From positions 1 through 55,584 of IMG/VR virus record IMGVR_UViG_3300012985_000002: a stretch of 55,584 nucleotides of DNA; one strand, 5' to 3'. Source of the DNA: a virus. Shown here one piece after another: positions 1 to 55,584 of this stretch. The position numbers and the translations under genes were made by a program. Below the pieces are notes generated by a model. The model did not search any database and was not told the origin of the DNA. It saw only the letters and a list, made by a program, of their open reading frames with translations. Numbering within the stretch: position 1 is the first letter of the stretch; every line of letters begins with the position of its first letter.

Positions 1-123
1 GACGGCGAAGAACAATGCCTGACCTACGGTCATCATTGTAATACCTACTCTCTGAGTAACTAGGTTAAAGAGACTATTCTCTTATTCCATCCCTGTTACC
101 CCTAAAGATACTTTAGTATTGCA
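1..123. repeat. Left copy of 123-bp terminal direct repeat
   Basis: Bases 1-123 are identical to 55462-55584. Within the copy, bases 1-36 repeat the first 12 codons of the rightmost leftward gene, here cut off by the sequence end. It also holds small hairpins at 46-58, 68-83 (aagaga/tctctt) and 103-117 (ctaaag/ctttag). Either the linear virion DNA has short direct terminal repeats, as in many podoviruses, or this is a circular map with an assembly overlap. The length is not one of the common default assembler k values I know, which mildly favours a real repeat. Confidence 0.9.
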
Positions 124-124
124 T

Positions 125-158
125 GCCCATAGCCATGGGCGACCACTAGCCAGTGGTC
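125..158. other. Two adjacent hairpins with identical AGCC loops
   Basis: Directly after the terminal repeat, 125-140 reads gcccat-agcc-atgggc (6-bp stem). It abuts 141-158, which reads gaccact-agcc-agtggtc (7-bp stem). The stems differ but the four-base loops are the same. No gene covers them. They could be terminator, end-processing or protein-recognition sites; the function is inferred, the structure is seen. Confidence 0.6.
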
Positions 159-218
159 TGAGGCAGCCGCCGAGAGCTACGAGTCCGTAGCATTGCTTGA
201 CACAGTAGAAGGAGCTCG

Positions 219-555
219 CCCCGAGTTGCGTAACCAAGCGTAACTACGGGAAGTGGGAGCGTAACCGGGCGCGTAACCGGCCCGGTTACCATGCGAGACA
301 TGGCAAGGTGGGCAACGTAACCAGCGTAACCACCCCCGGCAAACCCCCCTAGGTTACTATGATCTTGTACGTTATTATCTAACTTCCCTTCAAGGGATGA
401 GAAGAAGTAAATGTAGGTTACAGAGGCCAGTTCCAAAAAACCGGTTACGCCGGTTACGTTGGGCAGGTTCCCATGCGAGACATGGGAAGCAGGCCGGTTA
501 CGCGACTAGTTACGCGAACCCTTGCCGTAGTTACGTGTGGTTACGCAGTTCGGGC
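219..555. promoter_or_regulatory. Mirrored 8-bp iteron array, candidate origin or master control site
   Basis: Twelve copies of (G/A)CGTAAC(C/T) lie at 228, 238, 259, 271, 315 and 324 in one orientation. The inverted form lies at 443, 452, 496, 508, 529 and 539. Every left copy mirrors a right copy about base 387 (start plus partner end is 774 in all six cases). A 15-bp hairpin, ccatg-cgaga-catgg, also occurs at the mirrored positions 289-303 and 471-485. Spacers are much less conserved than the 8-mers. The roughly 60-bp centre (358-420) is AT-rich. This fits a multi-site DNA-binding array such as a replication origin or early control region. Extra, unmirrored copies are at 554-561 and in the palindrome at 624-634. 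Confidence 0.75.
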
Positions 556-662
556 GTAACCATGACGTTGGTTGTGAGCAAGGGTAAAGAGCGGCCATGC
601 AGCTAACCAGGAAGCAGAGACATGCGGTAACCGCAAGTGACTATACGTACACCCTGTGCGCC

Positions 663-724
663 TAGGTGACTTGTAGTGCAACAGCAAGTTACCTACGTCG
701 CCGTCCCACCGGGACTTAAGACGT
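663..724. other. Two consecutive stem-loops in control region
   Basis: An 11-bp stem with one G-T wobble pairs 663-673 with 685-695. A second structure follows, with acgtc/gacgt (695-699 and 720-724) enclosing gtccc/gggac (703-715). No open reading frame with a ribosome binding site covers them. They may belong to a longer structured transcript or be DNA-level elements next to the iteron array. Confidence 0.45.
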
Positions 725-747
725 GACATGCTATATGTTAAAGCTAG

Positions 748-776
748 TTGTTACTAGCTAGTCATGTTCATAATAC
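748..776 (+). promoter_or_regulatory. Candidate promoter upstream of structured RNA
   Basis: TTGTTA (748-753) is followed after 17 bp by TAATAC (771-776). An alternative -10, CATAAT, lies at 769-774 with a 15-bp spacer. The segment is AT-rich compared with the genome. A start near 783 would lie just before the 10-bp closing stem of the candidate RNA at 791. Motif matches are partial, so this is tentative. Confidence 0.35.
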
Positions 777-782
777 ATAAAT

Positions 783-920
783 TGTTTTGAGCTCAGCACT
801 ATAGACTTACTCGTCTACTGGTGGGTGACCACGTCTGGTTCCCAGACGCAAGCGCCAGTAGCTAGAATAAGTCAGTTGATAGGTCAGGTCTGTCGTCATA
901 GACTAAGTGCTGAGCCATTA
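783..920 (+). ncRNA. Candidate structured non-coding RNA
   Basis: A perfect 10-bp stem joins 791-800 to 906-915. Inside it are gactta/taagtc (804-809 with 868-873), ctactgg/ccagtag (815-821 with 855-861), cgtctgg/ccagacg (832-838 with 842-848, loop ttc) and a short gtct/agac stem (888-891 with 900-903). No coding frame is credible. A promoter-like element precedes it and a strong hairpin follows at 941-980, giving a plausible stand-alone RNA gene. It does not fit a tRNA: there is no T-arm or anticodon arm geometry. The outer stem would also form on the minus strand, so orientation is inferred from the promoter. Confidence 0.45.
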
Positions 921-940
921 CATTAAAAAGAAAAAGTGAA

Positions 941-980
941 CATGACTAGGAACCCGTTCCCCTACGGGTCCCTAGCCATG
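941..980 (-). terminator. Rho-independent terminator of the small leftward gene
   Basis: A 17-position stem (941-957 with 964-980) has only two mismatches and a 6-nt loop. On the minus strand it is followed by a T-rich tract (reverse of 921-940). It begins 7 bases beyond the stop of the leftward gene at 987-1226. The hairpin alone could also stop rightward transcripts of the candidate RNA. Confidence 0.8.
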
Positions 981-986
981 TGGTTG

Positions 987-1226
987 TCAGGCCGACTGAG
1001 CCAGGTTGTTCTGGATGAACACCTGGACCGCAGCCTTGTTGGCATCGCGGTAGGCCTCGATGGTTGCAGCAACCTGAGGCAGGTTGGCAGCAGCGTTGAG
1101 CACGTGAACTCCAGACATGTCCTGGAAGTTCTCGATGTCGACCGCGAGGGTACGAGTGGTGTTGACGTAGAAGCGCTCGAGCTGTTCGAGCGGGTTACGT
1201 CGGGCAGGACGCTTGTCCTTAGCCAT
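987..1226 (-). CDS. Small basic-to-neutral protein of unknown function (79 aa)
   Basis: This is the only gene in the left control region, transcribed alone and leftward. I chose ATG 1226 over the longer frame from 1250 because a strong AAGGAG lies 7 bases upstream of it and none precedes 1250. The product starts MAKDKRPARR, a charged N-terminus, and continues as a mostly helical, Ala- and Asn-rich chain. It has no cysteines and no membrane segment. It has its own -10-like element and a terminator. Isolation beside the iteron array suggests a regulatory or DNA-associated role, but I do not recognise the family. Confidence 0.8.
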   Translation of the reverse strand: MAKDKRPARRNPLEQLERFYVNTTRTLAVDIENFQDMSGVHVLNAAANLPQVAATIEAYRDANKAAVQVFIQNNLAQSA

Positions 1227-1252
1227 GATGGTCTCCTTAGATGGTAGCATAG

Positions 1253-1258
1253 ACTATA
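1253..1258 (-). promoter_or_regulatory. -10-like element for the leftward 79-aa gene
   Basis: On the minus strand TATAGT (5 of 6 to TATAAT) lies 27 bp upstream of the ATG at 1226, in an AT-rich stretch (1250-1300). No convincing -35 hexamer is seen at 16-18 bp. Confidence 0.4.
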
Positions 1259-1780
1259 CTAGATAGCATAGCAAAAGATATACAATAACAGCAGAAGCAT
1301 AAAGCCACAGCAAAGCAATTAGATCATGTAACATGTACATGTAAGATGGAACAGGTAGCCACAAAAGTAGCAGAGCACGAGCACCACCAGGTTTCAGTAG
1401 TAGTAGCACAAGTAGTAGCACGAGAGGGACGACGAGTTCAAGAAAGTGTCAAAAGAGATACTTATATGTATTAATATAGGGGGGTATATGATGTCTTTAT
1501 TGTGTTATTAGTATATCTTCCATCTGCTCACAAAAGTTTTCCCGAAAATCCTAGTCATGTCACCCAGACTCTTACCTCCTCTGAAACGCGCAAGGTAACG
1601 CGTGTGGTAGCAGAAAGGCACAGACGAGGGCGGTAGCGCGATTCGTAGCACCTGTGGGCTACTGGGAGGCCCTGCTCAGTGCCCGTGATCGAGAGCGGCG
1701 GCCCCGTCTTGCCCCCGCGACCGTCCGAGTCGTGTTACAATGTCCTAGGCCAACCGTTTCCGGTTCGCTGACAAAGACTT
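1259..1780. other. Non-coding leader region of the late arm
   Basis: About 520 bp with no credible gene. It holds an AT-rich stretch (1450-1520), short direct repeats of the type agtagtagcac (about 1397-1425) and an acatgtacatgt palindrome (about 1329-1341). TTACAAT (1735-1741) is a possible -10 about 50 bp ahead of the giant gene, but its best -35 (TTGCCC, 1709-1714) is 21 bp away. The late promoter should lie here, but I cannot assign it firmly. Confidence 0.5.
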
Positions 1781-1793
1781 AGAAGGAGTCGCA

Positions 1794-4700
1794 GTGGCTT
1801 GGACTGATGAGGTCGCCGACAAGGACCCCTTCAACTACGCGCCGAAGGGTCTCAAGCAGACTCGCGAGCTCGCGTGGGCTGATGGTGCTGCGAGCCTGGA
1901 CCCTGGACTGCGGGTCGGCTGGCAGACGGGTGGACGTGTCGGCGGTACGGAGAACGCGTTCAACGACGAGTTCTTCACTCGGATGTACGACCAGTACGAC
2001 GAGGAACAGCAGAAGATCCAGGACAACCCGGACTATGTCTCCGACCTGTTCCTCCGCCCTGACTTCACCGGCATCGTCGGCTGGAACCAGACGTTCGCGA
2101 AAGACGGCTACTTCAAGGGTAACGCCCAGCTCAGCGAGGGCGACCGCCAGTTCAAGGTCGGCGATGTCTACGACAACGGTGTCTTCCAGGGCAACGTGTA
2201 CGATCGGGACTCCGGCTTCACGCGGGAAGAGGCGAATGCCTACGTCGCCCCGCACATCTTCGGCAAGGACGCCGCTGACAAGTATCGCGAGGCCGACGGC
2301 GACCAGGACAAGCTCTATGAGATGATCCAGGAGCAGGGTGCCAAGGAAGGTAAGCTGGTCGAGGCTTACGTCACCCGCGCGCCCTACCAGCAGTCCGTCA
2401 ACAAGCTGCTGAGCGACTGGGAAGGTGGAGCCTGGGACGAGTTCCTGATCCCGGTCGCGGGCTTCGCTGGCGGTGCGGCTGCTGGTGCTGCGTTCGGCTG
2501 GCCGGGTGCGATCGTCGGTGGCATCGCGGGTGCTGTCGGCAGTCTCGCGAACGTCGATGAGGCCCGCACCATGGCGGCTCAGGCGTTCGTCAGCACCGGC
2601 CTCATGGCTGAGGAAGGCACCGACGCTCAGATCGCGCACCTGACGGCCAAGGCAGGTGAGTTCGGCGTCAGCCGCATGAACGTCCTGACCAACCTGACCG
2701 CTGGTGCCGTCGATGTCTTCTCCGGCAACTGGGGCGACGACCTCTCTGAGATCCGCGAGGCGCAGGCTGCTGGTAACTGGGGCGCGGACGTCGCCCTCGG
2801 GGTCACCGGGTTCGTGGACGGCATGCTCATGTCGTCCAACAAGGCCGCTGTTGCTGCCTACACTGCCTCGATGGGCGGCTCTGCCCTCGGCAACGCCTAC
2901 AACAAGGCCACGAACGACGGGGAGTGGGATGAAGTCACAGGCTCCTTCCACAAGTACGAGAGCATGGAGCAGCGACTTGCTGCAGCTGGTGCTTCCGCGA
3001 TCGACATCAGCCAGATGCTCATGCCCAGTCTGCTCCGATACTCCGCTAGCCGGAACGTCGGTGGGACGAAGAACAGTGCACTGGACGACCTGGCCCCTCG
3101 CAACCCCGACGCCGTCCGCACCACCACCACGATGGACCGCACCTTCGACGTCAAGATGGGAGCAGACGGTGTCGTGCGCGCAGAGCGAGAGTCTCTCGCT
3201 CAGACTATCACCGCCTGGATGGTCCCCAGCACCGCTATCAATCGTCTGGCGGTACGTGGATCGGCCTATGCAGACGTGCTCCGACGGGGTGGCAGCTCTG
3301 TCACCGCGGACGATCTGTATCAGGCGGCGGTGCGCATGGAACGCGCCACAGTACCCTGGAAGCTTGCCCTCGTCAACGGCTTCGGCGAGGCCACTGAAGA
3401 AGTCCTCCAGACGTACCTGAACGGTGCGGCAACTGGTTGGGCTGCTCAGCCGCAGGAGCTCCTGAACGCTGCCGTCGCAGGCTTCGCGATGGGCGCGGGT
3501 ATGAGTGTCGGCTCCAGGGTCGGCACGTTCTCCGCCGACGAGCGCGCCAGGTACCGCGCCAACACCCTCCTGCTGAACGACGGACAGCAGCCCTTCAGCC
3601 GCACGGAGTGGAAAGCTGTCGACCCCGCCACGAAGCGCATGCTGTCGACCGCCAACCAGACCACGGAGCGTCGCCTCCGTCGTCAGCGCGAAGACTACAT
3701 GGACGACACGACGCAGCAGCTCGTGAGCTCTGTCGTCGCGGCGTATCAGAAGGAAGACGCCCTCAAGACGATCCTCAAGAAGCAGCAGCTCACTCCCGGC
3801 GAGTGGGAAGACGCTCTCGAGGACATGGCCGACATCCTGCCGTTCAACGACGTGCGGATGCCCAGCTACATGATCTTCCACTCCGCGAAGACCACGCTGG
3901 CCAAGCTGAACAACCGCCTGAGCGCTCTGAGCCAGCAGCTCATCGAAGAGGACACCGACCAGCAGCAGGACCAGAACGTGCAGGGCGTCCACGACACCCT
4001 CGCCGGGCTGATGACCGAGCTCAACGGCCTCTACGAAGAGTACGTGCGTACCAACGGCACGGACCCGCTCGCGCGCATCAACCGTCTCCTGCAGGACTAC
4101 TGGGACGGCACTGCTCAGGTCGACGCACCCAGCATCCTGCAGCAGCAGGCGGTGGAGCTCATCTTCTCCCGCCTCCCGAACGACAACCCCGGCTCGTTCC
4201 AGATGCTTCTGCCTCAGATCGACTTCGAGATGGAGGCCAACAACGCTCACGGGATGAGCAAGGTCTCCCAGTCGTTCGAGAAGCTGCTCAGCCACGACAA
4301 CGACGGCGACAAGCTCAAGCACATGGCGCGGTATGTCCCGAACCGGGGCGCTCGCGAGCAGCTCCGCCTGGGCATGAACCACTGGGCACCCGTCGAGGGC
4401 GTCGAGGAAGCGGGTACCCGTGGCGGCGGCTTCCTGAACGTCGCCAAGCGTGGCTACGAGGACGCGATCCTCATGCTGCAGCAGTTCACGCTGGCCGGGT
4501 TCGACGTCGACGCGCAGAAGGAAGTGCGCAACACGTACGACGCCCTGGTCAAGGACCTCAAGCAGTCTCTGCCCGGCGTGCGCTCCAGCACGTTCACGAA
4601 CTTCCGCAACATGCTGGAGAAGAACCCGGACGGCGCGAAGCAGGAGTTCTACCGCGCCCTCGCGCTCGACTACTCCAAGCTCATCAGCCTCGGTCGCTCG

Positions 4701-7700
4701 GGTACCAAGCCCGAGTACGTCAAGAACAACTCGCTCAAGCCTGAGCAGATCGTCAAGCCCGGTACCTCCATCGGCATCTGGATCGAAGACAAGATCCAGC
4801 AGCACCTGGAGGTCTGGCGCGACGCCCACGCGACCCGTGAGACGGCAGAGTTCGTCAAGAGCGGCACGAAGGGTGCACAGCCCCAGGGCCTGCAGGCGGG
4901 TACCCCCAGCACGGTAGAGACGGCAGCTGCAACCCTCGGTCAGACCAACGAGCAGCGCTCTGGTGGCTCCGACCCGTTCCGCTCGATGGGTGGCCTGCAG
5001 TACGGCCCCATCAACTCGGTCGCTCGGGACGCTGACGGTCGGCACAACCCCTCCGAGCTCCGCCAGGCGATCATCGAGTGGTACACCAACCTCACCCGCC
5101 TCCGCCCGTACAGCGCTCTCACCACGCTGCGTCAGGGCGGCTCGCCCGTCGTTCGTGAGGCTCGGGCTGACCTGGAGAACCTGGCGTACCAGAAGTACCC
5201 CGACCTGATGAAGAACCCGGCGACGAGGGATGAGACCCTCATTCGCCTGGCCAACTCCCCGTTCTGGAACGTGGACGAGAGCCAGGTCGACACGTTCGAC
5301 TTCCAGGTCCACGACGCCTCTGCCACGATCGGCTCGGTGCTCATCAAGGCTGCTGCTGCTCGTCAGGCGGCGCTGGCTCCCGTCGCGTTCGGTGAGCTCG
5401 ACGCCAACGAGGCATACGCCACTGTTACTCCCGCGCGCGCGATGCAGCTGCTCAACGGTGCAGTCACTCCGAGCACGGTGCTCCCGAAGGAGCAGGCAGA
5501 CCAGCTCGGCGCGTTCTCGTCCCTCGACTCGCTCATCCGTGACTACACGATGATCCAGAGCCGTCAGCAGCGCTCTGACTGGCGCGCTCGGGCAGAGCTC
5601 CACAGCGCGTACACCGAGCTCAACGCCGTGGGCGAGCCCTCGCTCTACCGTCTGCTGGTGGACACCATCCGTGAGGCGAGCGACAAGGAACTCAGCCACG
5701 CTGCTGACGGCACGGCACAGGGTCGTCTCGCCCGTGAGGACAAGACGTTCCACGAGAAGCACGTGCTGCCGATCTTCCAGAACCTCGCGCACATGATGGA
5801 CACGCTCGGGCTCAGGGGCCTGAGCCGCCAGGGGATCATCAACACCCTGGAGAATAACAGCCGTGTTCTCCAGAACGTGCTGAGCATGTTCCCCGCCGAG
5901 ATGCAGCTCGCGATCCTGAAGGCCCCGAACCCGAAGGCCAGTCCTCGCGACTTCGCCATTCCCGGCTGGTTCTTCGACATGCTGCTCGAAGAGAACGCCG
6001 AGAAGGCCGCGTTCATCTACTGGGACGCCATGCTCCAGATGGACCTGGACATGTACGGCAAGGATGCACACCCCGGCAACGCGTGGGTGCAGCTGTACTC
6101 GACCCTCGACGCCGCTGGCAAGCAGACCCTGGACGACATGCGAGCCACGGCGACCTCGGTTCAGCAGTTCGTGGACGAGGTCAACCGCGAGATCACGTTC
6201 AACCAGGCCCCGCTCCTGGCCTGGCGCACGGACACCACGCTCTACTCGCCCGACTCCACCAAGAGTGGCTGGCAGTGGAGCGCGCCGTCGGCAGAGCGTC
6301 GTCAGGCGATCCGTGACGCGGCCAAGTACTTCAAGGAGAACGCTCAGGCGCTCCCGTCCGAGGTCGAACTCCAGGCCCGTAACCTCGGCTACGCGACCGA
6401 CCTGCTGAACGCTCTGCAGAAGCCCGACACGTACAAGAGCGCTCAGCTCAGTGACGCGATCAAGGCTCTGGACAACCGTCTGAAGCAGAGTGGGGTCCTT
6501 CGTCAGCCGACGATGGGTCCTCGTGGCCGTCGTGCCTTCGTGGAGCGCTCCTTCCGTGGTATCGACCCCGGCTCCGCCTCCAAGGGTGTGGCCAGCCCTG
6601 GCATCGCTCAGTACGGCGACACCGACGTTCGTCGTGACCAGACTGCTTTCGGCTCCCAGCTCGACCAGACGTTCAGCGCTCTGCTCGCCGGTGACGCCAA
6701 GAGCATCTCGTTCAACCCCCAGGCTCTGATGCAGGAACTTCGCCTGCAGACCGAGTCCGGTGCGATCATCGACTGGACTCCGCTGACCACCGAGCAGTTC
6801 CTCCAGCTGTTCATCATGGAGGACGGCGCGTACCAGAACCTGCTCTTCGCGCTGATCAACCCGTCGGTGTACGAAGAGACTGGCCCCGGTAAGGCGGTGC
6901 AGCAGTATCTCTTCCCGCAGGACCTCGAGAAGATCGTCGGCACGACGTTCTATAAGGACCTGATCAACGGTACGGGTGGTCGGAACAAGCACGAGACCAA
7001 CGAGCTCTTCCTGAGCTACGTCGACTCGCTCACCAACGGCAACCTCGTCACTCGCATGCTCGCCGACTCGGCGATCGCGCGGACCACGACAATCGAGACC
7101 CTCACCAACTCCGCCTACGAGAGCATCGTGGCTGACGTGGCGGAGGCGATTCGCTCGCTCATGGGTCTGGCCCCTGGTCAGGGTGACGCGCTCCGTGGCC
7201 TGCTGGAGACGCAGGCACTCAAGGACTACGAGCCGATCCCCGGTCTGGGACAGCTCGGCGCTCTTCCTGCTCCCGCGCGCGAGGCGCAGATCGACAACAT
7301 GATCCAGCTCTATCAGGGCGCGCTCGACGTCGCCGTGAAGAACTGGGAGGCCAACAAGACGATCGACAACGCCGACCTCGTGTACGAGGCTTCGGAGAAG
7401 CTTGGCATCGCCCAGGGTCTCAAGAACACTCGCAAGTACGGCGAGCTTCAGATGAACGCTCTCAAGATCGACTGGGACAGCCCGACCGCCCAGCGCGTGA
7501 CCAAGACGATGATCACGCAGTACATCGAGACGTTCGGCCCGTCCCTCGCCACCACCATGACGGGTGACGACGCCAAGACCCTGTCCAAGTGGAACCTGGC
7601 TCAGACCGACCACATGGACATCTTCAAGTCGTTCAGCACGGACGAAGCCGCAGACCGCAAGGTGTGGGACGAGCTCAGCAAGATCGTCGCCCTGCACCGC

Positions 7701-10700
7701 ACGCTGACGAAGAGCGGCTACCTGGCGAGTGACTCGATCGCGTCGCCGACCACGAAGGAGTGGGGTCAGTTCGACCCGACGTTCGTCTACCTGACCAAGG
7801 ACATGGTCAGCGACGAGTTTCTGAGCGTGCTCAGCAACCTCCGCAAGGCCGTCCCCGACGCCATGCCGCCTCGCAAGAGCGTGGACGCGGTCGTCACTGA
7901 CCTGAACAAGACGGTGCTCCGCCCGAAGAACTTCGGCAAGTGGGTCCCCGACCTGGTCATGCAGCACTCCGGCTCCAGCCGGTATCTGGACAGCTCGGGC
8001 TCGCCCCAGCAGATCGCGATCGGTGGCGAGCTCCTGAAGAGCATGATCGCCGCCACAATCAGCGCTCGTCGTACGAACACGCACCCCACGCCGGATATGG
8101 CGCGCGCGTACAAGATCGACGCAGAGGAACTGATCGCTAGCGAGACCGACTTCTTCGGTCGTGGTCTGCAGGGCGAGCCTTGGGCAATGCTCGAAGGCGC
8201 GTCAGTTGTTGCCCCTCGCTACAACAGCGAGACGGGCAAGACCGAGGGTGCAGGTCCTGTGCTCATCGCTCGGGACACAGCAGGCAACGTCATCAAGGAG
8301 ATCCCGCTGACGCTCGCCACCAGCCGTATCACGAACGGTGGCAAGGACCTGGAGGGTGTGCCCGGCACGATCGCTCAGATCACGCACCAGTCGATGATCG
8401 AGGCTGTCAAGACGGCCATGAGCACCTTCAAGGGCTCTGCCGTGGCAGGCTCCTACTCGTCTATCTCCGTCGAGTTCCAGATGTTCAACCCCGTCATGAA
8501 GCCTGCGATGGACCCCTCGAAGCCTGCCGATAAGCAGGTCAACTGGGCGAACAACATTCACTTCGACGGTACGCTGGGTCAGACGGACACCAGCACGAGC
8601 ATCTACGCCGCCCTGCTGGCAGGTGTGGACGGTCTCGTGCAGCGTCTGGAGCGTGCTGCTCTCGACGCGATCAAGGGCTCGCTGGCGATCTTCACGACGG
8701 CTCACCCGCGTGGCTTCGACGGCAAGGACCCGAACCAGCTGCTCGACCTGCTGTACGACATCACTGCTGACGTCATGCGTACCCCGATGGGGGAGGACTA
8801 CCTGTTCCCGAACAACGCCTACAAGGGCGTGTTCCGTCTGGTCCGTGACCGTCTGCTGGTCACTGGTCAGGACGCGGAGGGCAACAAGGTCACGCTCTCG
8901 TCCGAGCAGGCTCTGACGACCGACCTCTCGCAGTACACCGACCTCAAGGTGGTCGAGCTCAGCACCCGCTCGCTGGAGACTCTGCGTGGTGCAACGGGTG
9001 GCTCCGGTCACCCGCGCAACCTGCAGAAGGCTCCGCGAATCGGTGGTGAGGGCGAGCCGTGGAAGGGGTACTACGAGCCGTTCCAGCTGGAGCGTATGCC
9101 TCAGCTCGGCACTCAGCTCACCGACCTCAACCAGATCGCAGAGGCCCTGCGCACGTCGGGCCTGCTGGACCGTGACCGCGTGCAGACGTTCCAGTACGGC
9201 ACGCACACGGCTGACGAGCGTACCCAGCAGCACCGCAAGTTCGAAGAGTTCATCGAAGAGCGGTCGGCAATCGCCAAGGCTCGTCGCGAGCGTGGTACTC
9301 AGAAGCGCTACCGCTCCGTCAACACCGGTGTCGCGATCGCGTGGCGCAACCTGCTTCGTCAGGACCAGCGTGTGCGTCGTGCCACGACCGACGCCCTGCA
9401 GGAGGACCTCGGCGGTGTCAAGCCGAATCGCGATCTGACGATCCAGGACGCTCACCGCTCGCTGAGCAACATCCTCTCGTACGCGAACGGCAACGAGGCA
9501 CGCCTGTTCCTCGTGGACCCGAGCGATCTGCAGGCGAACGGTGACGAGGGTCGCCTCACGTCCGTCCGCAAGGACCAGGGCGAGCGCTGGAGCAACGTCC
9601 GCCCGGTCAACGACATCGTGATCCTACAGCTGGACGGCTACGAAGAGGCTCCCGGTACCCCTGAGTGGAACCGTCTCGTCGTGGACGAGCTCGCCGCCAT
9701 GAAAGAGCGCGGTCTGACCATCGGCCTCACGTCGGCCAAGGACCCGAACGCTGCCAGTATGGCCCGCGACCTGCTCCTGCAGAGCCAGGGTCCGTACGAG
9801 TCGGTGAACGATGACCTGTTCATCTTCGCCCCTGTGACTCGTGTGGACGAGGGTCGTACCCTCGCTGCCCGTCGTGCTACCCTGACGGAAGCCAAGGTGC
9901 AGAGCCTGCGCGGCTACGTGCTCGCGGCCTACTCCGAGGACGGCTTCTACGCCACTGACGCTGAGGGCGTGCAGATCGACCCGCTCAGCAAGTGGCTGGG
10001 CTACACCCAGGGCTACGCCTCGGACATCGTGCCGACCACCGGCATGAACCAGTACCACTCGCCGGGCACGCCTCAGGCTGGCCAGCGCATCGCACAGGTC
10101 TACGACTACCTGCTCAAGAACAACGGCGCGCTGTACCTCATGGAGCAGCAGGCCATGGGCGGTGGCGGTGACACGACCCTGGAAGAGTTCCAGACTCTGC
10201 TCCAGCGGGCGTACGACAACCTGGACCGTGCAACCGGTCGTCCCAAGGTGAACACCGAGTTCCGCCCTGGCGACCTCGTGGCCACGATCAACGAGATCGG
10301 GAGCCTCACGTTCACGCGCTGGGGCTACGACTCCACCGACGTGGACTTCGAGTCGCAGGACCGTAACGGCCTCGACGGCATCTCGATCGAGGGTATTCCG
10401 TCCACAAAGTCGATCCGTCTCGTGGCAGGCAAGAAGCTGCCCCATGACAAGGCATCGCTCCGTGGTGGTACGATCGAGCAGGTCTTCATCGACCCGGTCT
10501 TCGGTCTCCGCATCCTGTTCAAGAACGACATCAACCTCTACGGTGCGAAGATGGTCGATGAGCACGGAACGAAGACTCGCTCCGTGATCCTGGCCGAGAA
10601 CAAGCTCCCGTCGGTGCCGATGTTCAATGACACGCGGCCCGCCATGTACGCGGACTACCCGACGACCATCAAGAAGGGTGTCAATGCGCAAGGTACGGTA

Positions 10701-13700
10701 CTCAACGCCCGCGAAGGCATCTTCGTCTACGGCATGGACTTCCACCGCACTCTGGCCAACGCCCTCTGGTACGGCACGCCTGGCACGCCGTACTACGATG
10801 TGGACACTTGGGCTGCTCTGGACCCTGATGAGCGTGCAGGTATCTCTGCCCGCGTGGTGAACGCTCTCGAGCTCGCTCGTCTCAAGGAGACCGAGCGCAT
10901 CTCCGACAACGAGGACCTGGCGTTCTCGGTGTACAAGAGCAACCAGCTCTCCGAGACGGCTCGCGCCCTCATCGAAGAGCAGGGCGGTGCTACCCTCGGC
11001 TCGGCTCAGCTCCGCGCCAAGTACGCTGCTGCTGGTGTGAACGTCGATGAACTCCAGGTCGAGCAGCTGTACCTGTCTGCTGCCCTGCAGTACCTCAAGG
11101 GTAACGGCACGTCGGTGTATCACGTGCTCGGCTCCCCTGGTTTCGAGCAGGATGCGAACATCGAGGACCGCGAGTCGCTCAAGATGCCCGCGATTCTGAC
11201 GCAGTTCATCGACATGAACCTGCCCCTCCGCAAGTACGTGATTGGAGACGTCAATGCCCGGATGTCGTCAAACGAATACGATCCCCTCGACGGCTCCCTC
11301 GTCCAGGGCTGGCTGGTCCAGTCGGATTGGCGTGTACTCCTGCGGCGTGCCAACGGAACTAGCAATACCGTGGTCCTTCGATCGGTACGCGCTGAGGCCA
11401 CAGGTGAGGACCACAGCGAACGGTCTGAACTCAACAGTGATCTGGCTACCCACGATGTTGCCTCGAACCAGCAGCAGATGTTCGCCCGCGAGACCATCGG
11501 ACTCGATCTTGGCTACGCTCGACGCGATCCTAAGCTTTCGCGACTCCTTGAGGCAACGGCCTATTCCGAAGAGCGCGTCCGAGACCTTACGTTCGGGCGT
11601 GCCGCAGAGCGCCTGGCAGGTCGAAGCTCTGAAGAGCAGTCTTATCGGGATGAGAACAGCAGCAAGGCCCGCGGCTACCTGACCCCGATCACTCGTGAGC
11701 TCGGCACGGTCGCCGACGAGAAGGTCGTCGACCGCATGTACGACGAGGCTTACAAGCACCTGGGCCTCGTCAAGAGCGGTACCGCCAAGCGCATGGTCGA
11801 CTCGATGATCCGCATGTACTACCGTGCAGTCAGCGACCCGAACAACCCCGAGGTCGACAAGCGGAACGCGGCTCAGATGAAGGAGGCGCTGGCCTCGATC
11901 AACGCCTCGCTCGCTGCCTACCGCTGGCCGATGGACTCGTCTGCCATGCCTCTCATGCACGGTGACGTAGTGGACTACATCGCCCGCAACGGTACCTGGA
12001 CGCCAGAGAACGTCACGGTGACGGGTGACAAGCGTGCCTTCATGCTGCAGAACGCCCTGGACAACACCATGGCTTCGGCGCAGGAGGTCCCGGTCGAGGC
12101 GCAGCGTGAGATCGACGCTCTGTTCGCTACCTACGAGAAGTACTTCTCGAAGGGCTTCTGGCCCGCGTCGGCCTACCCGGCTGTCATCGAGCGTCTCGCG
12201 TCGGCAGGAGACGGTACGTTCGTGTCGTCCATCGACCCGTACCGCCAGATGCAGCTGGAGGGTGGCGACCCCTACGCTGAGTACGACGGCATCGCACCCG
12301 ACTCTGCCTACGTCGGTACGACCGGCGCTGGCACGAAGCTGGAATCCAGCCGTCGAGCATGGCGTACCCGCGAGCGCACCAAGGATCGTGGCGGCGACCA
12401 GCCCACGAACATGCTGACTCGCGCCAACCAGGGTGCTCAGTACCGCGACAAGGTCAACTATGTCGCTGGGTTCTGGCGCAACGCCCACGCTCTGCGTACC
12501 ATCACTCCTCAGCTCAACCCGTGGCTGTGGATCTGGAACCCGATCGACTTCCAGTGGCGGCGGATGCCTGCAGCAATGCAGCAGGCTGTCTCTGGTCAGG
12601 GTGTCAACTGGGCTGGCCAGCGTATCCGTGACGGTGTCCAGTTCCTCGCGGACAAGACCGAGTCCTCGCTCCTGACAATGGACCCGGAATCGCGCAAGGC
12701 TGCTGCTCTGCAGGCCTGGACGGACGCGTTCGGCGTCACCCAGCCGTGGATCACGCCCGAGGCGAACGCGTTCCTCAAGGAGACGGTCGACACGATGATG
12801 GCGAACCAGGACTTCCGGTCCGCCCTTGCCGAAGAGTCGCGCCACCACCCTGATGACGAGCTCCTGACTCGCGGTGACCGTCAGCGTCAGAAGGCAGTGG
12901 ACTGGGCGAGCCGCTCGCAGGACCTCCTGCGTGGTCTCGCGAGCCGTGCACAGGTCGAGGCTTACCTCGTCGCCCTCATGGAGAACGAGCGGATCAACAA
13001 CCCGAACGTCACTGCCATGCAGATTCTCGAGCGCCTGCACCGCAACCCTCTCGCGTTCAAGCAGATGGGTCCGTTCGACTCCCACACCAAGGGCGTCCGC
13101 ACGGTGCAGAACTTCAAGGGCGCGAAGCTGACTGCGATCGGTGCTCTGGTCGACCGCATCCTCATCCCGATGTCTGAGAGCCCCAACGCGATCCTGTCGG
13201 GACCGGCGAACACCCTGCTGCTCATGGCCAAGTTCCGCAACTTCGCCTTCTCGTCTGCAGTGCAGATGATGGGCGGGCAGGCTGTCGACGCTGCTGCGAC
13301 GATTCTCATGCAGGCTGTGGCCTTCCGCAAGCAGGCTTATCGTCGTGCGCGTGGCCTGGAGCCTGAGACGCCCAACGACTACATCTCTCGTACGATGGAG
13401 TCGGCAGACATGGCCGACCTGTTCATCAGGTCGGGTATGTCCCTCACCGGTCTCTTCTTCGCGGGCCTGGCGTTCAACGCCGCAGGTCTTACGGGTGAGA
13501 CCGAAGAAGAACGGCGGAAGCGTAGGATCGAGCTCCTGCAGGGTCTCGGTACGCTGTACGACCCCCGCGACATCGCGAACTCGTTCCTGAACGAGAACGC
13601 CGTCTGGCTGGAGGGTCTTGCGAACGGGCCTCTTGCACCGCTCGCCGCGTGGTTCCGAGTGGAGACCGGTGAGGGTCAGCCCATGCGTTCCCCTGCTCAG

Positions 13701-15248
13701 ATGCACTGGACGCTGAACTTCTTCGTGTCGCCCATCATGGGTGTCGCAGAGTTCATGCAGACCGGTGACTTCTCTGACCTCGCGGACGGCTTCTTCGGCG
13801 CGATCGGCAGCATGCCCCTCATCAACACCAACATGTTCTGGGATGCCTGGACCACGACGGAGAAGATGTACGCTGCTGCTTCCGAAGAAGCCCCCGTGGA
13901 CGTGCAGCAGGGCTCGCAGGTGACCGGTCAGCTCATCAAGGTCGCCGCCACGCTGGAGAAGATGCTGCTCGAGTTCGCGTTCGTGAACGAGCTCGCTGCT
14001 GCCTCTGACGAGTACATGCGCGACCCGTGGACAATGCCTGCAGTCAACGAGTCCGGTCAGCTCGACCGTACTGCTGACGGCCAGCCTCGTCAGACGGACG
14101 TCACCGACGAGCAGCGGGACGAAGAGGGCTTCGTCTACGAGGACGAGATTCAGCGTCCGTACAACGAGGGCCTGTGGCGGTACTACACCGGCTCGCAGCA
14201 GACGCTGGCGTTCCTGTCCTCGCTCGTGACTGGCTTCACGTCGAACAACACGGCTCAGTCGTTCTGGCGTCAGGACCAGGTGGTCGACGGTACCACGATC
14301 AAGCGTGAGGGTCTGGACATGGAGACGGCTGAGGCCGTGATCATGTCGGTCTACAACGAAGATACGGGCCAAGAGGTTCTCACCACAGAGGGCATGATCC
14401 GCCTCTTCGACTCGCTGCACGCCGGTACTGCCAAGGCTACCGACCCCGCTCTGCAGAACATCTTCATCACTGGCGACCAGCGAGCCGAGCTCAGCGACAT
14501 CATCCAGAAGAAGATCTACGTCGAGGGTGTGGAGACGCTCGGGCTGTCCGAAGACGACGCCATGCAGCGCATGTACGACATCTGGAACGGCCCGAAGAAC
14601 AACCCGTACGTCACGCCTCTGTGGCAGGTCGTGTGGAGCCAGGGCGAATTCCAGAACGAGAACGGTCTGCCGTTCAACGAGACGGTGCGCTACAACCAGC
14701 TCAACACCACTTGGGCTGTCGGCCCTGACGGTAAGATGTGGGCAACAGGTGTGGCTCGTCACAGCGTTCCCGGTCTGGCAGGAGGCGTGCTCCCGCTCAC
14801 GGGCTACCAGGGTTCGGGTGCAGGTGGCCTGCAGGGTAACCTGGGCGTGGACGAGGTTCTCAACTCGACCGACGACGTCATGGGCGTCAACACCGGCTAC
14901 CGCATGCTGACGCGTGTCAACAACAACCTGGAGATTCCCAACGAGGAAGACATCATCAAGGCGATCGAGGACTCGACCAAGCGCGTTGTCGATGAGATCA
15001 AGAACCTCGACTCCGACCTGTACAACAACCTCGACCGCTACCGTGGAGGCTACCGCTACGGTAGCGGTGGTGGAGGCTACGGCGGTGGCGGTGGATCGAA
15101 CCCGTACATGCCGTTCCTCAACGGTATGCGGACGCCGTACGCGGACAACATTCCGAACCTCTACATCAACAACATCAACCCCCGCCGCGCGAGCGTACGT
15201 CGTGAGCGGTTCTCCAGCGAGCGAGGAAGGCTGAACCAGCAGCAATGA
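1794..15248 (+). CDS. Giant virion protein, probable internal/ejection protein (4484 aa)
   Basis: One uninterrupted frame takes about 24% of the genome. Start GTG 1794 has AGAAGGAG five bases upstream. Visible features are a Gly/Ala-rich hydrophobic stretch at about residues 217-252, a GEATEEVLQ motif near 531, a second Gly/Ala membrane-like stretch at about 557-577, long helical Gln/Glu-rich regions, hydrophobic segments at about 3815-3845 and 3880-3900, and a Gly/Tyr-rich tail near 4418-4438. Membrane-like patches in a huge helical protein are typical of large polyvalent phage proteins and podovirus ejection proteins; that family link is inferred. Its stop overlaps the portal start (ATGA). 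I looked for RNA polymerase motifs as in the N4 virion polymerase and did not find an ordered set. Codon use changes at about 11240-11660. Confidence 0.85.
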   Translation: MAWTDEVADKDPFNYAPKGLKQTRELAWADGAASLDPGLRVGWQTGGRVGGTENAFNDEFFTRMYDQYDEEQQKIQDNPDYVSDLFLRPDFTGIVGWNQTFAKDGYFKGNAQLSEGDRQFKVGDVYDNGVFQGNVYDRDSGFTREEANAYVAPHIFGKDAADKYREADGDQDKLYEMIQEQGAKEGKLVEAYVTRAPYQQSVNKLLSDWEGGAWDEFLIPVAGFAGGAAAGAAFGWPGAIVGGIAGAVGSLANVDEARTMAAQAFVSTGLMAEEGTDAQIAHLTAKAGEFGVSRMNVLTNLTAGAVDVFSGNWGDDLSEIREAQAAGNWGADVALGVTGFVDGMLMSSNKAAVAAYTASMGGSALGNAYNKATNDGEWDEVTGSFHKYESMEQRLAAAGASAIDISQMLMPSLLRYSASRNVGGTKNSALDDLAPRNPDAVRTTTTMDRTFDVKMGADGVVRAERESLAQTITAWMVPSTAINRLAVRGSAYADVLRRGGSSVTADDLYQAAVRMERATVPWKLALVNGFGEATEEVLQTYLNGAATGWAAQPQELLNAAVAGFAMGAGMSVGSRVGTFSADERARYRANTLLLNDGQQPFSRTEWKAVDPATKRMLSTANQTTERRLRRQREDYMDDTTQQLVSSVVAAYQKEDALKTILKKQQLTPGEWEDALEDMADILPFNDVRMPSYMIFHSAKTTLAKLNNRLSALSQQLIEEDTDQQQDQNVQGVHDTLAGLMTELNGLYEEYVRTNGTDPLARINRLLQDYWDGTAQVDAPSILQQQAVELIFSRLPNDNPGSFQMLLPQIDFEMEANNAHGMSKVSQSFEKLLSHDNDGDKLKHMARYVPNRGAREQLRLGMNHWAPVEGVEEAGTRGGGFLNVAKRGYEDAILMLQQFTLAGFDVDAQKEVRNTYDALVKDLKQSLPGVRSSTFTNFRNMLEKNPDGAKQEFYRALALDYSKLISLGRSGTKPEYVKNNSLKPEQIVKPGTSIGIWIEDKIQQHLEVWRDAHATRETAEFVKSGTKGAQPQGLQAGTPSTVETAAATLGQTNEQRSGGSDPFRSMGGLQYGPINSVARDADGRHNPSELRQAIIEWYTNLTRLRPYSALTTLRQGGSPVVREARADLENLAYQKYPDLMKNPATRDETLIRLANSPFWNVDESQVDTFDFQVHDASATIGSVLIKAAAARQAALAPVAFGELDANEAYATVTPARAMQLLNGAVTPSTVLPKEQADQLGAFSSLDSLIRDYTMIQSRQQRSDWRARAELHSAYTELNAVGEPSLYRLLVDTIREASDKELSHAADGTAQGRLAREDKTFHEKHVLPIFQNLAHMMDTLGLRGLSRQGIINTLENNSRVLQNVLSMFPAEMQLAILKAPNPKASPRDFAIPGWFFDMLLEENAEKAAFIYWDAMLQMDLDMYGKDAHPGNAWVQLYSTLDAAGKQTLDDMRATATSVQQFVDEVNREITFNQAPLLAWRTDTTLYSPDSTKSGWQWSAPSAERRQAIRDAAKYFKENAQALPSEVELQARNLGYATDLLNALQKPDTYKSAQLSDAIKALDNRLKQSGVLRQPTMGPRGRRAFVERSFRGIDPGSASKGVASPGIAQYGDTDVRRDQTAFGSQLDQTFSALLAGDAKSISFNPQALMQELRLQTESGAIIDWTPLTTEQFLQLFIMEDGAYQNLLFALINPSVYEETGPGKAVQQYLFPQDLEKIVGTTFYKDLINGTGGRNKHETNELFLSYVDSLTNGNLVTRMLADSAIARTTTIETLTNSAYESIVADVAEAIRSLMGLAPGQGDALRGLLETQALKDYEPIPGLGQLGALPAPAREAQIDNMIQLYQGALDVAVKNWEANKTIDNADLVYEASEKLGIAQGLKNTRKYGELQMNALKIDWDSPTAQRVTKTMITQYIETFGPSLATTMTGDDAKTLSKWNLAQTDHMDIFKSFSTDEAADRKVWDELSKIVALHRTLTKSGYLASDSIASPTTKEWGQFDPTFVYLTKDMVSDEFLSVLSNLRKAVPDAMPPRKSVDAVVTDLNKTVLRPKNFGKWVPDLVMQHSGSSRYLDSSGSPQQIAIGGELLKSMIAATISARRTNTHPTPDMARAYKIDAEELIASETDFFGRGLQGEPWAMLEGASVVAPRYNSETGKTEGAGPVLIARDTAGNVIKEIPLTLATSRITNGGKDLEGVPGTIAQITHQSMIEAVKTAMSTFKGSAVAGSYSSISVEFQMFNPVMKPAMDPSKPADKQVNWANNIHFDGTLGQTDTSTSIYAALLAGVDGLVQRLERAALDAIKGSLAIFTTAHPRGFDGKDPNQLLDLLYDITADVMRTPMGEDYLFPNNAYKGVFRLVRDRLLVTGQDAEGNKVTLSSEQALTTDLSQYTDLKVVELSTRSLETLRGATGGSGHPRNLQKAPRIGGEGEPWKGYYEPFQLERMPQLGTQLTDLNQIAEALRTSGLLDRDRVQTFQYGTHTADERTQQHRKFEEFIEERSAIAKARRERGTQKRYRSVNTGVAIAWRNLLRQDQRVRRATTDALQEDLGGVKPNRDLTIQDAHRSLSNILSYANGNEARLFLVDPSDLQANGDEGRLTSVRKDQGERWSNVRPVNDIVILQLDGYEEAPGTPEWNRLVVDELAAMKERGLTIGLTSAKDPNAASMARDLLLQSQGPYESVNDDLFIFAPVTRVDEGRTLAARRATLTEAKVQSLRGYVLAAYSEDGFYATDAEGVQIDPLSKWLGYTQGYASDIVPTTGMNQYHSPGTPQAGQRIAQVYDYLLKNNGALYLMEQQAMGGGGDTTLEEFQTLLQRAYDNLDRATGRPKVNTEFRPGDLVATINEIGSLTFTRWGYDSTDVDFESQDRNGLDGISIEGIPSTKSIRLVAGKKLPHDKASLRGGTIEQVFIDPVFGLRILFKNDINLYGAKMVDEHGTKTRSVILAENKLPSVPMFNDTRPAMYADYPTTIKKGVNAQGTVLNAREGIFVYGMDFHRTLANALWYGTPGTPYYDVDTWAALDPDERAGISARVVNALELARLKETERISDNEDLAFSVYKSNQLSETARALIEEQGGATLGSAQLRAKYAAAGVNVDELQVEQLYLSAALQYLKGNGTSVYHVLGSPGFEQDANIEDRESLKMPAILTQFIDMNLPLRKYVIGDVNARMSSNEYDPLDGSLVQGWLVQSDWRVLLRRANGTSNTVVLRSVRAEATGEDHSERSELNSDLATHDVASNQQQMFARETIGLDLGYARRDPKLSRLLEATAYSEERVRDLTFGRAAERLAGRSSEEQSYRDENSSKARGYLTPITRELGTVADEKVVDRMYDEAYKHLGLVKSGTAKRMVDSMIRMYYRAVSDPNNPEVDKRNAAQMKEALASINASLAAYRWPMDSSAMPLMHGDVVDYIARNGTWTPENVTVTGDKRAFMLQNALDNTMASAQEVPVEAQREIDALFATYEKYFSKGFWPASAYPAVIERLASAGDGTFVSSIDPYRQMQLEGGDPYAEYDGIAPDSAYVGTTGAGTKLESSRRAWRTRERTKDRGGDQPTNMLTRANQGAQYRDKVNYVAGFWRNAHALRTITPQLNPWLWIWNPIDFQWRRMPAAMQQAVSGQGVNWAGQRIRDGVQFLADKTESSLLTMDPESRKAAALQAWTDAFGVTQPWITPEANAFLKETVDTMMANQDFRSALAEESRHHPDDELLTRGDRQRQKAVDWASRSQDLLRGLASRAQVEAYLVALMENERINNPNVTAMQILERLHRNPLAFKQMGPFDSHTKGVRTVQNFKGAKLTAIGALVDRILIPMSESPNAILSGPANTLLLMAKFRNFAFSSAVQMMGGQAVDAAATILMQAVAFRKQAYRRARGLEPETPNDYISRTMESADMADLFIRSGMSLTGLFFAGLAFNAAGLTGETEEERRKRRIELLQGLGTLYDPRDIANSFLNENAVWLEGLANGPLAPLAAWFRVETGEGQPMRSPAQMHWTLNFFVSPIMGVAEFMQTGDFSDLADGFFGAIGSMPLINTNMFWDAWTTTEKMYAAASEEAPVDVQQGSQVTGQLIKVAATLEKMLLEFAFVNELAAASDEYMRDPWTMPAVNESGQLDRTADGQPRQTDVTDEQRDEEGFVYEDEIQRPYNEGLWRYYTGSQQTLAFLSSLVTGFTSNNTAQSFWRQDQVVDGTTIKREGLDMETAEAVIMSVYNEDTGQEVLTTEGMIRLFDSLHAGTAKATDPALQNIFITGDQRAELSDIIQKKIYVEGVETLGLSEDDAMQRMYDIWNGPKNNPYVTPLWQVVWSQGEFQNENGLPFNETVRYNQLNTTWAVGPDGKMWATGVARHSVPGLAGGVLPLTGYQGSGAGGLQGNLGVDEVLNSTDDVMGVNTGYRMLTRVNNNLEIPNEEDIIKAIEDSTKRVVDEIKNLDSDLYNNLDRYRGGYRYGSGGGGYGGGGGSNPYMPFLNGMRTPYADNIPNLYINNINPRRASVRRERFSSERGRLNQQQ

Positions 15249-17281
15249 AGAACGAATACGAAACCGTCACGGACTTCGACGACTGGTACACCACGTCGCA
15301 GACCAACACCCAGGGCGCGCGTATCGCCAAGGGCTTCGGTGGCTGTGCCCGGAAGAAGGTGAATCAGTTCCGTCGCTGGAGGACGGAGATGAACACTCGT
15401 ACCAAGGACTACTGGAAGTACGAGAAGCAGGCCGCGGCCGAAGTCGTCAAGGACATCGACGGGATGCCCAACATCTCGTCTGGCGAGTCCGCAGGCTTCA
15501 TCCGCCGTATCTCGCGCAACGTCGTGCAGCACACCCCGAACGTGTTCATCTCGAACCAGTTCGATGACGACTCGCCCGAGGGCATCCTGGCACGCTACGT
15601 CCTCAAGACCAAGATCATCGGTGACGATGAGTACAGCAACGACATGCAGCAGAACCTGGTTACCTCTGCACGTCGCGGGCTGACCATCGGCTACGACGCG
15701 GTCGTCCCGCTGCTGGAGCAGGACGCCCAGGGTCGGTGGAAGACGCAGTACGACACGGTACACTACCGTGACGTGTTCCCGGAGCCAGGAGCCAAGGACA
15801 TCCGTCGGGCCAAGGAGACGTACGTCCGGCGCTGGCTGACCAAGGGCATGATCCACTCCATCATCCGTGACCAGACTCCGGGTTGGGACATCACGGCTCT
15901 CAAGACGATCCTCACGTACGCGCCGACGAAGAGCAAGGAGTCGAACGACCACGAGTCGCGCAAGCACTCTTGGAACCCGGACGCCTACGAGGTCATCACC
16001 TGGTACAACAGCTACGGTGACCCGTTCCTGACGTGGGAAGAGCGGACCTCGCTGCTTGTCCGCATCGAGCAGAACACCGACCCTCTGAAGCGCTCGCCCG
16101 TGCTGTTCTTCATCCCGGAGCGCGACGACCAGCAGCCCTTCGGCAAGTCCATCCTCTCGCTGACCTACGGTCGGCAGGAGTTCCAGGACCTGTTCATGAA
16201 CGGCGCGATGAAGATGTTCTACCGGAACATCAACCCGCCGATCATCGGCTACGGCACGGTCAACGCCATTCCGAACTTCTCGCCTGGCAAGTACACCGAG
16301 GTCAGCAACCCGAACGCCAAGATCGAAGCCCTGGAAATCAACACCCAGGCGCTCATGATGTTCGGCACCATCAGCCAGCAGAACCAGGGTGCGATGGTGC
16401 AGCTCATCGGTGCTGCCGACCAGCAAATGGCTATGCAGTCCTCCGGTGGTCAGATGTCTCAGACGCCTCAGGGTGTCGAGGCGCAGCAGCAGATGGTCGA
16501 CATCACGACCAACAACTACCAGAAGGCGATGGAGAACTTCTTCTCCTACTACTGCTCGCTCGCGCTCACACTGTACTTCCAGGAGCTCAAGGGCTCTGGA
16601 GCGATCACCCCTCCCGCCGACGTGCGTCAGCAGCTCATCGATGCCGGTGTGCCGCCCGAGGCGTTCCTGCACGAAGAGCAGAAGGTCCCGATCTACGACG
16701 ACGAGGGTATGCTCATCGACGTGCAGACCATCCCTGCCGACGACACGGGTTGGCCGGACGGTGCGTTCAAGCCGGACTGGGACAAGCTCGCCGTGGTGTA
16801 CTATGTGCAGTGCGTGCCCGGCTCTCTGGTCGAGCTCGAGGACGAGAAGCAGCTGCGCATCCTGCAGCAGGTTCTCGTTCCCATCAGCCAGGCGATGCCT
16901 GCTATGGCTGCTGCTGGTGACCAGGACGGTCTCGCCAAGACCAGCCAGGCCATTCAGTACATCGTGCAGAAGACCATCGAGCTCTCTGGCTCGGCCCACT
17001 CCTCGGAGCTCACCAAGATCTTCACTGGTGAGACCCAGCAGGGCCAGCAGACAGCAGCACGCCTTGACGCTCTGGAGAGGGCACTCAGCGAGGACGTGTT
17101 CGATGAGAACGAAGCACAGTTTTCCGTGCTCGACGCTCTCCGGGAGAGGATGGCTGGCATCGAGGCAGCGATCGTGGAGGCGGCTCAGGCCCGCCAGGCG
17201 GTCGCGGGGGGCCAAAGCGAAGGATTCGCCGCCCCTGCCCCGGTTTCCGCCCTCCCCGCTCCCGCAACGCTTGCCTCGTAA
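15245..17281 (+). CDS. Portal protein (678 aa)
   Basis: Forms the dodecameric channel at the capsid vertex through which DNA is packaged and ejected. The call rests on size, position before the capsid gene, and portal-like segments: an N-terminal mixed region, a HYRDVFPEPGAK-type loop near residue 175, a central conserved helix-rich part (FGKSILSLTYGRQEFQ near 300), a Gln-rich helix around TPQGVEAQQQ near 410, and a helical, coiled-coil C-terminus. It starts inside the stop of the giant gene (4-base overlap), implying coupled translation. The last 30 residues are Pro/Ala-rich. Confidence 0.85.
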   Translation: MKNEYETVTDFDDWYTTSQTNTQGARIAKGFGGCARKKVNQFRRWRTEMNTRTKDYWKYEKQAAAEVVKDIDGMPNISSGESAGFIRRISRNVVQHTPNVFISNQFDDDSPEGILARYVLKTKIIGDDEYSNDMQQNLVTSARRGLTIGYDAVVPLLEQDAQGRWKTQYDTVHYRDVFPEPGAKDIRRAKETYVRRWLTKGMIHSIIRDQTPGWDITALKTILTYAPTKSKESNDHESRKHSWNPDAYEVITWYNSYGDPFLTWEERTSLLVRIEQNTDPLKRSPVLFFIPERDDQQPFGKSILSLTYGRQEFQDLFMNGAMKMFYRNINPPIIGYGTVNAIPNFSPGKYTEVSNPNAKIEALEINTQALMMFGTISQQNQGAMVQLIGAADQQMAMQSSGGQMSQTPQGVEAQQQMVDITTNNYQKAMENFFSYYCSLALTLYFQELKGSGAITPPADVRQQLIDAGVPPEAFLHEEQKVPIYDDEGMLIDVQTIPADDTGWPDGAFKPDWDKLAVVYYVQCVPGSLVELEDEKQLRILQQVLVPISQAMPAMAAAGDQDGLAKTSQAIQYIVQKTIELSGSAHSSELTKIFTGETQQGQQTAARLDALERALSEDVFDENEAQFSVLDALRERMAGIEAAIVEAAQARQAVAGGQSEGFAAPAPVSALPAPATLAS

Positions 17282-17338
17282 GGTAAGATACCAGTAACAG
17301 GACGCACCTGTGTCCTCTATCCCGAAAGGAATCCAGGA

Positions 17339-19009
17339 ATGGCAACCATCGCGCCATACCAGATGGACACACTGACTTTCCATCAGCGCGTCCTTCACGA
17401 GTACATGCAGATCGCCTCGCCGATCAATGGCATGTTCTCGGGCAACGTCATCGACGCGGGCGAGTTCATGAACTCCCGCGTCATCTCCGTGCCCGACATC
17501 CGCGTGGACGACTACATCGTCGACGCAGAGATCGCGCGCATCGGCATCGACCACTACTCGGGCTCGGAGTTCACGGGCAAGTGGAAGAACGGTCTGCCCC
17601 CGATCGAGTGGCGCGAGTACACCATGTCGCGTCGCCGCTCGTTCGGCTACGAGGTCTGGGAGGACCAGGAGCGCTACAGCCCCATCAAGAACCTCCCGCA
17701 GGAGTACCTCGCGCGGAAGATGTCGACCACGGTCCTCCGTGACCACGACAAGTACATGCTGCTCGCGATCGTCCTCGGACGCATGTCGGGCAAGCTCGTC
17801 CCCCGCACGTCGCAGGACACGTACACGTCGGTCATCGAGAACACCACCGGCATCTCGGCGGCAGAGGTCTCGTGCACGGGCAACCAGGCCGACTACAAGT
17901 GGATCGCCCAGCCCGGCGAGCGCTCGGACAACGAGGTGCAGCCCGGCTTCGCGACCATCAAGGGCATGGAGCTCAACGCGCAGGACCCGCTCAAGACGCT
18001 CGACGCCCTGACCACGATGTTCGGCGAGAACTGGTTCGACACCAACATGCCGAACAGCGACCGGTTCTTCCTGATCACGCCCGCCCTGGAGCTCTCGTTC
18101 CGCGACGCGCTGATCAAGGCCGGCACGTACGTCGACGGCGGCTTCGACATCTACAAGAACGCGGACCACTCCGGTGTGACCGGCCCCGCGTTCTTCGGCT
18201 CGCTCCGCGGCTGGACCTTCGTGAAGATCCACCCCGAGTTCATGCCGAAGGTGTTCGTGGACGCGAGCAACGTCGTGGACCCGTCGCCGACCCTCACGGG
18301 TGTCGGCACCGCCGCATCGCGCACCCTCAAGCAGGTCGTCGCCCTCGCCGCCTACAAGGGCTCGGCGCAGACGTACGACTTCTACGAGGACAAGCGTGAG
18401 GACGACGGTCGCACGCGCGGCAAGTTCAAGGAGTACGTGCAGGAATTCGCGTACGACGCCTGGGTCATCGACCAGAAGTCGGAGGGCATCGTTCCGATCT
18501 TCCTCCCGACCGACCTCGACGGCAACGGCACGACCGACGTGAACTACACCCCGGTGAACGACTCGTTCAACCGCGTGGCGGCGCTCCTGTCGGCGGCTCG
18601 CGCTCAGCTCGGCACGTCGCCGTCCGTGTACCCGGCCTCGGGTCCGAACGTCAACCTGCCCGCGCCCGAGTGGTACAACCAGTCGCGTCAGTACTCCGAC
18701 ACGAACCGCCTCAACACCGGTCTCGCTGTGCAGGAGACGGGCGACACGTCGCACCGCTACCCGACGCTCCCCCAGGACTTCCCGACCGTCAACCAGCTCG
18801 CTGGCGCGGTCGAGTCGATCGTGGACGGTGCGACGGCCCGCGCGAACTCGGCGGCGGTCACCCTCGGCCAGAAGGCCCGCTTCACGAACGGTGCCCTCTT
18901 CGAGGTCACGGTCGCGGGCAACACGGCGGCGGCACAGCCGAACGTCACGGGCGTCGGTGTCGGCGAGACCATCGTCGACGGCACGGCCACCTGGAAGCGC
19001 CTGCTCTGA
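17339..19009 (+). CDS. Major capsid protein (556 aa)
   Basis: The capsid shell subunit. GAAAGGA lies 8 bases before ATG 17339. The gene has the strongest GC3 codon bias of the window, as expected for the most abundant virion protein, and follows the portal. The N-terminus lacks an obvious cleaved scaffold domain. The C-terminal part, after about residue 480, ends in a Thr/Val/Gly-rich beta-type stretch that may be an added surface domain. It is longer than the roughly 300-400 residues usual for HK97-fold capsids. A strong hairpin follows the stop. Confidence 0.8.
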   Translation: MATIAPYQMDTLTFHQRVLHEYMQIASPINGMFSGNVIDAGEFMNSRVISVPDIRVDDYIVDAEIARIGIDHYSGSEFTGKWKNGLPPIEWREYTMSRRRSFGYEVWEDQERYSPIKNLPQEYLARKMSTTVLRDHDKYMLLAIVLGRMSGKLVPRTSQDTYTSVIENTTGISAAEVSCTGNQADYKWIAQPGERSDNEVQPGFATIKGMELNAQDPLKTLDALTTMFGENWFDTNMPNSDRFFLITPALELSFRDALIKAGTYVDGGFDIYKNADHSGVTGPAFFGSLRGWTFVKIHPEFMPKVFVDASNVVDPSPTLTGVGTAASRTLKQVVALAAYKGSAQTYDFYEDKREDDGRTRGKFKEYVQEFAYDAWVIDQKSEGIVPIFLPTDLDGNGTTDVNYTPVNDSFNRVAALLSAARAQLGTSPSVYPASGPNVNLPAPEWYNQSRQYSDTNRLNTGLAVQETGDTSHRYPTLPQDFPTVNQLAGAVESIVDGATARANSAAVTLGQKARFTNGALFEVTVAGNTAAAQPNVTGVGVGETIVDGTATWKRLL

Positions 19010-19017
19010 GGTAGAAT

Positions 19018-19043
19018 GGGTGGGTAGTTTCGGCTACCCACCC
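19018..19043 (+). terminator. Hairpin after major capsid gene
   Basis: A perfect 10-bp stem, gggtgggtag/ctacccaccc with loop tttcgg, starts 9 bases after the capsid stop codon. No U-tract follows, so it may stabilise or process the capsid mRNA rather than terminate fully. Confidence 0.6.
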
Positions 19044-19071
19044 GTTCCAACCTCACGACAAGGAGACCAAG

Positions 19072-19224
19072 ATGGATCCTCTCGAAGCACTTCGCCAGAT
19101 CGCACAGCAGCTGAACGACCTCTCGGGCGGCATGCTGGACATCCTCAACCAGCTCGGAGGCGCACAGGGCGGCGGCGCACCCTCCGAGGAAGGTGCGGTT
19201 CCTGCTCCCCCTTCCGGCGAGTAA
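19072..19224 (+). CDS. Small acidic protein between two hairpins (50 aa)
   Basis: ATG 19072 follows AAGGAG with 6-base spacing and the frame stays open to TAA at 19222. The product starts MDPLEALRQIAQQLNDLSG, a short amphipathic helix, and ends in a Gly/Pro/Ser/Glu-rich flexible tail. It has no cysteines and no membrane segment. Its place directly after the capsid gene, bracketed by hairpins at 19018-19043 and 19247-19285, suggests a virion accessory protein such as a small decoration or scaffold-like factor. That role is inferred from position only. Confidence 0.7.
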   Translation: MDPLEALRQIAQQLNDLSGGMLDILNQLGGAQGGGAPSEEGAVPAPPSGE

Positions 19225-19246
19225 TCGCTCGTAACGCAGAAGCACT

Positions 19247-19285
19247 GGAGCGGGGGCGGCAATCCTTCCTTGCCGTCCCCGCTCC
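19247..19285 (+). terminator. Strong GC-rich hairpin after the 50-aa gene
   Basis: A 16-bp stem with one G-T wobble (ggagcgggg...ccccgctcc continuing as cggcaa/ttgccg) closes a 7-nt loop tccttcc. No U-run follows. It separates the capsid and small-gene unit from the fibre genes. Confidence 0.65.
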
Positions 19286-19305
19286 AATCATGAAAGGACA
19301 GGTCC

Positions 19306-20166
19306 ATGGCGTACGTGGGTAACAGCCCCGAGAGCGAGACCGTTCTCCGCCTGCAGGCTCGCAAGTCCTTCTCGCTTGGTGTCTGGATCGAAGACCAGAA
19401 CGGCAAGCCCCTCGACATCACCGGCTGCTCGTTCCGGTTCGTGGCCCGCAAGAAGGTTGTCGAGGCAGACAACGACGACACCGGCAACCTCATCGCCAAC
19501 TACATGGGGCTCCTCCAGGCTCCGACTCTCGGCTACCTGACGTTCAACTTCCAGGCGGCTGAGCTCGACTGGACTCCCGGCGAGTACCAGTACACGATCA
19601 CTCTTAGTGACGCGGGCTTCTCCACTGTCATCGTGCAGGGCGTGATTCAGCTGGAGCAGAACACCGAGTTCACCAGCATGACAGAGTCCTACGTTCCCGG
19701 CGCGCCACCGACCGCGCTCCGCGTCGTGCTCCGCGAGAACGCCTCGATCATCGTTCGCACCGGCCCCACGCTCGCTCCCGGTGAAGCTCTCTTCACGGTA
19801 GACGACGAGCGCAAGCTGGATGAGATCTATGCAGGCAAGCTCGCAGAGGGCTCGACGCTCAACGCCGACATGATTCCTGACGGTACCACCAAGGTCATCA
19901 TGACGCTGGCAGAGCGCAACCAACTCGCCAACCTGTCTCTGGAGTGGGACGACATCATCGGGAAGCCGGACTTCGGCGACATCATCACCCATGACGTGTC
20001 GGAGTTCATTCTCAAGGGTGGCATCAACGCGTCCACCGACTTCGCCTCGGGTACTATCCCGACGGCTCGCCTGCCGATCGTGTCCTCCCAGCCTGGCATG
20101 GTCATCACGACTGGAGCACCTGTAGCTGGCAACCCTGGTCGCATCACGCTCAAGTACACCCCGTAG
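19306..20166 (+). CDS. Tail fibre/spike-type protein with BppU-like N-terminal domain (286 aa)
   Basis: The first roughly 145 residues resemble the protein from 21912: both have ARKSFS-G-WI-D near the start, then QAPTLGY, PG-Y, QNTEF and a VVLR end. This pattern fits the beta-sandwich anchor of phage baseplate upper proteins (BppU-type). The C-terminal part differs and includes a helical stretch (AERNQLANL) and a short beta-rich tip. It probably sits on the tail or capsid vertex as part of the adsorption apparatus. GAAAGGA lies 7 bases before the ATG. Confidence 0.6.
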   Translation: MAYVGNSPESETVLRLQARKSFSLGVWIEDQNGKPLDITGCSFRFVARKKVVEADNDDTGNLIANYMGLLQAPTLGYLTFNFQAAELDWTPGEYQYTITLSDAGFSTVIVQGVIQLEQNTEFTSMTESYVPGAPPTALRVVLRENASIIVRTGPTLAPGEALFTVDDERKLDEIYAGKLAEGSTLNADMIPDGTTKVIMTLAERNQLANLSLEWDDIIGKPDFGDIITHDVSEFILKGGINASTDFASGTIPTARLPIVSSQPGMVITTGAPVAGNPGRITLKYTP

Positions 20167-20172
20167 GTCGTC

Positions 20173-21915
20173 ATGGCGTCCTGGGATCACAGAGCGGGGA
20201 CTGGTAACGGGGCTTACCAGCTTTACCTCTTCGTCAACGAGACAGGTTTCTCGCGTGGTGGCGGGCCTGGACAGGTCTCCCTCGACTGGGAACTCGGCAT
20301 CATCAAGGTCGGTTCCTCGGGAGGCTTCGCATCGTCTGACGGTGCCGTCGAGTGGGAAGTCCACATGTACGGCAACAACAACGGCGACCGCTCTGGCACG
20401 TCGGCGTTCTCCATCGGTGCGAACGAGGCGATCGGTACTCGCAAGGTTCTCGCCACGCAGGCCGGATGGACGTTCGCGTACAACGGAGACTATCTCGGCA
20501 ACCTGTCACTCAACACAATGGCGCGAGCGACGTTCGCCAACTCGATCGGCTCGCCTCAGATCGGGTGGGGCTGGGTCGCCATGTCGGCGGTCGCCTTCAA
20601 TGGTATTGCCCCAGCTGTCCCGATCCTCGTCGCGCGCAACAGTGACACGTCTGTCACGATCCGTGGCTACGACTCGAACGACTGGGGTGTTGGCGGCTCG
20701 GCACTCCAGCACAACCAGGACCGCTCGGACTTCAGCAACTTCACCCCGCTGACCAGTACCGGCTATCCGACGACTGCAGGTGGCGCTGCTCACGACGTCA
20801 CGCACACGATCAACGCACACGCGACGTACTACTTCCGCAACGCAGTTCGAGACCGTGCAGGTTCGTGGCTGGCGTCGGCTGGCCTGACGTTCTACGGTCG
20901 TCCTAGCAAGCCAGGCCCGCCCGAAGTCACGACGGCTACGACGAACTCTCTCACGCTGAACCTGCCCGCTCCGTCGTACACGGGCGCAGCAGTCACGTCG
21001 CGCGAGACTCAGCTCAGCACTGCTGCAGACATGTCGTCCCCGCTGACGAGCACTGCCTCGCCCGCCGTGTTCAACAGCCTGCCGCGTGCAACCAAGCACT
21101 ACACGCGGCAACGTCTCACGACGAGTGCAGGCACGAGTGACTGGTCTGACATCGTCGAGGTCTCTACAATCGGCTCGCCTCCGAGCGCTCCGACTGGCTA
21201 CGGCATCACGGACCTCGCCTCGACCTCTGCCACGGTGACGACCGGCTCCCTCGCTGACAATGGTGGTGCGGTACCGTCGCAGGTGCGCGTCAAGCTCAGC
21301 ACGACGGCGAGCGACGCAGGCCTGCTGTCTACGACCACCCAGACCTCGTGGAACCCGCTCCGCCTCAACAGTCTGACGGAGAACACCACGTACTATGTCG
21401 CTGAGGCGGCGTACAACGACGTGCCTGGTGGTGGGTGGGGTCCGTACGGTGCGTGGGTGCCGTTCACCACGCTCAACACCGTACCCAATTCGCCGGTGCT
21501 GTCGGCGTCTGGCATCACTGGCAACTCGGCAACGCTGCAGTGGACTGTGCCCTCTGACCTCAACGGTGCAGTCATCACGGCGTACAAGCTCCGCGTGGCT
21601 CGCGACGCCGCTCTGACTCAGAGCGTGCAGGACTTCACTCTCGCCCCTGGCTCGCTCGCTCAGGTGCTCTCGGGTCTGGCGACAGCGACGCAGTACTTCG
21701 CGACCGTCTGGACGGAGACCGACAAGGGTCGAGGCTCGTCCTCTAACGTGCTGTCGTTCGCAACCACGGGTGGTGGCGGCGTACAGTCTGGCGTGTACAT
21801 CGATGTGGCAGGCGTGCCGAAGTTCGCAGAGGTCTGGCTCGACGTGGCCGGTGTCCCGAAGCGGTGCGAAGTCTACATCGACGTGGCAGGTGTCCCGAAG
21901 CTGGTGATCCAGTGA
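20173..21915 (+). CDS. Fibronectin type III-repeat minor tail/fibre protein (580 aa)
   Basis: An N-terminal beta-rich domain (about 1-160, Gly/Trp/Asn-rich) and a linker domain are followed by about three fibronectin type III-like modules at roughly 242-330, 333-430 and 434-535. These show the usual P-x-x-P starts, paired Leu-x-x-Leu-x-x-x-Thr-x-Tyr ends and Thr/Ser-rich strands. After a Gly run come three 13-residue copies of a (Y/W)(I/L)DVAGVPK unit (542-580). Such proteins decorate virions or bind cell-wall sugars. The start is 6 bases after the previous stop with a weak ribosome site. Confidence 0.65.
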   Translation: MASWDHRAGTGNGAYQLYLFVNETGFSRGGGPGQVSLDWELGIIKVGSSGGFASSDGAVEWEVHMYGNNNGDRSGTSAFSIGANEAIGTRKVLATQAGWTFAYNGDYLGNLSLNTMARATFANSIGSPQIGWGWVAMSAVAFNGIAPAVPILVARNSDTSVTIRGYDSNDWGVGGSALQHNQDRSDFSNFTPLTSTGYPTTAGGAAHDVTHTINAHATYYFRNAVRDRAGSWLASAGLTFYGRPSKPGPPEVTTATTNSLTLNLPAPSYTGAAVTSRETQLSTAADMSSPLTSTASPAVFNSLPRATKHYTRQRLTTSAGTSDWSDIVEVSTIGSPPSAPTGYGITDLASTSATVTTGSLADNGGAVPSQVRVKLSTTASDAGLLSTTTQTSWNPLRLNSLTENTTYYVAEAAYNDVPGGGWGPYGAWVPFTTLNTVPNSPVLSASGITGNSATLQWTVPSDLNGAVITAYKLRVARDAALTQSVQDFTLAPGSLAQVLSGLATATQYFATVWTETDKGRGSSSNVLSFATTGGGGVQSGVYIDVAGVPKFAEVWLDVAGVPKRCEVYIDVAGVPKLVIQ

Positions 21916-23882
21916 ACACCCTGACCAACACACCCATCGACGTCACTGTCATCGAGGCAGAGGCACGCAAGTCGTTCTCGTTCGGCATCTGGATTGTCGA
22001 CAGCAACAAGGCTCCCGTCGACCTCACCGATTCCTCAACCACATTCACAGTGGCGAAGTTCGACAAGTTCGGTCTGCCGACCGTGCTCATCTCCAAGATT
22101 GCCCCCATCCAGGCGCCTACGCTCGGCTACATGGTTGTGCCCATCCAGGCTGACGAGATGGATCTCAAGCCTGGTACTTACAACTTCACCACGACACTCC
22201 GCATCCAGGGTTACAGTGTCGTGCTGATGAAGGGCGAATTCAAGGTCCTGCAGAACACGGAGTTCGAGAGTGTCAACGAGGACTACGTCGTCAACAACCC
22301 GTCTCAGAACCTGCAGGTCGTTCTCCGCAATCAGCTGCAGGTTCACATCGAGCTCACTTCGATGCTCCCGCCCAACCTCATCATTCCGAGCGACGCGTCT
22401 GACGCCGCTGTCGCAGGCTATTTCAACAACCCTGCTTCGCTGACTCGCGGTGTCACTGACGCGCTCTACGCTACGATCGTCTATGTCGACCAGGTGACCA
22501 GTGACCTGCAAGGGCAGATCGACACGCAGATGACGTGGCTCGAAGGTCATGACAACGCGATCAGCCAGCTGCAGAGTGATTCGCTCTTCCGTCAGGACTT
22601 CGACCTCAAGGGTGACATCCTCGTCGGGCAGACGGATAACCAGTACGACACCCTGCACGCAGGCCCCAACAACCGATTCCTCATCGCTGACTCGACGCAG
22701 CCTCTCGGTCTCCGCTGGACGCCTGGCTCTCACCTGACGGGTGGGAGTATCAGTCAGGGCGGCGGTACTGCTCGGTACGTCCGCGTGGCAGTCCTCGACG
22801 GTGCCAACGTGAACAGTGGTGCTGCCCTTGAACTGGAGTACGGGGCCGGTGCCAATTACGGCACTATGGCCCTGCTGACAGGTCGCATCCACTTCCAGCA
22901 GCGCGGTGACAACGGTGTGTCGTGCACGATCCTCAACGACGTGCCCGCTCACGGCGGTGGCGAGTTCCCACTCTTCTACACCAGGCAGACCAGCACGTAC
23001 GTCTTCGAGCTTTGGGCTCTGCTCTCGACGTTCAGCATGACGATGACCGTGCGCCAGCTCAACGCGTTCCCGCTGGAAGACACACGCGCTCGTGTCACGA
23101 TGGACAGCGCTCAGACTGCTGCTCCAAGTTCGCTCGTCCGTGTCTGGCCGACTCCACTGGAGGCTCGGGGCTCGACGGCACAGAGAGACCAGACGTATGG
23201 CGTGCCTGCGAACGCTACAGAGCAGGCCGCTCTCGCGAACAAGACTCCGACGTGGTGGAACACCGACAAGGCGTGGTTGGAGGGCTACTACGCCCCGACC
23301 GGCCTCGCTGGCCTGACTGCTCTCGGCCTGCTGGCAGGTCGGCCTGCTGGCTGGTACCCCATCTCGGGCAAGCTCCCACGAGTCAAGATCCAGGTTCCTG
23401 CGATCAGTGGTATCGGCGCAAACCAGTATCGCTTCCGGACAGGGTACTGGAACAACCCTCCTGCAGACCAGATCGACGGCATCACCGTCGACAACACCAA
23501 TGGTCTCCTGACTCTTCCGCAGATCGGTCTGTACCGGGCAAGCTGGATGATTGCTCAGGGTACGGGTGCTGGAATGAGCCTCATCATCGGTGCTGCTCTC
23601 AATACGACGACTCCGACCTCCGCTCCAGGTGGTACAACCTTCGGCGTCAACGGAGTCTTCGGCGCAACGGAGATGCCAAGCAGCTCTACGAACTACACGT
23701 TCAACGTCTCTCCGCCGACGTTCTTGGTTGCGACCGTTGCTGCAACCGACCACATCACGTTCTGGTTCAACGGGGGTACAGGTACCTCCAACATCATCGG
23801 CTGGGTCTCCAGCTATCCTGGTATGGTGCAGGCACAAGCGCTCTGCGTCGAATACGTCGGGCCGCCGTTCGTAGCCCGGTAA
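21912..23882 (+). CDS. Receptor-binding tail fibre with BppU-like anchor (656 aa)
   Basis: I chose GTG 21912, which overlaps the upstream stop as GTGA; an upstream in-frame GTG at 21864 lacks support. Residues 1-135 form the anchor domain shared with the protein from 19306. A helical stretch at about 165-215 (YVDQVTSDLQGQ onward) looks like a trimeric coiled coil. Then come beta-rich domains and a C-terminal C1q/TNF-like jelly-roll pattern (GLYRASW near 545, VAATDHITFWF near 615, a final LCVEYV strand). This architecture suits the host-recognising fibre. The domain assignment is by eye. Confidence 0.65.
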   Translation: MNTLTNTPIDVTVIEAEARKSFSFGIWIVDSNKAPVDLTDSSTTFTVAKFDKFGLPTVLISKIAPIQAPTLGYMVVPIQADEMDLKPGTYNFTTTLRIQGYSVVLMKGEFKVLQNTEFESVNEDYVVNNPSQNLQVVLRNQLQVHIELTSMLPPNLIIPSDASDAAVAGYFNNPASLTRGVTDALYATIVYVDQVTSDLQGQIDTQMTWLEGHDNAISQLQSDSLFRQDFDLKGDILVGQTDNQYDTLHAGPNNRFLIADSTQPLGLRWTPGSHLTGGSISQGGGTARYVRVAVLDGANVNSGAALELEYGAGANYGTMALLTGRIHFQQRGDNGVSCTILNDVPAHGGGEFPLFYTRQTSTYVFELWALLSTFSMTMTVRQLNAFPLEDTRARVTMDSAQTAAPSSLVRVWPTPLEARGSTAQRDQTYGVPANATEQAALANKTPTWWNTDKAWLEGYYAPTGLAGLTALGLLAGRPAGWYPISGKLPRVKIQVPAISGIGANQYRFRTGYWNNPPADQIDGITVDNTNGLLTLPQIGLYRASWMIAQGTGAGMSLIIGAALNTTTPTSAPGGTTFGVNGVFGATEMPSSSTNYTFNVSPPTFLVATVAATDHITFWFNGGTGTSNIIGWVSSYPGMVQAQALCVEYVGPPFVAR

Positions 23883-23905
23883 CCAAAGAGAAGGAAGGAA
23901 AGGCA

Positions 23906-24181
23906 ATGGCAGAAGCAAAGACCAAGGAGCAGGTCCTCGCAGAGCTCAGCGACAACGATCGCGCGCAGCTGCACGGTGCGCTCAAGACGTGGCGCAAGGA
24001 GGGAGTGGAGAACCCGCTCATCCCTCTCGGCGACGTCGACGGAGACGGGATCATCGAGGCGTGGGCGCTCGACCTCGAGGGTGAGCTCACCCTCGTCGCC
24101 ACGGGCCTCGACGAGACCGTGTTCGAGAGCACCGGCGAGGGCATCGAGCTCGGCGGCATCCCCCAGGAAGGAGCAGAGTAA
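23906..24181 (+). CDS. Small acidic protein of unknown function (91 aa)
   Basis: ATG 23906 follows GGAAGGAAAGG. The stop overlaps the endolysin start (taATG). The product is strongly acidic, with a helical N-terminus (KTKEQVLAELSDNDR) and a DGDGIIEAW segment followed by short strands. I do not recognise a family. Its place between receptor-binding protein and endolysin suggests a virion accessory or lysis-module protein. Confidence 0.7.
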   Translation: MAEAKTKEQVLAELSDNDRAQLHGALKTWRKEGVENPLIPLGDVDGDGIIEAWALDLEGELTLVATGLDETVFESTGEGIELGGIPQEGAE

Positions 24182-25017
24182 TGGCATTCGTCTACGAGAC
24201 CATCGACGGTCAGCGCGTCGAGAACTCGGTCGGCGCGGCGTTCCGTCGCATGGCGGCTGACTTCCAGGCCGCGACCGGCTGCTCGCTCCACATCTCGTCC
24301 GGCACCCGCACGGACGCTGAGCAGGAAGCGATCTTCCGCGCTCGCTACGTGCTGGCAGGCCAGGTCAACGGTCGTCGTGTCTACGACACCCGCTGGTGGG
24401 CAGGCCAGATGTGGTACCGCATCTCGTCCGCTGGCACGGTCGCCCCTCCGGGATCGTCCAACCACCAGGAGGGCGGTCCGAACGGGCCTCGCTCGATCGA
24501 CGTGTACGACTCCGGTGCAGACGCGGGCGTGACCCGCTTCGGCACTCGTCGCAACCAGTGGATGCACGACAACGCGCACCGCTACGAGTTCGAGAACGAG
24601 GGCGAGAAGTTCAACGAGGCGTGGCACAAGACGTTCCGCGGCTCGCTGGAGGACGCCGTCGTGCCGCCCCAGCCGCCCACCAACCTGCCCGGCCCCGAGG
24701 CCATGCTGGAGTGGAACTGGACCGGCATCCAGGAGATGCTGCGTGGGACGGGCCGGTACAACGGTCGGATCGACAACGACCCCGGCCACGGCACCATCTC
24801 CGGCTTCCAGGACTTCCTCAACGACTTCGGTTACAGCCGCGCCGTCTTCGGTCGCGACATCGCCGAAGACGGTGCCTTCGGCAAGGAGTCCTGCATGGCC
24901 GCTCAGCAGTGGCTCAAGGCCAAGTGGGGATACTCCGGCTCGATCGACGGCATCCCCGGTCCCGGCACGCACGCGGCATGGACACGAGCGGAGGCGGCGA
25001 ACGCGCAGGCGTTCTGA
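24181..25017 (+). CDS. Endolysin: M15-type peptidase plus peptidoglycan-binding domain (278 aa)
   Basis: Cleaves cell-wall peptide links for lysis. The N-terminal domain shows an M15/VanY-like zinc set: S-x-H (H95), D107 in SIDVYD, and the E-x-W-H motif at E146/H149. The 11 residues between H95 and D107 are more than the usual spacing, so a family variant is likely. The C-terminal part (about 175-278) has paired GxxDGxxGxxT-like patterns typical of a PG_binding_1 fold. It is followed by three small membrane proteins, giving a lysis cassette. Confidence 0.8.
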   Translation: MAFVYETIDGQRVENSVGAAFRRMAADFQAATGCSLHISSGTRTDAEQEAIFRARYVLAGQVNGRRVYDTRWWAGQMWYRISSAGTVAPPGSSNHQEGGPNGPRSIDVYDSGADAGVTRFGTRRNQWMHDNAHRYEFENEGEKFNEAWHKTFRGSLEDAVVPPQPPTNLPGPEAMLEWNWTGIQEMLRGTGRYNGRIDNDPGHGTISGFQDFLNDFGYSRAVFGRDIAEDGAFGKESCMAAQQWLKAKWGYSGSIDGIPGPGTHAAWTRAEAANAQAF

Positions 25018-25023
25018 CCTCAC

Positions 25024-25488
25024 ATGTTCACTCATCTGCCGAAGTCCTCGCAAGTGCTGTTGCGAATCGCGCTCTCCGGAGCGTGGTTCTTCAGCATGCT
25101 CGCAGGTCTGAGTGCAGTGGTGTTCCTGAGTCCGGTTAACGACGCGGGCTTCCTCTTCGAAGCCCGCGTCGTGGCCGGGATCAGTCTTACAGTGGCAACA
25201 GCATTCGCAACGGTTGGAGTTGCCTTCAACCGCTATCGGATGGAGTGGGTGTCTAGCTGGTTCGCAGCCGCTGGCTTCACACCTTACATCACCCTGTACT
25301 GGTCGGTTGTACCCGACAACATCGACGGTACTCTGCCTGTTGCATTCCTGATGATGAGCCTCGTAACGTTCTACGCGTTCCGTGGTGTGTCAGGGGGTGC
25401 GCACGCGGCACGTCTCCGCGAGATCCACAAGAAAGCGGAAACGGGGCCGATCATCCAACTAGAGAAGGAGGTAAACGACGATGAATGA
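25024..25488 (+). CDS. Membrane protein with about four transmembrane segments, lysis cassette (154 aa)
   Basis: Hydrophobic segments lie at about 12-34, 46-68, 80-98 and 104-122, followed by a charged cytoplasmic-type tail (HAARLREIHKKAE). It sits directly after the endolysin and overlaps the next gene by 8 bases. It may be a holin or holin partner. The ribosome binding site is weak, so expression may depend on coupling with the endolysin gene. Confidence 0.65.
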   Translation: MFTHLPKSSQVLLRIALSGAWFFSMLAGLSAVVFLSPVNDAGFLFEARVVAGISLTVATAFATVGVAFNRYRMEWVSSWFAAAGFTPYITLYWSVVPDNIDGTLPVAFLMMSLVTFYAFRGVSGGAHAARLREIHKKAETGPIIQLEKEVNDDE

Positions 25489-25870
25489 GTGGCTGCCCTG
25501 GGTCGTTGCGCTGGTTCCCCTCGGCGTAGCGCTCGTCGCTGGCGTCAACGCGTGGCGCAAGCAGCGCGATGACAAGCGACAGGGGGTAGCCGCAAGTGAA
25601 ACGGCAGAGAACGACTCGGAAGCGGCTCGATGGAAGAGCATCATCGAGACGCAGACCAAGGCTCTCCTGGAGCCCATGAAAGCTCAACTGCAAGAACACG
25701 CGGACAAGATTCGCGGATTGGAGGCAGAGCTCGAGTCCCGCACGAAGAAGTACTGGCAGGCAATCGGACTCATCAGAGCTCTCTATCTCTGGATCGAACG
25801 CAACGTGTCGATCGATCCTGACAAACAGCCTGTCCCCTCTCCCACAGAACTGATTAAGGAAGACATCTGA
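25481..25870 (+). CDS. Single-pass membrane protein with coiled coil, lysis cassette (129 aa)
   Basis: One N-terminal membrane segment (about 5-24) is followed by a basic patch (WRKQRDDKRQ) and a long helical coiled-coil stretch (about 45-100). AAGGAGG precedes ATG 25481. The topology resembles spanin-like or antiholin-like partners in actinophage lysis cassettes. No signal-peptidase or lipobox motif is visible, so this is an inference from position and topology. Confidence 0.6.
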   Translation: MNEWLPWVVALVPLGVALVAGVNAWRKQRDDKRQGVAASETAENDSEAARWKSIIETQTKALLEPMKAQLQEHADKIRGLEAELESRTKKYWQAIGLIRALYLWIERNVSIDPDKQPVPSPTELIKEDI

Positions 25871-26196
25871 TGATCACCTTCGACTTCAACATCCTCACCC
25901 TGCTGACGTTCATCGTCGCGATCTTCCTGCCCTTGCTGGTGGGTCTCGTGACCAAGGTCGTCACCAAGCCGGGTGTGCGAGCCGTGCTGCTCGCCCTGTT
26001 CGCCGCGATCGCGGGCTTCCTCAACGAACTCATCGCGGCACTCACGACCGGCGGTGCGTTCAATGTGTCGGAAGCCCTCTTCCTGTGGGTCGGCATCTTC
26101 GTCGTTGCGGTGGCTACCCACTTCGGTATCTGGAAGCCCACCGGGACGAGCACCAGGGCACAGGCCGCGCTGGGCGGCGACACCCCGAACGTCTGA
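25870..26196 (+). CDS. Putative holin (108 aa)
   Basis: Three hydrophobic segments at about 8-29, 36-56 and 66-86 in a roughly 100-residue protein with a short polar C-terminus fit a class I holin. It starts in the upstream stop (TGATG) with AAGGAAG before it. It closes the endolysin-membrane-protein cluster. Which of the three membrane proteins forms the hole cannot be decided from sequence. Confidence 0.65.
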   Translation: MITFDFNILTLLTFIVAIFLPLLVGLVTKVVTKPGVRAVLLALFAAIAGFLNELIAALTTGGAFNVSEALFLWVGIFVVAVATHFGIWKPTGTSTRAQAALGGDTPNV

Positions 26197-26201
26197 GTTC
26201 G

Positions 26202-26210
26202 TGGTATAAT
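26202..26210 (+). promoter_or_regulatory. Extended -10 promoter (TGGTATAAT)
   Basis: TATAAT at 26205-26210 is preceded by TGG, matching an extended -10. No -35 hexamer is seen. It lies 22 bp before the start of the gene at 26232 and matches six other sites in this genome with core GGTATA(A/C)T. Confidence 0.6.
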
Positions 26211-26231
26211 CCGATTCGAGAGGAGTGGACG

Positions 26232-27626
26232 ATGAGCTTCCTGGATGATGTAATCAACTTCCTGAGCGGACGTGGAACACCCGCACAGTCGAAGACCCCG
26301 GCGAAGCCGTCGTCCACTCCGTCTCCCAAGACACAGACGCGGACTGTATCTCCGGGACGCGTGCAGTCCGCGTCTGTACCGGTCCTCTCCGGGGGCGGTG
26401 GAGGCGGTGGAGGCGGTGGCATGCGAGGCATGTCACTGTCTGCACCTGCCCCGTCGCCTGAACCAGCACCCGCGCCTGACCCCGTGCAGACCTTCATCCA
26501 GCCCACTCAGCCGGAAGAAAAGAAGCCCGAGAAGAAGGAATACAACTTCTGGGACGACCTCGGCGCGTGGTTCACGTCTCCTGCTGAGGGTAGCATCTTC
26601 ACCACGCCCATCGCTGGTGCTGCTCAGAAGAAGGAAGACGAGCAGAACCTCTGGAACAGCGTCATGGGCGAGGGCAATCTCACGCCCGAGGGTGGCATCA
26701 AGATTCCGACCAACGAACAGCTCAAGCAGCTCGGTCGCGAAGATGAAGTTATCAACGTCGACGGCGACCTCCGGCCTGTTACCAACTCGCCGTTCGAGAA
26801 CGTCGCCAACCGGGAGGCTGCTGCAGCTGCAGACGCAATCAACGCTCGCGAGGGCTTCACTGACTCGCTCTACAACTTCGAAGGTCCGCGCCAGGTGCGT
26901 GAGCTCACTCCTGAAGAGTGGGCAGGACTCTCGCCTGAGCAGCAGAAGGGCGTCATCGCCACGTACGCTCTGTATGAGGCGTCTCTCGCCGACCGCACGG
27001 CTGAGGGCAAGGCCGATGAAGACTACAACCAGGCTGTCCTGGACATCTTCGGTGAGGGTGGCGGGTCCGACACCTACATGCCGAACACGATCAAGGTGCT
27101 GCAGGACCTCGGTTATAACACTGAGACCGGCGACCTCGACAACTTCCGTACGACGAACGCGATCGCTGACTACCGAGACATCCTCGGCTCAGGCGGTCTC
27201 AAGGGCGAGGGACAGCGGCTGGAGGTCTTCAACGACCTCGCCGCCAGCCCCGCGTTCAACGACGAAAGCGTCCAGGTGTCCCTGGAAGCAGGTGCAAGCC
27301 TGCTCGACTCGCTCCGGAACAGCGGGTCGTTTGCTCCCAGCGTATTCGAGTTCGGTGGTCTTTCTACTCCGGTTACCGAGCTCGGCGCTGAGGATCAGGA
27401 CTACCTCATGACCATGCTCAAGGGCCTGGCCAGCAGGGACATCTGGGCGCGACTGTCCGAGGAACAGAACCTCAACGACGAAGTCACGGCTGACCTCCAG
27501 GCCGCTCGTGACAAGTACGGTGATGACGTCATCTCCACGTTCTTCCTCAACAACATCTCGGGCTTCACCAACAACACCGACTTCATGACGCCGGAAGAGT
27601 TCCGCACAAACTGGATTGGAGGCTGA
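26232..27626 (+). CDS. Putative internal virion protein with Gly/Pro linker (464 aa)
   Basis: ATG 26232 follows GAGGAG. A Ser/Thr/Pro-rich N-terminus leads to a run of 10 glycines (about residues 54-63), then a Pro/Ala-rich linker, a Lys/Glu patch and a largely helical acidic domain. It has its own promoter and precedes two other virion-type genes. It probably belongs to the internal core or tail assembly ejected with DNA. No enzyme motif is seen and the family is not recognised. Confidence 0.65.
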   Translation: MSFLDDVINFLSGRGTPAQSKTPAKPSSTPSPKTQTRTVSPGRVQSASVPVLSGGGGGGGGGGMRGMSLSAPAPSPEPAPAPDPVQTFIQPTQPEEKKPEKKEYNFWDDLGAWFTSPAEGSIFTTPIAGAAQKKEDEQNLWNSVMGEGNLTPEGGIKIPTNEQLKQLGREDEVINVDGDLRPVTNSPFENVANREAAAAADAINAREGFTDSLYNFEGPRQVRELTPEEWAGLSPEQQKGVIATYALYEASLADRTAEGKADEDYNQAVLDIFGEGGGSDTYMPNTIKVLQDLGYNTETGDLDNFRTTNAIADYRDILGSGGLKGEGQRLEVFNDLAASPAFNDESVQVSLEAGASLLDSLRNSGSFAPSVFEFGGLSTPVTELGAEDQDYLMTMLKGLASRDIWARLSEEQNLNDEVTADLQAARDKYGDDVISTFFLNNISGFTNNTDFMTPEEFRTNWIGG

Positions 27627-27627
27627 C

Positions 27628-28701
27628 GTGGCTAAGGACGTCAACGACATCTACGACCTGTCTCTGTTCGGGTCGAAGAAGAGCAAGCCGCCGTCGCCTG
27701 CTCAGGTGGCGCGCACCAACGCCGCGTCGCAGGCCCGCTACGAAGGTCAGGCCGCGCGCTACGCTGCCATGCAGGGTGGGGTGCTCAAGGCCCCCGACGA
27801 CCCGACCACGACCACGACGAGGAACCCCGGTCCCGTCACCAGGTCGACGAACACGAACAATGGCGGTGGTGGTCCGTCTGCGTCGGAGCTCGCCGCTCGC
27901 AAGGCGGGCAAGGACGCGTCGGCCAAGCAGAACCAGGCGACGCAGGACATCATCAATGCCCTGCTCAACTCGCTCGGCGGGTTCGCCTCGGGCCGTGACA
28001 CGCAGATCGCGAATGCCAGTCGTCAGCTGGAGGCCAGCCTCAACGGCATCCTCAAGAACTACACTGCTGCAGTGGATGACTACGAGGAGTCGGCTGAGGG
28101 CAACCAGCAGGACCAGGCCGCGAAGAGTGCTGCCAACGCCACGAACCGTGCGCGCGAGCGTATCTCGCTGCTGCTGCAGGCTGCAAGCCAGGGTGCGGGC
28201 GAGACCGACCAGTTCCGTTCTTCGATCATGGCCGCACTCAACGCTGACGCCAACCAGCAGGAAATCGACCGCTCGTTCTTCGACACCGAGCGCTCGATCA
28301 ACTCGCAGATCGCTGGTGCCAACAGCCAGGCTGAGAGCCAGCGTCGGTCTGCGTGGGAGCAGAACCAGGAGCAGGTCGGCTCGGCGTGGAATGAGTACTG
28401 GAAGAACTACAGTGACACCATGACCAACGTTCAGCGCACCGCGGCGAGCAACACCAACGTCGACTCCGACTACTCGACCGCGTTCAACGCCGACCTGCGT
28501 GGCATGAACGCCGTGGACGAGGCGTCGAAGTACGCTGGCAAGACGTACCAGACCGAGAACAAGGACGACGAGTGGTTCAAGAACTTCGTCGGTCGTAAGG
28601 AGGGGAAGAACACTGACGTGACCTCGACCTCCCGCGCCGGTGCTGTTCAGATCGCCGCCCCCAAGTCTGCTGAGGGCGCAACGCTGAGGAAGTCGGCATG
28701 A
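27628..28701 (+). CDS. Putative internal virion/tail assembly protein, helical (357 aa)
   Basis: GTG 27628, one base after the previous stop, with GGAGG five bases upstream. It is Ala-, Gln-, Ser- and Asn-rich and almost wholly helical, with few hydrophobic stretches. A Thr/Asn/Gly linker at about 58-82 separates a short N-terminal region from the long helical part (about 85-330). It sits directly before the adaptor gene, as small internal core proteins often do. Role by context and composition. Confidence 0.6.
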   Translation: MAKDVNDIYDLSLFGSKKSKPPSPAQVARTNAASQARYEGQAARYAAMQGGVLKAPDDPTTTTTRNPGPVTRSTNTNNGGGGPSASELAARKAGKDASAKQNQATQDIINALLNSLGGFASGRDTQIANASRQLEASLNGILKNYTAAVDDYEESAEGNQQDQAAKSAANATNRARERISLLLQAASQGAGETDQFRSSIMAALNADANQQEIDRSFFDTERSINSQIAGANSQAESQRRSAWEQNQEQVGSAWNEYWKNYSDTMTNVQRTAASNTNVDSDYSTAFNADLRGMNAVDEASKYAGKTYQTENKDDEWFKNFVGRKEGKNTDVTSTSRAGAVQIAAPKSAEGATLRKSA

Positions 28702-29486
28702 ACCCCGATGTCGGCCTGACGCTGGACGAGGCCGTCGCAGAGGTCCAAGGCCTGCTCACGGGTCTGGACTTGGAGCTCGACCCTGAGCTCGACCAGTACA
28801 ACGCGATCACGCGTCAGCTGAACCGTGGACTCAGGGCCGTCGCTCTGGAGTCGGAGTGGTCGTACTACTCGTCCACCGAGAACGTCGGCACGGTGCACGC
28901 CAACGACCGGTCTGTCGTCATCCGCTCCACTCTCCGTCCTCGCATCATCGGCAACGACTCATGTCGCCTGGTGAGGCCTGACGGACAGGTCGTGGAGTGG
29001 ATCGCGTGGGTTCCTCGGGACGCCCTGCAGGTGTACGCCTGGCAGCACGGCCTGTGGGCTGCTCACACACGCTCTGCGATCATGCTCTCCCGCCCGATCT
29101 TCCAGCACGAAGACGGTCTGGAGTTCCACGTGCCTGTCATGCGGGAGCCGGTCATGTTCCGTCTGCCGCTCCAGCCCACTGACGGCTCGGACACCGTGCC
29201 GGTGCCTGACGACGTACGAGAGCAGCTAGTCGACTTCGACTACCCTGACCTCGTCGTTCGCAAGGCCGCGTACTTCTACGCTCAGACGAACCCGCTGTGG
29301 CAGCCCCGTGTGCAGACACTGGAAGCCAACTACAAGGAGCTCCTGTACCCGCTGGTCGAGCGCGACACTCGTTACACTGACGCGCCTCCGCAGAACGAGT
29401 GGCTCCTGCCCATCTCGGGCAGCATCGGTGACGACCGCTCTGGTCGTTCGCCTCGTCCGTCTGCCGATTGGGATCGACTGTTCTAA
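28698..29486 (+). CDS. Head-tail adaptor / tail tubular protein A-like (262 aa)
   Basis: Bridges the portal and nozzle in short-tailed phages. The N-terminal helices (LTLDEAVAEVQGLL), the beta-rich middle and the C-terminal segment DFDYPDLVVRKAAYFYAQTN with a following Glu/Arg helix match the general build of T7 gp11-like adaptors. The next gene is nozzle-like, the normal order. It starts with ATGA overlap at the upstream stop and ends in the next start. Confidence 0.7.
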   Translation: MNPDVGLTLDEAVAEVQGLLTGLDLELDPELDQYNAITRQLNRGLRAVALESEWSYYSSTENVGTVHANDRSVVIRSTLRPRIIGNDSCRLVRPDGQVVEWIAWVPRDALQVYAWQHGLWAAHTRSAIMLSRPIFQHEDGLEFHVPVMREPVMFRLPLQPTDGSDTVPVPDDVREQLVDFDYPDLVVRKAAYFYAQTNPLWQPRVQTLEANYKELLYPLVERDTRYTDAPPQNEWLLPISGSIGDDRSGRSPRPSADWDRLF

Positions 29487-31876
29487 TGGCTGAGAAGAAG
29501 AGCATCCCGGCACCCATCGACCGTCCGCTGGCTCGCGCCTACCTGCGTGAGTTCAGTGGATGGTCGACGGCGTACCCTCCTGGACTCAGTGACCCGACGA
29601 GTCTCCGCACGATGGAGAACGTCTACGTCACGCGAGAGGGTGCAGCACGCCAGCGTCCGGGTATCCGCTCTGTCTTCACCGAGGACTGGTGGCTCGGCAA
29701 CGCCGGTGAGTCCATCGTCGGCTCGTTCGAGCACTTCGTGTATGACTCGTTCGGCACGCCTGCTCTGCTGTTCGCAGTGCGTGACGCGAGCAACAACGTC
29801 AAGTTCCGTGTGGTCACCTACAACGCGGGCACCCAGCGGTACAACGACCAGCCTGGCGTGTTTCCAGGCCTGACGTTCTCTGCAGCAACGACCTACGTCA
29901 AGTACCTGCAGATCGACAACAAGATCCTCGCGCTGTCCAATGACCCCGACGAGTCGGCGATCATGTTCTTCGTGGGTGACACGAAGAGCGCGAAGAAGAT
30001 TCCGCCTGGCGGACTCGCCCTGCCTGCTGCTACGGATGCCCTCATCGTGACGCACCCCGAAGCGGCCTGGATCGATGACACCACCAAGGGTCGTGTCGGT
30101 CCACCTGCTATCGGTTCGGAGACTCCGACCGTCAACACGCTCATCCACAGCACGCCTGCGAACAACACGTACTCGTTCGCGTACTTCTATACTTTCGAGA
30201 CAGAGTTCGGCGAGTCCGCCGCTTCCGCCATTCAGGTCATCAAGACCCAGCGAGGCTGGAGCCAGTGGAAGTTCAACTCGCCTGACGCATCCGGTAACCC
30301 GGAGACCACGATCGTGACCGACCCGACGTTGGCCATGGACCAGCTTGTTGCTCAGCTTCCGGCTGGTCAGTACGCATCCGCGAAAGCAGCAGGAGCGATC
30401 AAGTGGAATCTGTACCAGTTCACATGGAACGACACCAGCCCGGTTCCGTCAGTGGCGACGCTCGTCGGCACCCGGAAGATTACCGCGAGCGGAACGGAAG
30501 AGACAGAGTCGTGGATCATCAACACGGCGGCGGCACTCTCCGACACGTACGTCGTCCCTGTACCGAACTCTGAGAACAGAGAGAACTACTCGGGTGCGCC
30601 GTTCGCTCGCAACGGAATCGCGGCGGGCGACCGGCTCATCCTGGTCTACGACGGTGAGAACCAGGCTCGCATCCACTGGTCTTCGAACATTCCTGGTGAG
30701 TACACCAACTTCTCTCCTGCCAAGGGCGGCGGGCGCAAGACTCTGTCCAGCGGTAACCTGCTCGTTCCCCTGAACGTGCAGCTGTGGCAGAACCCTCAGG
30801 CGACTGACACGCTCACGATCACCTGCAAGGGACTCAATGGATACCACGCCGCCTACTACATGGCCCCCGCGTCGGTCAACGGTCAAACCGACTCGACTCT
30901 CATCATGGGCTTCGAGGAAACGACGGCAACTCCTGGCACGGTTGCTCCGTATGGGGTTGAGGTTCTGAACAACAAGCTGTACCACGCCCTCGAAGCGGAG
31001 CTCATGGCGAGCACTGCGGCGAACTACAGCATCAGCCACAAGACGATGACAACTGACATCGCGAACAAGTGGCAGAACCTCGCGGACAAGGAGAGCATCA
31101 TCTCCGCTCAGCACGACAACCGCCTGTACTTCATCGTGCACAACCCTGACGGCGAGACGCTCGAACAGGACTGCATGGGCAACGAGGTCTGGGTCCTCGA
31201 CCTCGGTATCGAGACCCCGACGTGGTCGCGATGGCTCGTGCAGGGTATCAGTCTGCACAAACTGCAGGTCGGCAACAAGCTGTACATGGCGATCGTCAAG
31301 CCGGACGCGATCTTCATCTTCGATGAAATGGCGTTCGCAGACGAGTACGCCGTAGGTGCAGACACTCAGCTGCAGAACATCAAGTGGGCGCTGGAAACCA
31401 ACACCCTCGGTGCGAACAAGGCTCACGACATGTGGGCTCTGCTCTACCAGGCTCAGCTGCACATCGGCGACTTCGTCGGCGAGTTCGAGTGGGGCATTCG
31501 CGGTTACGACGTACGGAACCGCTACGTGGAGTTCACGAAGAACACCAAGAGCGCTCAGGACAACACCGGTATCACGTTCACGGGTGGTCGCATCAGTGGT
31601 GGCGTGGACCTCGGAGACACGAACGACTTCCTCGAAATCAAGCGCAACATGATGGAGTGGACGTTCTTCGCCCGCTCCGTGGTGGATGGTGCGACTGTCA
31701 AGATGTTCTTCGGACAGATCGACTTCGCACAGTTCATGCTGATGCAGCAGTCCACGAATGTCAACACCGAGCTCGGTTCGATCCAGACGTTCGAGTACCA
31801 GCGCAACGCACAGTACGGCAACAACCCCATCACTGCCAACGGCATCCCGATGCCCAACGATCCTCGGAGACCGTAA
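29486..31876 (+). CDS. Tail nozzle / tail tubular protein B-like (796 aa)
   Basis: The distal tail nozzle of podoviruses. ATG 29486 overlaps the adaptor stop (taATG). The chain is beta-rich throughout, begins with LREFSGWSTAYPPGLSDPTS followed by a VYVTREGAARQRPG loop typical of nozzle N-termini, and includes propeller-like repeats (HDNRLYFIVHNP near 550). Its length agrees with T7 gp12-type proteins (about 790). It is the longest tail protein other than the giant gene. Confidence 0.75.
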   Translation: MAEKKSIPAPIDRPLARAYLREFSGWSTAYPPGLSDPTSLRTMENVYVTREGAARQRPGIRSVFTEDWWLGNAGESIVGSFEHFVYDSFGTPALLFAVRDASNNVKFRVVTYNAGTQRYNDQPGVFPGLTFSAATTYVKYLQIDNKILALSNDPDESAIMFFVGDTKSAKKIPPGGLALPAATDALIVTHPEAAWIDDTTKGRVGPPAIGSETPTVNTLIHSTPANNTYSFAYFYTFETEFGESAASAIQVIKTQRGWSQWKFNSPDASGNPETTIVTDPTLAMDQLVAQLPAGQYASAKAAGAIKWNLYQFTWNDTSPVPSVATLVGTRKITASGTEETESWIINTAAALSDTYVVPVPNSENRENYSGAPFARNGIAAGDRLILVYDGENQARIHWSSNIPGEYTNFSPAKGGGRKTLSSGNLLVPLNVQLWQNPQATDTLTITCKGLNGYHAAYYMAPASVNGQTDSTLIMGFEETTATPGTVAPYGVEVLNNKLYHALEAELMASTAANYSISHKTMTTDIANKWQNLADKESIISAQHDNRLYFIVHNPDGETLEQDCMGNEVWVLDLGIETPTWSRWLVQGISLHKLQVGNKLYMAIVKPDAIFIFDEMAFADEYAVGADTQLQNIKWALETNTLGANKAHDMWALLYQAQLHIGDFVGEFEWGIRGYDVRNRYVEFTKNTKSAQDNTGITFTGGRISGGVDLGDTNDFLEIKRNMMEWTFFARSVVDGATVKMFFGQIDFAQFMLMQQSTNVNTELGSIQTFEYQRNAQYGNNPITANGIPMPNDPRRP

Positions 31877-32427
31877 TGTACAACGGAATGGGAAACGAGC
31901 TCTACTCCATCCTGGCAGAGCTCTACCGACTCAACGGAAAGGGAACCCCTCCAGTGTTCACGACCAAGGGCAAGGCCCTCACCGACATCGTCTACGAGGC
32001 CGAGCGCCTCGACACGGGTGCCTACGGTACCTACCCGGCCTACACGTCGGAGGGTGACCTGCTCGACCGGCTCGGTATCGCGCTCGCGGGTACCACCATC
32101 AGTGCAGGAGAGGCCCCTCTCGCTACGACCACGATCAACGTGCCCGGTGCGGGTGTGACGGTCGGAACAGGTACGCCGACAGGTACCATCGTCGCGAAGA
32201 AGTTCGCGAACCGTGTCGAACTGGAGTTCGACATCTCTGGTCCTGCCGCGTGGGCGTTCGGCTTCGCACACACCACTGACGTGCCCCGCCCGAAGTACAA
32301 CGGCTTCTTCGAGCACGACGTCACCGGCAACGGTTACCTGAGCGTCAACGGCGGCGCGGCGAACATCGATGTTGTGTCCGGCACCGCTTGGACGTGGACC
32401 GATATCCTGATCGCCTACACGTACTAG
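31876..32427 (+). CDS. Small virion-associated beta-rich protein (183 aa)
   Basis: The start overlaps the nozzle stop (taATG). A short helical N-terminus (ELYSILAELYRLNG) precedes a Gly/Thr/Val-rich beta domain ending in WTWTDILIAYTY. It resembles small fibre-tip or head-decoration proteins in composition, but I recognise no family. It is the last gene before the promoter at 32452. Confidence 0.6.
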   Translation: MYNGMGNELYSILAELYRLNGKGTPPVFTTKGKALTDIVYEAERLDTGAYGTYPAYTSEGDLLDRLGIALAGTTISAGEAPLATTTINVPGAGVTVGTGTPTGTIVAKKFANRVELEFDISGPAAWAFGFAHTTDVPRPKYNGFFEHDVTGNGYLSVNGGAANIDVVSGTAWTWTDILIAYTY

Positions 32428-32437
32428 CCCCTCCGCC

Positions 32438-32457
32438 GCCCGGAAACCGGGTATAAT
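32438..32457 (+). promoter_or_regulatory. Hairpin abutting GGGTATAAT promoter
   Basis: cccgg-aaa-ccggg (about 32439-32451) runs straight into TATAAT (32452-32457). The stem would end the nozzle transcript while the -10 starts a new one toward the gene at 32505. No -35 is seen. Confidence 0.5.
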
Positions 32458-32504
32458 GGCGGTGAGTGGCCGAAAATGGCCCCCAACCGCCCTAGGAGGA
32501 TGCC

Positions 32505-33425
32505 GTGGCTGTTCCACGCAAAGCAGTGCTCTGGCAGCAGTTGAAGGCTGCTGCAGAGGTCGGGGTGCCCGTGCCCTTCGACAAGCCGTTCGTCAACTAC
32601 ACCGAAGCAGAGCTCGAAGGTCTCGTGGCTCAGTACCTCGGCGACACGTACGAGGAAGAGACGCCGCCCGCGCCGGAACCGGCCCCGATCGACCTGGCCA
32701 GTCTCCCCACCGCTGGCGCTCTCGCAGCCGCTCGCGGCCCCGTTCCGGAGGCGGGTGACCCCGGCATCCCCGCGCCGGAAGCGCCCCAGACGCGGGCACC
32801 TGGCGCGCCGCACCCCGCCGACTGTGACTCCAGCACGAAGTGCGGGAAGCTCATTCACCACCACTTCGAGTGGAGCCAGTACTCTCCTGAGACCCTCGCA
32901 CGCCTTCTGGGTGTGCCGTTCTCGGACGAGGCCAGCCGCCGTGCAGGTCTCACGTTCAACACCCACGGCCCCGACGACCCGATCCGTGTCGACTCGTCGG
33001 GCAAGGTGTGGTTCCTCGATGAGGTCCCCAAGCCTGCTCGCCCGCTCCCGCGCATGATCCGCAAGGTCCGCTACGTCAACACCGGCGTGCAGGACCACGA
33101 GCGTCGGCTCGGCAACGGCCAGCTCGATGAGTCGTTCGAGATTCCCGGAACGGGTACCGAAGTCGGCGAGATCAAGGTGACCCTGCCCTCGATGCAGGTC
33201 GGTGTGTACAAGGAGCAGCGTCTGCCCTTCAAGGTACACATCTACAACATGCAGCGAGGCTTCGACCGTCTCGATGTCGTGCGCTACTTCGGTGGCATCG
33301 ACCTCGTCCCGACCTCCATCGGCACGCTCTACGTCGGCAGCGACCTCTGCTACGACATCAAGCAGACGATGGACACCATGGAGCGCATGCTCCGCGACCT
33401 GCAGCTTGGAAGGAGCTACATCTAA
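32505..33425 (+). CDS. Unknown protein of packaging module (306 aa)
   Basis: GTG 32505 with AGGAGG upstream. An N-terminal helical domain with the NYTEAELEGLVAQYL segment is followed by a long Pro/Ala/Glu linker (about 50-105) and a compact C-terminal domain from CDSSTKCGKLIHHHFEW onward. Two cysteines six residues apart and three consecutive histidines could bind metal. Two basic and beta-rich segments follow. The family is not recognised; it is co-transcribed with the putative scaffold and terminase genes. Confidence 0.65.
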   Translation: MAVPRKAVLWQQLKAAAEVGVPVPFDKPFVNYTEAELEGLVAQYLGDTYEEETPPAPEPAPIDLASLPTAGALAAARGPVPEAGDPGIPAPEAPQTRAPGAPHPADCDSSTKCGKLIHHHFEWSQYSPETLARLLGVPFSDEASRRAGLTFNTHGPDDPIRVDSSGKVWFLDEVPKPARPLPRMIRKVRYVNTGVQDHERRLGNGQLDESFEIPGTGTEVGEIKVTLPSMQVGVYKEQRLPFKVHIYNMQRGFDRLDVVRYFGGIDLVPTSIGTLYVGSDLCYDIKQTMDTMERMLRDLQLGRSYI

Positions 33426-34063
33426 TGTCCGAAACCCCCATCGAAGTCCCGGAACTCGTCGCCGACCCCGACATCGAGCTCGAGGACGAGAACCCGATGA
33501 ACCGCCCCGAGATGCAGGAGGCGATTCAGAAGGCTCAGACCGGCCAGTACGAGACGACCATGTTCCAGATGTGGGACGAAACCCTCCAGGTCGCGATCAA
33601 CCAGGCCAAGCAGCCGCTCAGCGTGTCCGTCGCCCTCGGACTCCTGCGCGACTACCCCTGGCTCCGCCACAAGGACCTGCCGATGTACCTCGCCGAGCGT
33701 GTCAAGATGCTCGAAGAGGCCCTCCGCGTGCTCCGCAAGTGCTACCCGAAGGACCCCATCGAGCTCTTCGCGGAGAACAAGGACGACTGGAAGGAGCACG
33801 AGCAGGCGTACCACTCGGTGCTCGTCGGCTGGACCCGCGCCTCGAACCGTTGGCACCGTCGCTGGGAGGCAATCCCCTTGACGCGCGGTGACAAGGGCAT
33901 CATCCACGCCGTCGTGCTCGACGCGTCGGCACTCATCATCCACCCGTCCGCTGGTCTGTTCACCAACGTTCGTGAGATGGCTGGCTTCTCGTTCTCGGAC
34001 GCCCAGCACAACGCGAACCAGGTCCGCATCAGCGCCGAGACCGACTGGACCGACGATGTCTGA
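33425..34063 (+). CDS. Unknown protein of packaging module (212 aa)
   Basis: The start overlaps the upstream stop (taATG) with AAGGAG before it. The acidic N-terminus is followed by a helical body rich in Trp, Arg and Glu (SNRWHRRWEAIP) and a C-terminal VLDASALIIHPSAG segment. No known catalytic motif is seen. It overlaps the putative scaffold gene by 8 bases. It may be a capsid-assembly or packaging accessory protein. Confidence 0.65.
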   Translation: MSETPIEVPELVADPDIELEDENPMNRPEMQEAIQKAQTGQYETTMFQMWDETLQVAINQAKQPLSVSVALGLLRDYPWLRHKDLPMYLAERVKMLEEALRVLRKCYPKDPIELFAENKDDWKEHEQAYHSVLVGWTRASNRWHRRWEAIPLTRGDKGIIHAVVLDASALIIHPSAGLFTNVREMAGFSFSDAQHNANQVRISAETDWTDDV

Positions 34064-35180
34064 TGTCAATCCGACTGGCGACTACCACTCTGAAATCAAT
34101 CCGCTTTTTGCGGCTGCTTTCAACAAAGTTCAGGCACAGGAGGCTGCTGCGGCGGCAGGCCAGAGCGGAGAAGCGGCTGGCGCTCCTGCAGAAGGAGCTC
34201 CGGCACCAACTCCTGGTGACCAAGGAGCTGGAGCAGCTGCTGGAGATGGAGCAGCACCGGGAGACGGAACTCTCGCCGGTGCCCCCAGTGCCGGTGATCT
34301 TGCGGCAGGAACCGGAGTTCAGACTCCGGGAGCTGGAGTTCAGCCGCCTGCCTCTGGAGCCGGAGCTGGATCATCCGCTCCTGCTGGAGCTCCTGAATCT
34401 CCCGCCGCAGGAGAACTCCGAGGACACGAAGCTGCTGAAGTCACCCGAATCCTCGGAGACGCCCAGTCCGCCGCCAACGAGCGACTCGACGCCGCAATCA
34501 AGAACCAAGCTCTGAGCGAGTACCGGGACTCCATCAACCCCGAGATTCTCGAAGCGCTTCGGTTCTCGCCGACCGAGCTCGTCGGCACGGAGGTTCCGAG
34601 CATCCAGCGTGGAGCACAGCCCGGCACGAAGGTGCTCATCCGGGACGGCCAGCAGGCTCGTGACTACATCGAAGGCGCGAGCAAGCTGATCGAGCGTGGG
34701 GTCGAGGACTTGGTGGGTACCAAGAACCGCGAGCTCCAGCCACTCCGCTCTGTGATCCAGGAGTCGTTCCTGCTCTTCCAGAACAACCCCGACATCGTGG
34801 AAGGTTCCAAGACCTTCGACAAGGAGCTGGCAACGCGGTTCGCGTCCATGGCTCAGTCGTTCGCGTTCATCCACAACGGGCAGACCATCGGCTACCAGGG
34901 CAACGTCCAGCCGATGCTGAACGAACTCCGCACCAACCTCGCCAAGGAGCGCGGTGCGAGCGGTGAGCGGGTCAACGCCGCTCAGCGTGCAGAGCAGCAG
35001 CGACAGGTCGCCGCTCAGCAGCAGCGTCAGCCCAACGGTCAGTTCCAGGGTCAGCAGCCCCAGGCTGGCATTCCCTCGACACAGGGCATGTCTGCCGACA
35101 AGGGCGAGGACGACGACTACGGCGCGTTCTGGCAGGCCAGCGGTGCTGCACACCTTCGGCGGGGAGTCACCCCGCTGTAA
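34056..35180 (+). CDS. Putative scaffolding protein (374 aa)
   Basis: ATG 34056 lies inside the end of the previous gene. Residues 22-130 are almost only Ala, Gly, Pro and Glu, and the rest is helical with a Gln-rich stretch (QRQVAAQQQRQ) and an acidic DKGEDDDYG tail. Low-complexity, charged helical proteins of this size in packaging modules are often scaffolds. Codons in the Ala/Gly part are unusual for this genome (GGA, GCT, CCT instead of GGC, GCC, CCG), which links to the overlapping frame at 34063-34515. Confidence 0.55.
   Translation: MSDVNPTGDYHSEINPLFAAAFNKVQAQEAAAAAGQSGEAAGAPAEGAPAPTPGDQGAGAAAGDGAAPGDGTLAGAPSAGDLAAGTGVQTPGAGVQPPASGAGAGSSAPAGAPESPAAGELRGHEAAEVTRILGDAQSAANERLDAAIKNQALSEYRDSINPEILEALRFSPTELVGTEVPSIQRGAQPGTKVLIRDGQQARDYIEGASKLIERGVEDLVGTKNRELQPLRSVIQESFLLFQNNPDIVEGSKTFDKELATRFASMAQSFAFIHNGQTIGYQGNVQPMLNELRTNLAKERGASGERVNAAQRAEQQRQVAAQQQRQPNGQFQGQQPQAGIPSTQGMSADKGEDDDYGAFWQASGAAHLRRGVTPL
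34063..34515 (+). CDS. Possible overlapping gene in +1 frame (150 aa)
   Basis: An ATG that shares bases with the stop of the 33425 gene (tgATG) opens a 150-codon frame nested in the putative scaffold gene. Its product is basic and helical at first (LLRRQARAEKRLALLQKEL), then Leu/Glu-rich, then Pro/Ser-rich. In this frame third positions are GC-rich as in real genes here, while the scaffold frame is atypical. No separate ribosome binding site is visible beyond coupling. It may be a by-product of Ala-Gly codon repetition. Confidence 0.25.
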   Translation: MSIRLATTTLKSIRFLRLLSTKFRHRRLLRRQARAEKRLALLQKELRHQLLVTKELEQLLEMEQHRETELSPVPPVPVILRQEPEFRLRELEFSRLPLEPELDHPLLLELLNLPPQENSEDTKLLKSPESSETPSPPPTSDSTPQSRTKL

Positions 35181-35185
35181 CCGAC

Positions 35186-35241
35186 CGGGAGGGCGTCGTA
35201 ACACCCCCAGCCTGTTCCCCGGCAGGTGCGGCGTCCTCCCA
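35186..35241 (+). terminator. Stem-loop between scaffold-like gene and small acidic gene
   Basis: gggagggcg pairs with cgtcctccc (9 bp with one wobble) around an inner cctg/cagg stem. No U-tract. It lies in the only gap (about 100 bp) of the packaging module. Confidence 0.4.
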
Positions 35242-35284
35242 CTCAACTTCCAGAACGCGTCTGGGAGAGAAAAGGATGATCATC

Positions 35285-35545
35285 ATGGCAGAAACCGCCG
35301 CGGCCAAGAAGGCCAAGGAGGAAGAGGCGAAGGCAGCTGCAGCCGCCGACGCCTCGAAGGACGAGCAGTCGGAGCCCCTGCTCGACAAGACGCCGGAAGA
35401 CTCGGAGCTCACGCTCAACGAGCGCCTCAACAACGTCTGGGTCGAGCTCACGAACGGGTACATCGACAACCCCGCCCGCGCCACCGCCGTCCGTCACCTG
35501 GAGGGGCTGCAGCTCGCGGTCCTCGAGCTCGAGCCGATCGAGTAA
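35285..35545 (+). CDS. Small Ala/Lys/Glu-rich protein (86 aa)
   Basis: I chose ATG 35285, with AAAGGA 8 bases upstream as in the capsid gene. An in-frame ATG at 35276, adding MII, is also possible. The N-terminus is a charged Ala/Lys/Glu helix and the C-terminus a second helix (ATAVRHLEGLQLAVLELEP). It sits 3 bases before the large terminase, where small terminase subunits can occur, but no helix-turn-helix is clear. Confidence 0.65.
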   Translation: MAETAAAKKAKEEEAKAAAAADASKDEQSEPLLDKTPEDSELTLNERLNNVWVELTNGYIDNPARATAVRHLEGLQLAVLELEPIE

Positions 35546-35548
35546 CAC

Positions 35549-37057
35549 GTGGCCGACGTCTTCCCAAGCTTCTACAGGCCTCGCCCGTACCAGGCAGAAC
35601 TGCACTCGTGCTACCGGAACTACCGGATCGGCATCGGCGTGTTCGCCCGGCAGACGGGCAAGGACGTGACGATGTCGATGGAGAACATCGACGCGCGTGT
35701 GAAGTACAAGAAGACGACGGGTGTGTACGTCGGCACCGACAACCCCTCCATCCGCAACATCCTCTGGGATAAGACGTATTGGGACCCCGAGCGTCAAGTC
35801 CAGGTCCACATGCTCAAGGACAATGTCCCCGTCGAACTCATGAAGGGCGGCGCGAGCGGGTGGAAAGATACGCGGATGGAGGGGTTGTTCCACAACGGTT
35901 CCAAGCTCAAGCTGGAAGGTTACTTCCAGAGTGGCAAGGACCAGAACGGTGTCGGTACGTCGTTTGACGACTACTCGTTCACCGAGCTCTCGCTGTTCGT
36001 GCGAGAGAACCCCATCCCCCGCCTGCTCCCGATTATCGACTCGGGCCAGGGTCACAAGCGTCTGATGATCGCCGCTACCCCTCGTGGCAAGCGCAACAAT
36101 CCGCTGTGGACCCTGATGCAGATCGCTGAGGGTCGTAAGGATGCCAAGGTTCTTATCCGTGGTATTGACGACATCAACGCGATCATGAAGCTCAACGGCC
36201 TCCCGCCTGTTCTGACCAAGGAACAGCTGGAGCAGATTCAGCAGAACTACCTCGTCCTCTTCGGTAACGCCCGTATGTTCGAGCAGGAGTACCACTGCTC
36301 TTTCGAAGAGATGGACTCCGCCGCCGTCTACGGTGAGGCGTACGCTCGCATGATCAAGGAGAAGCGGACCGACCCCTTCAACTGGGATCGAGGCTTCCCC
36401 ATCCACGTGGCCTTCGACATTGGCTCGGCTGGTGTCCACAACGACGCTACGTCCTGGATCGCGTTCCAGTGGATCAACAACAAGCTCTTCCTCATCGACT
36501 GCGGTGAGGGCCACGGTCGTCCTCTTCCTGAGTACGTGGACGACCTACAGATGAAGCCGTGGTTCAACCAGCTCGGCAAGATCATCCTGCCTTGGGACGG
36601 CGAGCACCACAACTCCGCCGTGCGTGAGACTCCTGCTGACATGATGCGGGAGCGGTGGGCGAACACGACCGTCCTGCAGAAGGGTACGAACCTCTGGACG
36701 GTCAAGGGACTGCCCAATACCGCCAGCAGTGACGTCATCACGATGGTCCAGCGAGTCCGCCTCACCCTGCTGAACACCTACATCAACGGCATCACGGAGG
36801 CGGAGCGTAAGCTCGGGACTGATCGCCCCAACTGCGACAAGGTCCTCGACTGTTTCGAGAACTACAAGTACGCGTATAACACCAAGCTCGAGATGTGGTC
36901 GCCGTTCCCGGTCCACGACAAGTACTCGCACTTGATGGACACCCTGCGCTACGTGGTGCAGGCCACCAAGGAAGTCAACTTCTTCGGCGACTTCATCGGG
37001 CAGGGCACTGCCACGAGCCGTGACTACGTCGAAGACTACTCAGGCGTCTGGAGTTAG
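35549..37057 (+). CDS. terL: Terminase large subunit (502 aa)
   Basis: The ATP-driven DNA packaging motor and headful or end nuclease. The ATPase domain shows a Walker A variant ARQTGKD (residues 33-39) and a hydrophobic-acidic stretch near 140-150 (DDYSFTELSLF). The nuclease domain shows an RNase H-like DIG start near 290 (AFDIGSAGVHND) and a late Asp in HLMDTLRY near 473. Start is GTG. It lies at the end of the late arm, far from the portal, an unusual order. Confidence 0.85.
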   Translation: MADVFPSFYRPRPYQAELHSCYRNYRIGIGVFARQTGKDVTMSMENIDARVKYKKTTGVYVGTDNPSIRNILWDKTYWDPERQVQVHMLKDNVPVELMKGGASGWKDTRMEGLFHNGSKLKLEGYFQSGKDQNGVGTSFDDYSFTELSLFVRENPIPRLLPIIDSGQGHKRLMIAATPRGKRNNPLWTLMQIAEGRKDAKVLIRGIDDINAIMKLNGLPPVLTKEQLEQIQQNYLVLFGNARMFEQEYHCSFEEMDSAAVYGEAYARMIKEKRTDPFNWDRGFPIHVAFDIGSAGVHNDATSWIAFQWINNKLFLIDCGEGHGRPLPEYVDDLQMKPWFNQLGKIILPWDGEHHNSAVRETPADMMRERWANTTVLQKGTNLWTVKGLPNTASSDVITMVQRVRLTLLNTYINGITEAERKLGTDRPNCDKVLDCFENYKYAYNTKLEMWSPFPVHDKYSHLMDTLRYVVQATKEVNFFGDFIGQGTATSRDYVEDYSGVWS

Positions 37058-37068
37058 GAAGGACTACG

Positions 37069-37413
37069 ATGCCACTACTCAAGAAGTTCAAGACCATCAA
37101 ACAGGCGTTGCAGTACGTGCAGCAGAACCCTGGCTGGCCCAGCGATCGGATCACCGACCGCATGGACATGCCTGCCTGGGAGATGATGTCACGCAACATC
37201 TTCGACATGGCCAGCATCCGGCCTTCGAACCGCACCGAGATGAACATGGCGACGCGAGCTCAGAAGATCTTGCTCGACCGCCTGGGTGGTACCCGCCGCA
37301 TGGGTACCAACCCGGCAGTGCGCAAGGACAAGGCCCTGCAGATCGTCGACCTTACGCAGTACAGCGCTGAGGTTCCGGTGCCGGAGATGGAAGACGAGAA
37401 CGACAATGAGTAA
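37069..37413 (+). CDS. Unknown small protein after terminase (114 aa)
   Basis: AGGAAGGA precedes ATG 37069. A basic helical N-terminus (LLKKFKTIKQALQYVQQNPG) is followed by Met-rich helices and an acidic tail. It may be DNA-binding (a small terminase candidate by position), but no motif proves this. It overlaps the next gene by 8 bases. Confidence 0.65.
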   Translation: MPLLKKFKTIKQALQYVQQNPGWPSDRITDRMDMPAWEMMSRNIFDMASIRPSNRTEMNMATRAQKILLDRLGGTRRMGTNPAVRKDKALQIVDLTQYSAEVPVPEMEDENDNE

Positions 37414-37690
37414 CGTAGTCCCGATCGGGCGCAAGCTCCGCACCGAGATTCCGGAAGAGCACCGTCAGACGCCGGATACCCGCATTCAGTGGTTGTGGAT
37501 GCAGCGTGTCATTGTCGTGCAATCCATCTTCTCTCGCTCGCCTGACCCGCTGGACGTGGTTGCGGCTGGTCTCATTCTGAATGCTGCGTGGTCTGCGAAT
37601 CTTCAGTCGATAGAAATCGTTCTTCGACGTCTTGAAGGAGGCGCAGTACCTGACTCGGTAGTTCAGGAAGATGGGCCACTACCGATTTGA
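37406..37690 (+). CDS. Last rightward gene, unknown (94 aa)
   Basis: ATG 37406 lies within the end of the previous gene. The product is helical with a hydrophobic centre (DVVAAGLILNAAW) and no clear membrane span. The last 119 bases overlap, on the opposite strand, the end of the leftward gene at 37572-37958. Codon bias weakens in the overlap, as expected if both strands code. Confidence 0.6.
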   Translation: MSNVVPIGRKLRTEIPEEHRQTPDTRIQWLWMQRVIVVQSIFSRSPDPLDVVAAGLILNAAWSANLQSIEIVLRRLEGGAVPDSVVQEDGPLPI

Positions 37691-37958
37691 CGGCAGGCGG
37701 GATCGGCTTCATGAGGAGTCGCACTTGCTTGATGTGGTACCGACCCTCGCACGACCCGCACTCGCACGCTAGCGGGTGCCAGAACGCTTCCTCCAGGGAG
37801 TAGGTCTCGCGGAGTTCCCCGCGCTCTTCTAGCGGAAGAGCCTTGATCGGATTTGCCTCTGCCTGAATCCTTCTACGTCTCTCTAGTTCCTTGACCCTGT
37901 GACGAGCGTACCACCGCTCGTAAGCCTCAGGCGAGAGCTCCTGCTTCTTGCTGCTCAC
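37572..37958 (-). CDS. Last leftward gene, Cys-containing protein (128 aa)
   Basis: I chose GTG 37958 because it overlaps the upstream stop as GTGA; an in-frame GTG at 37982 is the alternative. The N-terminus is highly basic and helical (RVKELERRRRIQ), then comes a CECGSC cluster that may bind metal, then a helical C-terminus. It overlaps the last late gene by 119 bases tail to tail. Small basic Cys-cluster proteins in this position are often nucleases or DNA-binding factors, but I see no catalytic motif. Confidence 0.65.
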   Translation of the reverse strand: MSSKKQELSPEAYERWYARHRVKELERRRRIQAEANPIKALPLEERGELRETYSLEEAFWHPLACECGSCEGRYHIKQVRLLMKPIPPAVKSVVAHLPELPSQVLRLLQDVEERFLSTEDSQTTQHSE

Positions 37959-38515
37959 GGCGTCAGCGTCCCGTTCTCCCACTCGGGCCAGAGCGTCAGG
38001 TTCGCCGGACGCTTGAGCTTGACCCGGAATCCCTTGCGTACCTTGTACGCCTTACCGACCTCACGCCCTGCGATCTTGGTCTTGTACGGCTTGCCGAAGT
38101 ACTCCTGCAGCACCCAGTTGATGTGGCGCAGGTGGCTGTTGGCAGAGCCGTTCTGCCCTCCGCCCCTTGGACTCACGTCCTGCAGACCCTCGGCTTCGAT
38201 CAGGTCAGTGACCTTGATACCCGTCGTCCACTCATAGACCATCACGGCAGTGATACGATGAGCAGTCTTGTCGCTCATCGTGGCGAGTGCGGCGCGGACC
38301 TCCCGCTCCCACGCTACACGCTGAGGGTTCTCTGCGATGACGAACTTCTCTTGTGTCAGAGGCATGCGACCACGAGACTCTACGGGCAGAGCCAGGTCCT
38401 CAATGTACTCAGACGTACGCGGTTCAAGAGCCGTGCTCGTGAACTGCTGTCTGATGTTCGGGTTGTGCCTTGCCTGTAGCTCGCGCTCGATGTCGCTGAG
38501 TTCCCTCTCGGCCAT
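37955..38515 (-). CDS. Putative DNA-binding protein (186 aa)
   Basis: It has its own promoter (38546-38556) right after the terminator of the primase unit and GGAAGGA before ATG 38515. The middle (about 75-140) is helical and could hold a helix-turn-helix (VMVYEWTTGIKVTDLIEAEG). The C-terminus is strongly basic (VGKAYKVRKGFRVKLKRP). The family is not recognised. Separate promotion at the end of the early arm is consistent with a middle or late regulator, by inference. Confidence 0.6.
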   Translation of the reverse strand: MAERELSDIERELQARHNPNIRQQFTSTALEPRTSEYIEDLALPVESRGRMPLTQEKFVIAENPQRVAWEREVRAALATMSDKTAHRITAVMVYEWTTGIKVTDLIEAEGLQDVSPRGGGQNGSANSHLRHINWVLQEYFGKPYKTKIAGREVGKAYKVRKGFRVKLKRPANLTLWPEWENGTLTP

Positions 38516-38545
38516 GACTGTCCTTCCGTGCCGGGGTCTGTTCCC

Positions 38546-38556
38546 CCATTATACCG
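38546..38556 (-). promoter_or_regulatory. Promoter-like GGTATAATGG
   Basis: On the minus strand TATAAT (38553-38548) with a GG before it follows the U-tract of the terminator by a few bases and lies 33 bp from ATG 38515. It is a member of the seven-site family. Confidence 0.6.
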
Positions 38557-38600
38557 TAAAAAGAAAAAGAGTGGGGGTGCAGGCCGAAGCCCGCACCCCC
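38555..38600 (-). terminator. Rho-independent terminator of the replication unit
   Basis: On the minus strand a 12-position stem (38589-38600 with 38573-38584, one mismatch) closes a UUCG loop and is followed by a T-rich tract (ctctttttcttttt). It starts 7 bases after the primase stop. It is the best terminator in the window. Confidence 0.9.
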
Positions 38601-38606
38601 TACTCA

Positions 38607-39428
38607 TCACGCGTAGTTCGCCACGTTCCTGATGAGCTCCTCGACCTCGTCAGGCGGCAGACCGACTTCGAGTCCTCGACGCCGAACCTCAGCCTCCCAG
38701 TTCGGGAAGTTCGCGGCCTGCATCCTGGCCCCGATCTTGTAGAGCTGGTTGTTCCGGCTACCCGCTGTGAACTTTGAGTTGAGCTTCGTCAACAGCGAGT
38801 CGTGAAGAATAGCGAGCTCTTCCTCGTCCAGTGCCAGTGCACCGTGTGCGGTGACCCTGGTCTGGTAACGAATCTCACGAGCCCTGCCGATGAGCTCACC
38901 CAGCGACGGAGGCAGTGGAGCCACGTCGAGGTTGTTGAACTTCTGGTTGGCGAAGTGGAACACGATGCCGGTGCCCTTGATGTCCACGCCGGGAATCAGG
39001 CCGATGACGTCAGGGAACTCATCGTACCCGTACTCCACGTCCCACACCGTGTATGGGACGCTGTAGAACAGGTGATACCCGTTCCCGCCCTTCGATCTCT
39101 CCGCCAGTGTCTTCGGCAGAGCCATGACCTTGCTCGTGCCGATGCCACCGTTCTTGCCGTCGATGTCGACACAGATCATCGGCAGAGACCGCATGACGAT
39201 GCCGTACGGCTGAGCGTAGCGGTCGAACAGTCGCAGAGACCGCTCCACCTGGAAGTGACCCTCAGCCTGGTTGCGAACGAACTCGTCTCGACCCCACCCC
39301 TTCTGAGTGGTGCCGTTGGAGTTGACTCGGACCAGGCTAGCCTTGGGCCAGTTGGCTAGTTGTGCAGGGAGGTCACGAGAGAAGTACTGATCGTGATCTT
39401 CGAACCACTGCTGATTGGGACGCAGCAT
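38607..39428 (-). CDS. Prim-Pol-type DNA primase (273 aa)
   Basis: Makes primers for phage replication. The archaeo-eukaryotic Prim-Pol signature is visible: ICVDIDGKNG with D88 and D90, a GGNGYHLFY strand with H119, and GVDIKGTG with D149. The C-terminal part is helical (LPPDEVEELIRNV). GGAG lies 6 bases before ATG 39428. It follows the SF3 helicase by 3 bases, so together they form the split equivalent of a D5/P4-type primase-helicase. Confidence 0.8.
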   Translation of the reverse strand: MLRPNQQWFEDHDQYFSRDLPAQLANWPKASLVRVNSNGTTQKGWGRDEFVRNQAEGHFQVERSLRLFDRYAQPYGIVMRSLPMICVDIDGKNGGIGTSKVMALPKTLAERSKGGNGYHLFYSVPYTVWDVEYGYDEFPDVIGLIPGVDIKGTGIVFHFANQKFNNLDVAPLPPSLGELIGRAREIRYQTRVTAHGALALDEEELAILHDSLLTKLNSKFTAGSRNNQLYKIGARMQAANFPNWEAEVRRRGLEVGLPPDEVEELIRNVANYA

Positions 39429-39431
39429 TGC

Positions 39432-40871
39432 TTACTCCAGTTCTCGGATGACTTCGAGGTCATCCGCTGTAACTCCCTCCAGGCTGGCACCTGCAAGGAG
39501 CATGTTGATTGCATTGAGTGTGTCGGGCAGTACAGTCTTGATGTACCTTGCCGACGTGGGCTTCTTCTCTCCGCCAGGCGTTTTCGCCAACCGGAAAGTT
39601 TTCCTGTCTGTGACGAAGTTGTGAGTCATCTGACGCAGGAGGTAGTCGTCCTCCATGTTCTTGTAGCCGTTCGTTTCCAGCCACACGCGGTAGTTCTCGA
39701 GGAACGGGTTGACAAGCATCTTCCCATCGAGAATGTCCTGCAGTGTTTCGGGCGTACGACCACTGACCCACTCCAGGTAACGCAGCATCGGGCTGACGTT
39801 CCAGACAGCCTGAAGCTGCAGGTCCAGAGACTCTGCCGTGAGGCGGAGCTTGTCCTTGAGGTCTTCCTTGTTGACCCAGTGCTGACGCAACAGATACAGG
39901 AACGCCGCGAGCATCTCCGGCGTCTGCATGTTGTCGGCGAACGTCGGGTCGTCCTCGTACACGTTCGGGAACTTGAACCGTGTCAGTCGCTTCTGCAGAG
40001 CAGGAGACTTGTCACTCGTGTTCGGCTCATCGTTCAGAGCCTCCACGAACAGACAGTACGTCTGAACCTTGGTGGTCCCGTTCTCGTACAGACGACGGAG
40101 CCAGATCGGTTCACCAGCGATCAGCGTCTTCTCGGTCGATGAGTCCTTGAGGAAGTCCTTGGGACCATCGTACACGAGGTTCAGCATCTTGCTGTTGAGC
40201 TCAGGCAGGGTGACTTCCTTCGCCGCCATGTCCTGCCGTGTCATGCCTGAGATGTTGTCCTCTCCCAGCAGACCGTGCAGCATCTTGATCAGCGTACCCT
40301 TGCCGTTGTACCCTTCACCGATGAGCAGCACGTACTTGCGTGCGCTGAACGTCGGCTGCAGCATGGTAGCCAGGTGGTACAGCAGGGAGTGTGCCTGCTC
40401 TTCGCTGTTGAGCCAGCCCGCCATGATCTGAAACAGCTTCTCCGCAGGCTCGGCATCCTCCTTGTAGGGGATGTTGAGGTAGTTCGGGACGAAGTCTCCT
40501 GTCACGGGTACCAGCTCACCGGCGCCGTTGAGCTGGGCTACGTGACTCTCCTCGATCCGAACCAGGATTCCTGTCGCCTTCTCTACATGTGTAGAGAACT
40601 GCTCACACATGAAGACGAACGAGGCGAACTCTGACGGGGCGGCGAACAGCAGGTCGAGCCGGTCATTGGCCAGGTCTCTGAGCTCTCGCAGGCTGAGGCG
40701 GTGCCAGACCTTCTCGACCGGCTTGAACCGCCTGCCTGCCAGACCTTCGTACTCCCCTGTCAGGAAGTGGACCGGCACATAGAGGGAGTGACCGTGCTCC
40801 ACCATGTTGAACAGTCGAACGAGAGCCTCAGCAAGCGTTGCCCGCCCCTGCACGTTGAAAACTTGTGGCAT
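39432..40871 (-). CDS. SF3 / D5-like replicative helicase (479 aa)
   Basis: A hexameric helicase of the phage/plasmid P4-primase C-terminal family. Walker A is GEGYNGKGT (185-193). A likely Walker B and sensor region follows (MLNLVYDGPKDF near 232; CLFVEALNDEP near 270), then an arginine-finger region KRLTRFKFP. The N-terminal 140 residues correspond to the D5_N-type domain. The C-terminal helices include a DNA-binding-like region. It is translated just upstream of the primase gene. Confidence 0.8.
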   Translation of the reverse strand: MPQVFNVQGRATLAEALVRLFNMVEHGHSLYVPVHFLTGEYEGLAGRRFKPVEKVWHRLSLRELRDLANDRLDLLFAAPSEFASFVFMCEQFSTHVEKATGILVRIEESHVAQLNGAGELVPVTGDFVPNYLNIPYKEDAEPAEKLFQIMAGWLNSEEQAHSLLYHLATMLQPTFSARKYVLLIGEGYNGKGTLIKMLHGLLGEDNISGMTRQDMAAKEVTLPELNSKMLNLVYDGPKDFLKDSSTEKTLIAGEPIWLRRLYENGTTKVQTYCLFVEALNDEPNTSDKSPALQKRLTRFKFPNVYEDDPTFADNMQTPEMLAAFLYLLRQHWVNKEDLKDKLRLTAESLDLQLQAVWNVSPMLRYLEWVSGRTPETLQDILDGKMLVNPFLENYRVWLETNGYKNMEDDYLLRQMTHNFVTDRKTFRLAKTPGGEKKPTSARYIKTVLPDTLNAINMLLAGASLEGVTADDLEVIRELE

Positions 40872-40898
40872 AATAGAGGTATCCTCTCGGTGGGGTCA

Positions 40899-40929
40899 GG
40901 GGGAGGTCGCGGCCACGGCGACCTCCCCC
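40899..40929 (-). terminator. 12-bp perfect hairpin between small gene and helicase
   Basis: gggggaggtcgc pairs with gcgacctccccc around a 7-nt loop. It lies 5 bases after the stop of the 51-aa gene. No U-tract. It may reduce or process read-through into the helicase gene. Confidence 0.6.
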
Positions 40930-40934
40930 ATTCT

Positions 40935-41090
40935 TCAGTTGTCGCGGAGTGCGCTCGGAGCCACCATGACAGGCGGTGGTGCCATGTCCTTGAGCAATTC
41001 GAACTTCTCCTTGATGATCTTCGTCTCGTAGCCGTCTGCTGCGGGGACCTGCTCGATGAGTTCCTCGACAGCCTTGTTGATAGCAGCCAT
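40935..41090 (-). CDS. Small protein of unknown function (51 aa)
   Basis: The frame runs from ATG 41090 to TGA 40935: an N-terminal amphipathic helix (AAINKAVEELIEQVP), a Lys/Glu helix and a Pro-rich tail (MAPPPVMVAP). A GAGAGGG lies about 10 bases upstream. A TATAAT also lies so close (41095-41100) that a transcript from it would be nearly leaderless. Function unknown. Confidence 0.65.
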   Translation of the reverse strand: MAAINKAVEELIEQVPAADGYETKIIKEKFELLKDMAPPPVMVAPSALRDN

Positions 41091-41092
41091 GA

Positions 41093-41103
41093 TCATTATA
41101 CCC
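41093..41103 (-). promoter_or_regulatory. Promoter-like GGGTATAAT close to a start codon
   Basis: On the minus strand TATAAT (41100-41095) lies 5 bp before ATG 41090. If used, the RNA would start at or beside the ATG; leaderless mRNAs are common in actinobacteria. It has no -35. Confidence 0.45.
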
Positions 41104-41147
41104 TCTCTGGGTGTCGGTGTGGTGTAGTGTTCCGTTACGTGTGATGG

Positions 41148-42374
41148 CTACTTGATGGTTGCTGTGACGACGACACGTTCCAGTTCGTCGCCCTTTCCTC
41201 GCGGGAGGATTCGTCCGATGACCTGTCGGCGCTTTGCGTGGTCGCCTCGAATGTCATCCAGGATGAGAAGGGATTGACAGGTCTTGTCCAGCCCATCCAG
41301 TCCTTCAGCGATCGCGGTGGTGCCGATGAGGAAACCACGATCAGACGCGATGAACTTGGACTTGATGGGTTCGACGTCTCTACCCTTGGTGTCTCCATCG
41401 ATCTGGAACACCTCCCTGAATCTGAGCGAGAGCGACTTGTTAGCCGCATCTGCTACTGTCTTGTGCGAGCAGAAGACCAGCCACTGCTTGCGGTCAGGGT
41501 AGTGGGCCAGCATCTCCATCACCGACTCGGTGATGTCCTCGTGGAGCATGCCCCAACGAGGATCGATGTACTGCTGGTCCACCCGCTTGTGGAACTTCTC
41601 CATGAGACTCGCCACGACCCGCTTGTGCTGACGGCTGTACCCGTAGCGTTCGTAGATCATGTTGAAGTGGTCAGGCAGTTCGAGGTTCACCCTCGTCCAG
41701 TCCGCTGTGTCCTCGATGTAGAAGCACCAGCGCTTGTCGGAGATGTAGTCGATCACCGAGTCGTGACGCTTGAACTCCACGAAGTCAGGGTAGATCGAGT
41801 ACCTACTCGCCTTGACCTCGCAGTGGAAGATGAGCCAGTCCATGTAGTTGCGGATCGCACTCTGGTCTGCCAGCACGTCGAGGCAGAACGCCCGCTCTGC
41901 CTTGTTGTAGTTCGGCGTTGCTGACATGAGCACGACCTCATGCTGGAACTTCCTCATCATCCGCTCGAAGCGTTGCCAGCCTGCAGCGTCCCGTCCTCCG
42001 AGCCTGTGTACCTCGTCCACGATCCACGGAATGTCTCTCGTGAACTTGGTCTCAGGTCGGATGAAGAGCTCAGGTGAGTAGAGATGAAGCTTCATCCCCA
42101 TCAGCTGTGCTGCCCTGTACCAGCCACCGTGCGTCTTCTTCGGAGCGATGACGTTGACCTCCTTCCAGCCCCGCACTCGGATGAGTGCGAGGCTGGTGTA
42201 GGTCTTACCCTCACCCGTTGGGAAGAACAGCAGGCACCGCTTGAGGTTCAGCGCCTCCCATGAGTGGAAGGCATCCGTCTGCGACGGCTTCCACTTGTCG
42301 AAGTCCTTGACGAACTTCGTGAGGATACCCTCAAGCGCTGTCCAGATGGAATCGGCATCGGTGAGTGCACTCAC
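41148..42374 (-). CDS. SF2 DEAD/H-box-like helicase (408 aa)
   Basis: An ATP-dependent DNA translocase or helicase. Motif I is PTGEGKT (52-58), motif II DEVH (120-123), motif III SATP (151-154), and motif VI RRQVIGRILPRG near 386-397, with a GTTAIAEGLDG motif V before it. GTG 42374 has AAGGAGG 7 bases upstream. Similar phage enzymes assist recombination or replication restart. The gene is complete and of usual length. Confidence 0.85.
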   Translation of the reverse strand: MSALTDADSIWTALEGILTKFVKDFDKWKPSQTDAFHSWEALNLKRCLLFFPTGEGKTYTSLALIRVRGWKEVNVIAPKKTHGGWYRAAQLMGMKLHLYSPELFIRPETKFTRDIPWIVDEVHRLGGRDAAGWQRFERMMRKFQHEVVLMSATPNYNKAERAFCLDVLADQSAIRNYMDWLIFHCEVKASRYSIYPDFVEFKRHDSVIDYISDKRWCFYIEDTADWTRVNLELPDHFNMIYERYGYSRQHKRVVASLMEKFHKRVDQQYIDPRWGMLHEDITESVMEMLAHYPDRKQWLVFCSHKTVADAANKSLSLRFREVFQIDGDTKGRDVEPIKSKFIASDRGFLIGTTAIAEGLDGLDKTCQSLLILDDIRGDHAKRRQVIGRILPRGKGDELERVVVTATIK

Positions 42375-42450
42375 TGCCGTCCTCCTTACAGGTCACGTGA
42401 GCCTCGGGCGAGCAGACCGGACACTCAGGGTCTCGGAGTCCAGGCCTCAC
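42331..42450 (-). CDS. Candidate short Cys-rich zinc-knuckle protein (39 aa)
   Basis: A frame too short for routine calling starts at GTG 42450, sharing GTGA with the upstream stop, and ends 44 bases inside the SF2 helicase gene. The product has CPVC, then Cys at +8, +15 and +19 from the second, with two His nearby (ECPVCSPEAHVTC then ECTHRC). It fills the only gap between two otherwise tightly packed genes. No strong ribosome binding site is seen, so coupling would be needed. Confidence 0.4.
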   Translation of the reverse strand: MRPGLRDPECPVCSPEAHVTCKEDGSECTHRCRFHLDSA

Positions 42451-42995
42451 TGGTCGATGTTCCGGTACGGGTTGCCGAAGCCTTCGATCGCTCGGCCCTC
42501 GCCCTGGTGTCCACGGTTCTTGATCTCCATGTACTCCCGAGCGGTGGTCGCCTCGATCATGTCAGGACCGATGACGCTCTTGGCGATGCTGAGGTAACCC
42601 TCGACATCGTCATAGCTGTCCTTGTAGTCCGGCATCTTGCCGATGCGGTGTGCCTTGATCAAGATCATGATGATCGGCACGTCGACCGGTCGCACCTGCC
42701 GTCCGCTCAGGTAGGCGTTGATCATCGCCGCCTGCTCGACCTGGTTCTGGACCTTGTCACCGTACGCCGTACGACCGTCGAGGATCGCAGGCGTGGTCAC
42801 GACCTCGACCTTGTCCTCATCTCCCGGTCCCTTCAGCTCCCACGGAGCAGGCCGGGCCTCGTGCCCGTTGCACGAGAACCAGAGCCAGCGCGGAGAGCCG
42901 TCGTTGTCCGTGCTTCCGTCACGCGCCTCGACGCTCCAGTCGTGTGCGTCGTGTGCCTGCGTCTTGAAGCAGTTGCGCGGCTCGTAGTCACTCAT
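42447..42995 (-). CDS. DUF6378-like protein (182 aa)
   Basis: ATG 42995 overlaps the WhiB stop by 8 bases with GGAG upstream. Residues about 90-150 match a common phage pattern, a helix with IKAHRIGKMPDYKDSYDDVEGYLSI, that I associate with DUF6378. The N-terminus has Cys, His and Trp residues (NCFKTQAHDAHDW, FSCNGHEA) that may bind metal. Biochemical function is unknown. Confidence 0.55.
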   Translation of the reverse strand: MSDYEPRNCFKTQAHDAHDWSVEARDGSTDNDGSPRWLWFSCNGHEARPAPWELKGPGDEDKVEVVTTPAILDGRTAYGDKVQNQVEQAAMINAYLSGRQVRPVDVPIIMILIKAHRIGKMPDYKDSYDDVEGYLSIAKSVIGPDMIEATTAREYMEIKNRGHQGEGRAIEGFGNPYRNIDQ

Positions 42996-43314
42996 CGTCT
43001 TCTCCATCTTCCTTGTCTTCCTTCTTGACGAGTCCCAGACGCTCGGCGAGCGCCTGTCGTTCTTTGGGTTCCAGCCCGCCGAACACACCTTCACGACGAT
43101 AGCCATTCGGCTCTCGCGTCAGGATATAGAACAAGCACTCGACTCTCTTCGAGCACTTGGTGTTGCAGATTTCCTTGGCCTCGGCTCGGACCTTAAGGTC
43201 ACCCGTGAACCACCGCTCCGTGTCCATACCATGACACGCAGCGACATCCATCCACGGGAACGGATCAGGGTTCTCGAAGTCGAGGTCGTTGTCTACATAG
43301 ACACGAGTTGCCAT
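42988..43314 (-). CDS. WhiB-family Fe-S transcription factor (108 aa)
   Basis: WhiB-like proteins bind a 4Fe-4S cluster and the primary sigma factor and occur almost only in actinobacteria and their phages. The four cysteines are C27, C50, C54 and C60, followed by GVFGG (76-80), the family turn. The central spacing is C-x3-C-x5-C instead of the usual C-x2-C-x5-C, and the Trp of GVWGG is Phe. The acidic C-terminal tail (KKEDKEDGEDDE) lacks the usual basic DNA-binding end, so it may act on sigma only. GGAGGGA precedes ATG 43314. Confidence 0.75.
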   Translation of the reverse strand: MATRVYVDNDLDFENPDPFPWMDVAACHGMDTERWFTGDLKVRAEAKEICNTKCSKRVECLFYILTREPNGYRREGVFGGLEPKERQALAERLGLVKKEDKEDGEDDE

Positions 43315-43811
43315 GGCGTTCCCTCCGGGTAGAGCATGTCCTCGAAGAACTGGCAGATCACCTCGTTGGCCGCATCGTCTCTGTACCCTCGCATGAGGGC
43401 CACCCGCGCCGCCGACTTGAGGTCAGCGTGGTTGGTGGGCAGATCGAAGCGGTCTACCTTGAAGAGCCTCAGCGTGTGGTTGGTCACCACCTGTCTGATG
43501 CCTGTGTTGTCCTCGACCTGGAACTCCTGGATGCGACCGATCCGCTGTACGAGTGTGGTCATCATCCTGTCCTGGATCATGTTACGACCACGAGGCCTGT
43601 AGCCTTCCACGCCTGCGAGGGTGGCACCGGCCACCACACTCATGACGAGCAGAGCCTGCTCGTCTACGTAGACCTTGTCCTCGTTGTGGTTCACCATGCG
43701 GTGAAAGACCTGTGCATGCACAGCCCACTCCCGCTTGTCTGAGTCGAGGTTGATCCTGACCAGCCCTGTATCGACGATGCCAGGGTCCACGCCGGTCAGA
43801 GCGATCTTCAT
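43293..43811 (-). CDS. RuvC-like Holliday junction resolvase (172 aa)
   Basis: An RNase H-fold nuclease for branched DNA. Acidic residues are at expected places: D9 in TGVDPG, E69 in GVEGY and D145/D146 in GYRDDAANEVI, the last with the HADLKSAARVAL helix before it. Length is typical. ATGA overlap with the glutaredoxin stop; it overlaps the WhiB start by 22 bases. It probably resolves replication or recombination intermediates before packaging. Confidence 0.75.
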   Translation of the reverse strand: MKIALTGVDPGIVDTGLVRINLDSDKREWAVHAQVFHRMVNHNEDKVYVDEQALLVMSVVAGATLAGVEGYRPRGRNMIQDRMMTTLVQRIGRIQEFQVEDNTGIRQVVTNHTLRLFKVDRFDLPTNHADLKSAARVALMRGYRDDAANEVICQFFEDMLYPEGTPWQLVSM

Positions 43812-44083
43812 CGCGCGTGCTCGGTCTTGTACTGCTTGATGAAGCCCATGACCTCGCCGTACATGCCGCCGATCGCCAGGTGGTTCTTGTACTCCACGAT
43901 CGGAACCTGCTTGATGCTCAGGTCCTCGGTGAAGTAGCGGAGGTTCTCCGCGTTCTCCGGCGTAGTCAGGTCTTCAACTCGGAAGTCCTCGCCCTCCTTG
44001 AGCTCGTGCTGCTGCAGCTGGCGGATGACGCCAGGGCAGCGCGTGCAGGTGGGAGTCTTCCAGATGATGATACGATCGTCCAC
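43808..44083 (-). CDS. Glutaredoxin/NrdH-like redoxin (91 aa)
   Basis: A thioredoxin-fold protein with the redox motif CTRC (13-16) after the first strand and a cis-Pro segment (KQVPIVEYKNHLAIGG). It may deliver electrons to ribonucleotide reductase of the host, as no phage reductase is present. TTTCCTTTC on the plus strand gives a GAAAGGAAA site upstream of ATG 44083. Confidence 0.75.
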   Translation of the reverse strand: MDDRIIIWKTPTCTRCPGVIRQLQQHELKEGEDFRVEDLTTPENAENLRYFTEDLSIKQVPIVEYKNHLAIGGMYGEVMGFIKQYKTEHAR

Positions 44084-44099
44084 GATGTTTCCTTTCTAT

Positions 44100-44127
44100 G
44101 GGGCGGGTGTTGTGGTACACCCGCCCC
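44100..44127 (-). terminator. 11-bp perfect hairpin between polymerase and glutaredoxin genes
   Basis: ggggcgggtgt pairs with acacccgcccc around tgtggt, starting 8 bases after the polymerase stop. No U-tract on either strand. Confidence 0.6.
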
Positions 44128-44134
44128 GTGTTGG

Positions 44135-46399
44135 TTACTTGATGTAGCGATGACCGGACTTGATGTCCGCCACCAGTGGGAAGCCCTCGACCCGACAGTA
44201 TGTCATGGCCGTGTCGAGGATCTTCATCACAGCGTCGTGAGACCACAGACCGGGTTGCCAGTCCACAGCGATCTCATCGTGGAACTGTCCACAGGGCAGA
44301 GCGTTCGTGACGCCACCCGTGTCCAGCATGTCGAACAGCGCGTGCACACTGTCCATGAACATCTCGCGGCAGAACGACTGCACGACGATGCCAGTGATCT
44401 TGCCACCGTACACCTTGTTGAAGACCTCGAGAGGCTTGTTGGTCCTCGGGTCCTTCTTCTTCGGGTGCTGGTATGTCGCCTTCCACAGAGGCTTGTCCGG
44501 GTTGTAGTACTCGGCAGGCTTGTAGTGCAGCAGGCTGACGTTGAACCCGTCGTCGTTGAGCTTGAGGTACAGACCGTGCAGGAACCGCGTGACGAACGGC
44601 GTACCGTCCGGCAGCAGCACCTGCACTGCCACGCTCAGAGAACCGGGGTGCTGCTCCGCCATGCTCTTCAGCACGAACGGAGTTGTCTTGATCGACAGCC
44701 CGTTGGCGACTCGCACCGTCAGACTCTCGTTGAGACGCACCGTGTCCTTCATCAGGTTGTCCATGGTCTCCCAGAACTTGACGATAGCAGGGTTTGCCTT
44801 GCGCCAGTTCATGACGTCCTCGACCGCCGTCTCGATGTCAACCGAGAAGCCGAGACGGAACATGAAGTCCTGCAGCACAGATGCAGACGACTGGTACCCA
44901 CAGCTGAGCTCCGAGTACTTGCCTCTCGGACGCTGGTCCTTCGTAACCTCTTCGTAGGAGATGTTGAAGAACTTGGAGGCCAGGACCTTGTACACGTCCT
45001 TGCCCTCCATGTAGGTCTGCGTCTTCCAGTCCTCGCCAGCGATCCAGGCCAGTGCTCGAGACTCGACAGAGCTGAAGTCACCGACGATGACCTCACCTTC
45101 CGGGTGACGGGACTCGAACACCTGACGCAGCTGACCAGCCATGTCACCGTTGCTCCAGTGGTGCTGGAGGTTGTAGACCGTGCTGATGTCGATGACCACG
45201 TCCTCGCCGTCCTCGTCCTTACCCATCACGAGCTTAGCGAGGTTCTGCATCTGCACACCCTTACCTGACGTACGGAACGTCTGGCTCGCGCCTGCGTGGA
45301 CGTACTGGTCCCGAAGGATACCGTCCTTGTCGCTCAGGTTGAGGATCACCGGTAGCTTGGACAGCGTGCTTCCACCGATTTCCAGCTTGGCTTCGAGCAT
45401 AGCCTCAGCCTCCTTGAGCAGGCCGATGCTCCGTGTGATGGACGGGTAGTCGTCCCGCCCATCCTCACCCAGCATCTCTTCGCCTCGGGCGATACGATCC
45501 TTGACCCGCTCCAGCACGAGAGGCAGGTGGTACTTGTCCAGGCTCTTGGCCTGTACCCCACGATCGTTCAGATACTTCTTCAACTGCTGGTGGCTGTTGA
45601 AGTTGATCTGGTCACCCGTCTCGTTGACGAACGCCCGCTGTGCGATGATGCCGTTGGCCCACGACCGCTGGCGCATCTTGTCCACGAGCGGGATGTCGAC
45701 TTGCCACCCGTTCTGGTTCATGCGGTAGCACTCCCACTCCCGCTCAGCCTCACGCTCGATGAGACCAGGGTCCAGCGGGTCCATGATCTCATGCGCGACG
45801 AGCCTGATCTCTCGCGAGCCAGCCGCGTCGACCTCGCAGTAGTGGATGAACTCCATCCACTTGTCCATGTGCCCGTGCTTCTCGATGAGCTCGGGCGTGG
45901 GACCGTCGGGGTAGAACTCGTTCGGCACGCAGAAGAGCATGATGAGCTCCTTGCCGACCTCGAGCTTCGCCTCGTCGGTGAGTTGACGAGACGCGACCTC
46001 GAGCTTCTCGCCCACGCCCAGCATGCGTGCGTCGACAGCACTGTCCTGGAACCTACGGACAGGGAACTTCGGCAGGATCGTACGAGTCACTGCACGCTCG
46101 AACGGGGCGTTGTGTGCCATGATGATCCTGTTGGCGTGGACGCCGTTGAGCAGGTCCCACTCGAACGAATCGAGAACCTCTCTGTCGTCGTCCAGCTGCT
46201 CCTGCATGATGCCGTCCTGCCAGTAGCAGCGGAACACGAAGTCGTACGTGAACTTCCCGTACTTGTCGGCGGTACTCACGATGAGCGCCTTGAACTCGGG
46301 GTCTGTCACGTAATTGAACAGACCCTTCTCGGGCAGGTTCGTCCGAGACCAGGTCTCGTAGTCCAGCCCGACGTACAGCTCTTCGAGGTCAATCGTCAT
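44135..46399 (-). CDS. DNA polymerase A with 3'-5' exonuclease domain (754 aa)
   Basis: Replicates the phage genome. Exonuclease motifs are DYE (13-15), HNAPFE near 110 and YCEVD near 204. Polymerase motif A is GDFSSVESR near 438, motif B RPRGKYSELSCGYQ near 490, and motif C QFHDE near 708. No 5'-3' exonuclease domain is present. ATG 46399 was chosen for its GAGGAG; the longer frame reads into the upstream gene. It overlaps the upstream stop by 11 bases. Confidence 0.9.
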   Translation of the reverse strand: MTIDLEELYVGLDYETWSRTNLPEKGLFNYVTDPEFKALIVSTADKYGKFTYDFVFRCYWQDGIMQEQLDDDREVLDSFEWDLLNGVHANRIIMAHNAPFERAVTRTILPKFPVRRFQDSAVDARMLGVGEKLEVASRQLTDEAKLEVGKELIMLFCVPNEFYPDGPTPELIEKHGHMDKWMEFIHYCEVDAAGSREIRLVAHEIMDPLDPGLIEREAEREWECYRMNQNGWQVDIPLVDKMRQRSWANGIIAQRAFVNETGDQINFNSHQQLKKYLNDRGVQAKSLDKYHLPLVLERVKDRIARGEEMLGEDGRDDYPSITRSIGLLKEAEAMLEAKLEIGGSTLSKLPVILNLSDKDGILRDQYVHAGASQTFRTSGKGVQMQNLAKLVMGKDEDGEDVVIDISTVYNLQHHWSNGDMAGQLRQVFESRHPEGEVIVGDFSSVESRALAWIAGEDWKTQTYMEGKDVYKVLASKFFNISYEEVTKDQRPRGKYSELSCGYQSSASVLQDFMFRLGFSVDIETAVEDVMNWRKANPAIVKFWETMDNLMKDTVRLNESLTVRVANGLSIKTTPFVLKSMAEQHPGSLSVAVQVLLPDGTPFVTRFLHGLYLKLNDDGFNVSLLHYKPAEYYNPDKPLWKATYQHPKKKDPRTNKPLEVFNKVYGGKITGIVVQSFCREMFMDSVHALFDMLDTGGVTNALPCGQFHDEIAVDWQPGLWSHDAVMKILDTAMTYCRVEGFPLVADIKSGHRYIK

Positions 46400-46652
46400 T
46401 CCCACACTCCTCACATTTGAACGCGTGGATGAGTGCCACGTCGTAGTCGTTGGTCTCGAACCCGCAGCCAAACACGGCCATGAACAGAGGCGGATCGTTC
46501 TCAACGTCCGCATCTGCCTCCTGCAGGATCGCAGCAATCACCTTATCAGCGAGCTCGAAGCTCTCTTCTTCGTTGATGTACTGGTTGTAGAAGTCTGCGG
46601 CGGCCACGTCGTAACCCTCAATGGCCGCCGCAATCTTCTCACGCAGGCTCAC
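46389..46652 (-). CDS. Small acidic protein ahead of polymerase (87 aa)
   Basis: GTG 46652 shares GTGA with the upstream stop. A helical N-terminus with many Ala, Asp and Glu is followed by a hydrophobic strand region (LFMAVFGCGFETNDYDVALIH) and a C-terminal CEEC that could bind metal. It overlaps the polymerase start, so translation is coupled. Family unknown. Confidence 0.65.
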   Translation of the reverse strand: MSLREKIAAAIEGYDVAAADFYNQYINEEESFELADKVIAAILQEADADVENDPPLFMAVFGCGFETNDYDVALIHAFKCEECGNDD

Positions 46653-47221
46653 GCCGTTGCCTTCTTCATCGTGTCGAGAGCGAGGACCGCCGGGTCGTCG
46701 TCAGCGAGTTCACCGGCCCACGCATCCGGGTTGTTCGGATCGTGAGCCTTGATGTACTCTTCGAGACGCTCGATGATCTCTTTCTGGATCGCCTCGTACG
46801 TGGTCTCGTCGTCCTTGTACTCGACGAACTTCCACTTGTTCATGTCGAGCCCGAACTCCTTGGCCCAGTGTTCTGCTGCCAGCACGTTGTTCGTGATGAG
46901 CGTGGTGAACCACCCATCCATCCCGTCCCAGTGCTGGACCTGCCCCGCCTTCGGGTGCGGCGACCCGTCGTAGATCGTAGCGGGGTAGACCACGTCCTCG
47001 CCCTCAAGGTACTTCTTGAGGTCGAACTTCTCTGCGTCGTTCGCGAACTCGAACACGTCCCACAGCCCGGAAGCGATGACGTTGTTCGGCACGTCCGTCC
47101 ACGCGCAGTAGTCATCGTTCGTGATGTGAGCCTTGAGCTTGCCCTCGTCATCGAACAGCAGGTACGTGTAGTACCAGCTGTCGGTGATCTTCTGCAGCTC
47201 GTCGTACTCTGGCCTAGTCAA
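46649..47221 (-). CDS. Unknown acidic protein (190 aa)
   Basis: I chose TTG 47221 because AAGGAG lies 6 bases upstream; upstream ATG and GTG codons (47257, 47269) lack ribosome sites. It overlaps the nuclease stop by 8 bases. The product is rich in Trp, Tyr, Asp and Glu (DSWYYTYLLFDDEGKL; a WDGMDGWFTTL segment), with a helical C-terminal third. The family is not recognised. Placed between nuclease and polymerase genes. Confidence 0.65.
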   Translation of the reverse strand: MTRPEYDELQKITDSWYYTYLLFDDEGKLKAHITNDDYCAWTDVPNNVIASGLWDVFEFANDAEKFDLKKYLEGEDVVYPATIYDGSPHPKAGQVQHWDGMDGWFTTLITNNVLAAEHWAKEFGLDMNKWKFVEYKDDETTYEAIQKEIIERLEEYIKAHDPNNPDAWAGELADDDPAVLALDTMKKATA

Positions 47222-48485
47222 GATCGTCTCCTTCCATAGACGAGTCTGTGGCTGCATCGTCACGAGCACCGTACAAGACGGTCATCATGACGGGGCAGGC
47301 CTTGGAACCACGGTCAGACCGTGAGTGCGGATTCGCCGGGCAGAACTTGCAGTGCTCGCCCGGCGTCAGAGTGAGGTCACCACCGAGGATCTTGTCCTCG
47401 CTGGACTGCATGTCCTCTTTCCAGGCCGTGAGCTTCTCTTGGCTCACGTCCCAGTAATCGATGTTGTTCCGTTGCATGATGTGCAGCCGGACCTTGGCGT
47501 ACAGGTGTGCGCTGAACGTAACAGCATAGTACATCAGCTGTTCGTTCTCGATGGGCGAGACTTCGATCTCACCCATCTTGAGGTCGATGACCTCCATACG
47601 CCCGAGCTTCTTCGAGCGAATGATGAGGTCGACCGTGGTCTTCGGAGCAGTCTCCAACCACGTCGCTGCCTTCTTGACCTCGGACAGGACCTCGATGTCG
47701 TCAGCGCCAGCAGCCTCCATCTCATCGATGATGTCTGCCACACGCTCCAGAGCATCGGCGAGGAACTGAAGTCGACGAGGCGGAGCGCCAGCGATGACCC
47801 AGACCTCGTTGCCCTCGGCATCGATCTTCTCGTTACCGTTCTCGTCGATCGCCCGCTTCTTGTGCATGAGCGCCTGATAGATCACGGCGTGAGAGAGCGG
47901 CGGAGCCGTCTTGAACTGCATGAACCACCAGACGATGAACGTCTTCGCGTCCTCAAGGATCTTGCGACGCTCGACCCAGTGAATGGACACGATCAGTCGA
48001 AGGAGCTTGGCCTTGTCACGCAGGTTGCTCACGTCAGAAAGCGCCTCCTCGAAAATTTTGTGGAGACGCGTGCCCTCGCCCTTCATACCGTTCTCGTTAC
48101 GAGGCGGGTACTCGAAGCCCTCGATCGCCTCGGTGAGGTTCGCAGAGCCGTGGCAGTTGTGGTACCGGCTCGCTACCGACGCCGAGAAACGGAAATCCGT
48201 CTCACTCGGGTTGTCGGCATCGAGCTCATCGATGAGTGTATCGCTCAACTCGTATGTCCTTCCTCTGCCCATGACGAGCGTGGGCATGTAGCCTGCTCGT
48301 CGCAGGAGTTGGGTGTGTGTCTTGCAGGTAGTGTACACACCCCACGAGGGTGCATCACACGTTGGTAGAGCGCAGTGCCACGGTGTTGTGTGAGCGTGAC
48401 ACTCAGTCGTCCCACGCAGAGCTTTGCGTGGACACCATTGATGCTCGCAGTCAGTGGTCGTAGACAGAGCCGTCGCCACTGACAT
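47214..48485 (-). CDS. Cas4/RecB-like PD-(D/E)XK nuclease, DUF2800-like (423 aa)
   Basis: Probable recombination exonuclease. The nuclease core shows RFSASVASRYHNC, GMKGEGTRLHKIFEEAL, VDLIIRS and EVIDLKMG (the D-x-K step). Late cysteines CKFC and ACP, together with the early Cys of YHNC, match an Fe-S-stapled Cas4-like fold. An extra roughly 60-residue N-terminus carries Cys and His pairs (CEHQWC, ECHAH, LPTC, TTCKTH), a possible double zinc knuckle not usual for the family. It is near DUF932 and SSB-like genes, the usual company of DUF2800 proteins. Confidence 0.7.
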   Translation of the reverse strand: MSVATALSTTTDCEHQWCPRKALRGTTECHAHTTPWHCALPTCDAPSWGVYTTCKTHTQLLRRAGYMPTLVMGRGRTYELSDTLIDELDADNPSETDFRFSASVASRYHNCHGSANLTEAIEGFEYPPRNENGMKGEGTRLHKIFEEALSDVSNLRDKAKLLRLIVSIHWVERRKILEDAKTFIVWWFMQFKTAPPLSHAVIYQALMHKKRAIDENGNEKIDAEGNEVWVIAGAPPRRLQFLADALERVADIIDEMEAAGADDIEVLSEVKKAATWLETAPKTTVDLIIRSKKLGRMEVIDLKMGEIEVSPIENEQLMYYAVTFSAHLYAKVRLHIMQRNNIDYWDVSQEKLTAWKEDMQSSEDKILGGDLTLTPGEHCKFCPANPHSRSDRGSKACPVMMTVLYGARDDAATDSSMEGDDLD

Positions 48486-48597
48486 GGTGCTTCTCGGTCT
48501 CGTCTGCTCCGGGCTGCTGGCCGTGGCCCTTGAGCAGGCAGCACTGATGTGCTACACCGTCCTCGACCCACGGGAACTGACACCATTCGAAGGGCAT
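48451..48597 (-). CDS. Small Cys/His protein (48 aa)
   Basis: ATG 48597 overlaps the upstream stop (taATG) with AGGAAG upstream. The product begins MPFEWCQFPWVEDG and contains AHQCCLLKGHG and a His-rich tail (KHHVSGD), spacing that could form a small zinc knuckle. It overlaps the nuclease start by 35 bases. Function unknown. Confidence 0.6.
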   Translation of the reverse strand: MPFEWCQFPWVEDGVAHQCCLLKGHGQQPGADETEKHHVSGDGSVYDH

Positions 48598-48731
48598 TAC
48601 CTGTACTTCCTCACGACACAGAACTCTGTGCCCAGTGTGCGATCGGCGAGGAACATGTCGAGCCACGCACGGAACTCGTCCTCCGTCATCTCGGTGTCAG
48701 GCTTGTTGTCCTGTGCAACGATGATCTTCAT
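48597..48731 (-). CDS. Small protein of unknown function (44 aa)
   Basis: ATG 48731 follows GGAGA with 6-base spacing. A short strand (MKIIVAQDN) is followed by an acidic helix (EMTEDEFRAWLDMFLADR) and a final strand. The ATG of the next gene shares its stop. No family recognised. Confidence 0.65.
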   Translation of the reverse strand: MKIIVAQDNKPDTEMTEDEFRAWLDMFLADRTLGTEFCVVRKYR

Positions 48732-48747
48732 TGTGTCTCCTAACGGA

Positions 48748-48781
48748 AATGGGCGGACACCCCGAAGGGTGCCCGCCCATT
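48748..48781 (-). terminator. Hairpin with UUCG loop after SSB-like gene
   Basis: A 15-position stem with one mismatch (48748-48762 with 48767-48781) closes a UUCG loop on the minus strand, 6 bases after the stop of the SSB-like gene. No U-tract follows; an SD for the next gene is close behind. Confidence 0.6.
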
Positions 48782-48786
48782 CAGGC

Positions 48787-49527
48787 TTACGCCCAGTCCT
48801 GGTCGTCGCCGTCCTCGACCATCTCGGCGTCGGCCGCATTGCCGCCGATCACCGGCAGTCCCTTGTGAGGGAGCAGGTAGATCGCCGGAGCGGAGTAGCC
48901 GGAGATGCCGACGAACGGAGACTCGAAGCCACCGAAGCGCAGCGACGCCCTCCAGTCCCAGCCCGAGCCCCACCACAGGCGGCTCGTGTCCGACCGCTCT
49001 TCAGGGATAACCTCGTCCTCGATGAGGTCACGGATCGAGCGGACCTTGGTCTTGCCGTCCGCGCCCTTGACCAGGGCCTTGGTGCCCAGGTCCTGCTGGT
49101 ACGGACCGAAGAACTTGATCTTGCCGACGTACTCGTGGTCCTCGCCGAGGTTCTCCTCGTCCTTCTTGGTGAGCCCACGGAGCGGGAGGTTCGGACGCGC
49201 CTTCTTCTTGTCGGTCGGATCGATCCACACGCCGTCCTTGATCTGTGCGATCAAGTCCTCGTGGTAGACGCCGTCGAGGTGCTTCTTGCCGTTGGCCTCC
49301 AGCACCTGCTGGAACGGGAAGAACACTTCGAGGAGGTACGTACGCGCCTTCTCGAAGTTCTCCTTGTCGAGGAAGAGCGTCGCGCCGATCTTGTCCGGGA
49401 ACTGTGCGGCGGGCTTGCCCTTCTTCTTGCGCCACTCCACGATCTGCTCGATGTTCTTGTTCGAGTAGAGCGGGAATGCCAGCTGCCCCTGAACCTTCAG
49501 GTTGTCGGGGTATTCGATCTCAGCCAT
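48787..49527 (-). CDS. Putative ssDNA-binding protein (DUF2815/gp2.5-like) (246 aa)
   Basis: A beta-rich middle with many Lys, Phe and Tyr (GKIKFFGPYQQDLG; a GGFESPFVGISGYSAPAIYLL strand pair) and a very acidic C-terminal tail (EMVEDGDDQDWA) as in SSB and T7 gp2.5. Strong codon bias implies high expression. It is next to the DUF2800-like nuclease, with which DUF2815 proteins are often paired. The family call is by pattern. Confidence 0.55.
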   Translation of the reverse strand: MAEIEYPDNLKVQGQLAFPLYSNKNIEQIVEWRKKKGKPAAQFPDKIGATLFLDKENFEKARTYLLEVFFPFQQVLEANGKKHLDGVYHEDLIAQIKDGVWIDPTDKKKARPNLPLRGLTKKDEENLGEDHEYVGKIKFFGPYQQDLGTKALVKGADGKTKVRSIRDLIEDEVIPEERSDTSRLWWGSGWDWRASLRFGGFESPFVGISGYSAPAIYLLPHKGLPVIGGNAADAEMVEDGDDQDWA

Positions 49528-49635
49528 GGTTTCTCTTTCGTTTCTTGTTGATGGTTGCTGTGACTCGTTTGTACGGAGAGTCAGACCGCTGGTTCTATGG
49601 TGGTACGAGGTACTCCTACCTAGTGGTCCCAGAGT
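49528..49635 (-). other. Short intergenic region ahead of SSB-like gene
   Basis: This 108-bp gap holds a small gactc/gagtc stem (about 49572-49592) and a weak palindrome near 49602-49617. A GAAAGAG lies before ATG 49527. No TATAAT-type site is seen. Confidence 0.4.
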
Positions 49636-49833
49636 CTAGACCCACACCCAGACGAACGGATGTCCGCTGAGTGTGGCGATGCCGTAGATGAACAGCATGA
49701 CGACTGCGAAGATGATCCAGATCAGGAGGAACAGCATGATCCCCTGGAACGGGTCACCGCCCAGCGGGTCGAACAGACCCGCCAGGCCAGCGATGATGCT
49801 GACGAGCAGCACTGCGAGAACGATCCACAGCAT
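49636..49833 (-). CDS. Two-span membrane protein (65 aa)
   Basis: Almost wholly hydrophobic: spans at about 2-20 and 31-54 with a short Pro/Gly/Asp turn (DPLGGDP) between them and an aromatic C-terminus (HPFVWVWV). ATGA overlap with the DUF932 stop. It may affect the host envelope, for example superinfection exclusion; this is inferred from topology only. Confidence 0.7.
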   Translation of the reverse strand: MLWIVLAVLLVSIIAGLAGLFDPLGGDPFQGIMLFLLIWIIFAVVMLFIYGIATLSGHPFVWVWV

Positions 49834-50822
49834 CAGACGAGCGCTGCCTCACGAGCGAGGTCAGCAGCCTGACGGAGCGTGGTGTCCGGCGTCAGCATGC
49901 TCCGCTTGAAGCGGGTCATGTTGCTCTGCGCCTCACGCACCCACGACTGGTACGAGGACGCAGCCTCGAACAGACCGAGGGCAGTGCCACGCACGCCGTC
50001 GTTGAAGTCGCCCATGTACTCGCCGATGAGCTCGACACGAGCCAGCTTCACGTTGTCCTGCACACGTTCGGAAGCGAGCTCCGGCATCCACAGGAACTGC
50101 TCCACGAACCAGGCGGTCTGCTCGACCGTGACGGGCATGGAGGCCAGCTCTTCCTTGGCGTCCTTCCACAGGTCGATGCCCGATCGCCATGCCACGAGCT
50201 TCTCTTCGAGCTCGGTCATGCGCTCCAGCAGGTTCTGCGTGTGAGCCAGCGACAGGTTCATGCCTGCCGCCTCCGCCGAGAAGTCAGCAGCGTTGCTCAT
50301 GTTCTGGCAGACCACCCGCACGTTGGTGGGCTGCACACGCAGTGCCTTGTTGCGGGTGTACGCGTTCTGGAACGCGATGTACGACACGGTCTCGCCCTTG
50401 TGGTCGCCGATGATGAACACCGGCTCGCTGAACTTGAGCAGCACGTACATGTCTGCTCCGCCGTTGTACGTGCCCGCCGTCTCCACGTCGAGCGTGCCGT
50501 AGCCCAGGTTCTTCATGGCCTGCTGAGCGTTCTCGACCACGTCCCAGACCTCGTTGGGCTGAGGGTCGACACGCACCTTCGGTACCATGTCGAAGACCTG
50601 CTTGGTGTCACGACGAACGTTGAGTTCGAAGTCATCAGCCATGTAGTACTCACCGCTGTTGACGTCGTAACGATAGAGGGGCTCACGATCCACCTTGTAC
50701 GAGTGGACGTGAGCCTCGGCTGTTGCTCGGTCAGGCGCTACAGCGTAGATGTCGCTGAGGTTGTGCCAAGCGGGGTCGCGAACGACAAGAGCCTTGTCGT
50801 TCTCATTCATTCCGTGTGCCAC
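49833..50822 (-). CDS. DUF932 family protein (329 aa)
   Basis: A phage/plasmid-like protein family (DUF932) often found with recombination nucleases and SSBs. Recognisable parts are the N-terminal DPAWHNLSD, the central QAYTRNKALRVQPTNVRVVCQNM-type segment (here starting FQNAYTRNK) and the helical C-terminus. I chose GTG 50822 for its GGAAGGA at 7 bases; ATG 50810 is the alternative. The longer open frame upstream crosses the structured intergenic element and is rejected. It has its own promoter at 50844-50849. Confidence 0.75.
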   Translation of the reverse strand: MAHGMNENDKALVVRDPAWHNLSDIYAVAPDRATAEAHVHSYKVDREPLYRYDVNSGEYYMADDFELNVRRDTKQVFDMVPKVRVDPQPNEVWDVVENAQQAMKNLGYGTLDVETAGTYNGGADMYVLLKFSEPVFIIGDHKGETVSYIAFQNAYTRNKALRVQPTNVRVVCQNMSNAADFSAEAAGMNLSLAHTQNLLERMTELEEKLVAWRSGIDLWKDAKEELASMPVTVEQTAWFVEQFLWMPELASERVQDNVKLARVELIGEYMGDFNDGVRGTALGLFEAASSYQSWVREAQSNMTRFKRSMLTPDTTLRQAADLAREAALV

Positions 50823-50841
50823 GATCGATCCTTCCTTCGAT

Positions 50842-50852
50842 CCATTATACCA
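50842..50852 (-). promoter_or_regulatory. Extended -10 promoter (TGGTATAATGG)
   Basis: On the minus strand TATAAT (50849-50844) preceded by TGG lies 22 bp before GTG 50822. No -35. Same family as 26202, 38546 and 53383. Confidence 0.6.
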
Positions 50853-50859
50853 TGAAAGT

Positions 50860-50891
50860 GCCGGGTCCGCTGAAAATTTTGCGAACCCGGC
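50860..50891 (-). terminator. Hairpin with A/T core upstream of DUF932 promoter
   Basis: gccgggt/acccggc plus an inner cgc/gcg stem encloses aaaatttt. It lies between the three-helix element and the promoter and may end transcripts from the right. Confidence 0.5.
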
Positions 50892-50911
50892 GGGCCTCCA
50901 GCCTGGCCCCA

Positions 50912-50990
50912 GGTGCCACGCTCTCGCGTCCAACCCCCACCCCAATGGGGGAGGGACAGCCCGCCCCACACGGGCGGAGAGCGTGGCACC
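50912..50990 (-). ncRNA. Candidate three-helix RNA element
   Basis: A perfect 14-bp helix pairs 50912-50925 with 50977-50990. It encloses two further stems: ccccca/tggggg (about 50935-50949) and gcccg/cgggc (about 50959-50974). No gene covers it under the chosen DUF932 start. It follows the stop of the 84-aa gene and a ccggct/agccgg hairpin (51001-51017). It could be the 3' end of the six-gene unit, a processed small RNA, or both. Orientation is by context. Confidence 0.5.
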
Positions 50991-51009
50991 CGGCCCCAGT
51001 CCGGCTGGC

Positions 51010-51264
51010 CTAGCCGGTAGCCTCCCACCAAACCCAGGTGTAGACGGTGTCCCACTCCGTCTCCTGGACTGTTGGGAGAACACCCTCGGGAACCTGGTGG
51101 TCCCGCTTGAACCGATCGAGGTCGTCCTCCTTGACCTCGCCCAGTGTGGTGATGTGCACGTCAGGCTCTGTGTCGAAGAACTGTGGCAGGCCCTTGGAGA
51201 CCATGCACGTCTTCTCCTTCTGCACCATCACCGGCTTCTCGGTGAAGATGATGCGCACGCTCAC
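51010..51264 (-). CDS. Unknown small protein (84 aa)
   Basis: GTG 51264 shares GTGA with the upstream stop. Beta-strand-rich (SVRIIFTEKPVMVQKEKT) with an acidic middle and a Trp-rich end (YTWVWWEATG). Last gene of a six-gene overlapping cluster (52682-51010). Function unknown. Confidence 0.65.
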   Translation of the reverse strand: MSVRIIFTEKPVMVQKEKTCMVSKGLPQFFDTEPDVHITTLGEVKEDDLDRFKRDHQVPEGVLPTVQETEWDTVYTWVWWEATG

Positions 51265-51539
51265 AGCCCGACCTCGACGTGCTGACCGTCGAGGCACTTG
51301 CAGTTGTCGACGGCGAGCGCGTCGAACCGTGCCTTCTCGATCTGAGCCGAGAGCTGCTCACGCTCTTCGAACGACAGGGACTCGTCGTTCTGCAGCGTCT
51401 GCTCCCAGCCCGATGCGATTGCTCGGATGAACTCCGCCTTCATGCGGTGAGCCTTGACGAGCTCACGCCGCTGATGTGCCTCGTACGAACGACGAGACAT
51501 CTTGACGGCGTACCGCTCCTTGATAACCAGGATCTTCAT
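51261..51539 (-). CDS. Basic/acidic helical protein (92 aa)
   Basis: ATGA overlap with the upstream stop. After a short N-terminal strand, the chain is one long helical region (SRRSYEAHQRRELVKAHRMK, then acidic) with a C-terminal CKC pair. Possible coiled coil. No family recognised. Confidence 0.65.
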   Translation of the reverse strand: MKILVIKERYAVKMSRRSYEAHQRRELVKAHRMKAEFIRAIASGWEQTLQNDESLSFEEREQLSAQIEKARFDALAVDNCKCLDGQHVEVGL

Positions 51540-51829
51540 GTCTTCTCCAATGCTAGAAGGATCTTGTACAGCTTGGGTTGCAGCACACGATCGTCTACCT
51601 CGTAGGTGACGGGTGCGCTCTTGCTCATGGACAGGTGTATCCGAACTTGTTTGTTCGGAAGCGGCTGAAGCGTGATGAACACGTCAGCCGCATTGGTCTG
51701 ACACTTGATCGAGCGACCAGCACCAGAGTAGAACAGGATGTGAGGGATCTGCAGCTTAGCGAGGATATCCTTCAATTGCCTGTTGTACTTGACTTCCCTC
51801 TGCAGCAGGGAGACTACGCTTTCGTGCAT
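51536..51829 (-). CDS. Unknown small protein (97 aa)
   Basis: ATG 51829 has AAGGAG just upstream, although it lies 74 bases inside the previous gene. An N-terminal basic helix (SLLQREVKYNRQLKDILAKL) is followed by short strands. The strong ribosome site in the overlap supports independent translation. Confidence 0.6.
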   Translation of the reverse strand: MHESVVSLLQREVKYNRQLKDILAKLQIPHILFYSGAGRSIKCQTNAADVFITLQPLPNKQVRIHLSMSKSAPVTYEVDDRVLQPKLYKILLALEKT

Positions 51830-52088
51830 CGAGCTCCTTCACGATGATGGTAGCGGTGGCCTGCTCACTGACCGTGAGCGTCTGTTGCTCGTTGAGCATG
51901 AGGAGCAGCGACATCTGCAACATGTGCAGCTGACACTGTCTCATGACGTGAGCGCCACGAGACGTGTAGCACTCGCTCATGAGCTGGTACACCCACTCCC
52001 ACGTGATGCCGACGACCTCGACGCGCTCGCCGCAGGCAGGGCAGTCGTAGACGAGGTCAGGCTTGATGCTGTTGCTAGGCACGTTCAC
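51756..52088 (-). CDS. Small protein with N-terminal CxxC (110 aa)
   Basis: GTG 52088 overlaps the upstream gene by 14 bases. CPAC (about residues 16-19) suggests half of a zinc ribbon; two later Cys (about 40 and 52) could complete it. The C-terminal half is helical with Met/Leu/Gln-rich sequence. Family unknown. Confidence 0.6.
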   Translation of the reverse strand: MNVPSNSIKPDLVYDCPACGERVEVVGITWEWVYQLMSECYTSRGAHVMRQCQLHMLQMSLLLMLNEQQTLTVSEQATATIIVKELDARKRSLPAAEGSQVQQAIEGYPR

Positions 52089-52398
52089 CCACCACCATGA
52101 TCGGGAACCCGAGCGGGTTCTGCAGCATGACGACCGTCCAGCCCTCGATGGTCTTGATGTTCGTCTCTCTGATGTTGGACGGCGTGTTGGTGAGAGCAGT
52201 CTGGATGAGCACGTCGAAGTCTACCCACCGTTCAGGCTTGAGCATGACGATGTAGTCGGTGTACTTCCACTTACCGGACGGATTGAAGAACTGAATCTCC
52301 CACACGTTCGTACGCTCGCCGACGCTCTCCACGTCTCGATCGTGCTGCTTGAGGATAGCACGAGCGTCCTCACGATCCTTCGCAACCCAGTCAGTCAT
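52075..52398 (-). CDS. Unknown small protein (107 aa)
   Basis: ATGA overlap with the upstream stop. An N-terminal helix (TDWVAKDREDARAILKQHD) precedes a mixed strand-helix region with several Trp. No catalytic motif. Part of the tightly overlapping early cluster. Confidence 0.65.
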   Translation of the reverse strand: MTDWVAKDREDARAILKQHDRDVESVGERTNVWEIQFFNPSGKWKYTDYIVMLKPERWVDFDVLIQTALTNTPSNIRETNIKTIEGWTVVMLQNPLGFPIMVVGERA

Positions 52399-52682
52399 GA
52401 CTCATCCTTCCGCATGATCGCCTCTTCGAGAGCGATCTCACAGTAGTAGATCGAGCCCTCGCTCTTGATGTACGTGACAGCGACGTTCCCGATGGGCGTG
52501 TGATAGACACGACGCCAGCGGTTCTCGCCCTGAAGCTTGACCATGTACGATGAGGCACGCTCGTTGTAGCCTCGATCGAACTTGGTTTGGTTGTTGATCA
52601 CCGTCTTGACGTCGGCGATCGCGTCCATCTTGAGGTTGTGGACGTTGTTGTTGGTCACATCGACCAAGGCACTATCAATCAT
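52395..52682 (-). CDS. Unknown small protein (95 aa)
   Basis: ATG 52682 follows AAGGAG. Asn- and Val-rich N-terminus, then beta-type sequence with YMVKLQGENRWRRVYHTPIG. First gene of the six-gene cluster. A gtatatac palindrome 12-20 bp upstream may supply a -10, overlapping the end of the hairpin at 52704-52740. Confidence 0.65.
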   Translation of the reverse strand: MIDSALVDVTNNNVHNLKMDAIADVKTVINNQTKFDRGYNERASSYMVKLQGENRWRRVYHTPIGNVAVTYIKSEGSIYYCEIALEEAIMRKDES

Positions 52683-52703
52683 GATTCTCCTTGTCGTATA
52701 TAC

Positions 52704-52740
52704 AACGAGGCCCGCCACCCAGAAGGTGACGGGCCTCGTT
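52704..52740 (-). terminator. Strong hairpin after the 160-aa gene
   Basis: A 16-position stem (aacgaggcccg/cgggcctcgtt plus cacc/ggtg, one mismatch) with loop cagaa begins 16 bases after the stop. On the minus strand tgtatatacg follows, so termination and a new start may be adjacent. Confidence 0.65.
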
Positions 52741-52755
52741 AGAGGGCGGCGGCGC

Positions 52756-53238
52756 TCAGGCCAGGCCGGCTGCCTTGAGCAGCTCGGCGAGCGTGGCCTG
52801 GTCGTCCTCGCTGATGCCACCGGCGAGGATGTCCTGGATCTTCTCGACCTTGGACTTCTTCGCACGCGGCGTGGTGGGCGTGACCTTCTTCGCCGCGACC
52901 TCGGGGTCGAAGACGAAGCCGACGTAGCCGTTGAGCGGGTCCTCGTTGGTGAGGGCCTTGATCGACTGCTCGACCTGCTTGGCGGTCGCGGCGGCGACGG
53001 CCTTCTCGATCGGGTTGTCGACGTGCTCGCCGTGCTCCTCGATGAAGGCCTCGATCGCCTCGACCTGACCGGCGAAGAACTCGTCGACACGGTCGGGCTC
53101 GGCGTCACGGACGGTGAGGTAGTGCTGGACGAAGCGGACCTGCGACTGGCGCGGCACGTTGCGGACGGCGTCGCGCGCGGCCTGCGCCTCGGGCGACAGC
53201 TCGGTCGTGGTGGTCTCTTCGGTGTTCTTGCGAGCCAT
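52756..53238 (-). CDS. Highly expressed early protein of unknown function (160 aa)
   Basis: ATG 53238 follows GGAAGGAAAGAG. It is the most codon-biased early gene, and its antisense and other frames stay open only for that reason. The protein is acidic and helical, with an N-terminal Thr/Glu tail, a VRFVQHYLTVRDAEPDRVDEF-type middle, a basic patch (PRAKKSKVEK) and an acidic Leu/Ala-rich end. A monocistronic unit with promoter at 53383, three-hairpin leader and terminator hairpin implies abundant, stable RNA. It may be a structural DNA-associated or host-takeover protein. Confidence 0.75.
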   Translation of the reverse strand: MARKNTEETTTTELSPEAQAARDAVRNVPRQSQVRFVQHYLTVRDAEPDRVDEFFAGQVEAIEAFIEEHGEHVDNPIEKAVAAATAKQVEQSIKALTNEDPLNGYVGFVFDPEVAAKKVTPTTPRAKKSKVEKIQDILAGGISEDDQATLAELLKAAGLA

Positions 53239-53277
53239 GAGCTCTTTCCTTCCATTGTTGGGCGGTGTTGTACCGGT

Positions 53278-53368
53278 ACTGGGTTCGGCCCAGTGTGCCG
53301 GGTAGGGTGAGGGACGCCGGTGCCCCACCCTACCCGACGCACCGGGGAGAGTCGGTGACTCTCGGTGC
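53278..53368 (-). promoter_or_regulatory. Triple-hairpin 5' leader of the 160-aa gene
   Basis: In transcript order: gcacc...ggtgc with inner gagtc-type stem (53339-53368), an 11-bp perfect cgggtagggtg/caccctacccg stem (53299-53309 with 53326-53336), and actggg/cccagt (53278-53294). They fill most of the roughly 137-nt leader between the promoter and the ribosome site. Likely roles are mRNA stability or translational control. Confidence 0.6.
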
Positions 53369-53382
53369 TTGGGCGTAGAACT

Positions 53383-53392
53383 AGTATACCAT
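53383..53392 (-). promoter_or_regulatory. Extended -10 promoter (TGGTATACT)
   Basis: On the minus strand TATACT (53388-53383) preceded by TGG; no -35. It lies about 145 bp before ATG 53238, the space being the structured leader. Confidence 0.55.
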
Positions 53393-53468
53393 GTCCGCGC
53401 GCCCGGCGGGTTGCGGACTACGTACTTGGTCCTACATGTGTGTCGTGATCGGGCTCACGCCACGCTTG

Positions 53469-53921
53469 TCAACGACCGTTGTCGGGATCGTTGAACGGGT
53501 CGTACATGAGGTCGTTGAAGCTCTGGTTCTTGAGCTTCTCCGCTTCCTCATCCACGATCTTCTCGATGCGCTTGATCTGGTCCTCTTCGCTCTCGCCAAG
53601 CGGACCATCCCACGATGCATCGTCGGGACGAGCGATCGCATCGAAACAGAACTCGCAGAAGCCGCTGATCCTGACCTCTGCCACGCCGAGCTGAGTGTAG
53701 CAGTGGCCCGGCATCAGCGATGCGACCGCTCCGTAGTGGAAGCAGGGGAACTTGCAGTTCACGCAGTGCGTGAGGATCCCCTGCATCTGCTTGACGTGCT
53801 CGAGAGCCTCGAGCCACGGGAACGTGTTCTCCCCCTGCGGAGGCAGCTCATCGGCAGGCCAGGTCTTGAAGGCCTCGATGAACTGATCGAGCGTCCAGTC
53901 CTTAGTGTCGCCGAGCTCCAC
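53469..53921 (-). CDS. Cys-rich zinc-binding protein (150 aa)
   Basis: GTG 53921 follows GAGG, one base after the upstream stop. Central cysteines CVNCKFPC (about 53-60), then GHC (about 72-74) and FCEFC (about 88-92), suggest one or two zinc sites. The C-terminus is acidic and helical. No nuclease motif is visible. Early position suits a host-interaction or DNA-binding role. Confidence 0.65.
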   Translation of the reverse strand: MELGDTKDWTLDQFIEAFKTWPADELPPQGENTFPWLEALEHVKQMQGILTHCVNCKFPCFHYGAVASLMPGHCYTQLGVAEVRISGFCEFCFDAIARPDDASWDGPLGESEEDQIKRIEKIVDEEAEKLKNQSFNDLMYDPFNDPDNGR

Positions 53922-53922
53922 G

Positions 53923-54327
53923 TCAGTCCTCGCTCTCGATGATGTTGTTGGCGTCCTCGATGCGACGAGCCTTGGCGAGCTCGATCTGCTCTCGGATGTC
54001 GGGCACGAGGTCCTTGACCAGCGCCTGCCACTCGGTCAGGACCTGGTTGGCAGCCGTGAGGTTGTGGATGTGCGAGCGCATCGTGGCCTGCACCTCACGG
54101 TGCGTGTCGGCCTGCGACTGGATCTGACCGTGCAGACGAGCGATCTCGTTCTGGAACTCGAGACGCTGCTGCTCGCCCTCCACGATGATCTGCTCAGCGT
54201 CGGCGAGGTTGCCTGCACCCTGCTTGTTCATCGTCCACATGTCGACGATGACTCGGGCCTGGTCGAGGACCAGGGTCGTGGCACTCACTGCGTGCTGCAC
54301 GACTTCTTCGGGCGTGGACTGGTTCAT
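53923..54327 (-). CDS. Coiled-coil protein (134 aa)
   Basis: ATG 54327 follows GGAGGGG. Nearly all helical, Glu/Gln/Ala-rich, with heptad-like Leu/Ile spacing through about residues 30-125. ATGA overlap with the upstream stop. Could be a scaffold-like or regulator-binding protein; no family recognised. Confidence 0.65.
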   Translation of the reverse strand: MNQSTPEEVVQHAVSATTLVLDQARVIVDMWTMNKQGAGNLADAEQIIVEGEQQRLEFQNEIARLHGQIQSQADTHREVQATMRSHIHNLTAANQVLTEWQALVKDLVPDIREQIELAKARRIEDANNIIESED

Positions 54328-54533
54328 GCTTCCCCTCCAAGGGTGATGGTGATCTGGTTCGGTCGGCCTGCAGCCTCCCAAACGTTGGGGTCGACGTGTG
54401 CCGTGATGATCGGCACTTCCACGTCTGCGTACTCCTGGTAGTTCACTCGCTGCTTGACCGTGACGGTCTCGTCGCTCTTGAAGGACGCAGCCTTCTTGTT
54501 GAGCGAAGCGAGCGATGCGGTGTGTTGCGTCAT
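54324..54533 (-). CDS. Unknown small protein (69 aa)
   Basis: ATG 54533 follows GAAGGAAA. A Ser/Lys-rich N-terminus, then beta-strand-type sequence (VTVKQRVNYQEYADVEVPII) ending in NQITITLGGEA. First gene of a three-gene unit with promoter at 54613 and a 13-bp leader hairpin. Confidence 0.65.
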   Translation of the reverse strand: MTQHTASLASLNKKAASFKSDETVTVKQRVNYQEYADVEVPIITAHVDPNVWEAAGRPNQITITLGGEA

Positions 54534-54559
54534 CTCATTTCCTTCTATCGGTGGTGGAA

Positions 54560-54596
54560 CACCGGGCGGGGCGTTGTGCCACAGCCCCGCCCGGTG
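54560..54596 (-). promoter_or_regulatory. 13-bp leader hairpin between promoter and 69-aa gene
   Basis: caccgggcggggc pairs perfectly with gccccgcccggtg around an 11-nt loop. It lies 3 bases past the stop of the 123-aa gene and between the -10 at 54613 and the ribosome site, so it could terminate the upstream unit and also form part of the new leader. Confidence 0.6.
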
Positions 54597-54598
54597 GG

Positions 54599-54970
54599 TC
54601 AAGCCTTCGAACAGTATACCGCGTGCGGAGCGCAATAGCACTCTGCACAGAGCTTCTGGAGGTTGGCGACGGCCAGGCCGTACCGACCCTCATTTGAACG
54701 GGTGCGCTTGAAGCGCTCCACGTCGTGAATCTCTTCGAGTGTCATGGTCTCCAGCAGCTTGTTGAGGACCACGCGTCGTTGCATGACAGCGAGCTGAGTG
54801 CGACCGAGCGCCACAGCCAGTTCCTCGTCAGTTGCCTGACGAGTACGTGGCGTGTAGCCGAACAGGTAGCGGTCAATGACCGCCTGATCCTCGTCGGCAG
54901 TCCAGTACTGACGGTGGTTGTCAGCGGTCTTAAGCGTCCGCTGACGTACCTCTTCACGCTTCTCGTTCAT
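54599..54970 (-). CDS. Myb/SANT-like helix-turn-helix protein (123 aa)
   Basis: ATG 54970 with GAGG upstream. The middle shows a Myb/SANT-type pattern: YWTADEDQAVIDRYL, then DEELAVALGRTQLAVMQRR, where the last helix would contact DNA. A C-terminal cluster CAECYCAP and a final YC may bind metal. It lies next to the control region on the circular map and is one candidate for the protein that binds the mirrored iterons; that pairing is a guess. Confidence 0.6.
   Translation of the reverse strand: MNEKREEVRQRTLKTADNHRQYWTADEDQAVIDRYLFGYTPRTRQATDEELAVALGRTQLAVMQRRVVLNKLLETMTLEEIHDVERFKRTRSNEGRYGLAVANLQKLCAECYCAPHAVYCSKA
54611..54620 (-). promoter_or_regulatory. Promoter-like GGTATACT inside the end of a gene
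   Basis: On the minus strand TATACT (54618-54613) preceded by CGG, within the last codons of the 123-aa gene, about 80 bp before ATG 54533. It matches the site at 53383 in 8 of 8 core bases. Confidence 0.45.
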
Positions 54971-55154
54971 CAATGACCTCAATCTCTCCGGTGTTCGTGA
55001 CCTCAGCCTCGCCAAGCGCGAGGTTGTTCAGGCTCCGATTCACGAAGCCCATGTTGTGCTTGTCCATCTCGTTCATGCCGACGATGGTGAGCCACACGAT
55101 CAGCAAGCTGATCAGTAGCGCACCACCGCCGACGGCGAGGAGCAACTCAAACAC
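54954..55154 (-). CDS. Single-pass membrane protein (66 aa)
   Basis: GTG 55154 lies in the end of the previous gene (8-base overlap). One membrane span at about 3-26 is followed by a polar, acidic tail. No signal peptidase site is seen. It is paired with the other membrane gene at the right end. Confidence 0.6.
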   Translation of the reverse strand: MFELLLAVGGGALLISLLIVWLTIVGMNEMDKHNMGFVNRSLNNLALGEAEVTNTGEIEVIDEREA

Positions 55155-55497
55155 TGGTGTTGATGAGGTCGAAGGCCACGTACTCGCCGGACCGAAGCTG
55201 CAGCTTGAGCCGCAGGTTGTAGTCCATCGAGTACTGCGAAACAGCCGACACGGCCTGGTAGGCTGTGTCGTACTTCTTGGTTTCCACGAACTCGTCAGTC
55301 CGAGCGTCGTGAAGCGTCACCAGAGCCTGCACCACTTCGTGGGGCTCGAGCTCAGCGATGCGAGCGTACAGCATCGAGCTGTCGGTGAGCGACTCACCGT
55401 GCTTGTAGCCGACGTTGTAGAAGATGAGACCTGCAACAATGCAGAGGATCACGCCGAAGATGACGGCGAAGAACAATGCCTGACCTACGGTCATCAT
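55147..55497 (-). CDS. First leftward gene: single-pass membrane protein (116 aa)
   Basis: Starts at ATG 55497 or the adjacent ATG 55494, inside the terminal repeat. One N-terminal span (about 5-27) is followed by a soluble, mixed helical-strand domain. The upstream GAGAGTAGG gives a modest ribosome site. Being first in the early arm, it may act on the host membrane soon after entry. Its start is copied at bases 1-36. Confidence 0.7.
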   Translation of the reverse strand: MMTVGQALFFAVIFGVILCIVAGLIFYNVGYKHGESLTDSSMLYARIAELEPHEVVQALVTLHDARTDEFVETKKYDTAYQAVSAVSQYSMDYNLRLKLQLRSGEYVAFDLINTSV

Positions 55498-55584
55498 TGT
55501 AATACCTACTCTCTGAGTAACTAGGTTAAAGAGACTATTCTCTTATTCCATCCCTGTTACCCCTAAAGATACTTTAGTATTGCA
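55462..55584. repeat. Right copy of 123-bp terminal direct repeat
   Basis: Identical to bases 1-123. It contains the first 12 codons and the 5' flank of the rightmost gene. If the ends are physical, the promoter of the leftward arm must lie within 55498-55584, because the DNA stops there. Confidence 0.9.

Follow-up and report, generated by a model that had tools for sequence, protein, structure and literature searches.

Location of the array

What is the function of a mirrored array of 8-bp motifs lying in non-coding DNA between the early and late genes of an actinobacterial podovirus from soil? The window, which is the whole stretch of 55,584 nucleotides that was analysed, is a circular podovirus contig of about 55.5 kb. 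Positions 1-123 are identical to 55462-55584, an overlap from circular assembly, so the array adjoins the contig junction. The window has relatives among the Microbacterium phages, in Eekayvirinae and Burrovirus, and is about 76% identical to the Microbacterium podoviruses of Eekayvirinae across parts of the structural genes. A giant gene (>4,400 aa) beside leftward early genes and an ortholog of the SF3 helicase place it in the EK-Burro podovirus group (Microbacterium/Arthrobacter). A single tRNA gene, tRNA-Gly(ccc), is predicted at 34252-34336 in the structural gene region.

The array lies in a gap with leftward early genes on one side and a small leftward ORF on the other, followed by the rightward giant gene:

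987-1250, minus strand: small ORF, 87 aa, between a structured element and the giant gene
1794-15248, rightward: giant virion-type protein, 4,484 aa

The small ORF sits where relatives have a small leftward gene, and no sequence match to the relatives' genes was detected. The giant gene is treated in the 2020 paper on cluster EK (PMC7302621), whose passages on that cluster, as far as consulted, do not mention this array. Pfam gave no informative match for the giant protein, and a viral contig search with its N-terminus gave no confirmed relative. In the interval that separates the array from the first early gene, small hairpins are repeated in tandem at about 125-200. Their loops are AGCC (GGCU on the early-transcript strand); similar hairpins are present in several relatives, and also in G016 (L148).

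Geometry of the array

The array has six copies of an 8-mer, RCGTAACY, on one side of an AT-rich core and six inverted copies on the other, with a palindrome within each arm:

228-235, 238-245, 259-266, 271-278, 315-322 and 324-331, plus strand: left arm (228-331), six 8-mers, putative iterons
443-450, 452-459, 496-503, 508-515, 529-536 and 539-546, minus strand: right arm (443-546), six inverted 8-mers, putative iterons
554-561, plus strand: thirteenth 8-mer, beyond the mirror
332-442: AT-rich core, candidate melting site (44% GC, with 37% GC at 360-440; window 61%)
289-303, plus strand: left palindrome CCATG-CGAGA-CATGG, putative auxiliary site
468-488, plus strand: right palindrome TTCCCATG-CGAGA-CATGGGAA (inner CCATGCGAGACATGG at 471-485), putative auxiliary site

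The sequence-only reading of this DNA had described twelve mirrored 8-mers around an AT-rich middle, and both are present exactly as claimed. Each of the six 8-mer pairs sums to 774, and the right arm is the exact mirror of the left about base 387. From the core outward, the start-to-start spacing of the left arm is 9-44-12-21-10. Six mirrored pairs were obtained in 0 of 2000 interval permutations of the window array with orientations fixed (maximum 5). Exact matches to RCGTAACY number 14 in 55,584 bp, against 3.04 expected and a maximum of 10 over 100 shuffles. A check of how common the 8-mer is elsewhere in the window showed that 13 of the 14 copies are confined to the array, the remaining copy being at 1193.

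The palindrome CCATGCGAGACATGG is at 289-303 and 471-485 (289 + 485 = 303 + 471 = 774), and no further copy with 0-1 mismatch was found anywhere in the window. The mirroring that had been claimed for these hairpins holds for the stems, but the loops share one orientation in both copies.

Arrays in related phages

The same early/late gap holds a dense 8-mer array in nine Akonivirus-type and seven Tinytimothyvirus phages (16 Eekayvirinae), as well as in Burro, in Arete, Araxxi, Zhengyi and MissAmericana (Arthrobacter), and in the IMG/VR contigs L023, L032, L033 and L048. The motif differs by lineage, being GCGTAACC in the window and Akonivirus, GYGAACC in Tinytimothyvirus, AGGTAACG in Burrovirus, GTAACGA-like in MissAmericana and AAAACGCG in contig L032. 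The 9-44-12-21-10 series is identical in CrunchyBoi and HitchHiker despite a different 8-mer (the window having GCGTAACC and CrunchyBoi GYGAACC); TinyTimothy, Wesak and Pabst, again with a different 8-mer, have the first four intervals of the series. Most relatives have two sites 8-10 bp apart on each side of the AT-rich core, L032 being an exception. The AT-rich cores between mirrored sites span 54-144 bp, and core GC is below that of the flanks in all 18 gaps measured. The expectation that the layout would be fixed in related phages is thus borne out for the place of the array and in part for the spacing, but not for the 8-mer, which turns over by lineage.

Mirroring is less general. Among 29 arrays, with p values uncorrected for multiple testing, mirror symmetry goes beyond interval permutation at p<=0.0005 in the window, Akoni, Fede, L023, G006 and G011, and at p<0.01 in Burro, Mazun, G013 and G014, while many others, such as PhriedRice, Pabst, G005 and G017, lack significant mirroring. 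The exact 12-site mirror is special to this genome, and relatives are less regular.

The place of the array could also be predicted. A search with the SF3 helicase gave 74 IMG/VR relatives, and in 13 contigs the array place was computed beforehand, assuming the same distance of about 15 kb upstream of the helicase. In four of five palindrome-bearing contigs the palindrome was no more than about 1 kb from where it had been predicted (found at 44,667 vs 44.5 kb expected, 23,766 vs 23.6, 13,181 vs 13.0, and 20,576-20,839 vs about 21.4); in the fifth, G016, it was at 5.6 kb vs 11.8 expected, about 6 kb off. The regions examined in nearly all 13 contigs contain dense repeat arrays. Further 8-mers in these contigs are GTAACGA, GCTTCTA, GCGTGTAT, GTGACTA, GTAGACA and AGTCACC; the stretches examined in G007 and G008 had no clear 8-mer.

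The palindrome CCATG-NGAGA-CATGG is common to several of the 8-mer motif classes and occurs with 0-1 mismatch in Burrovirus. Exact copies are confined to the array gap in the scanned genomes, and a genome scan of MissAmericana did not find it. By inspection, an element containing GCAGGTCAG takes its place in G011-G013 and G017.

Beside the array is a long structured element at 740-960 (about 758-949), with RNA fold z-scores of -7.8 on the plus and -6.4 on the minus strand. It had no match in an Rfam search, and RNAalifold on a sequence-only alignment gave almost no structure. Compensating changes preserve its central hairpin of 7-8 bp, directly 5' of an invariant GCAAGCGYC, in each of the 24 gaps where it was found, MissAmericana included. 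The element might represent a non-coding RNA acting as primer or regulator, or else a stem-loop in the DNA at which priming takes place.

A putative initiator

Four genes are relevant to the proposed function of the array:

37955-38515, minus strand: gp1, conserved small protein, predicted winged-helix topology
38607-39428, minus strand: Prim-Pol (AEP-type) primase-polymerase, adjoining the helicase gene (Pfam match under the curated cut-off)
39432-40871, minus strand: D5-type SF3 helicase, 479 aa, proposed iteron-binding initiator
44135-46537: family A DNA polymerase

Genes for gp1, the prim-pol, the SF3 helicase and an SF2 helicase are present in all 17 genomes checked. The SaPI5 primase-helicase is the best match of the SF3 helicase both by profile (7ola, E 8.4e-12) and by Foldseek (E 6e-16; model pLDDT 90.8). 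In the model, the C-terminal end (387-459) has a helix-helix-strand-strand-helix topology, and residues 387-447 or thereabouts are predicted to form a winged helix, the fold having been assigned by inspection. Residues 401-470 are the least conserved part of the protein, with a mean pairwise identity of 27.5% vs 57.7% for the ATPase. Outside its own N-terminus gp1 is about 52-62% identical among relatives, and neither family searches nor Foldseek gave it a significant match.

Divergence of the helicase C-terminus tracks the 8-mer better than does that of the ATPase core, the prim-pol or gp1. Over 28 phages, the correlation (rho) with 8-mer distance is 0.58 for helicase residues 346-400 and 0.43 for 401-460, and lower for the prim-pol (0.36), gp1 (0.30) and ATPase (0.22). 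Controlling for the ATPase, the prim-pol or gp1 in turn leaves the partial correlation of 8-mer and winged helix standing; none of the reverse partial correlations survives. Residues 1-135, at the N-terminus of the helicase, correlate as well (0.46), and the Mantel tests used do not fully remove shared ancestry, so the link is supporting and not decisive. A reading of the 8-mer by gp1 was rejected, as its correlation vanishes once the helicase winged helix is controlled for. The product of 54599-54970, suggested earlier as a binder, is not supported in this role: it was not found in Tinytimothyvirus or Burrovirus, which have arrays. Among the annotated phages searched it was found only in Akonivirus; contig L032, whose 8-mer differs, has it too, and MissAmericana gave a short match.

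The array as a probable replication origin

The array is probably a phage origin of bidirectional DNA replication, with the 8-mers serving as iterons to which the SF3 helicase binds through its C-terminal winged helix (probability about 0.75). We infer protein binding, melting and origin activity, as well as a role for the palindrome. Protein-binding sites in a fixed layout and a replication origin, both proposed from the letters alone, are well supported by the persistence of the array's place, the kept left-arm spacing, the AT-rich core and the resemblance of the helicase to SaPI5 Rep. Six helically phased sites per side would assemble two helicase rings facing opposite ways, which would melt the AT-rich core and then move apart. 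The prim-pol would prime and the family A polymerase extend. The CCATG-NGAGA-CATGG palindrome may be an auxiliary site for another factor; that this is gp1, as a second origin protein, is speculative.

Several observations count against an origin. About 15 kb separate the array from the rep gene, and SaPI origins are just downstream of rep; many relatives do not have significant mirroring; and the array sits where early and late operon transcription diverge. Cumulative GC skew, proposed as an origin test, has no switch centred on the array and is uninformative for this purpose.

Other explanations

The array lies between early genes running leftward and a giant virion gene running rightward, a position that would also suit a transcriptional master-control region, in which a phage regulator on the 8-mers switches the two operons, and early HTH proteins do exist. 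This is rather unlikely, because regulation does not need two-sided mirror symmetry around an AT-rich core of 54-144 bp, the HTH protein at 54599 is not common to all array-bearing phages, and 8-mer divergence follows the SF3 helicase C-terminus. The one weak promoter-like match within the array does not exceed chance expectation. The roles of origin and transcription switch are not exclusive, and dual use is possible.

A packaging (pac) or partition-like site is improbable. The genomes of EK phages are circularly permuted, as headful packaging would leave them, and must have a packaging start, but the annotated terminase of the relatives lies a long way from the array, towards the opposite end of the structural genes. 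ParA/ParB were not seen among the proteins searched, and neither kind of site needs mirrored iterons with an AT-rich centre.

The mirror might instead come from a recent inverted duplication alone, with spacing not under selection. Aligned without gaps, the arms make up an inverted repeat of 112 nt with 77% complementarity. The identity of arm to arm is 46/48 in the motifs and 30/49 (61%) in the spacers, and falls to 31-40% in the surroundings (17/55 on the inner side of the arms, 16/40 on the outer side). Spacer identity above background indicates that the arms share descent by inverted duplication. The earlier claim that spacers had diverged while motif positions had not is therefore right as to the divergence, but common descent is still visible in the spacers. 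Duplication as the only cause is very improbable, given the near identity of the motifs, contig L048, which mirrors site positions, a reversed site included, though its spacers have visibly diverged, and the spacing series common to phages using another 8-mer. In the aligned arms, motifs were kept and spacers drifted, and the exact mirroring of the window array reflects both inverted duplication and selection.

In a scheme modelled on phage N4, a virion-injected RNA polymerase, here the giant virion protein, would use the hairpins as its promoters. This idea draws on hairpins in an early control region and a virion-associated Burro counterpart of the 4,484-aa protein, and was rejected as barely credible because no polymerase domain was found in the giant protein, the consulted text of the cluster EK paper reports no similarity to the N4 polymerase (PMC7302621), hairpin orientation varies and the hairpins are interleaved with 8-mers.

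The origin reading has a more elaborate and tentative version, in which two codes are combined in a fixed mirror register: the SF3 helicase C-terminus would read an iteron that changes fast, and a second conserved protein of the phage, perhaps gp1, would read a hairpin that changes slowly. The adjacent covarying stem-loop (about 758-949) would supply the primer RNA or the place of priming. If true, this would be an origin type not described in the literature found. A candidate origin and initiator are now available for this actinobacterial podovirus group. About ten origin 8-mers paired with orthologous initiators under a shared architecture form a natural series, so that the choice of origin by D5/SaPI-type helicases and the drift of specificity under a lasting layout are testable by domain swaps.

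Comparison with known systems

The plasmid origins of RK2, P1 and R6K have iterons, short repeats, with an AT-rich unwinding element, as in the array, but their repeats are direct and one-sided and their Rep protein is no helicase. The origins of SV40 large T and papillomavirus E1 have symmetric sites, an AT-rich region and an SF3 double hexamer, as proposed here, but the origin-binding domain of those proteins is N-terminal and the DNA sites are unrelated. In phage P4, the C-terminal winged-helix domain of the SF3 helicase alpha reads the origin repeats of ori/crr (PMC4234260, and in part general knowledge); P4 alpha is set apart by carrying a bacterial-type (TOPRIM) primase.

SaPI/PICI elements have a homologous SF3 D5-type helicase (SaPI5) with a C-terminal DNA-binding end (in the phage helicase, a predicted winged helix), together with a primase partner and an iteron sequence that varies by lineage. 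The C-terminal domain of Cch2 binds its own putative origin (PMC7581432). Unlike in these elements, rep and array are about 15 kb apart (on the circular map, rep occupies 39.4-40.9 kb and the array 0.2-0.6 kb), prim-pol and helicase are in separate genes, and there is exact mirror spacing with an extra palindrome per arm. Unlike an integrated phage satellite, the relatives are lytic phages that have genes for capsid and terminase; neither an integrase nor a repressor was identified. By analogy, the array would work like a SaPI/PICI origin, but it belongs to no PICI.

Follow-up and report, generated by a model that had tools for sequence, protein, structure and literature searches.

Genes and hairpins around the element

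The DNA analysed here (the window) is the whole of an IMG/VR virus record of 55,584 bases whose relatives are phages of soil bacteria, namely the Microbacterium podophages of cluster EK (Akonivirus and Tinytimothyvirus), Burrovirus and the Arthrobacter phage MissAmericana. The genes of a leftward arm run from 55497 down to 37572 and include a primase, a helicase, DNA polymerase A and an exonuclease, and a rightward arm starting at 1794 comprises a giant gene (1794-15248, 13.4 kb, encoding 4,484 aa) and virion genes. Between the leftward arm and the giant gene lies the structured element that is the subject of this analysis (791-915), beside a small convergent gene of 87 aa on the minus strand (987-1250).

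No Pfam match was found for the giant protein, whose best-conserved stretch across four lineages is C-terminal (about residues 3880-4442) and which is labelled a tape measure protein in the MissAmericana record. The available text of PMC7302621 places the gene among the largest phage genes known and describes the protein of cluster EK and Burro as virion-associated. Ahead of the giant gene, a non-coding block (1450-1551) retains about 74-83% identity even to Burrovirus and Tinytimothyvirus phages and is possibly a late promoter or leader.

The intergenic region on the other side of the element (1-760), like the same region in relatives, carries many short perfect hairpins with loops of 3-5 bases. 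Across eight relatives, 5 to 16 such hairpins were counted per region, compared with 0.8 to 1.4 in shuffled sequences, and in several of them the stems vary while the loops repeat (CATG-CGAGA-CATG, or AGCC/TGCC loops). Because of this richness in hairpins, an N4-like virion polymerase with hairpin promoters was considered. It was neither adopted nor rejected: a motif scan and Pfam revealed no RNA polymerase signature in the giant protein, and the most conserved part of that protein is its C terminus; the available text of PMC7302621 likewise states no similarity to N4 polymerases.

The small convergent gene occupies the equivalent place in the loci examined and its protein is diverse, as if exchanged: identity to the protein of the window is 49% in the closest IMG/VR contig and 15-31% in nine relatives. 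Proteins as dissimilar as the latter argue that the element is not a by-product of the small gene and serves something more general, and the poor conservation led us to reject the small protein as an RNA partner, at least as a general rule. Between this gene and the element stands a terminator-like hairpin (940-981, minus strand), which the first-pass annotation had placed at 941-980 as one hairpin of 17 positions. A hairpin does exist there, as 5+5+6 bp with interruptions, but the U-rich run that follows it lies on the minus strand (8 of 12 positions in the window). By simple count, 18 of 25 representatives have a U-rich tail on the minus strand, A-rich on the side of the element, and two have one on the plus strand. 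On this evidence the hairpin probably terminates transcription of the small convergent gene and not that of a plus-strand RNA.

Fold of the element and its conservation

For 780-930, the folding energy of the plus strand is -60.6 kcal/mol, with a z of -6.8, and the minus strand gives a z of -5.2, with none of 200 shuffles as stable in either case. Protein coding was ruled out for 781-930, as stops occur in all six frames and no ORF of at least 60 aa covers the region, which agrees with the earlier remark that no reading frame explains it. The 10-bp closing stem, the three nested stems and the side stem described in the first-pass annotation are all present in the fold of the window. The closing stem, P1, joins GCTCAGCACT (791-800) to AGTGCTGAGC (906-915), and this pairing is kept in relatives. 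Nested within it are stems 804-809/868-873, 815-823/853-861 and 832-838/842-848. The first two fall in the P2 region, which has a 5' side at 804-823 (804-809, 811-812 and 815-823 in the window's fold) and a 3' side at 853-873 that contains a conserved CTAG. The register of P2 varies among relatives; stem 815-823/853-861 is the window's own, and relatives pair that part otherwise. The third stem is the P3 hairpin (CGTCTGG-TTC-CCAGACG, 832-848). It is overlapped by a GCAAGCG motif (848-854), the first G of which is the last base of P3 and the rest of which follows directly; the motif is invariant in all 25 aligned copies and is paired in some lineages only. The side stem GGTCTGT/ATAGACT (887-893/898-904) belongs to the plus-strand fold of the window.

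An outer stem absent from the first-pass annotation, P0, widens the element. Its arms (758-771 and 936-949) form 14 bp in the fold of 745-990, including 13 exact Watson-Crick pairs, a number reached by none of 200 shuffles, and its 3' arm shares bases with the 5' arm of the terminator-like hairpin. Counted from P1 to P1', the element is about 125 nt long; P0 extends it to about 190 nt.

Searches were run with one element of each type and returned 27, 23 and 11 phage records. Compared by name, their union is the same set of 58 records that carry the giant gene, with none outside it (58 of 58), and the element itself was read in 26 of these. It is also present in IMG/VR relatives, on contigs reached via the giant protein or the core pattern. 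Altogether 36 copies were collected, of which 25 representatives were used in most tests; near-identical copies and one copy cut by a contig end (L043) were left out, the latter being included in the P3 count only, which thus covers 26 copies. In every locus that extends to the giant gene, the element lies upstream of that gene in one orientation. The distance from P1 to P1' is 122-130 nt in 24 of the 25 representatives and 109 nt in the remaining one (L029), and the overall shape is common to the whole phage group although most letters differ. Genome scans gave no relative of the giant protein's N terminus, and the EK-type pattern, the only one scanned, had no core match there; one Burro-type copy had no plasmid match. 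Small genes annotated across the element, Stormbreaker gene 30 (L037:1378-1470) and LilyLou gene 31, are probably spurious.

The pairing of P1 was assessed in the 25 representatives at fixed flank positions, against 200 dinucleotide shuffles each. The native flanks beat all shuffles in 22 representatives and were matched by 1 of 200 in one more; the result was weaker in Akoni (7 of 200) and failed in L029 (152 of 200), in which the 3' arm falls beyond the fixed window. In 21 of the 25, no other lineage's 3' flank pairs equally well. Arms were also dealt anew among lineages. These arms had been selected manually by reference to the fold, a procedure biased towards pairing, unlike the test at fixed positions. 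Among the 25 representatives, the Watson-Crick fraction was 0.994 for P1a, from which the bulge is excluded, against at most 0.531 with dealt 3' arms, and 0.861 for P1b against at most 0.512. All four pair types occur in each of the seven columns of P1a. P3 is fully Watson-Crick paired in all 26 copies (1.000, against at most 0.725 when dealt), and six of its seven columns contain at least two pair types. In P1, a single base bulges out on the 3' side in several lineages, and an oriented C.A mismatch recurs in Burro-like copies.

For P0, no more than 1 of 200 shuffles was as good in the window and in 10 of the 13 copies of Burro-like type, and P0 is not better than shuffles in EK1 or EK2 copies; with wide flanks the test is weak (mean z -1.75). 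In a first swap control for P1 and P0, superseded by the tests above because it had close relatives mixed in and over-wide flanks, 15.6% of the swapped pairs scored as high as the native median. Judged by comparison among copies, P1 and P3 are the best supported stems, joined by P0 in the window and the Burro-like copies, and the compensatory changes in these stems point to a structured element under selection. Pairing is clearly kept by such changes in P1 and P3, so that the first-pass annotation's reading survives the refutation it had itself proposed, a lack of compensatory conservation in the stems. That the shape was kept while most letters changed suggests that the shape itself is maintained for some job.

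RNAalifold reported only 3 pairs on a MAFFT alignment, a result of MAFFT misplacing stems that differ in length. When a covariance model built on Burro-like cores was applied to held-out loci, four EK-type loci from 13 sources were listed at E values of 4-7 and the copy in the window was absent from the list; a sequence-only model of the same cores found nothing. The kinship of the EK and Burro types thus rests on place, length, layout and a short core.

No known family accounts for the element. Rfam 15 gave no match at the gathering cut-off in the window or in 17 relative loci, and loose Rfam searches gave weak below-cut-off matches only, none of which supports the element. A tRNA or tmRNA was also rejected: the only ARAGORN call in the window is a tRNA-Gly (CCC) at 34252-34336, in a stretch where both strands have open frames, and is possibly a false call. 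These searches bear out the earlier statement that the element is neither a tRNA nor an RNA class that could be named. Upstream of the element in KingKamren (L032:1089-1318), an Rfam miRNA family matches at 35.4 bits against a cut-off of 230; the segment is probably a long inverted repeat. No RNA is mentioned in the available text of PMC7302621 on cluster EK and Burro and no such RNA in PMC8281081, and titles and abstract openings in the open-licence literature gave no description of the element.

Active strand and active form

The conservation of place, length and stems, the last with compensatory changes, is observed. The reading that we favour, with fair but far from full confidence, is that of a structured non-coding element working as a folded RNA; the element would be transcribed and the RNA would be its active form. 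The long P0/P1 stem would then be likely to hold a core made up of P2, P3 and the invariant GCAAGCG, which might be recognised by a phage or host factor, and a variable linker of about 40 nt would close the fold. The element is part of the phage's basic biology and not an accessory function, because it is present in every relative found, whatever the adjacent protein.

The stand-alone RNA gene of the first-pass annotation thus finds partial support: the structure is conserved, but the signals assigned to it do not bear it out. The promoter-like sequence proposed at 748-776 (TTGTTA at 748-753, a spacer of 15 and CATAAT at 769-774) was equalled or beaten by 34% of shuffles, and its -10 hexamer lies partly inside the 5' arm of P0. 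No sigma70-like promoter was consistent across the 25 lineages on either strand, which counts against a folded RNA, and the hairpin at 940-981 offers no plus-strand terminator. From the first-pass annotation as a whole, the stems and the non-coding status were thus retained and the promoter was dropped. The plus strand is slightly favoured, because the element has its own slot on that strand, set off from the convergent gene by the terminator-like hairpin.

That the element acts as folded DNA, as a cruciform or a single-stranded hairpin in, for example, a replication origin or hairpin promoter, is rather unlikely but the main alternative and a serious one, with several observations on its side. 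The helices are almost purely Watson-Crick: read on the plus strand, P1 departs from this by 12 G.U and 9 A.C in 339 pairs, and P3 has neither in 182 pairs. In RNA helices, G.U usually clearly outnumbers A.C on the strand that forms the RNA, so the near absence of wobble was counted against a folded RNA, and the near equality of the two mismatches looks as if neither strand were privileged. This equality is not clean, however, because the A.C count is dominated by the single oriented C.A mismatch of Burro-like P1; the ratio of G.U to A.C is 8:0 in EK-like copies and 4:9 in the others. Folded DNA would also fit the failure to find a promoter, the abundance of short perfect hairpins in the same intergenic region and the P3 loops, whose minus-strand sequence is GNNA or GNA in many lineages. 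It is harder to reconcile with the fact that, wherever a locus reaches the giant gene, the copies share a single orientation with respect to it. GC skew has no turning point at the element and gave no signal of a replication origin.

We consider it unlikely that the element is instead a cis-acting part of a longer leftward transcript on the minus strand, concerned with, for instance, attenuation, antitermination or processing between the small gene and the left-arm genes, which run leftward from 55497. Folding is indeed stronger on the minus strand in 20 of the 25 representatives (mean z -5.14, against -4.54 on the plus strand), a result also counted against the favoured folded RNA, and the A.C mismatches conserved in P2 of EK copies and P1 of Burro-like copies become G.U on that strand. 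Two representatives (L029 and L022) nevertheless fold clearly better on the plus strand, and P1 of EK-like copies, with its eight G.U and no A.C, points the same way. Moreover, a leftward transcript would meet the terminator-like hairpin and its U-tract directly before the element.

A chance fold or the leftover of a decayed gene is very improbable: double changes keep pairing in distant lineages, the element is present in 58 of 58 records, and a chance fold was rejected on the fold z of -6.8, the P1 shuffle test and the arm-dealing test.

The folded-RNA reading is retained with its own points of weakness, which include, beside those named above, the three pairs of RNAalifold and the weak performance of the Burro-like covariance model on EK-type loci.

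Significance and comparison with known systems

The element is steadier in layout than the adjacent protein, which marks it as core biology missed by gene annotation, in podophages most of whose genes are without a function. As relatives were isolated on Microbacterium foliorum NRRL B-24224, both its expression and the need for it are directly testable. A more far-reaching proposal, which we rate as improbable, is that it represents a new class of phage RNA that serves as a component of the virion, DNA-delivery or packaging machinery in podophages with a giant protein, or else, if the wobble-free stems point to DNA, a folded DNA origin or promoter of ~200 bases. The gene for such an RNA would adjoin the giant virion gene and persist in all relatives, even as the genes around it are exchanged. 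Were the element a structural or packaging RNA, it would join the phi29 pRNA, the sole precedent known to us, as a rare second case; were it DNA, the origin or promoter would be unusual, of a kind that we know of from no double-stranded DNA phage.

The phi29-type pRNA is a non-coding structured RNA of podophages with a long stem closing its 5' and 3' ends. The element resembles it in being non-coding and structured, in its occurrence in podophages and in its long closing stem. Whereas carriers of phi29-type pRNA are small protein-primed phages, those of the element are circularly permuted phages of ~54 kb according to the available text of PMC7302621. The element further differs from such pRNAs in having no Rfam match at gathering or loose thresholds.

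The put RNAs of HK022 and similar antiterminators are stem-loop RNA elements of phage intergenic regions. The element is likewise an intergenic stem-loop structure that could, by analogy, act in cis on transcription, but it is larger and has an outer double stem. Plasmid sso, the M13 minus origin and the promoters of the N4 virion RNA polymerase are known folded-DNA sites in other replicons. Folded recognition in a non-coding region, with short-loop hairpins nearby, would be common to these and the element; unlike in the N4 case, the giant protein here has no RNA polymerase signature.

A likeness in general character is to the orphan structured-RNA motifs found by comparative genomics, such as those in PMC8040213, which are also conserved, structured and non-coding with no assigned job. 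The element is set apart from them as a separate family that has no Rfam entry and occurs, so far, only in this podophage group. On the best reading, it is a new family within an already familiar general kind, that of orphan structured elements.
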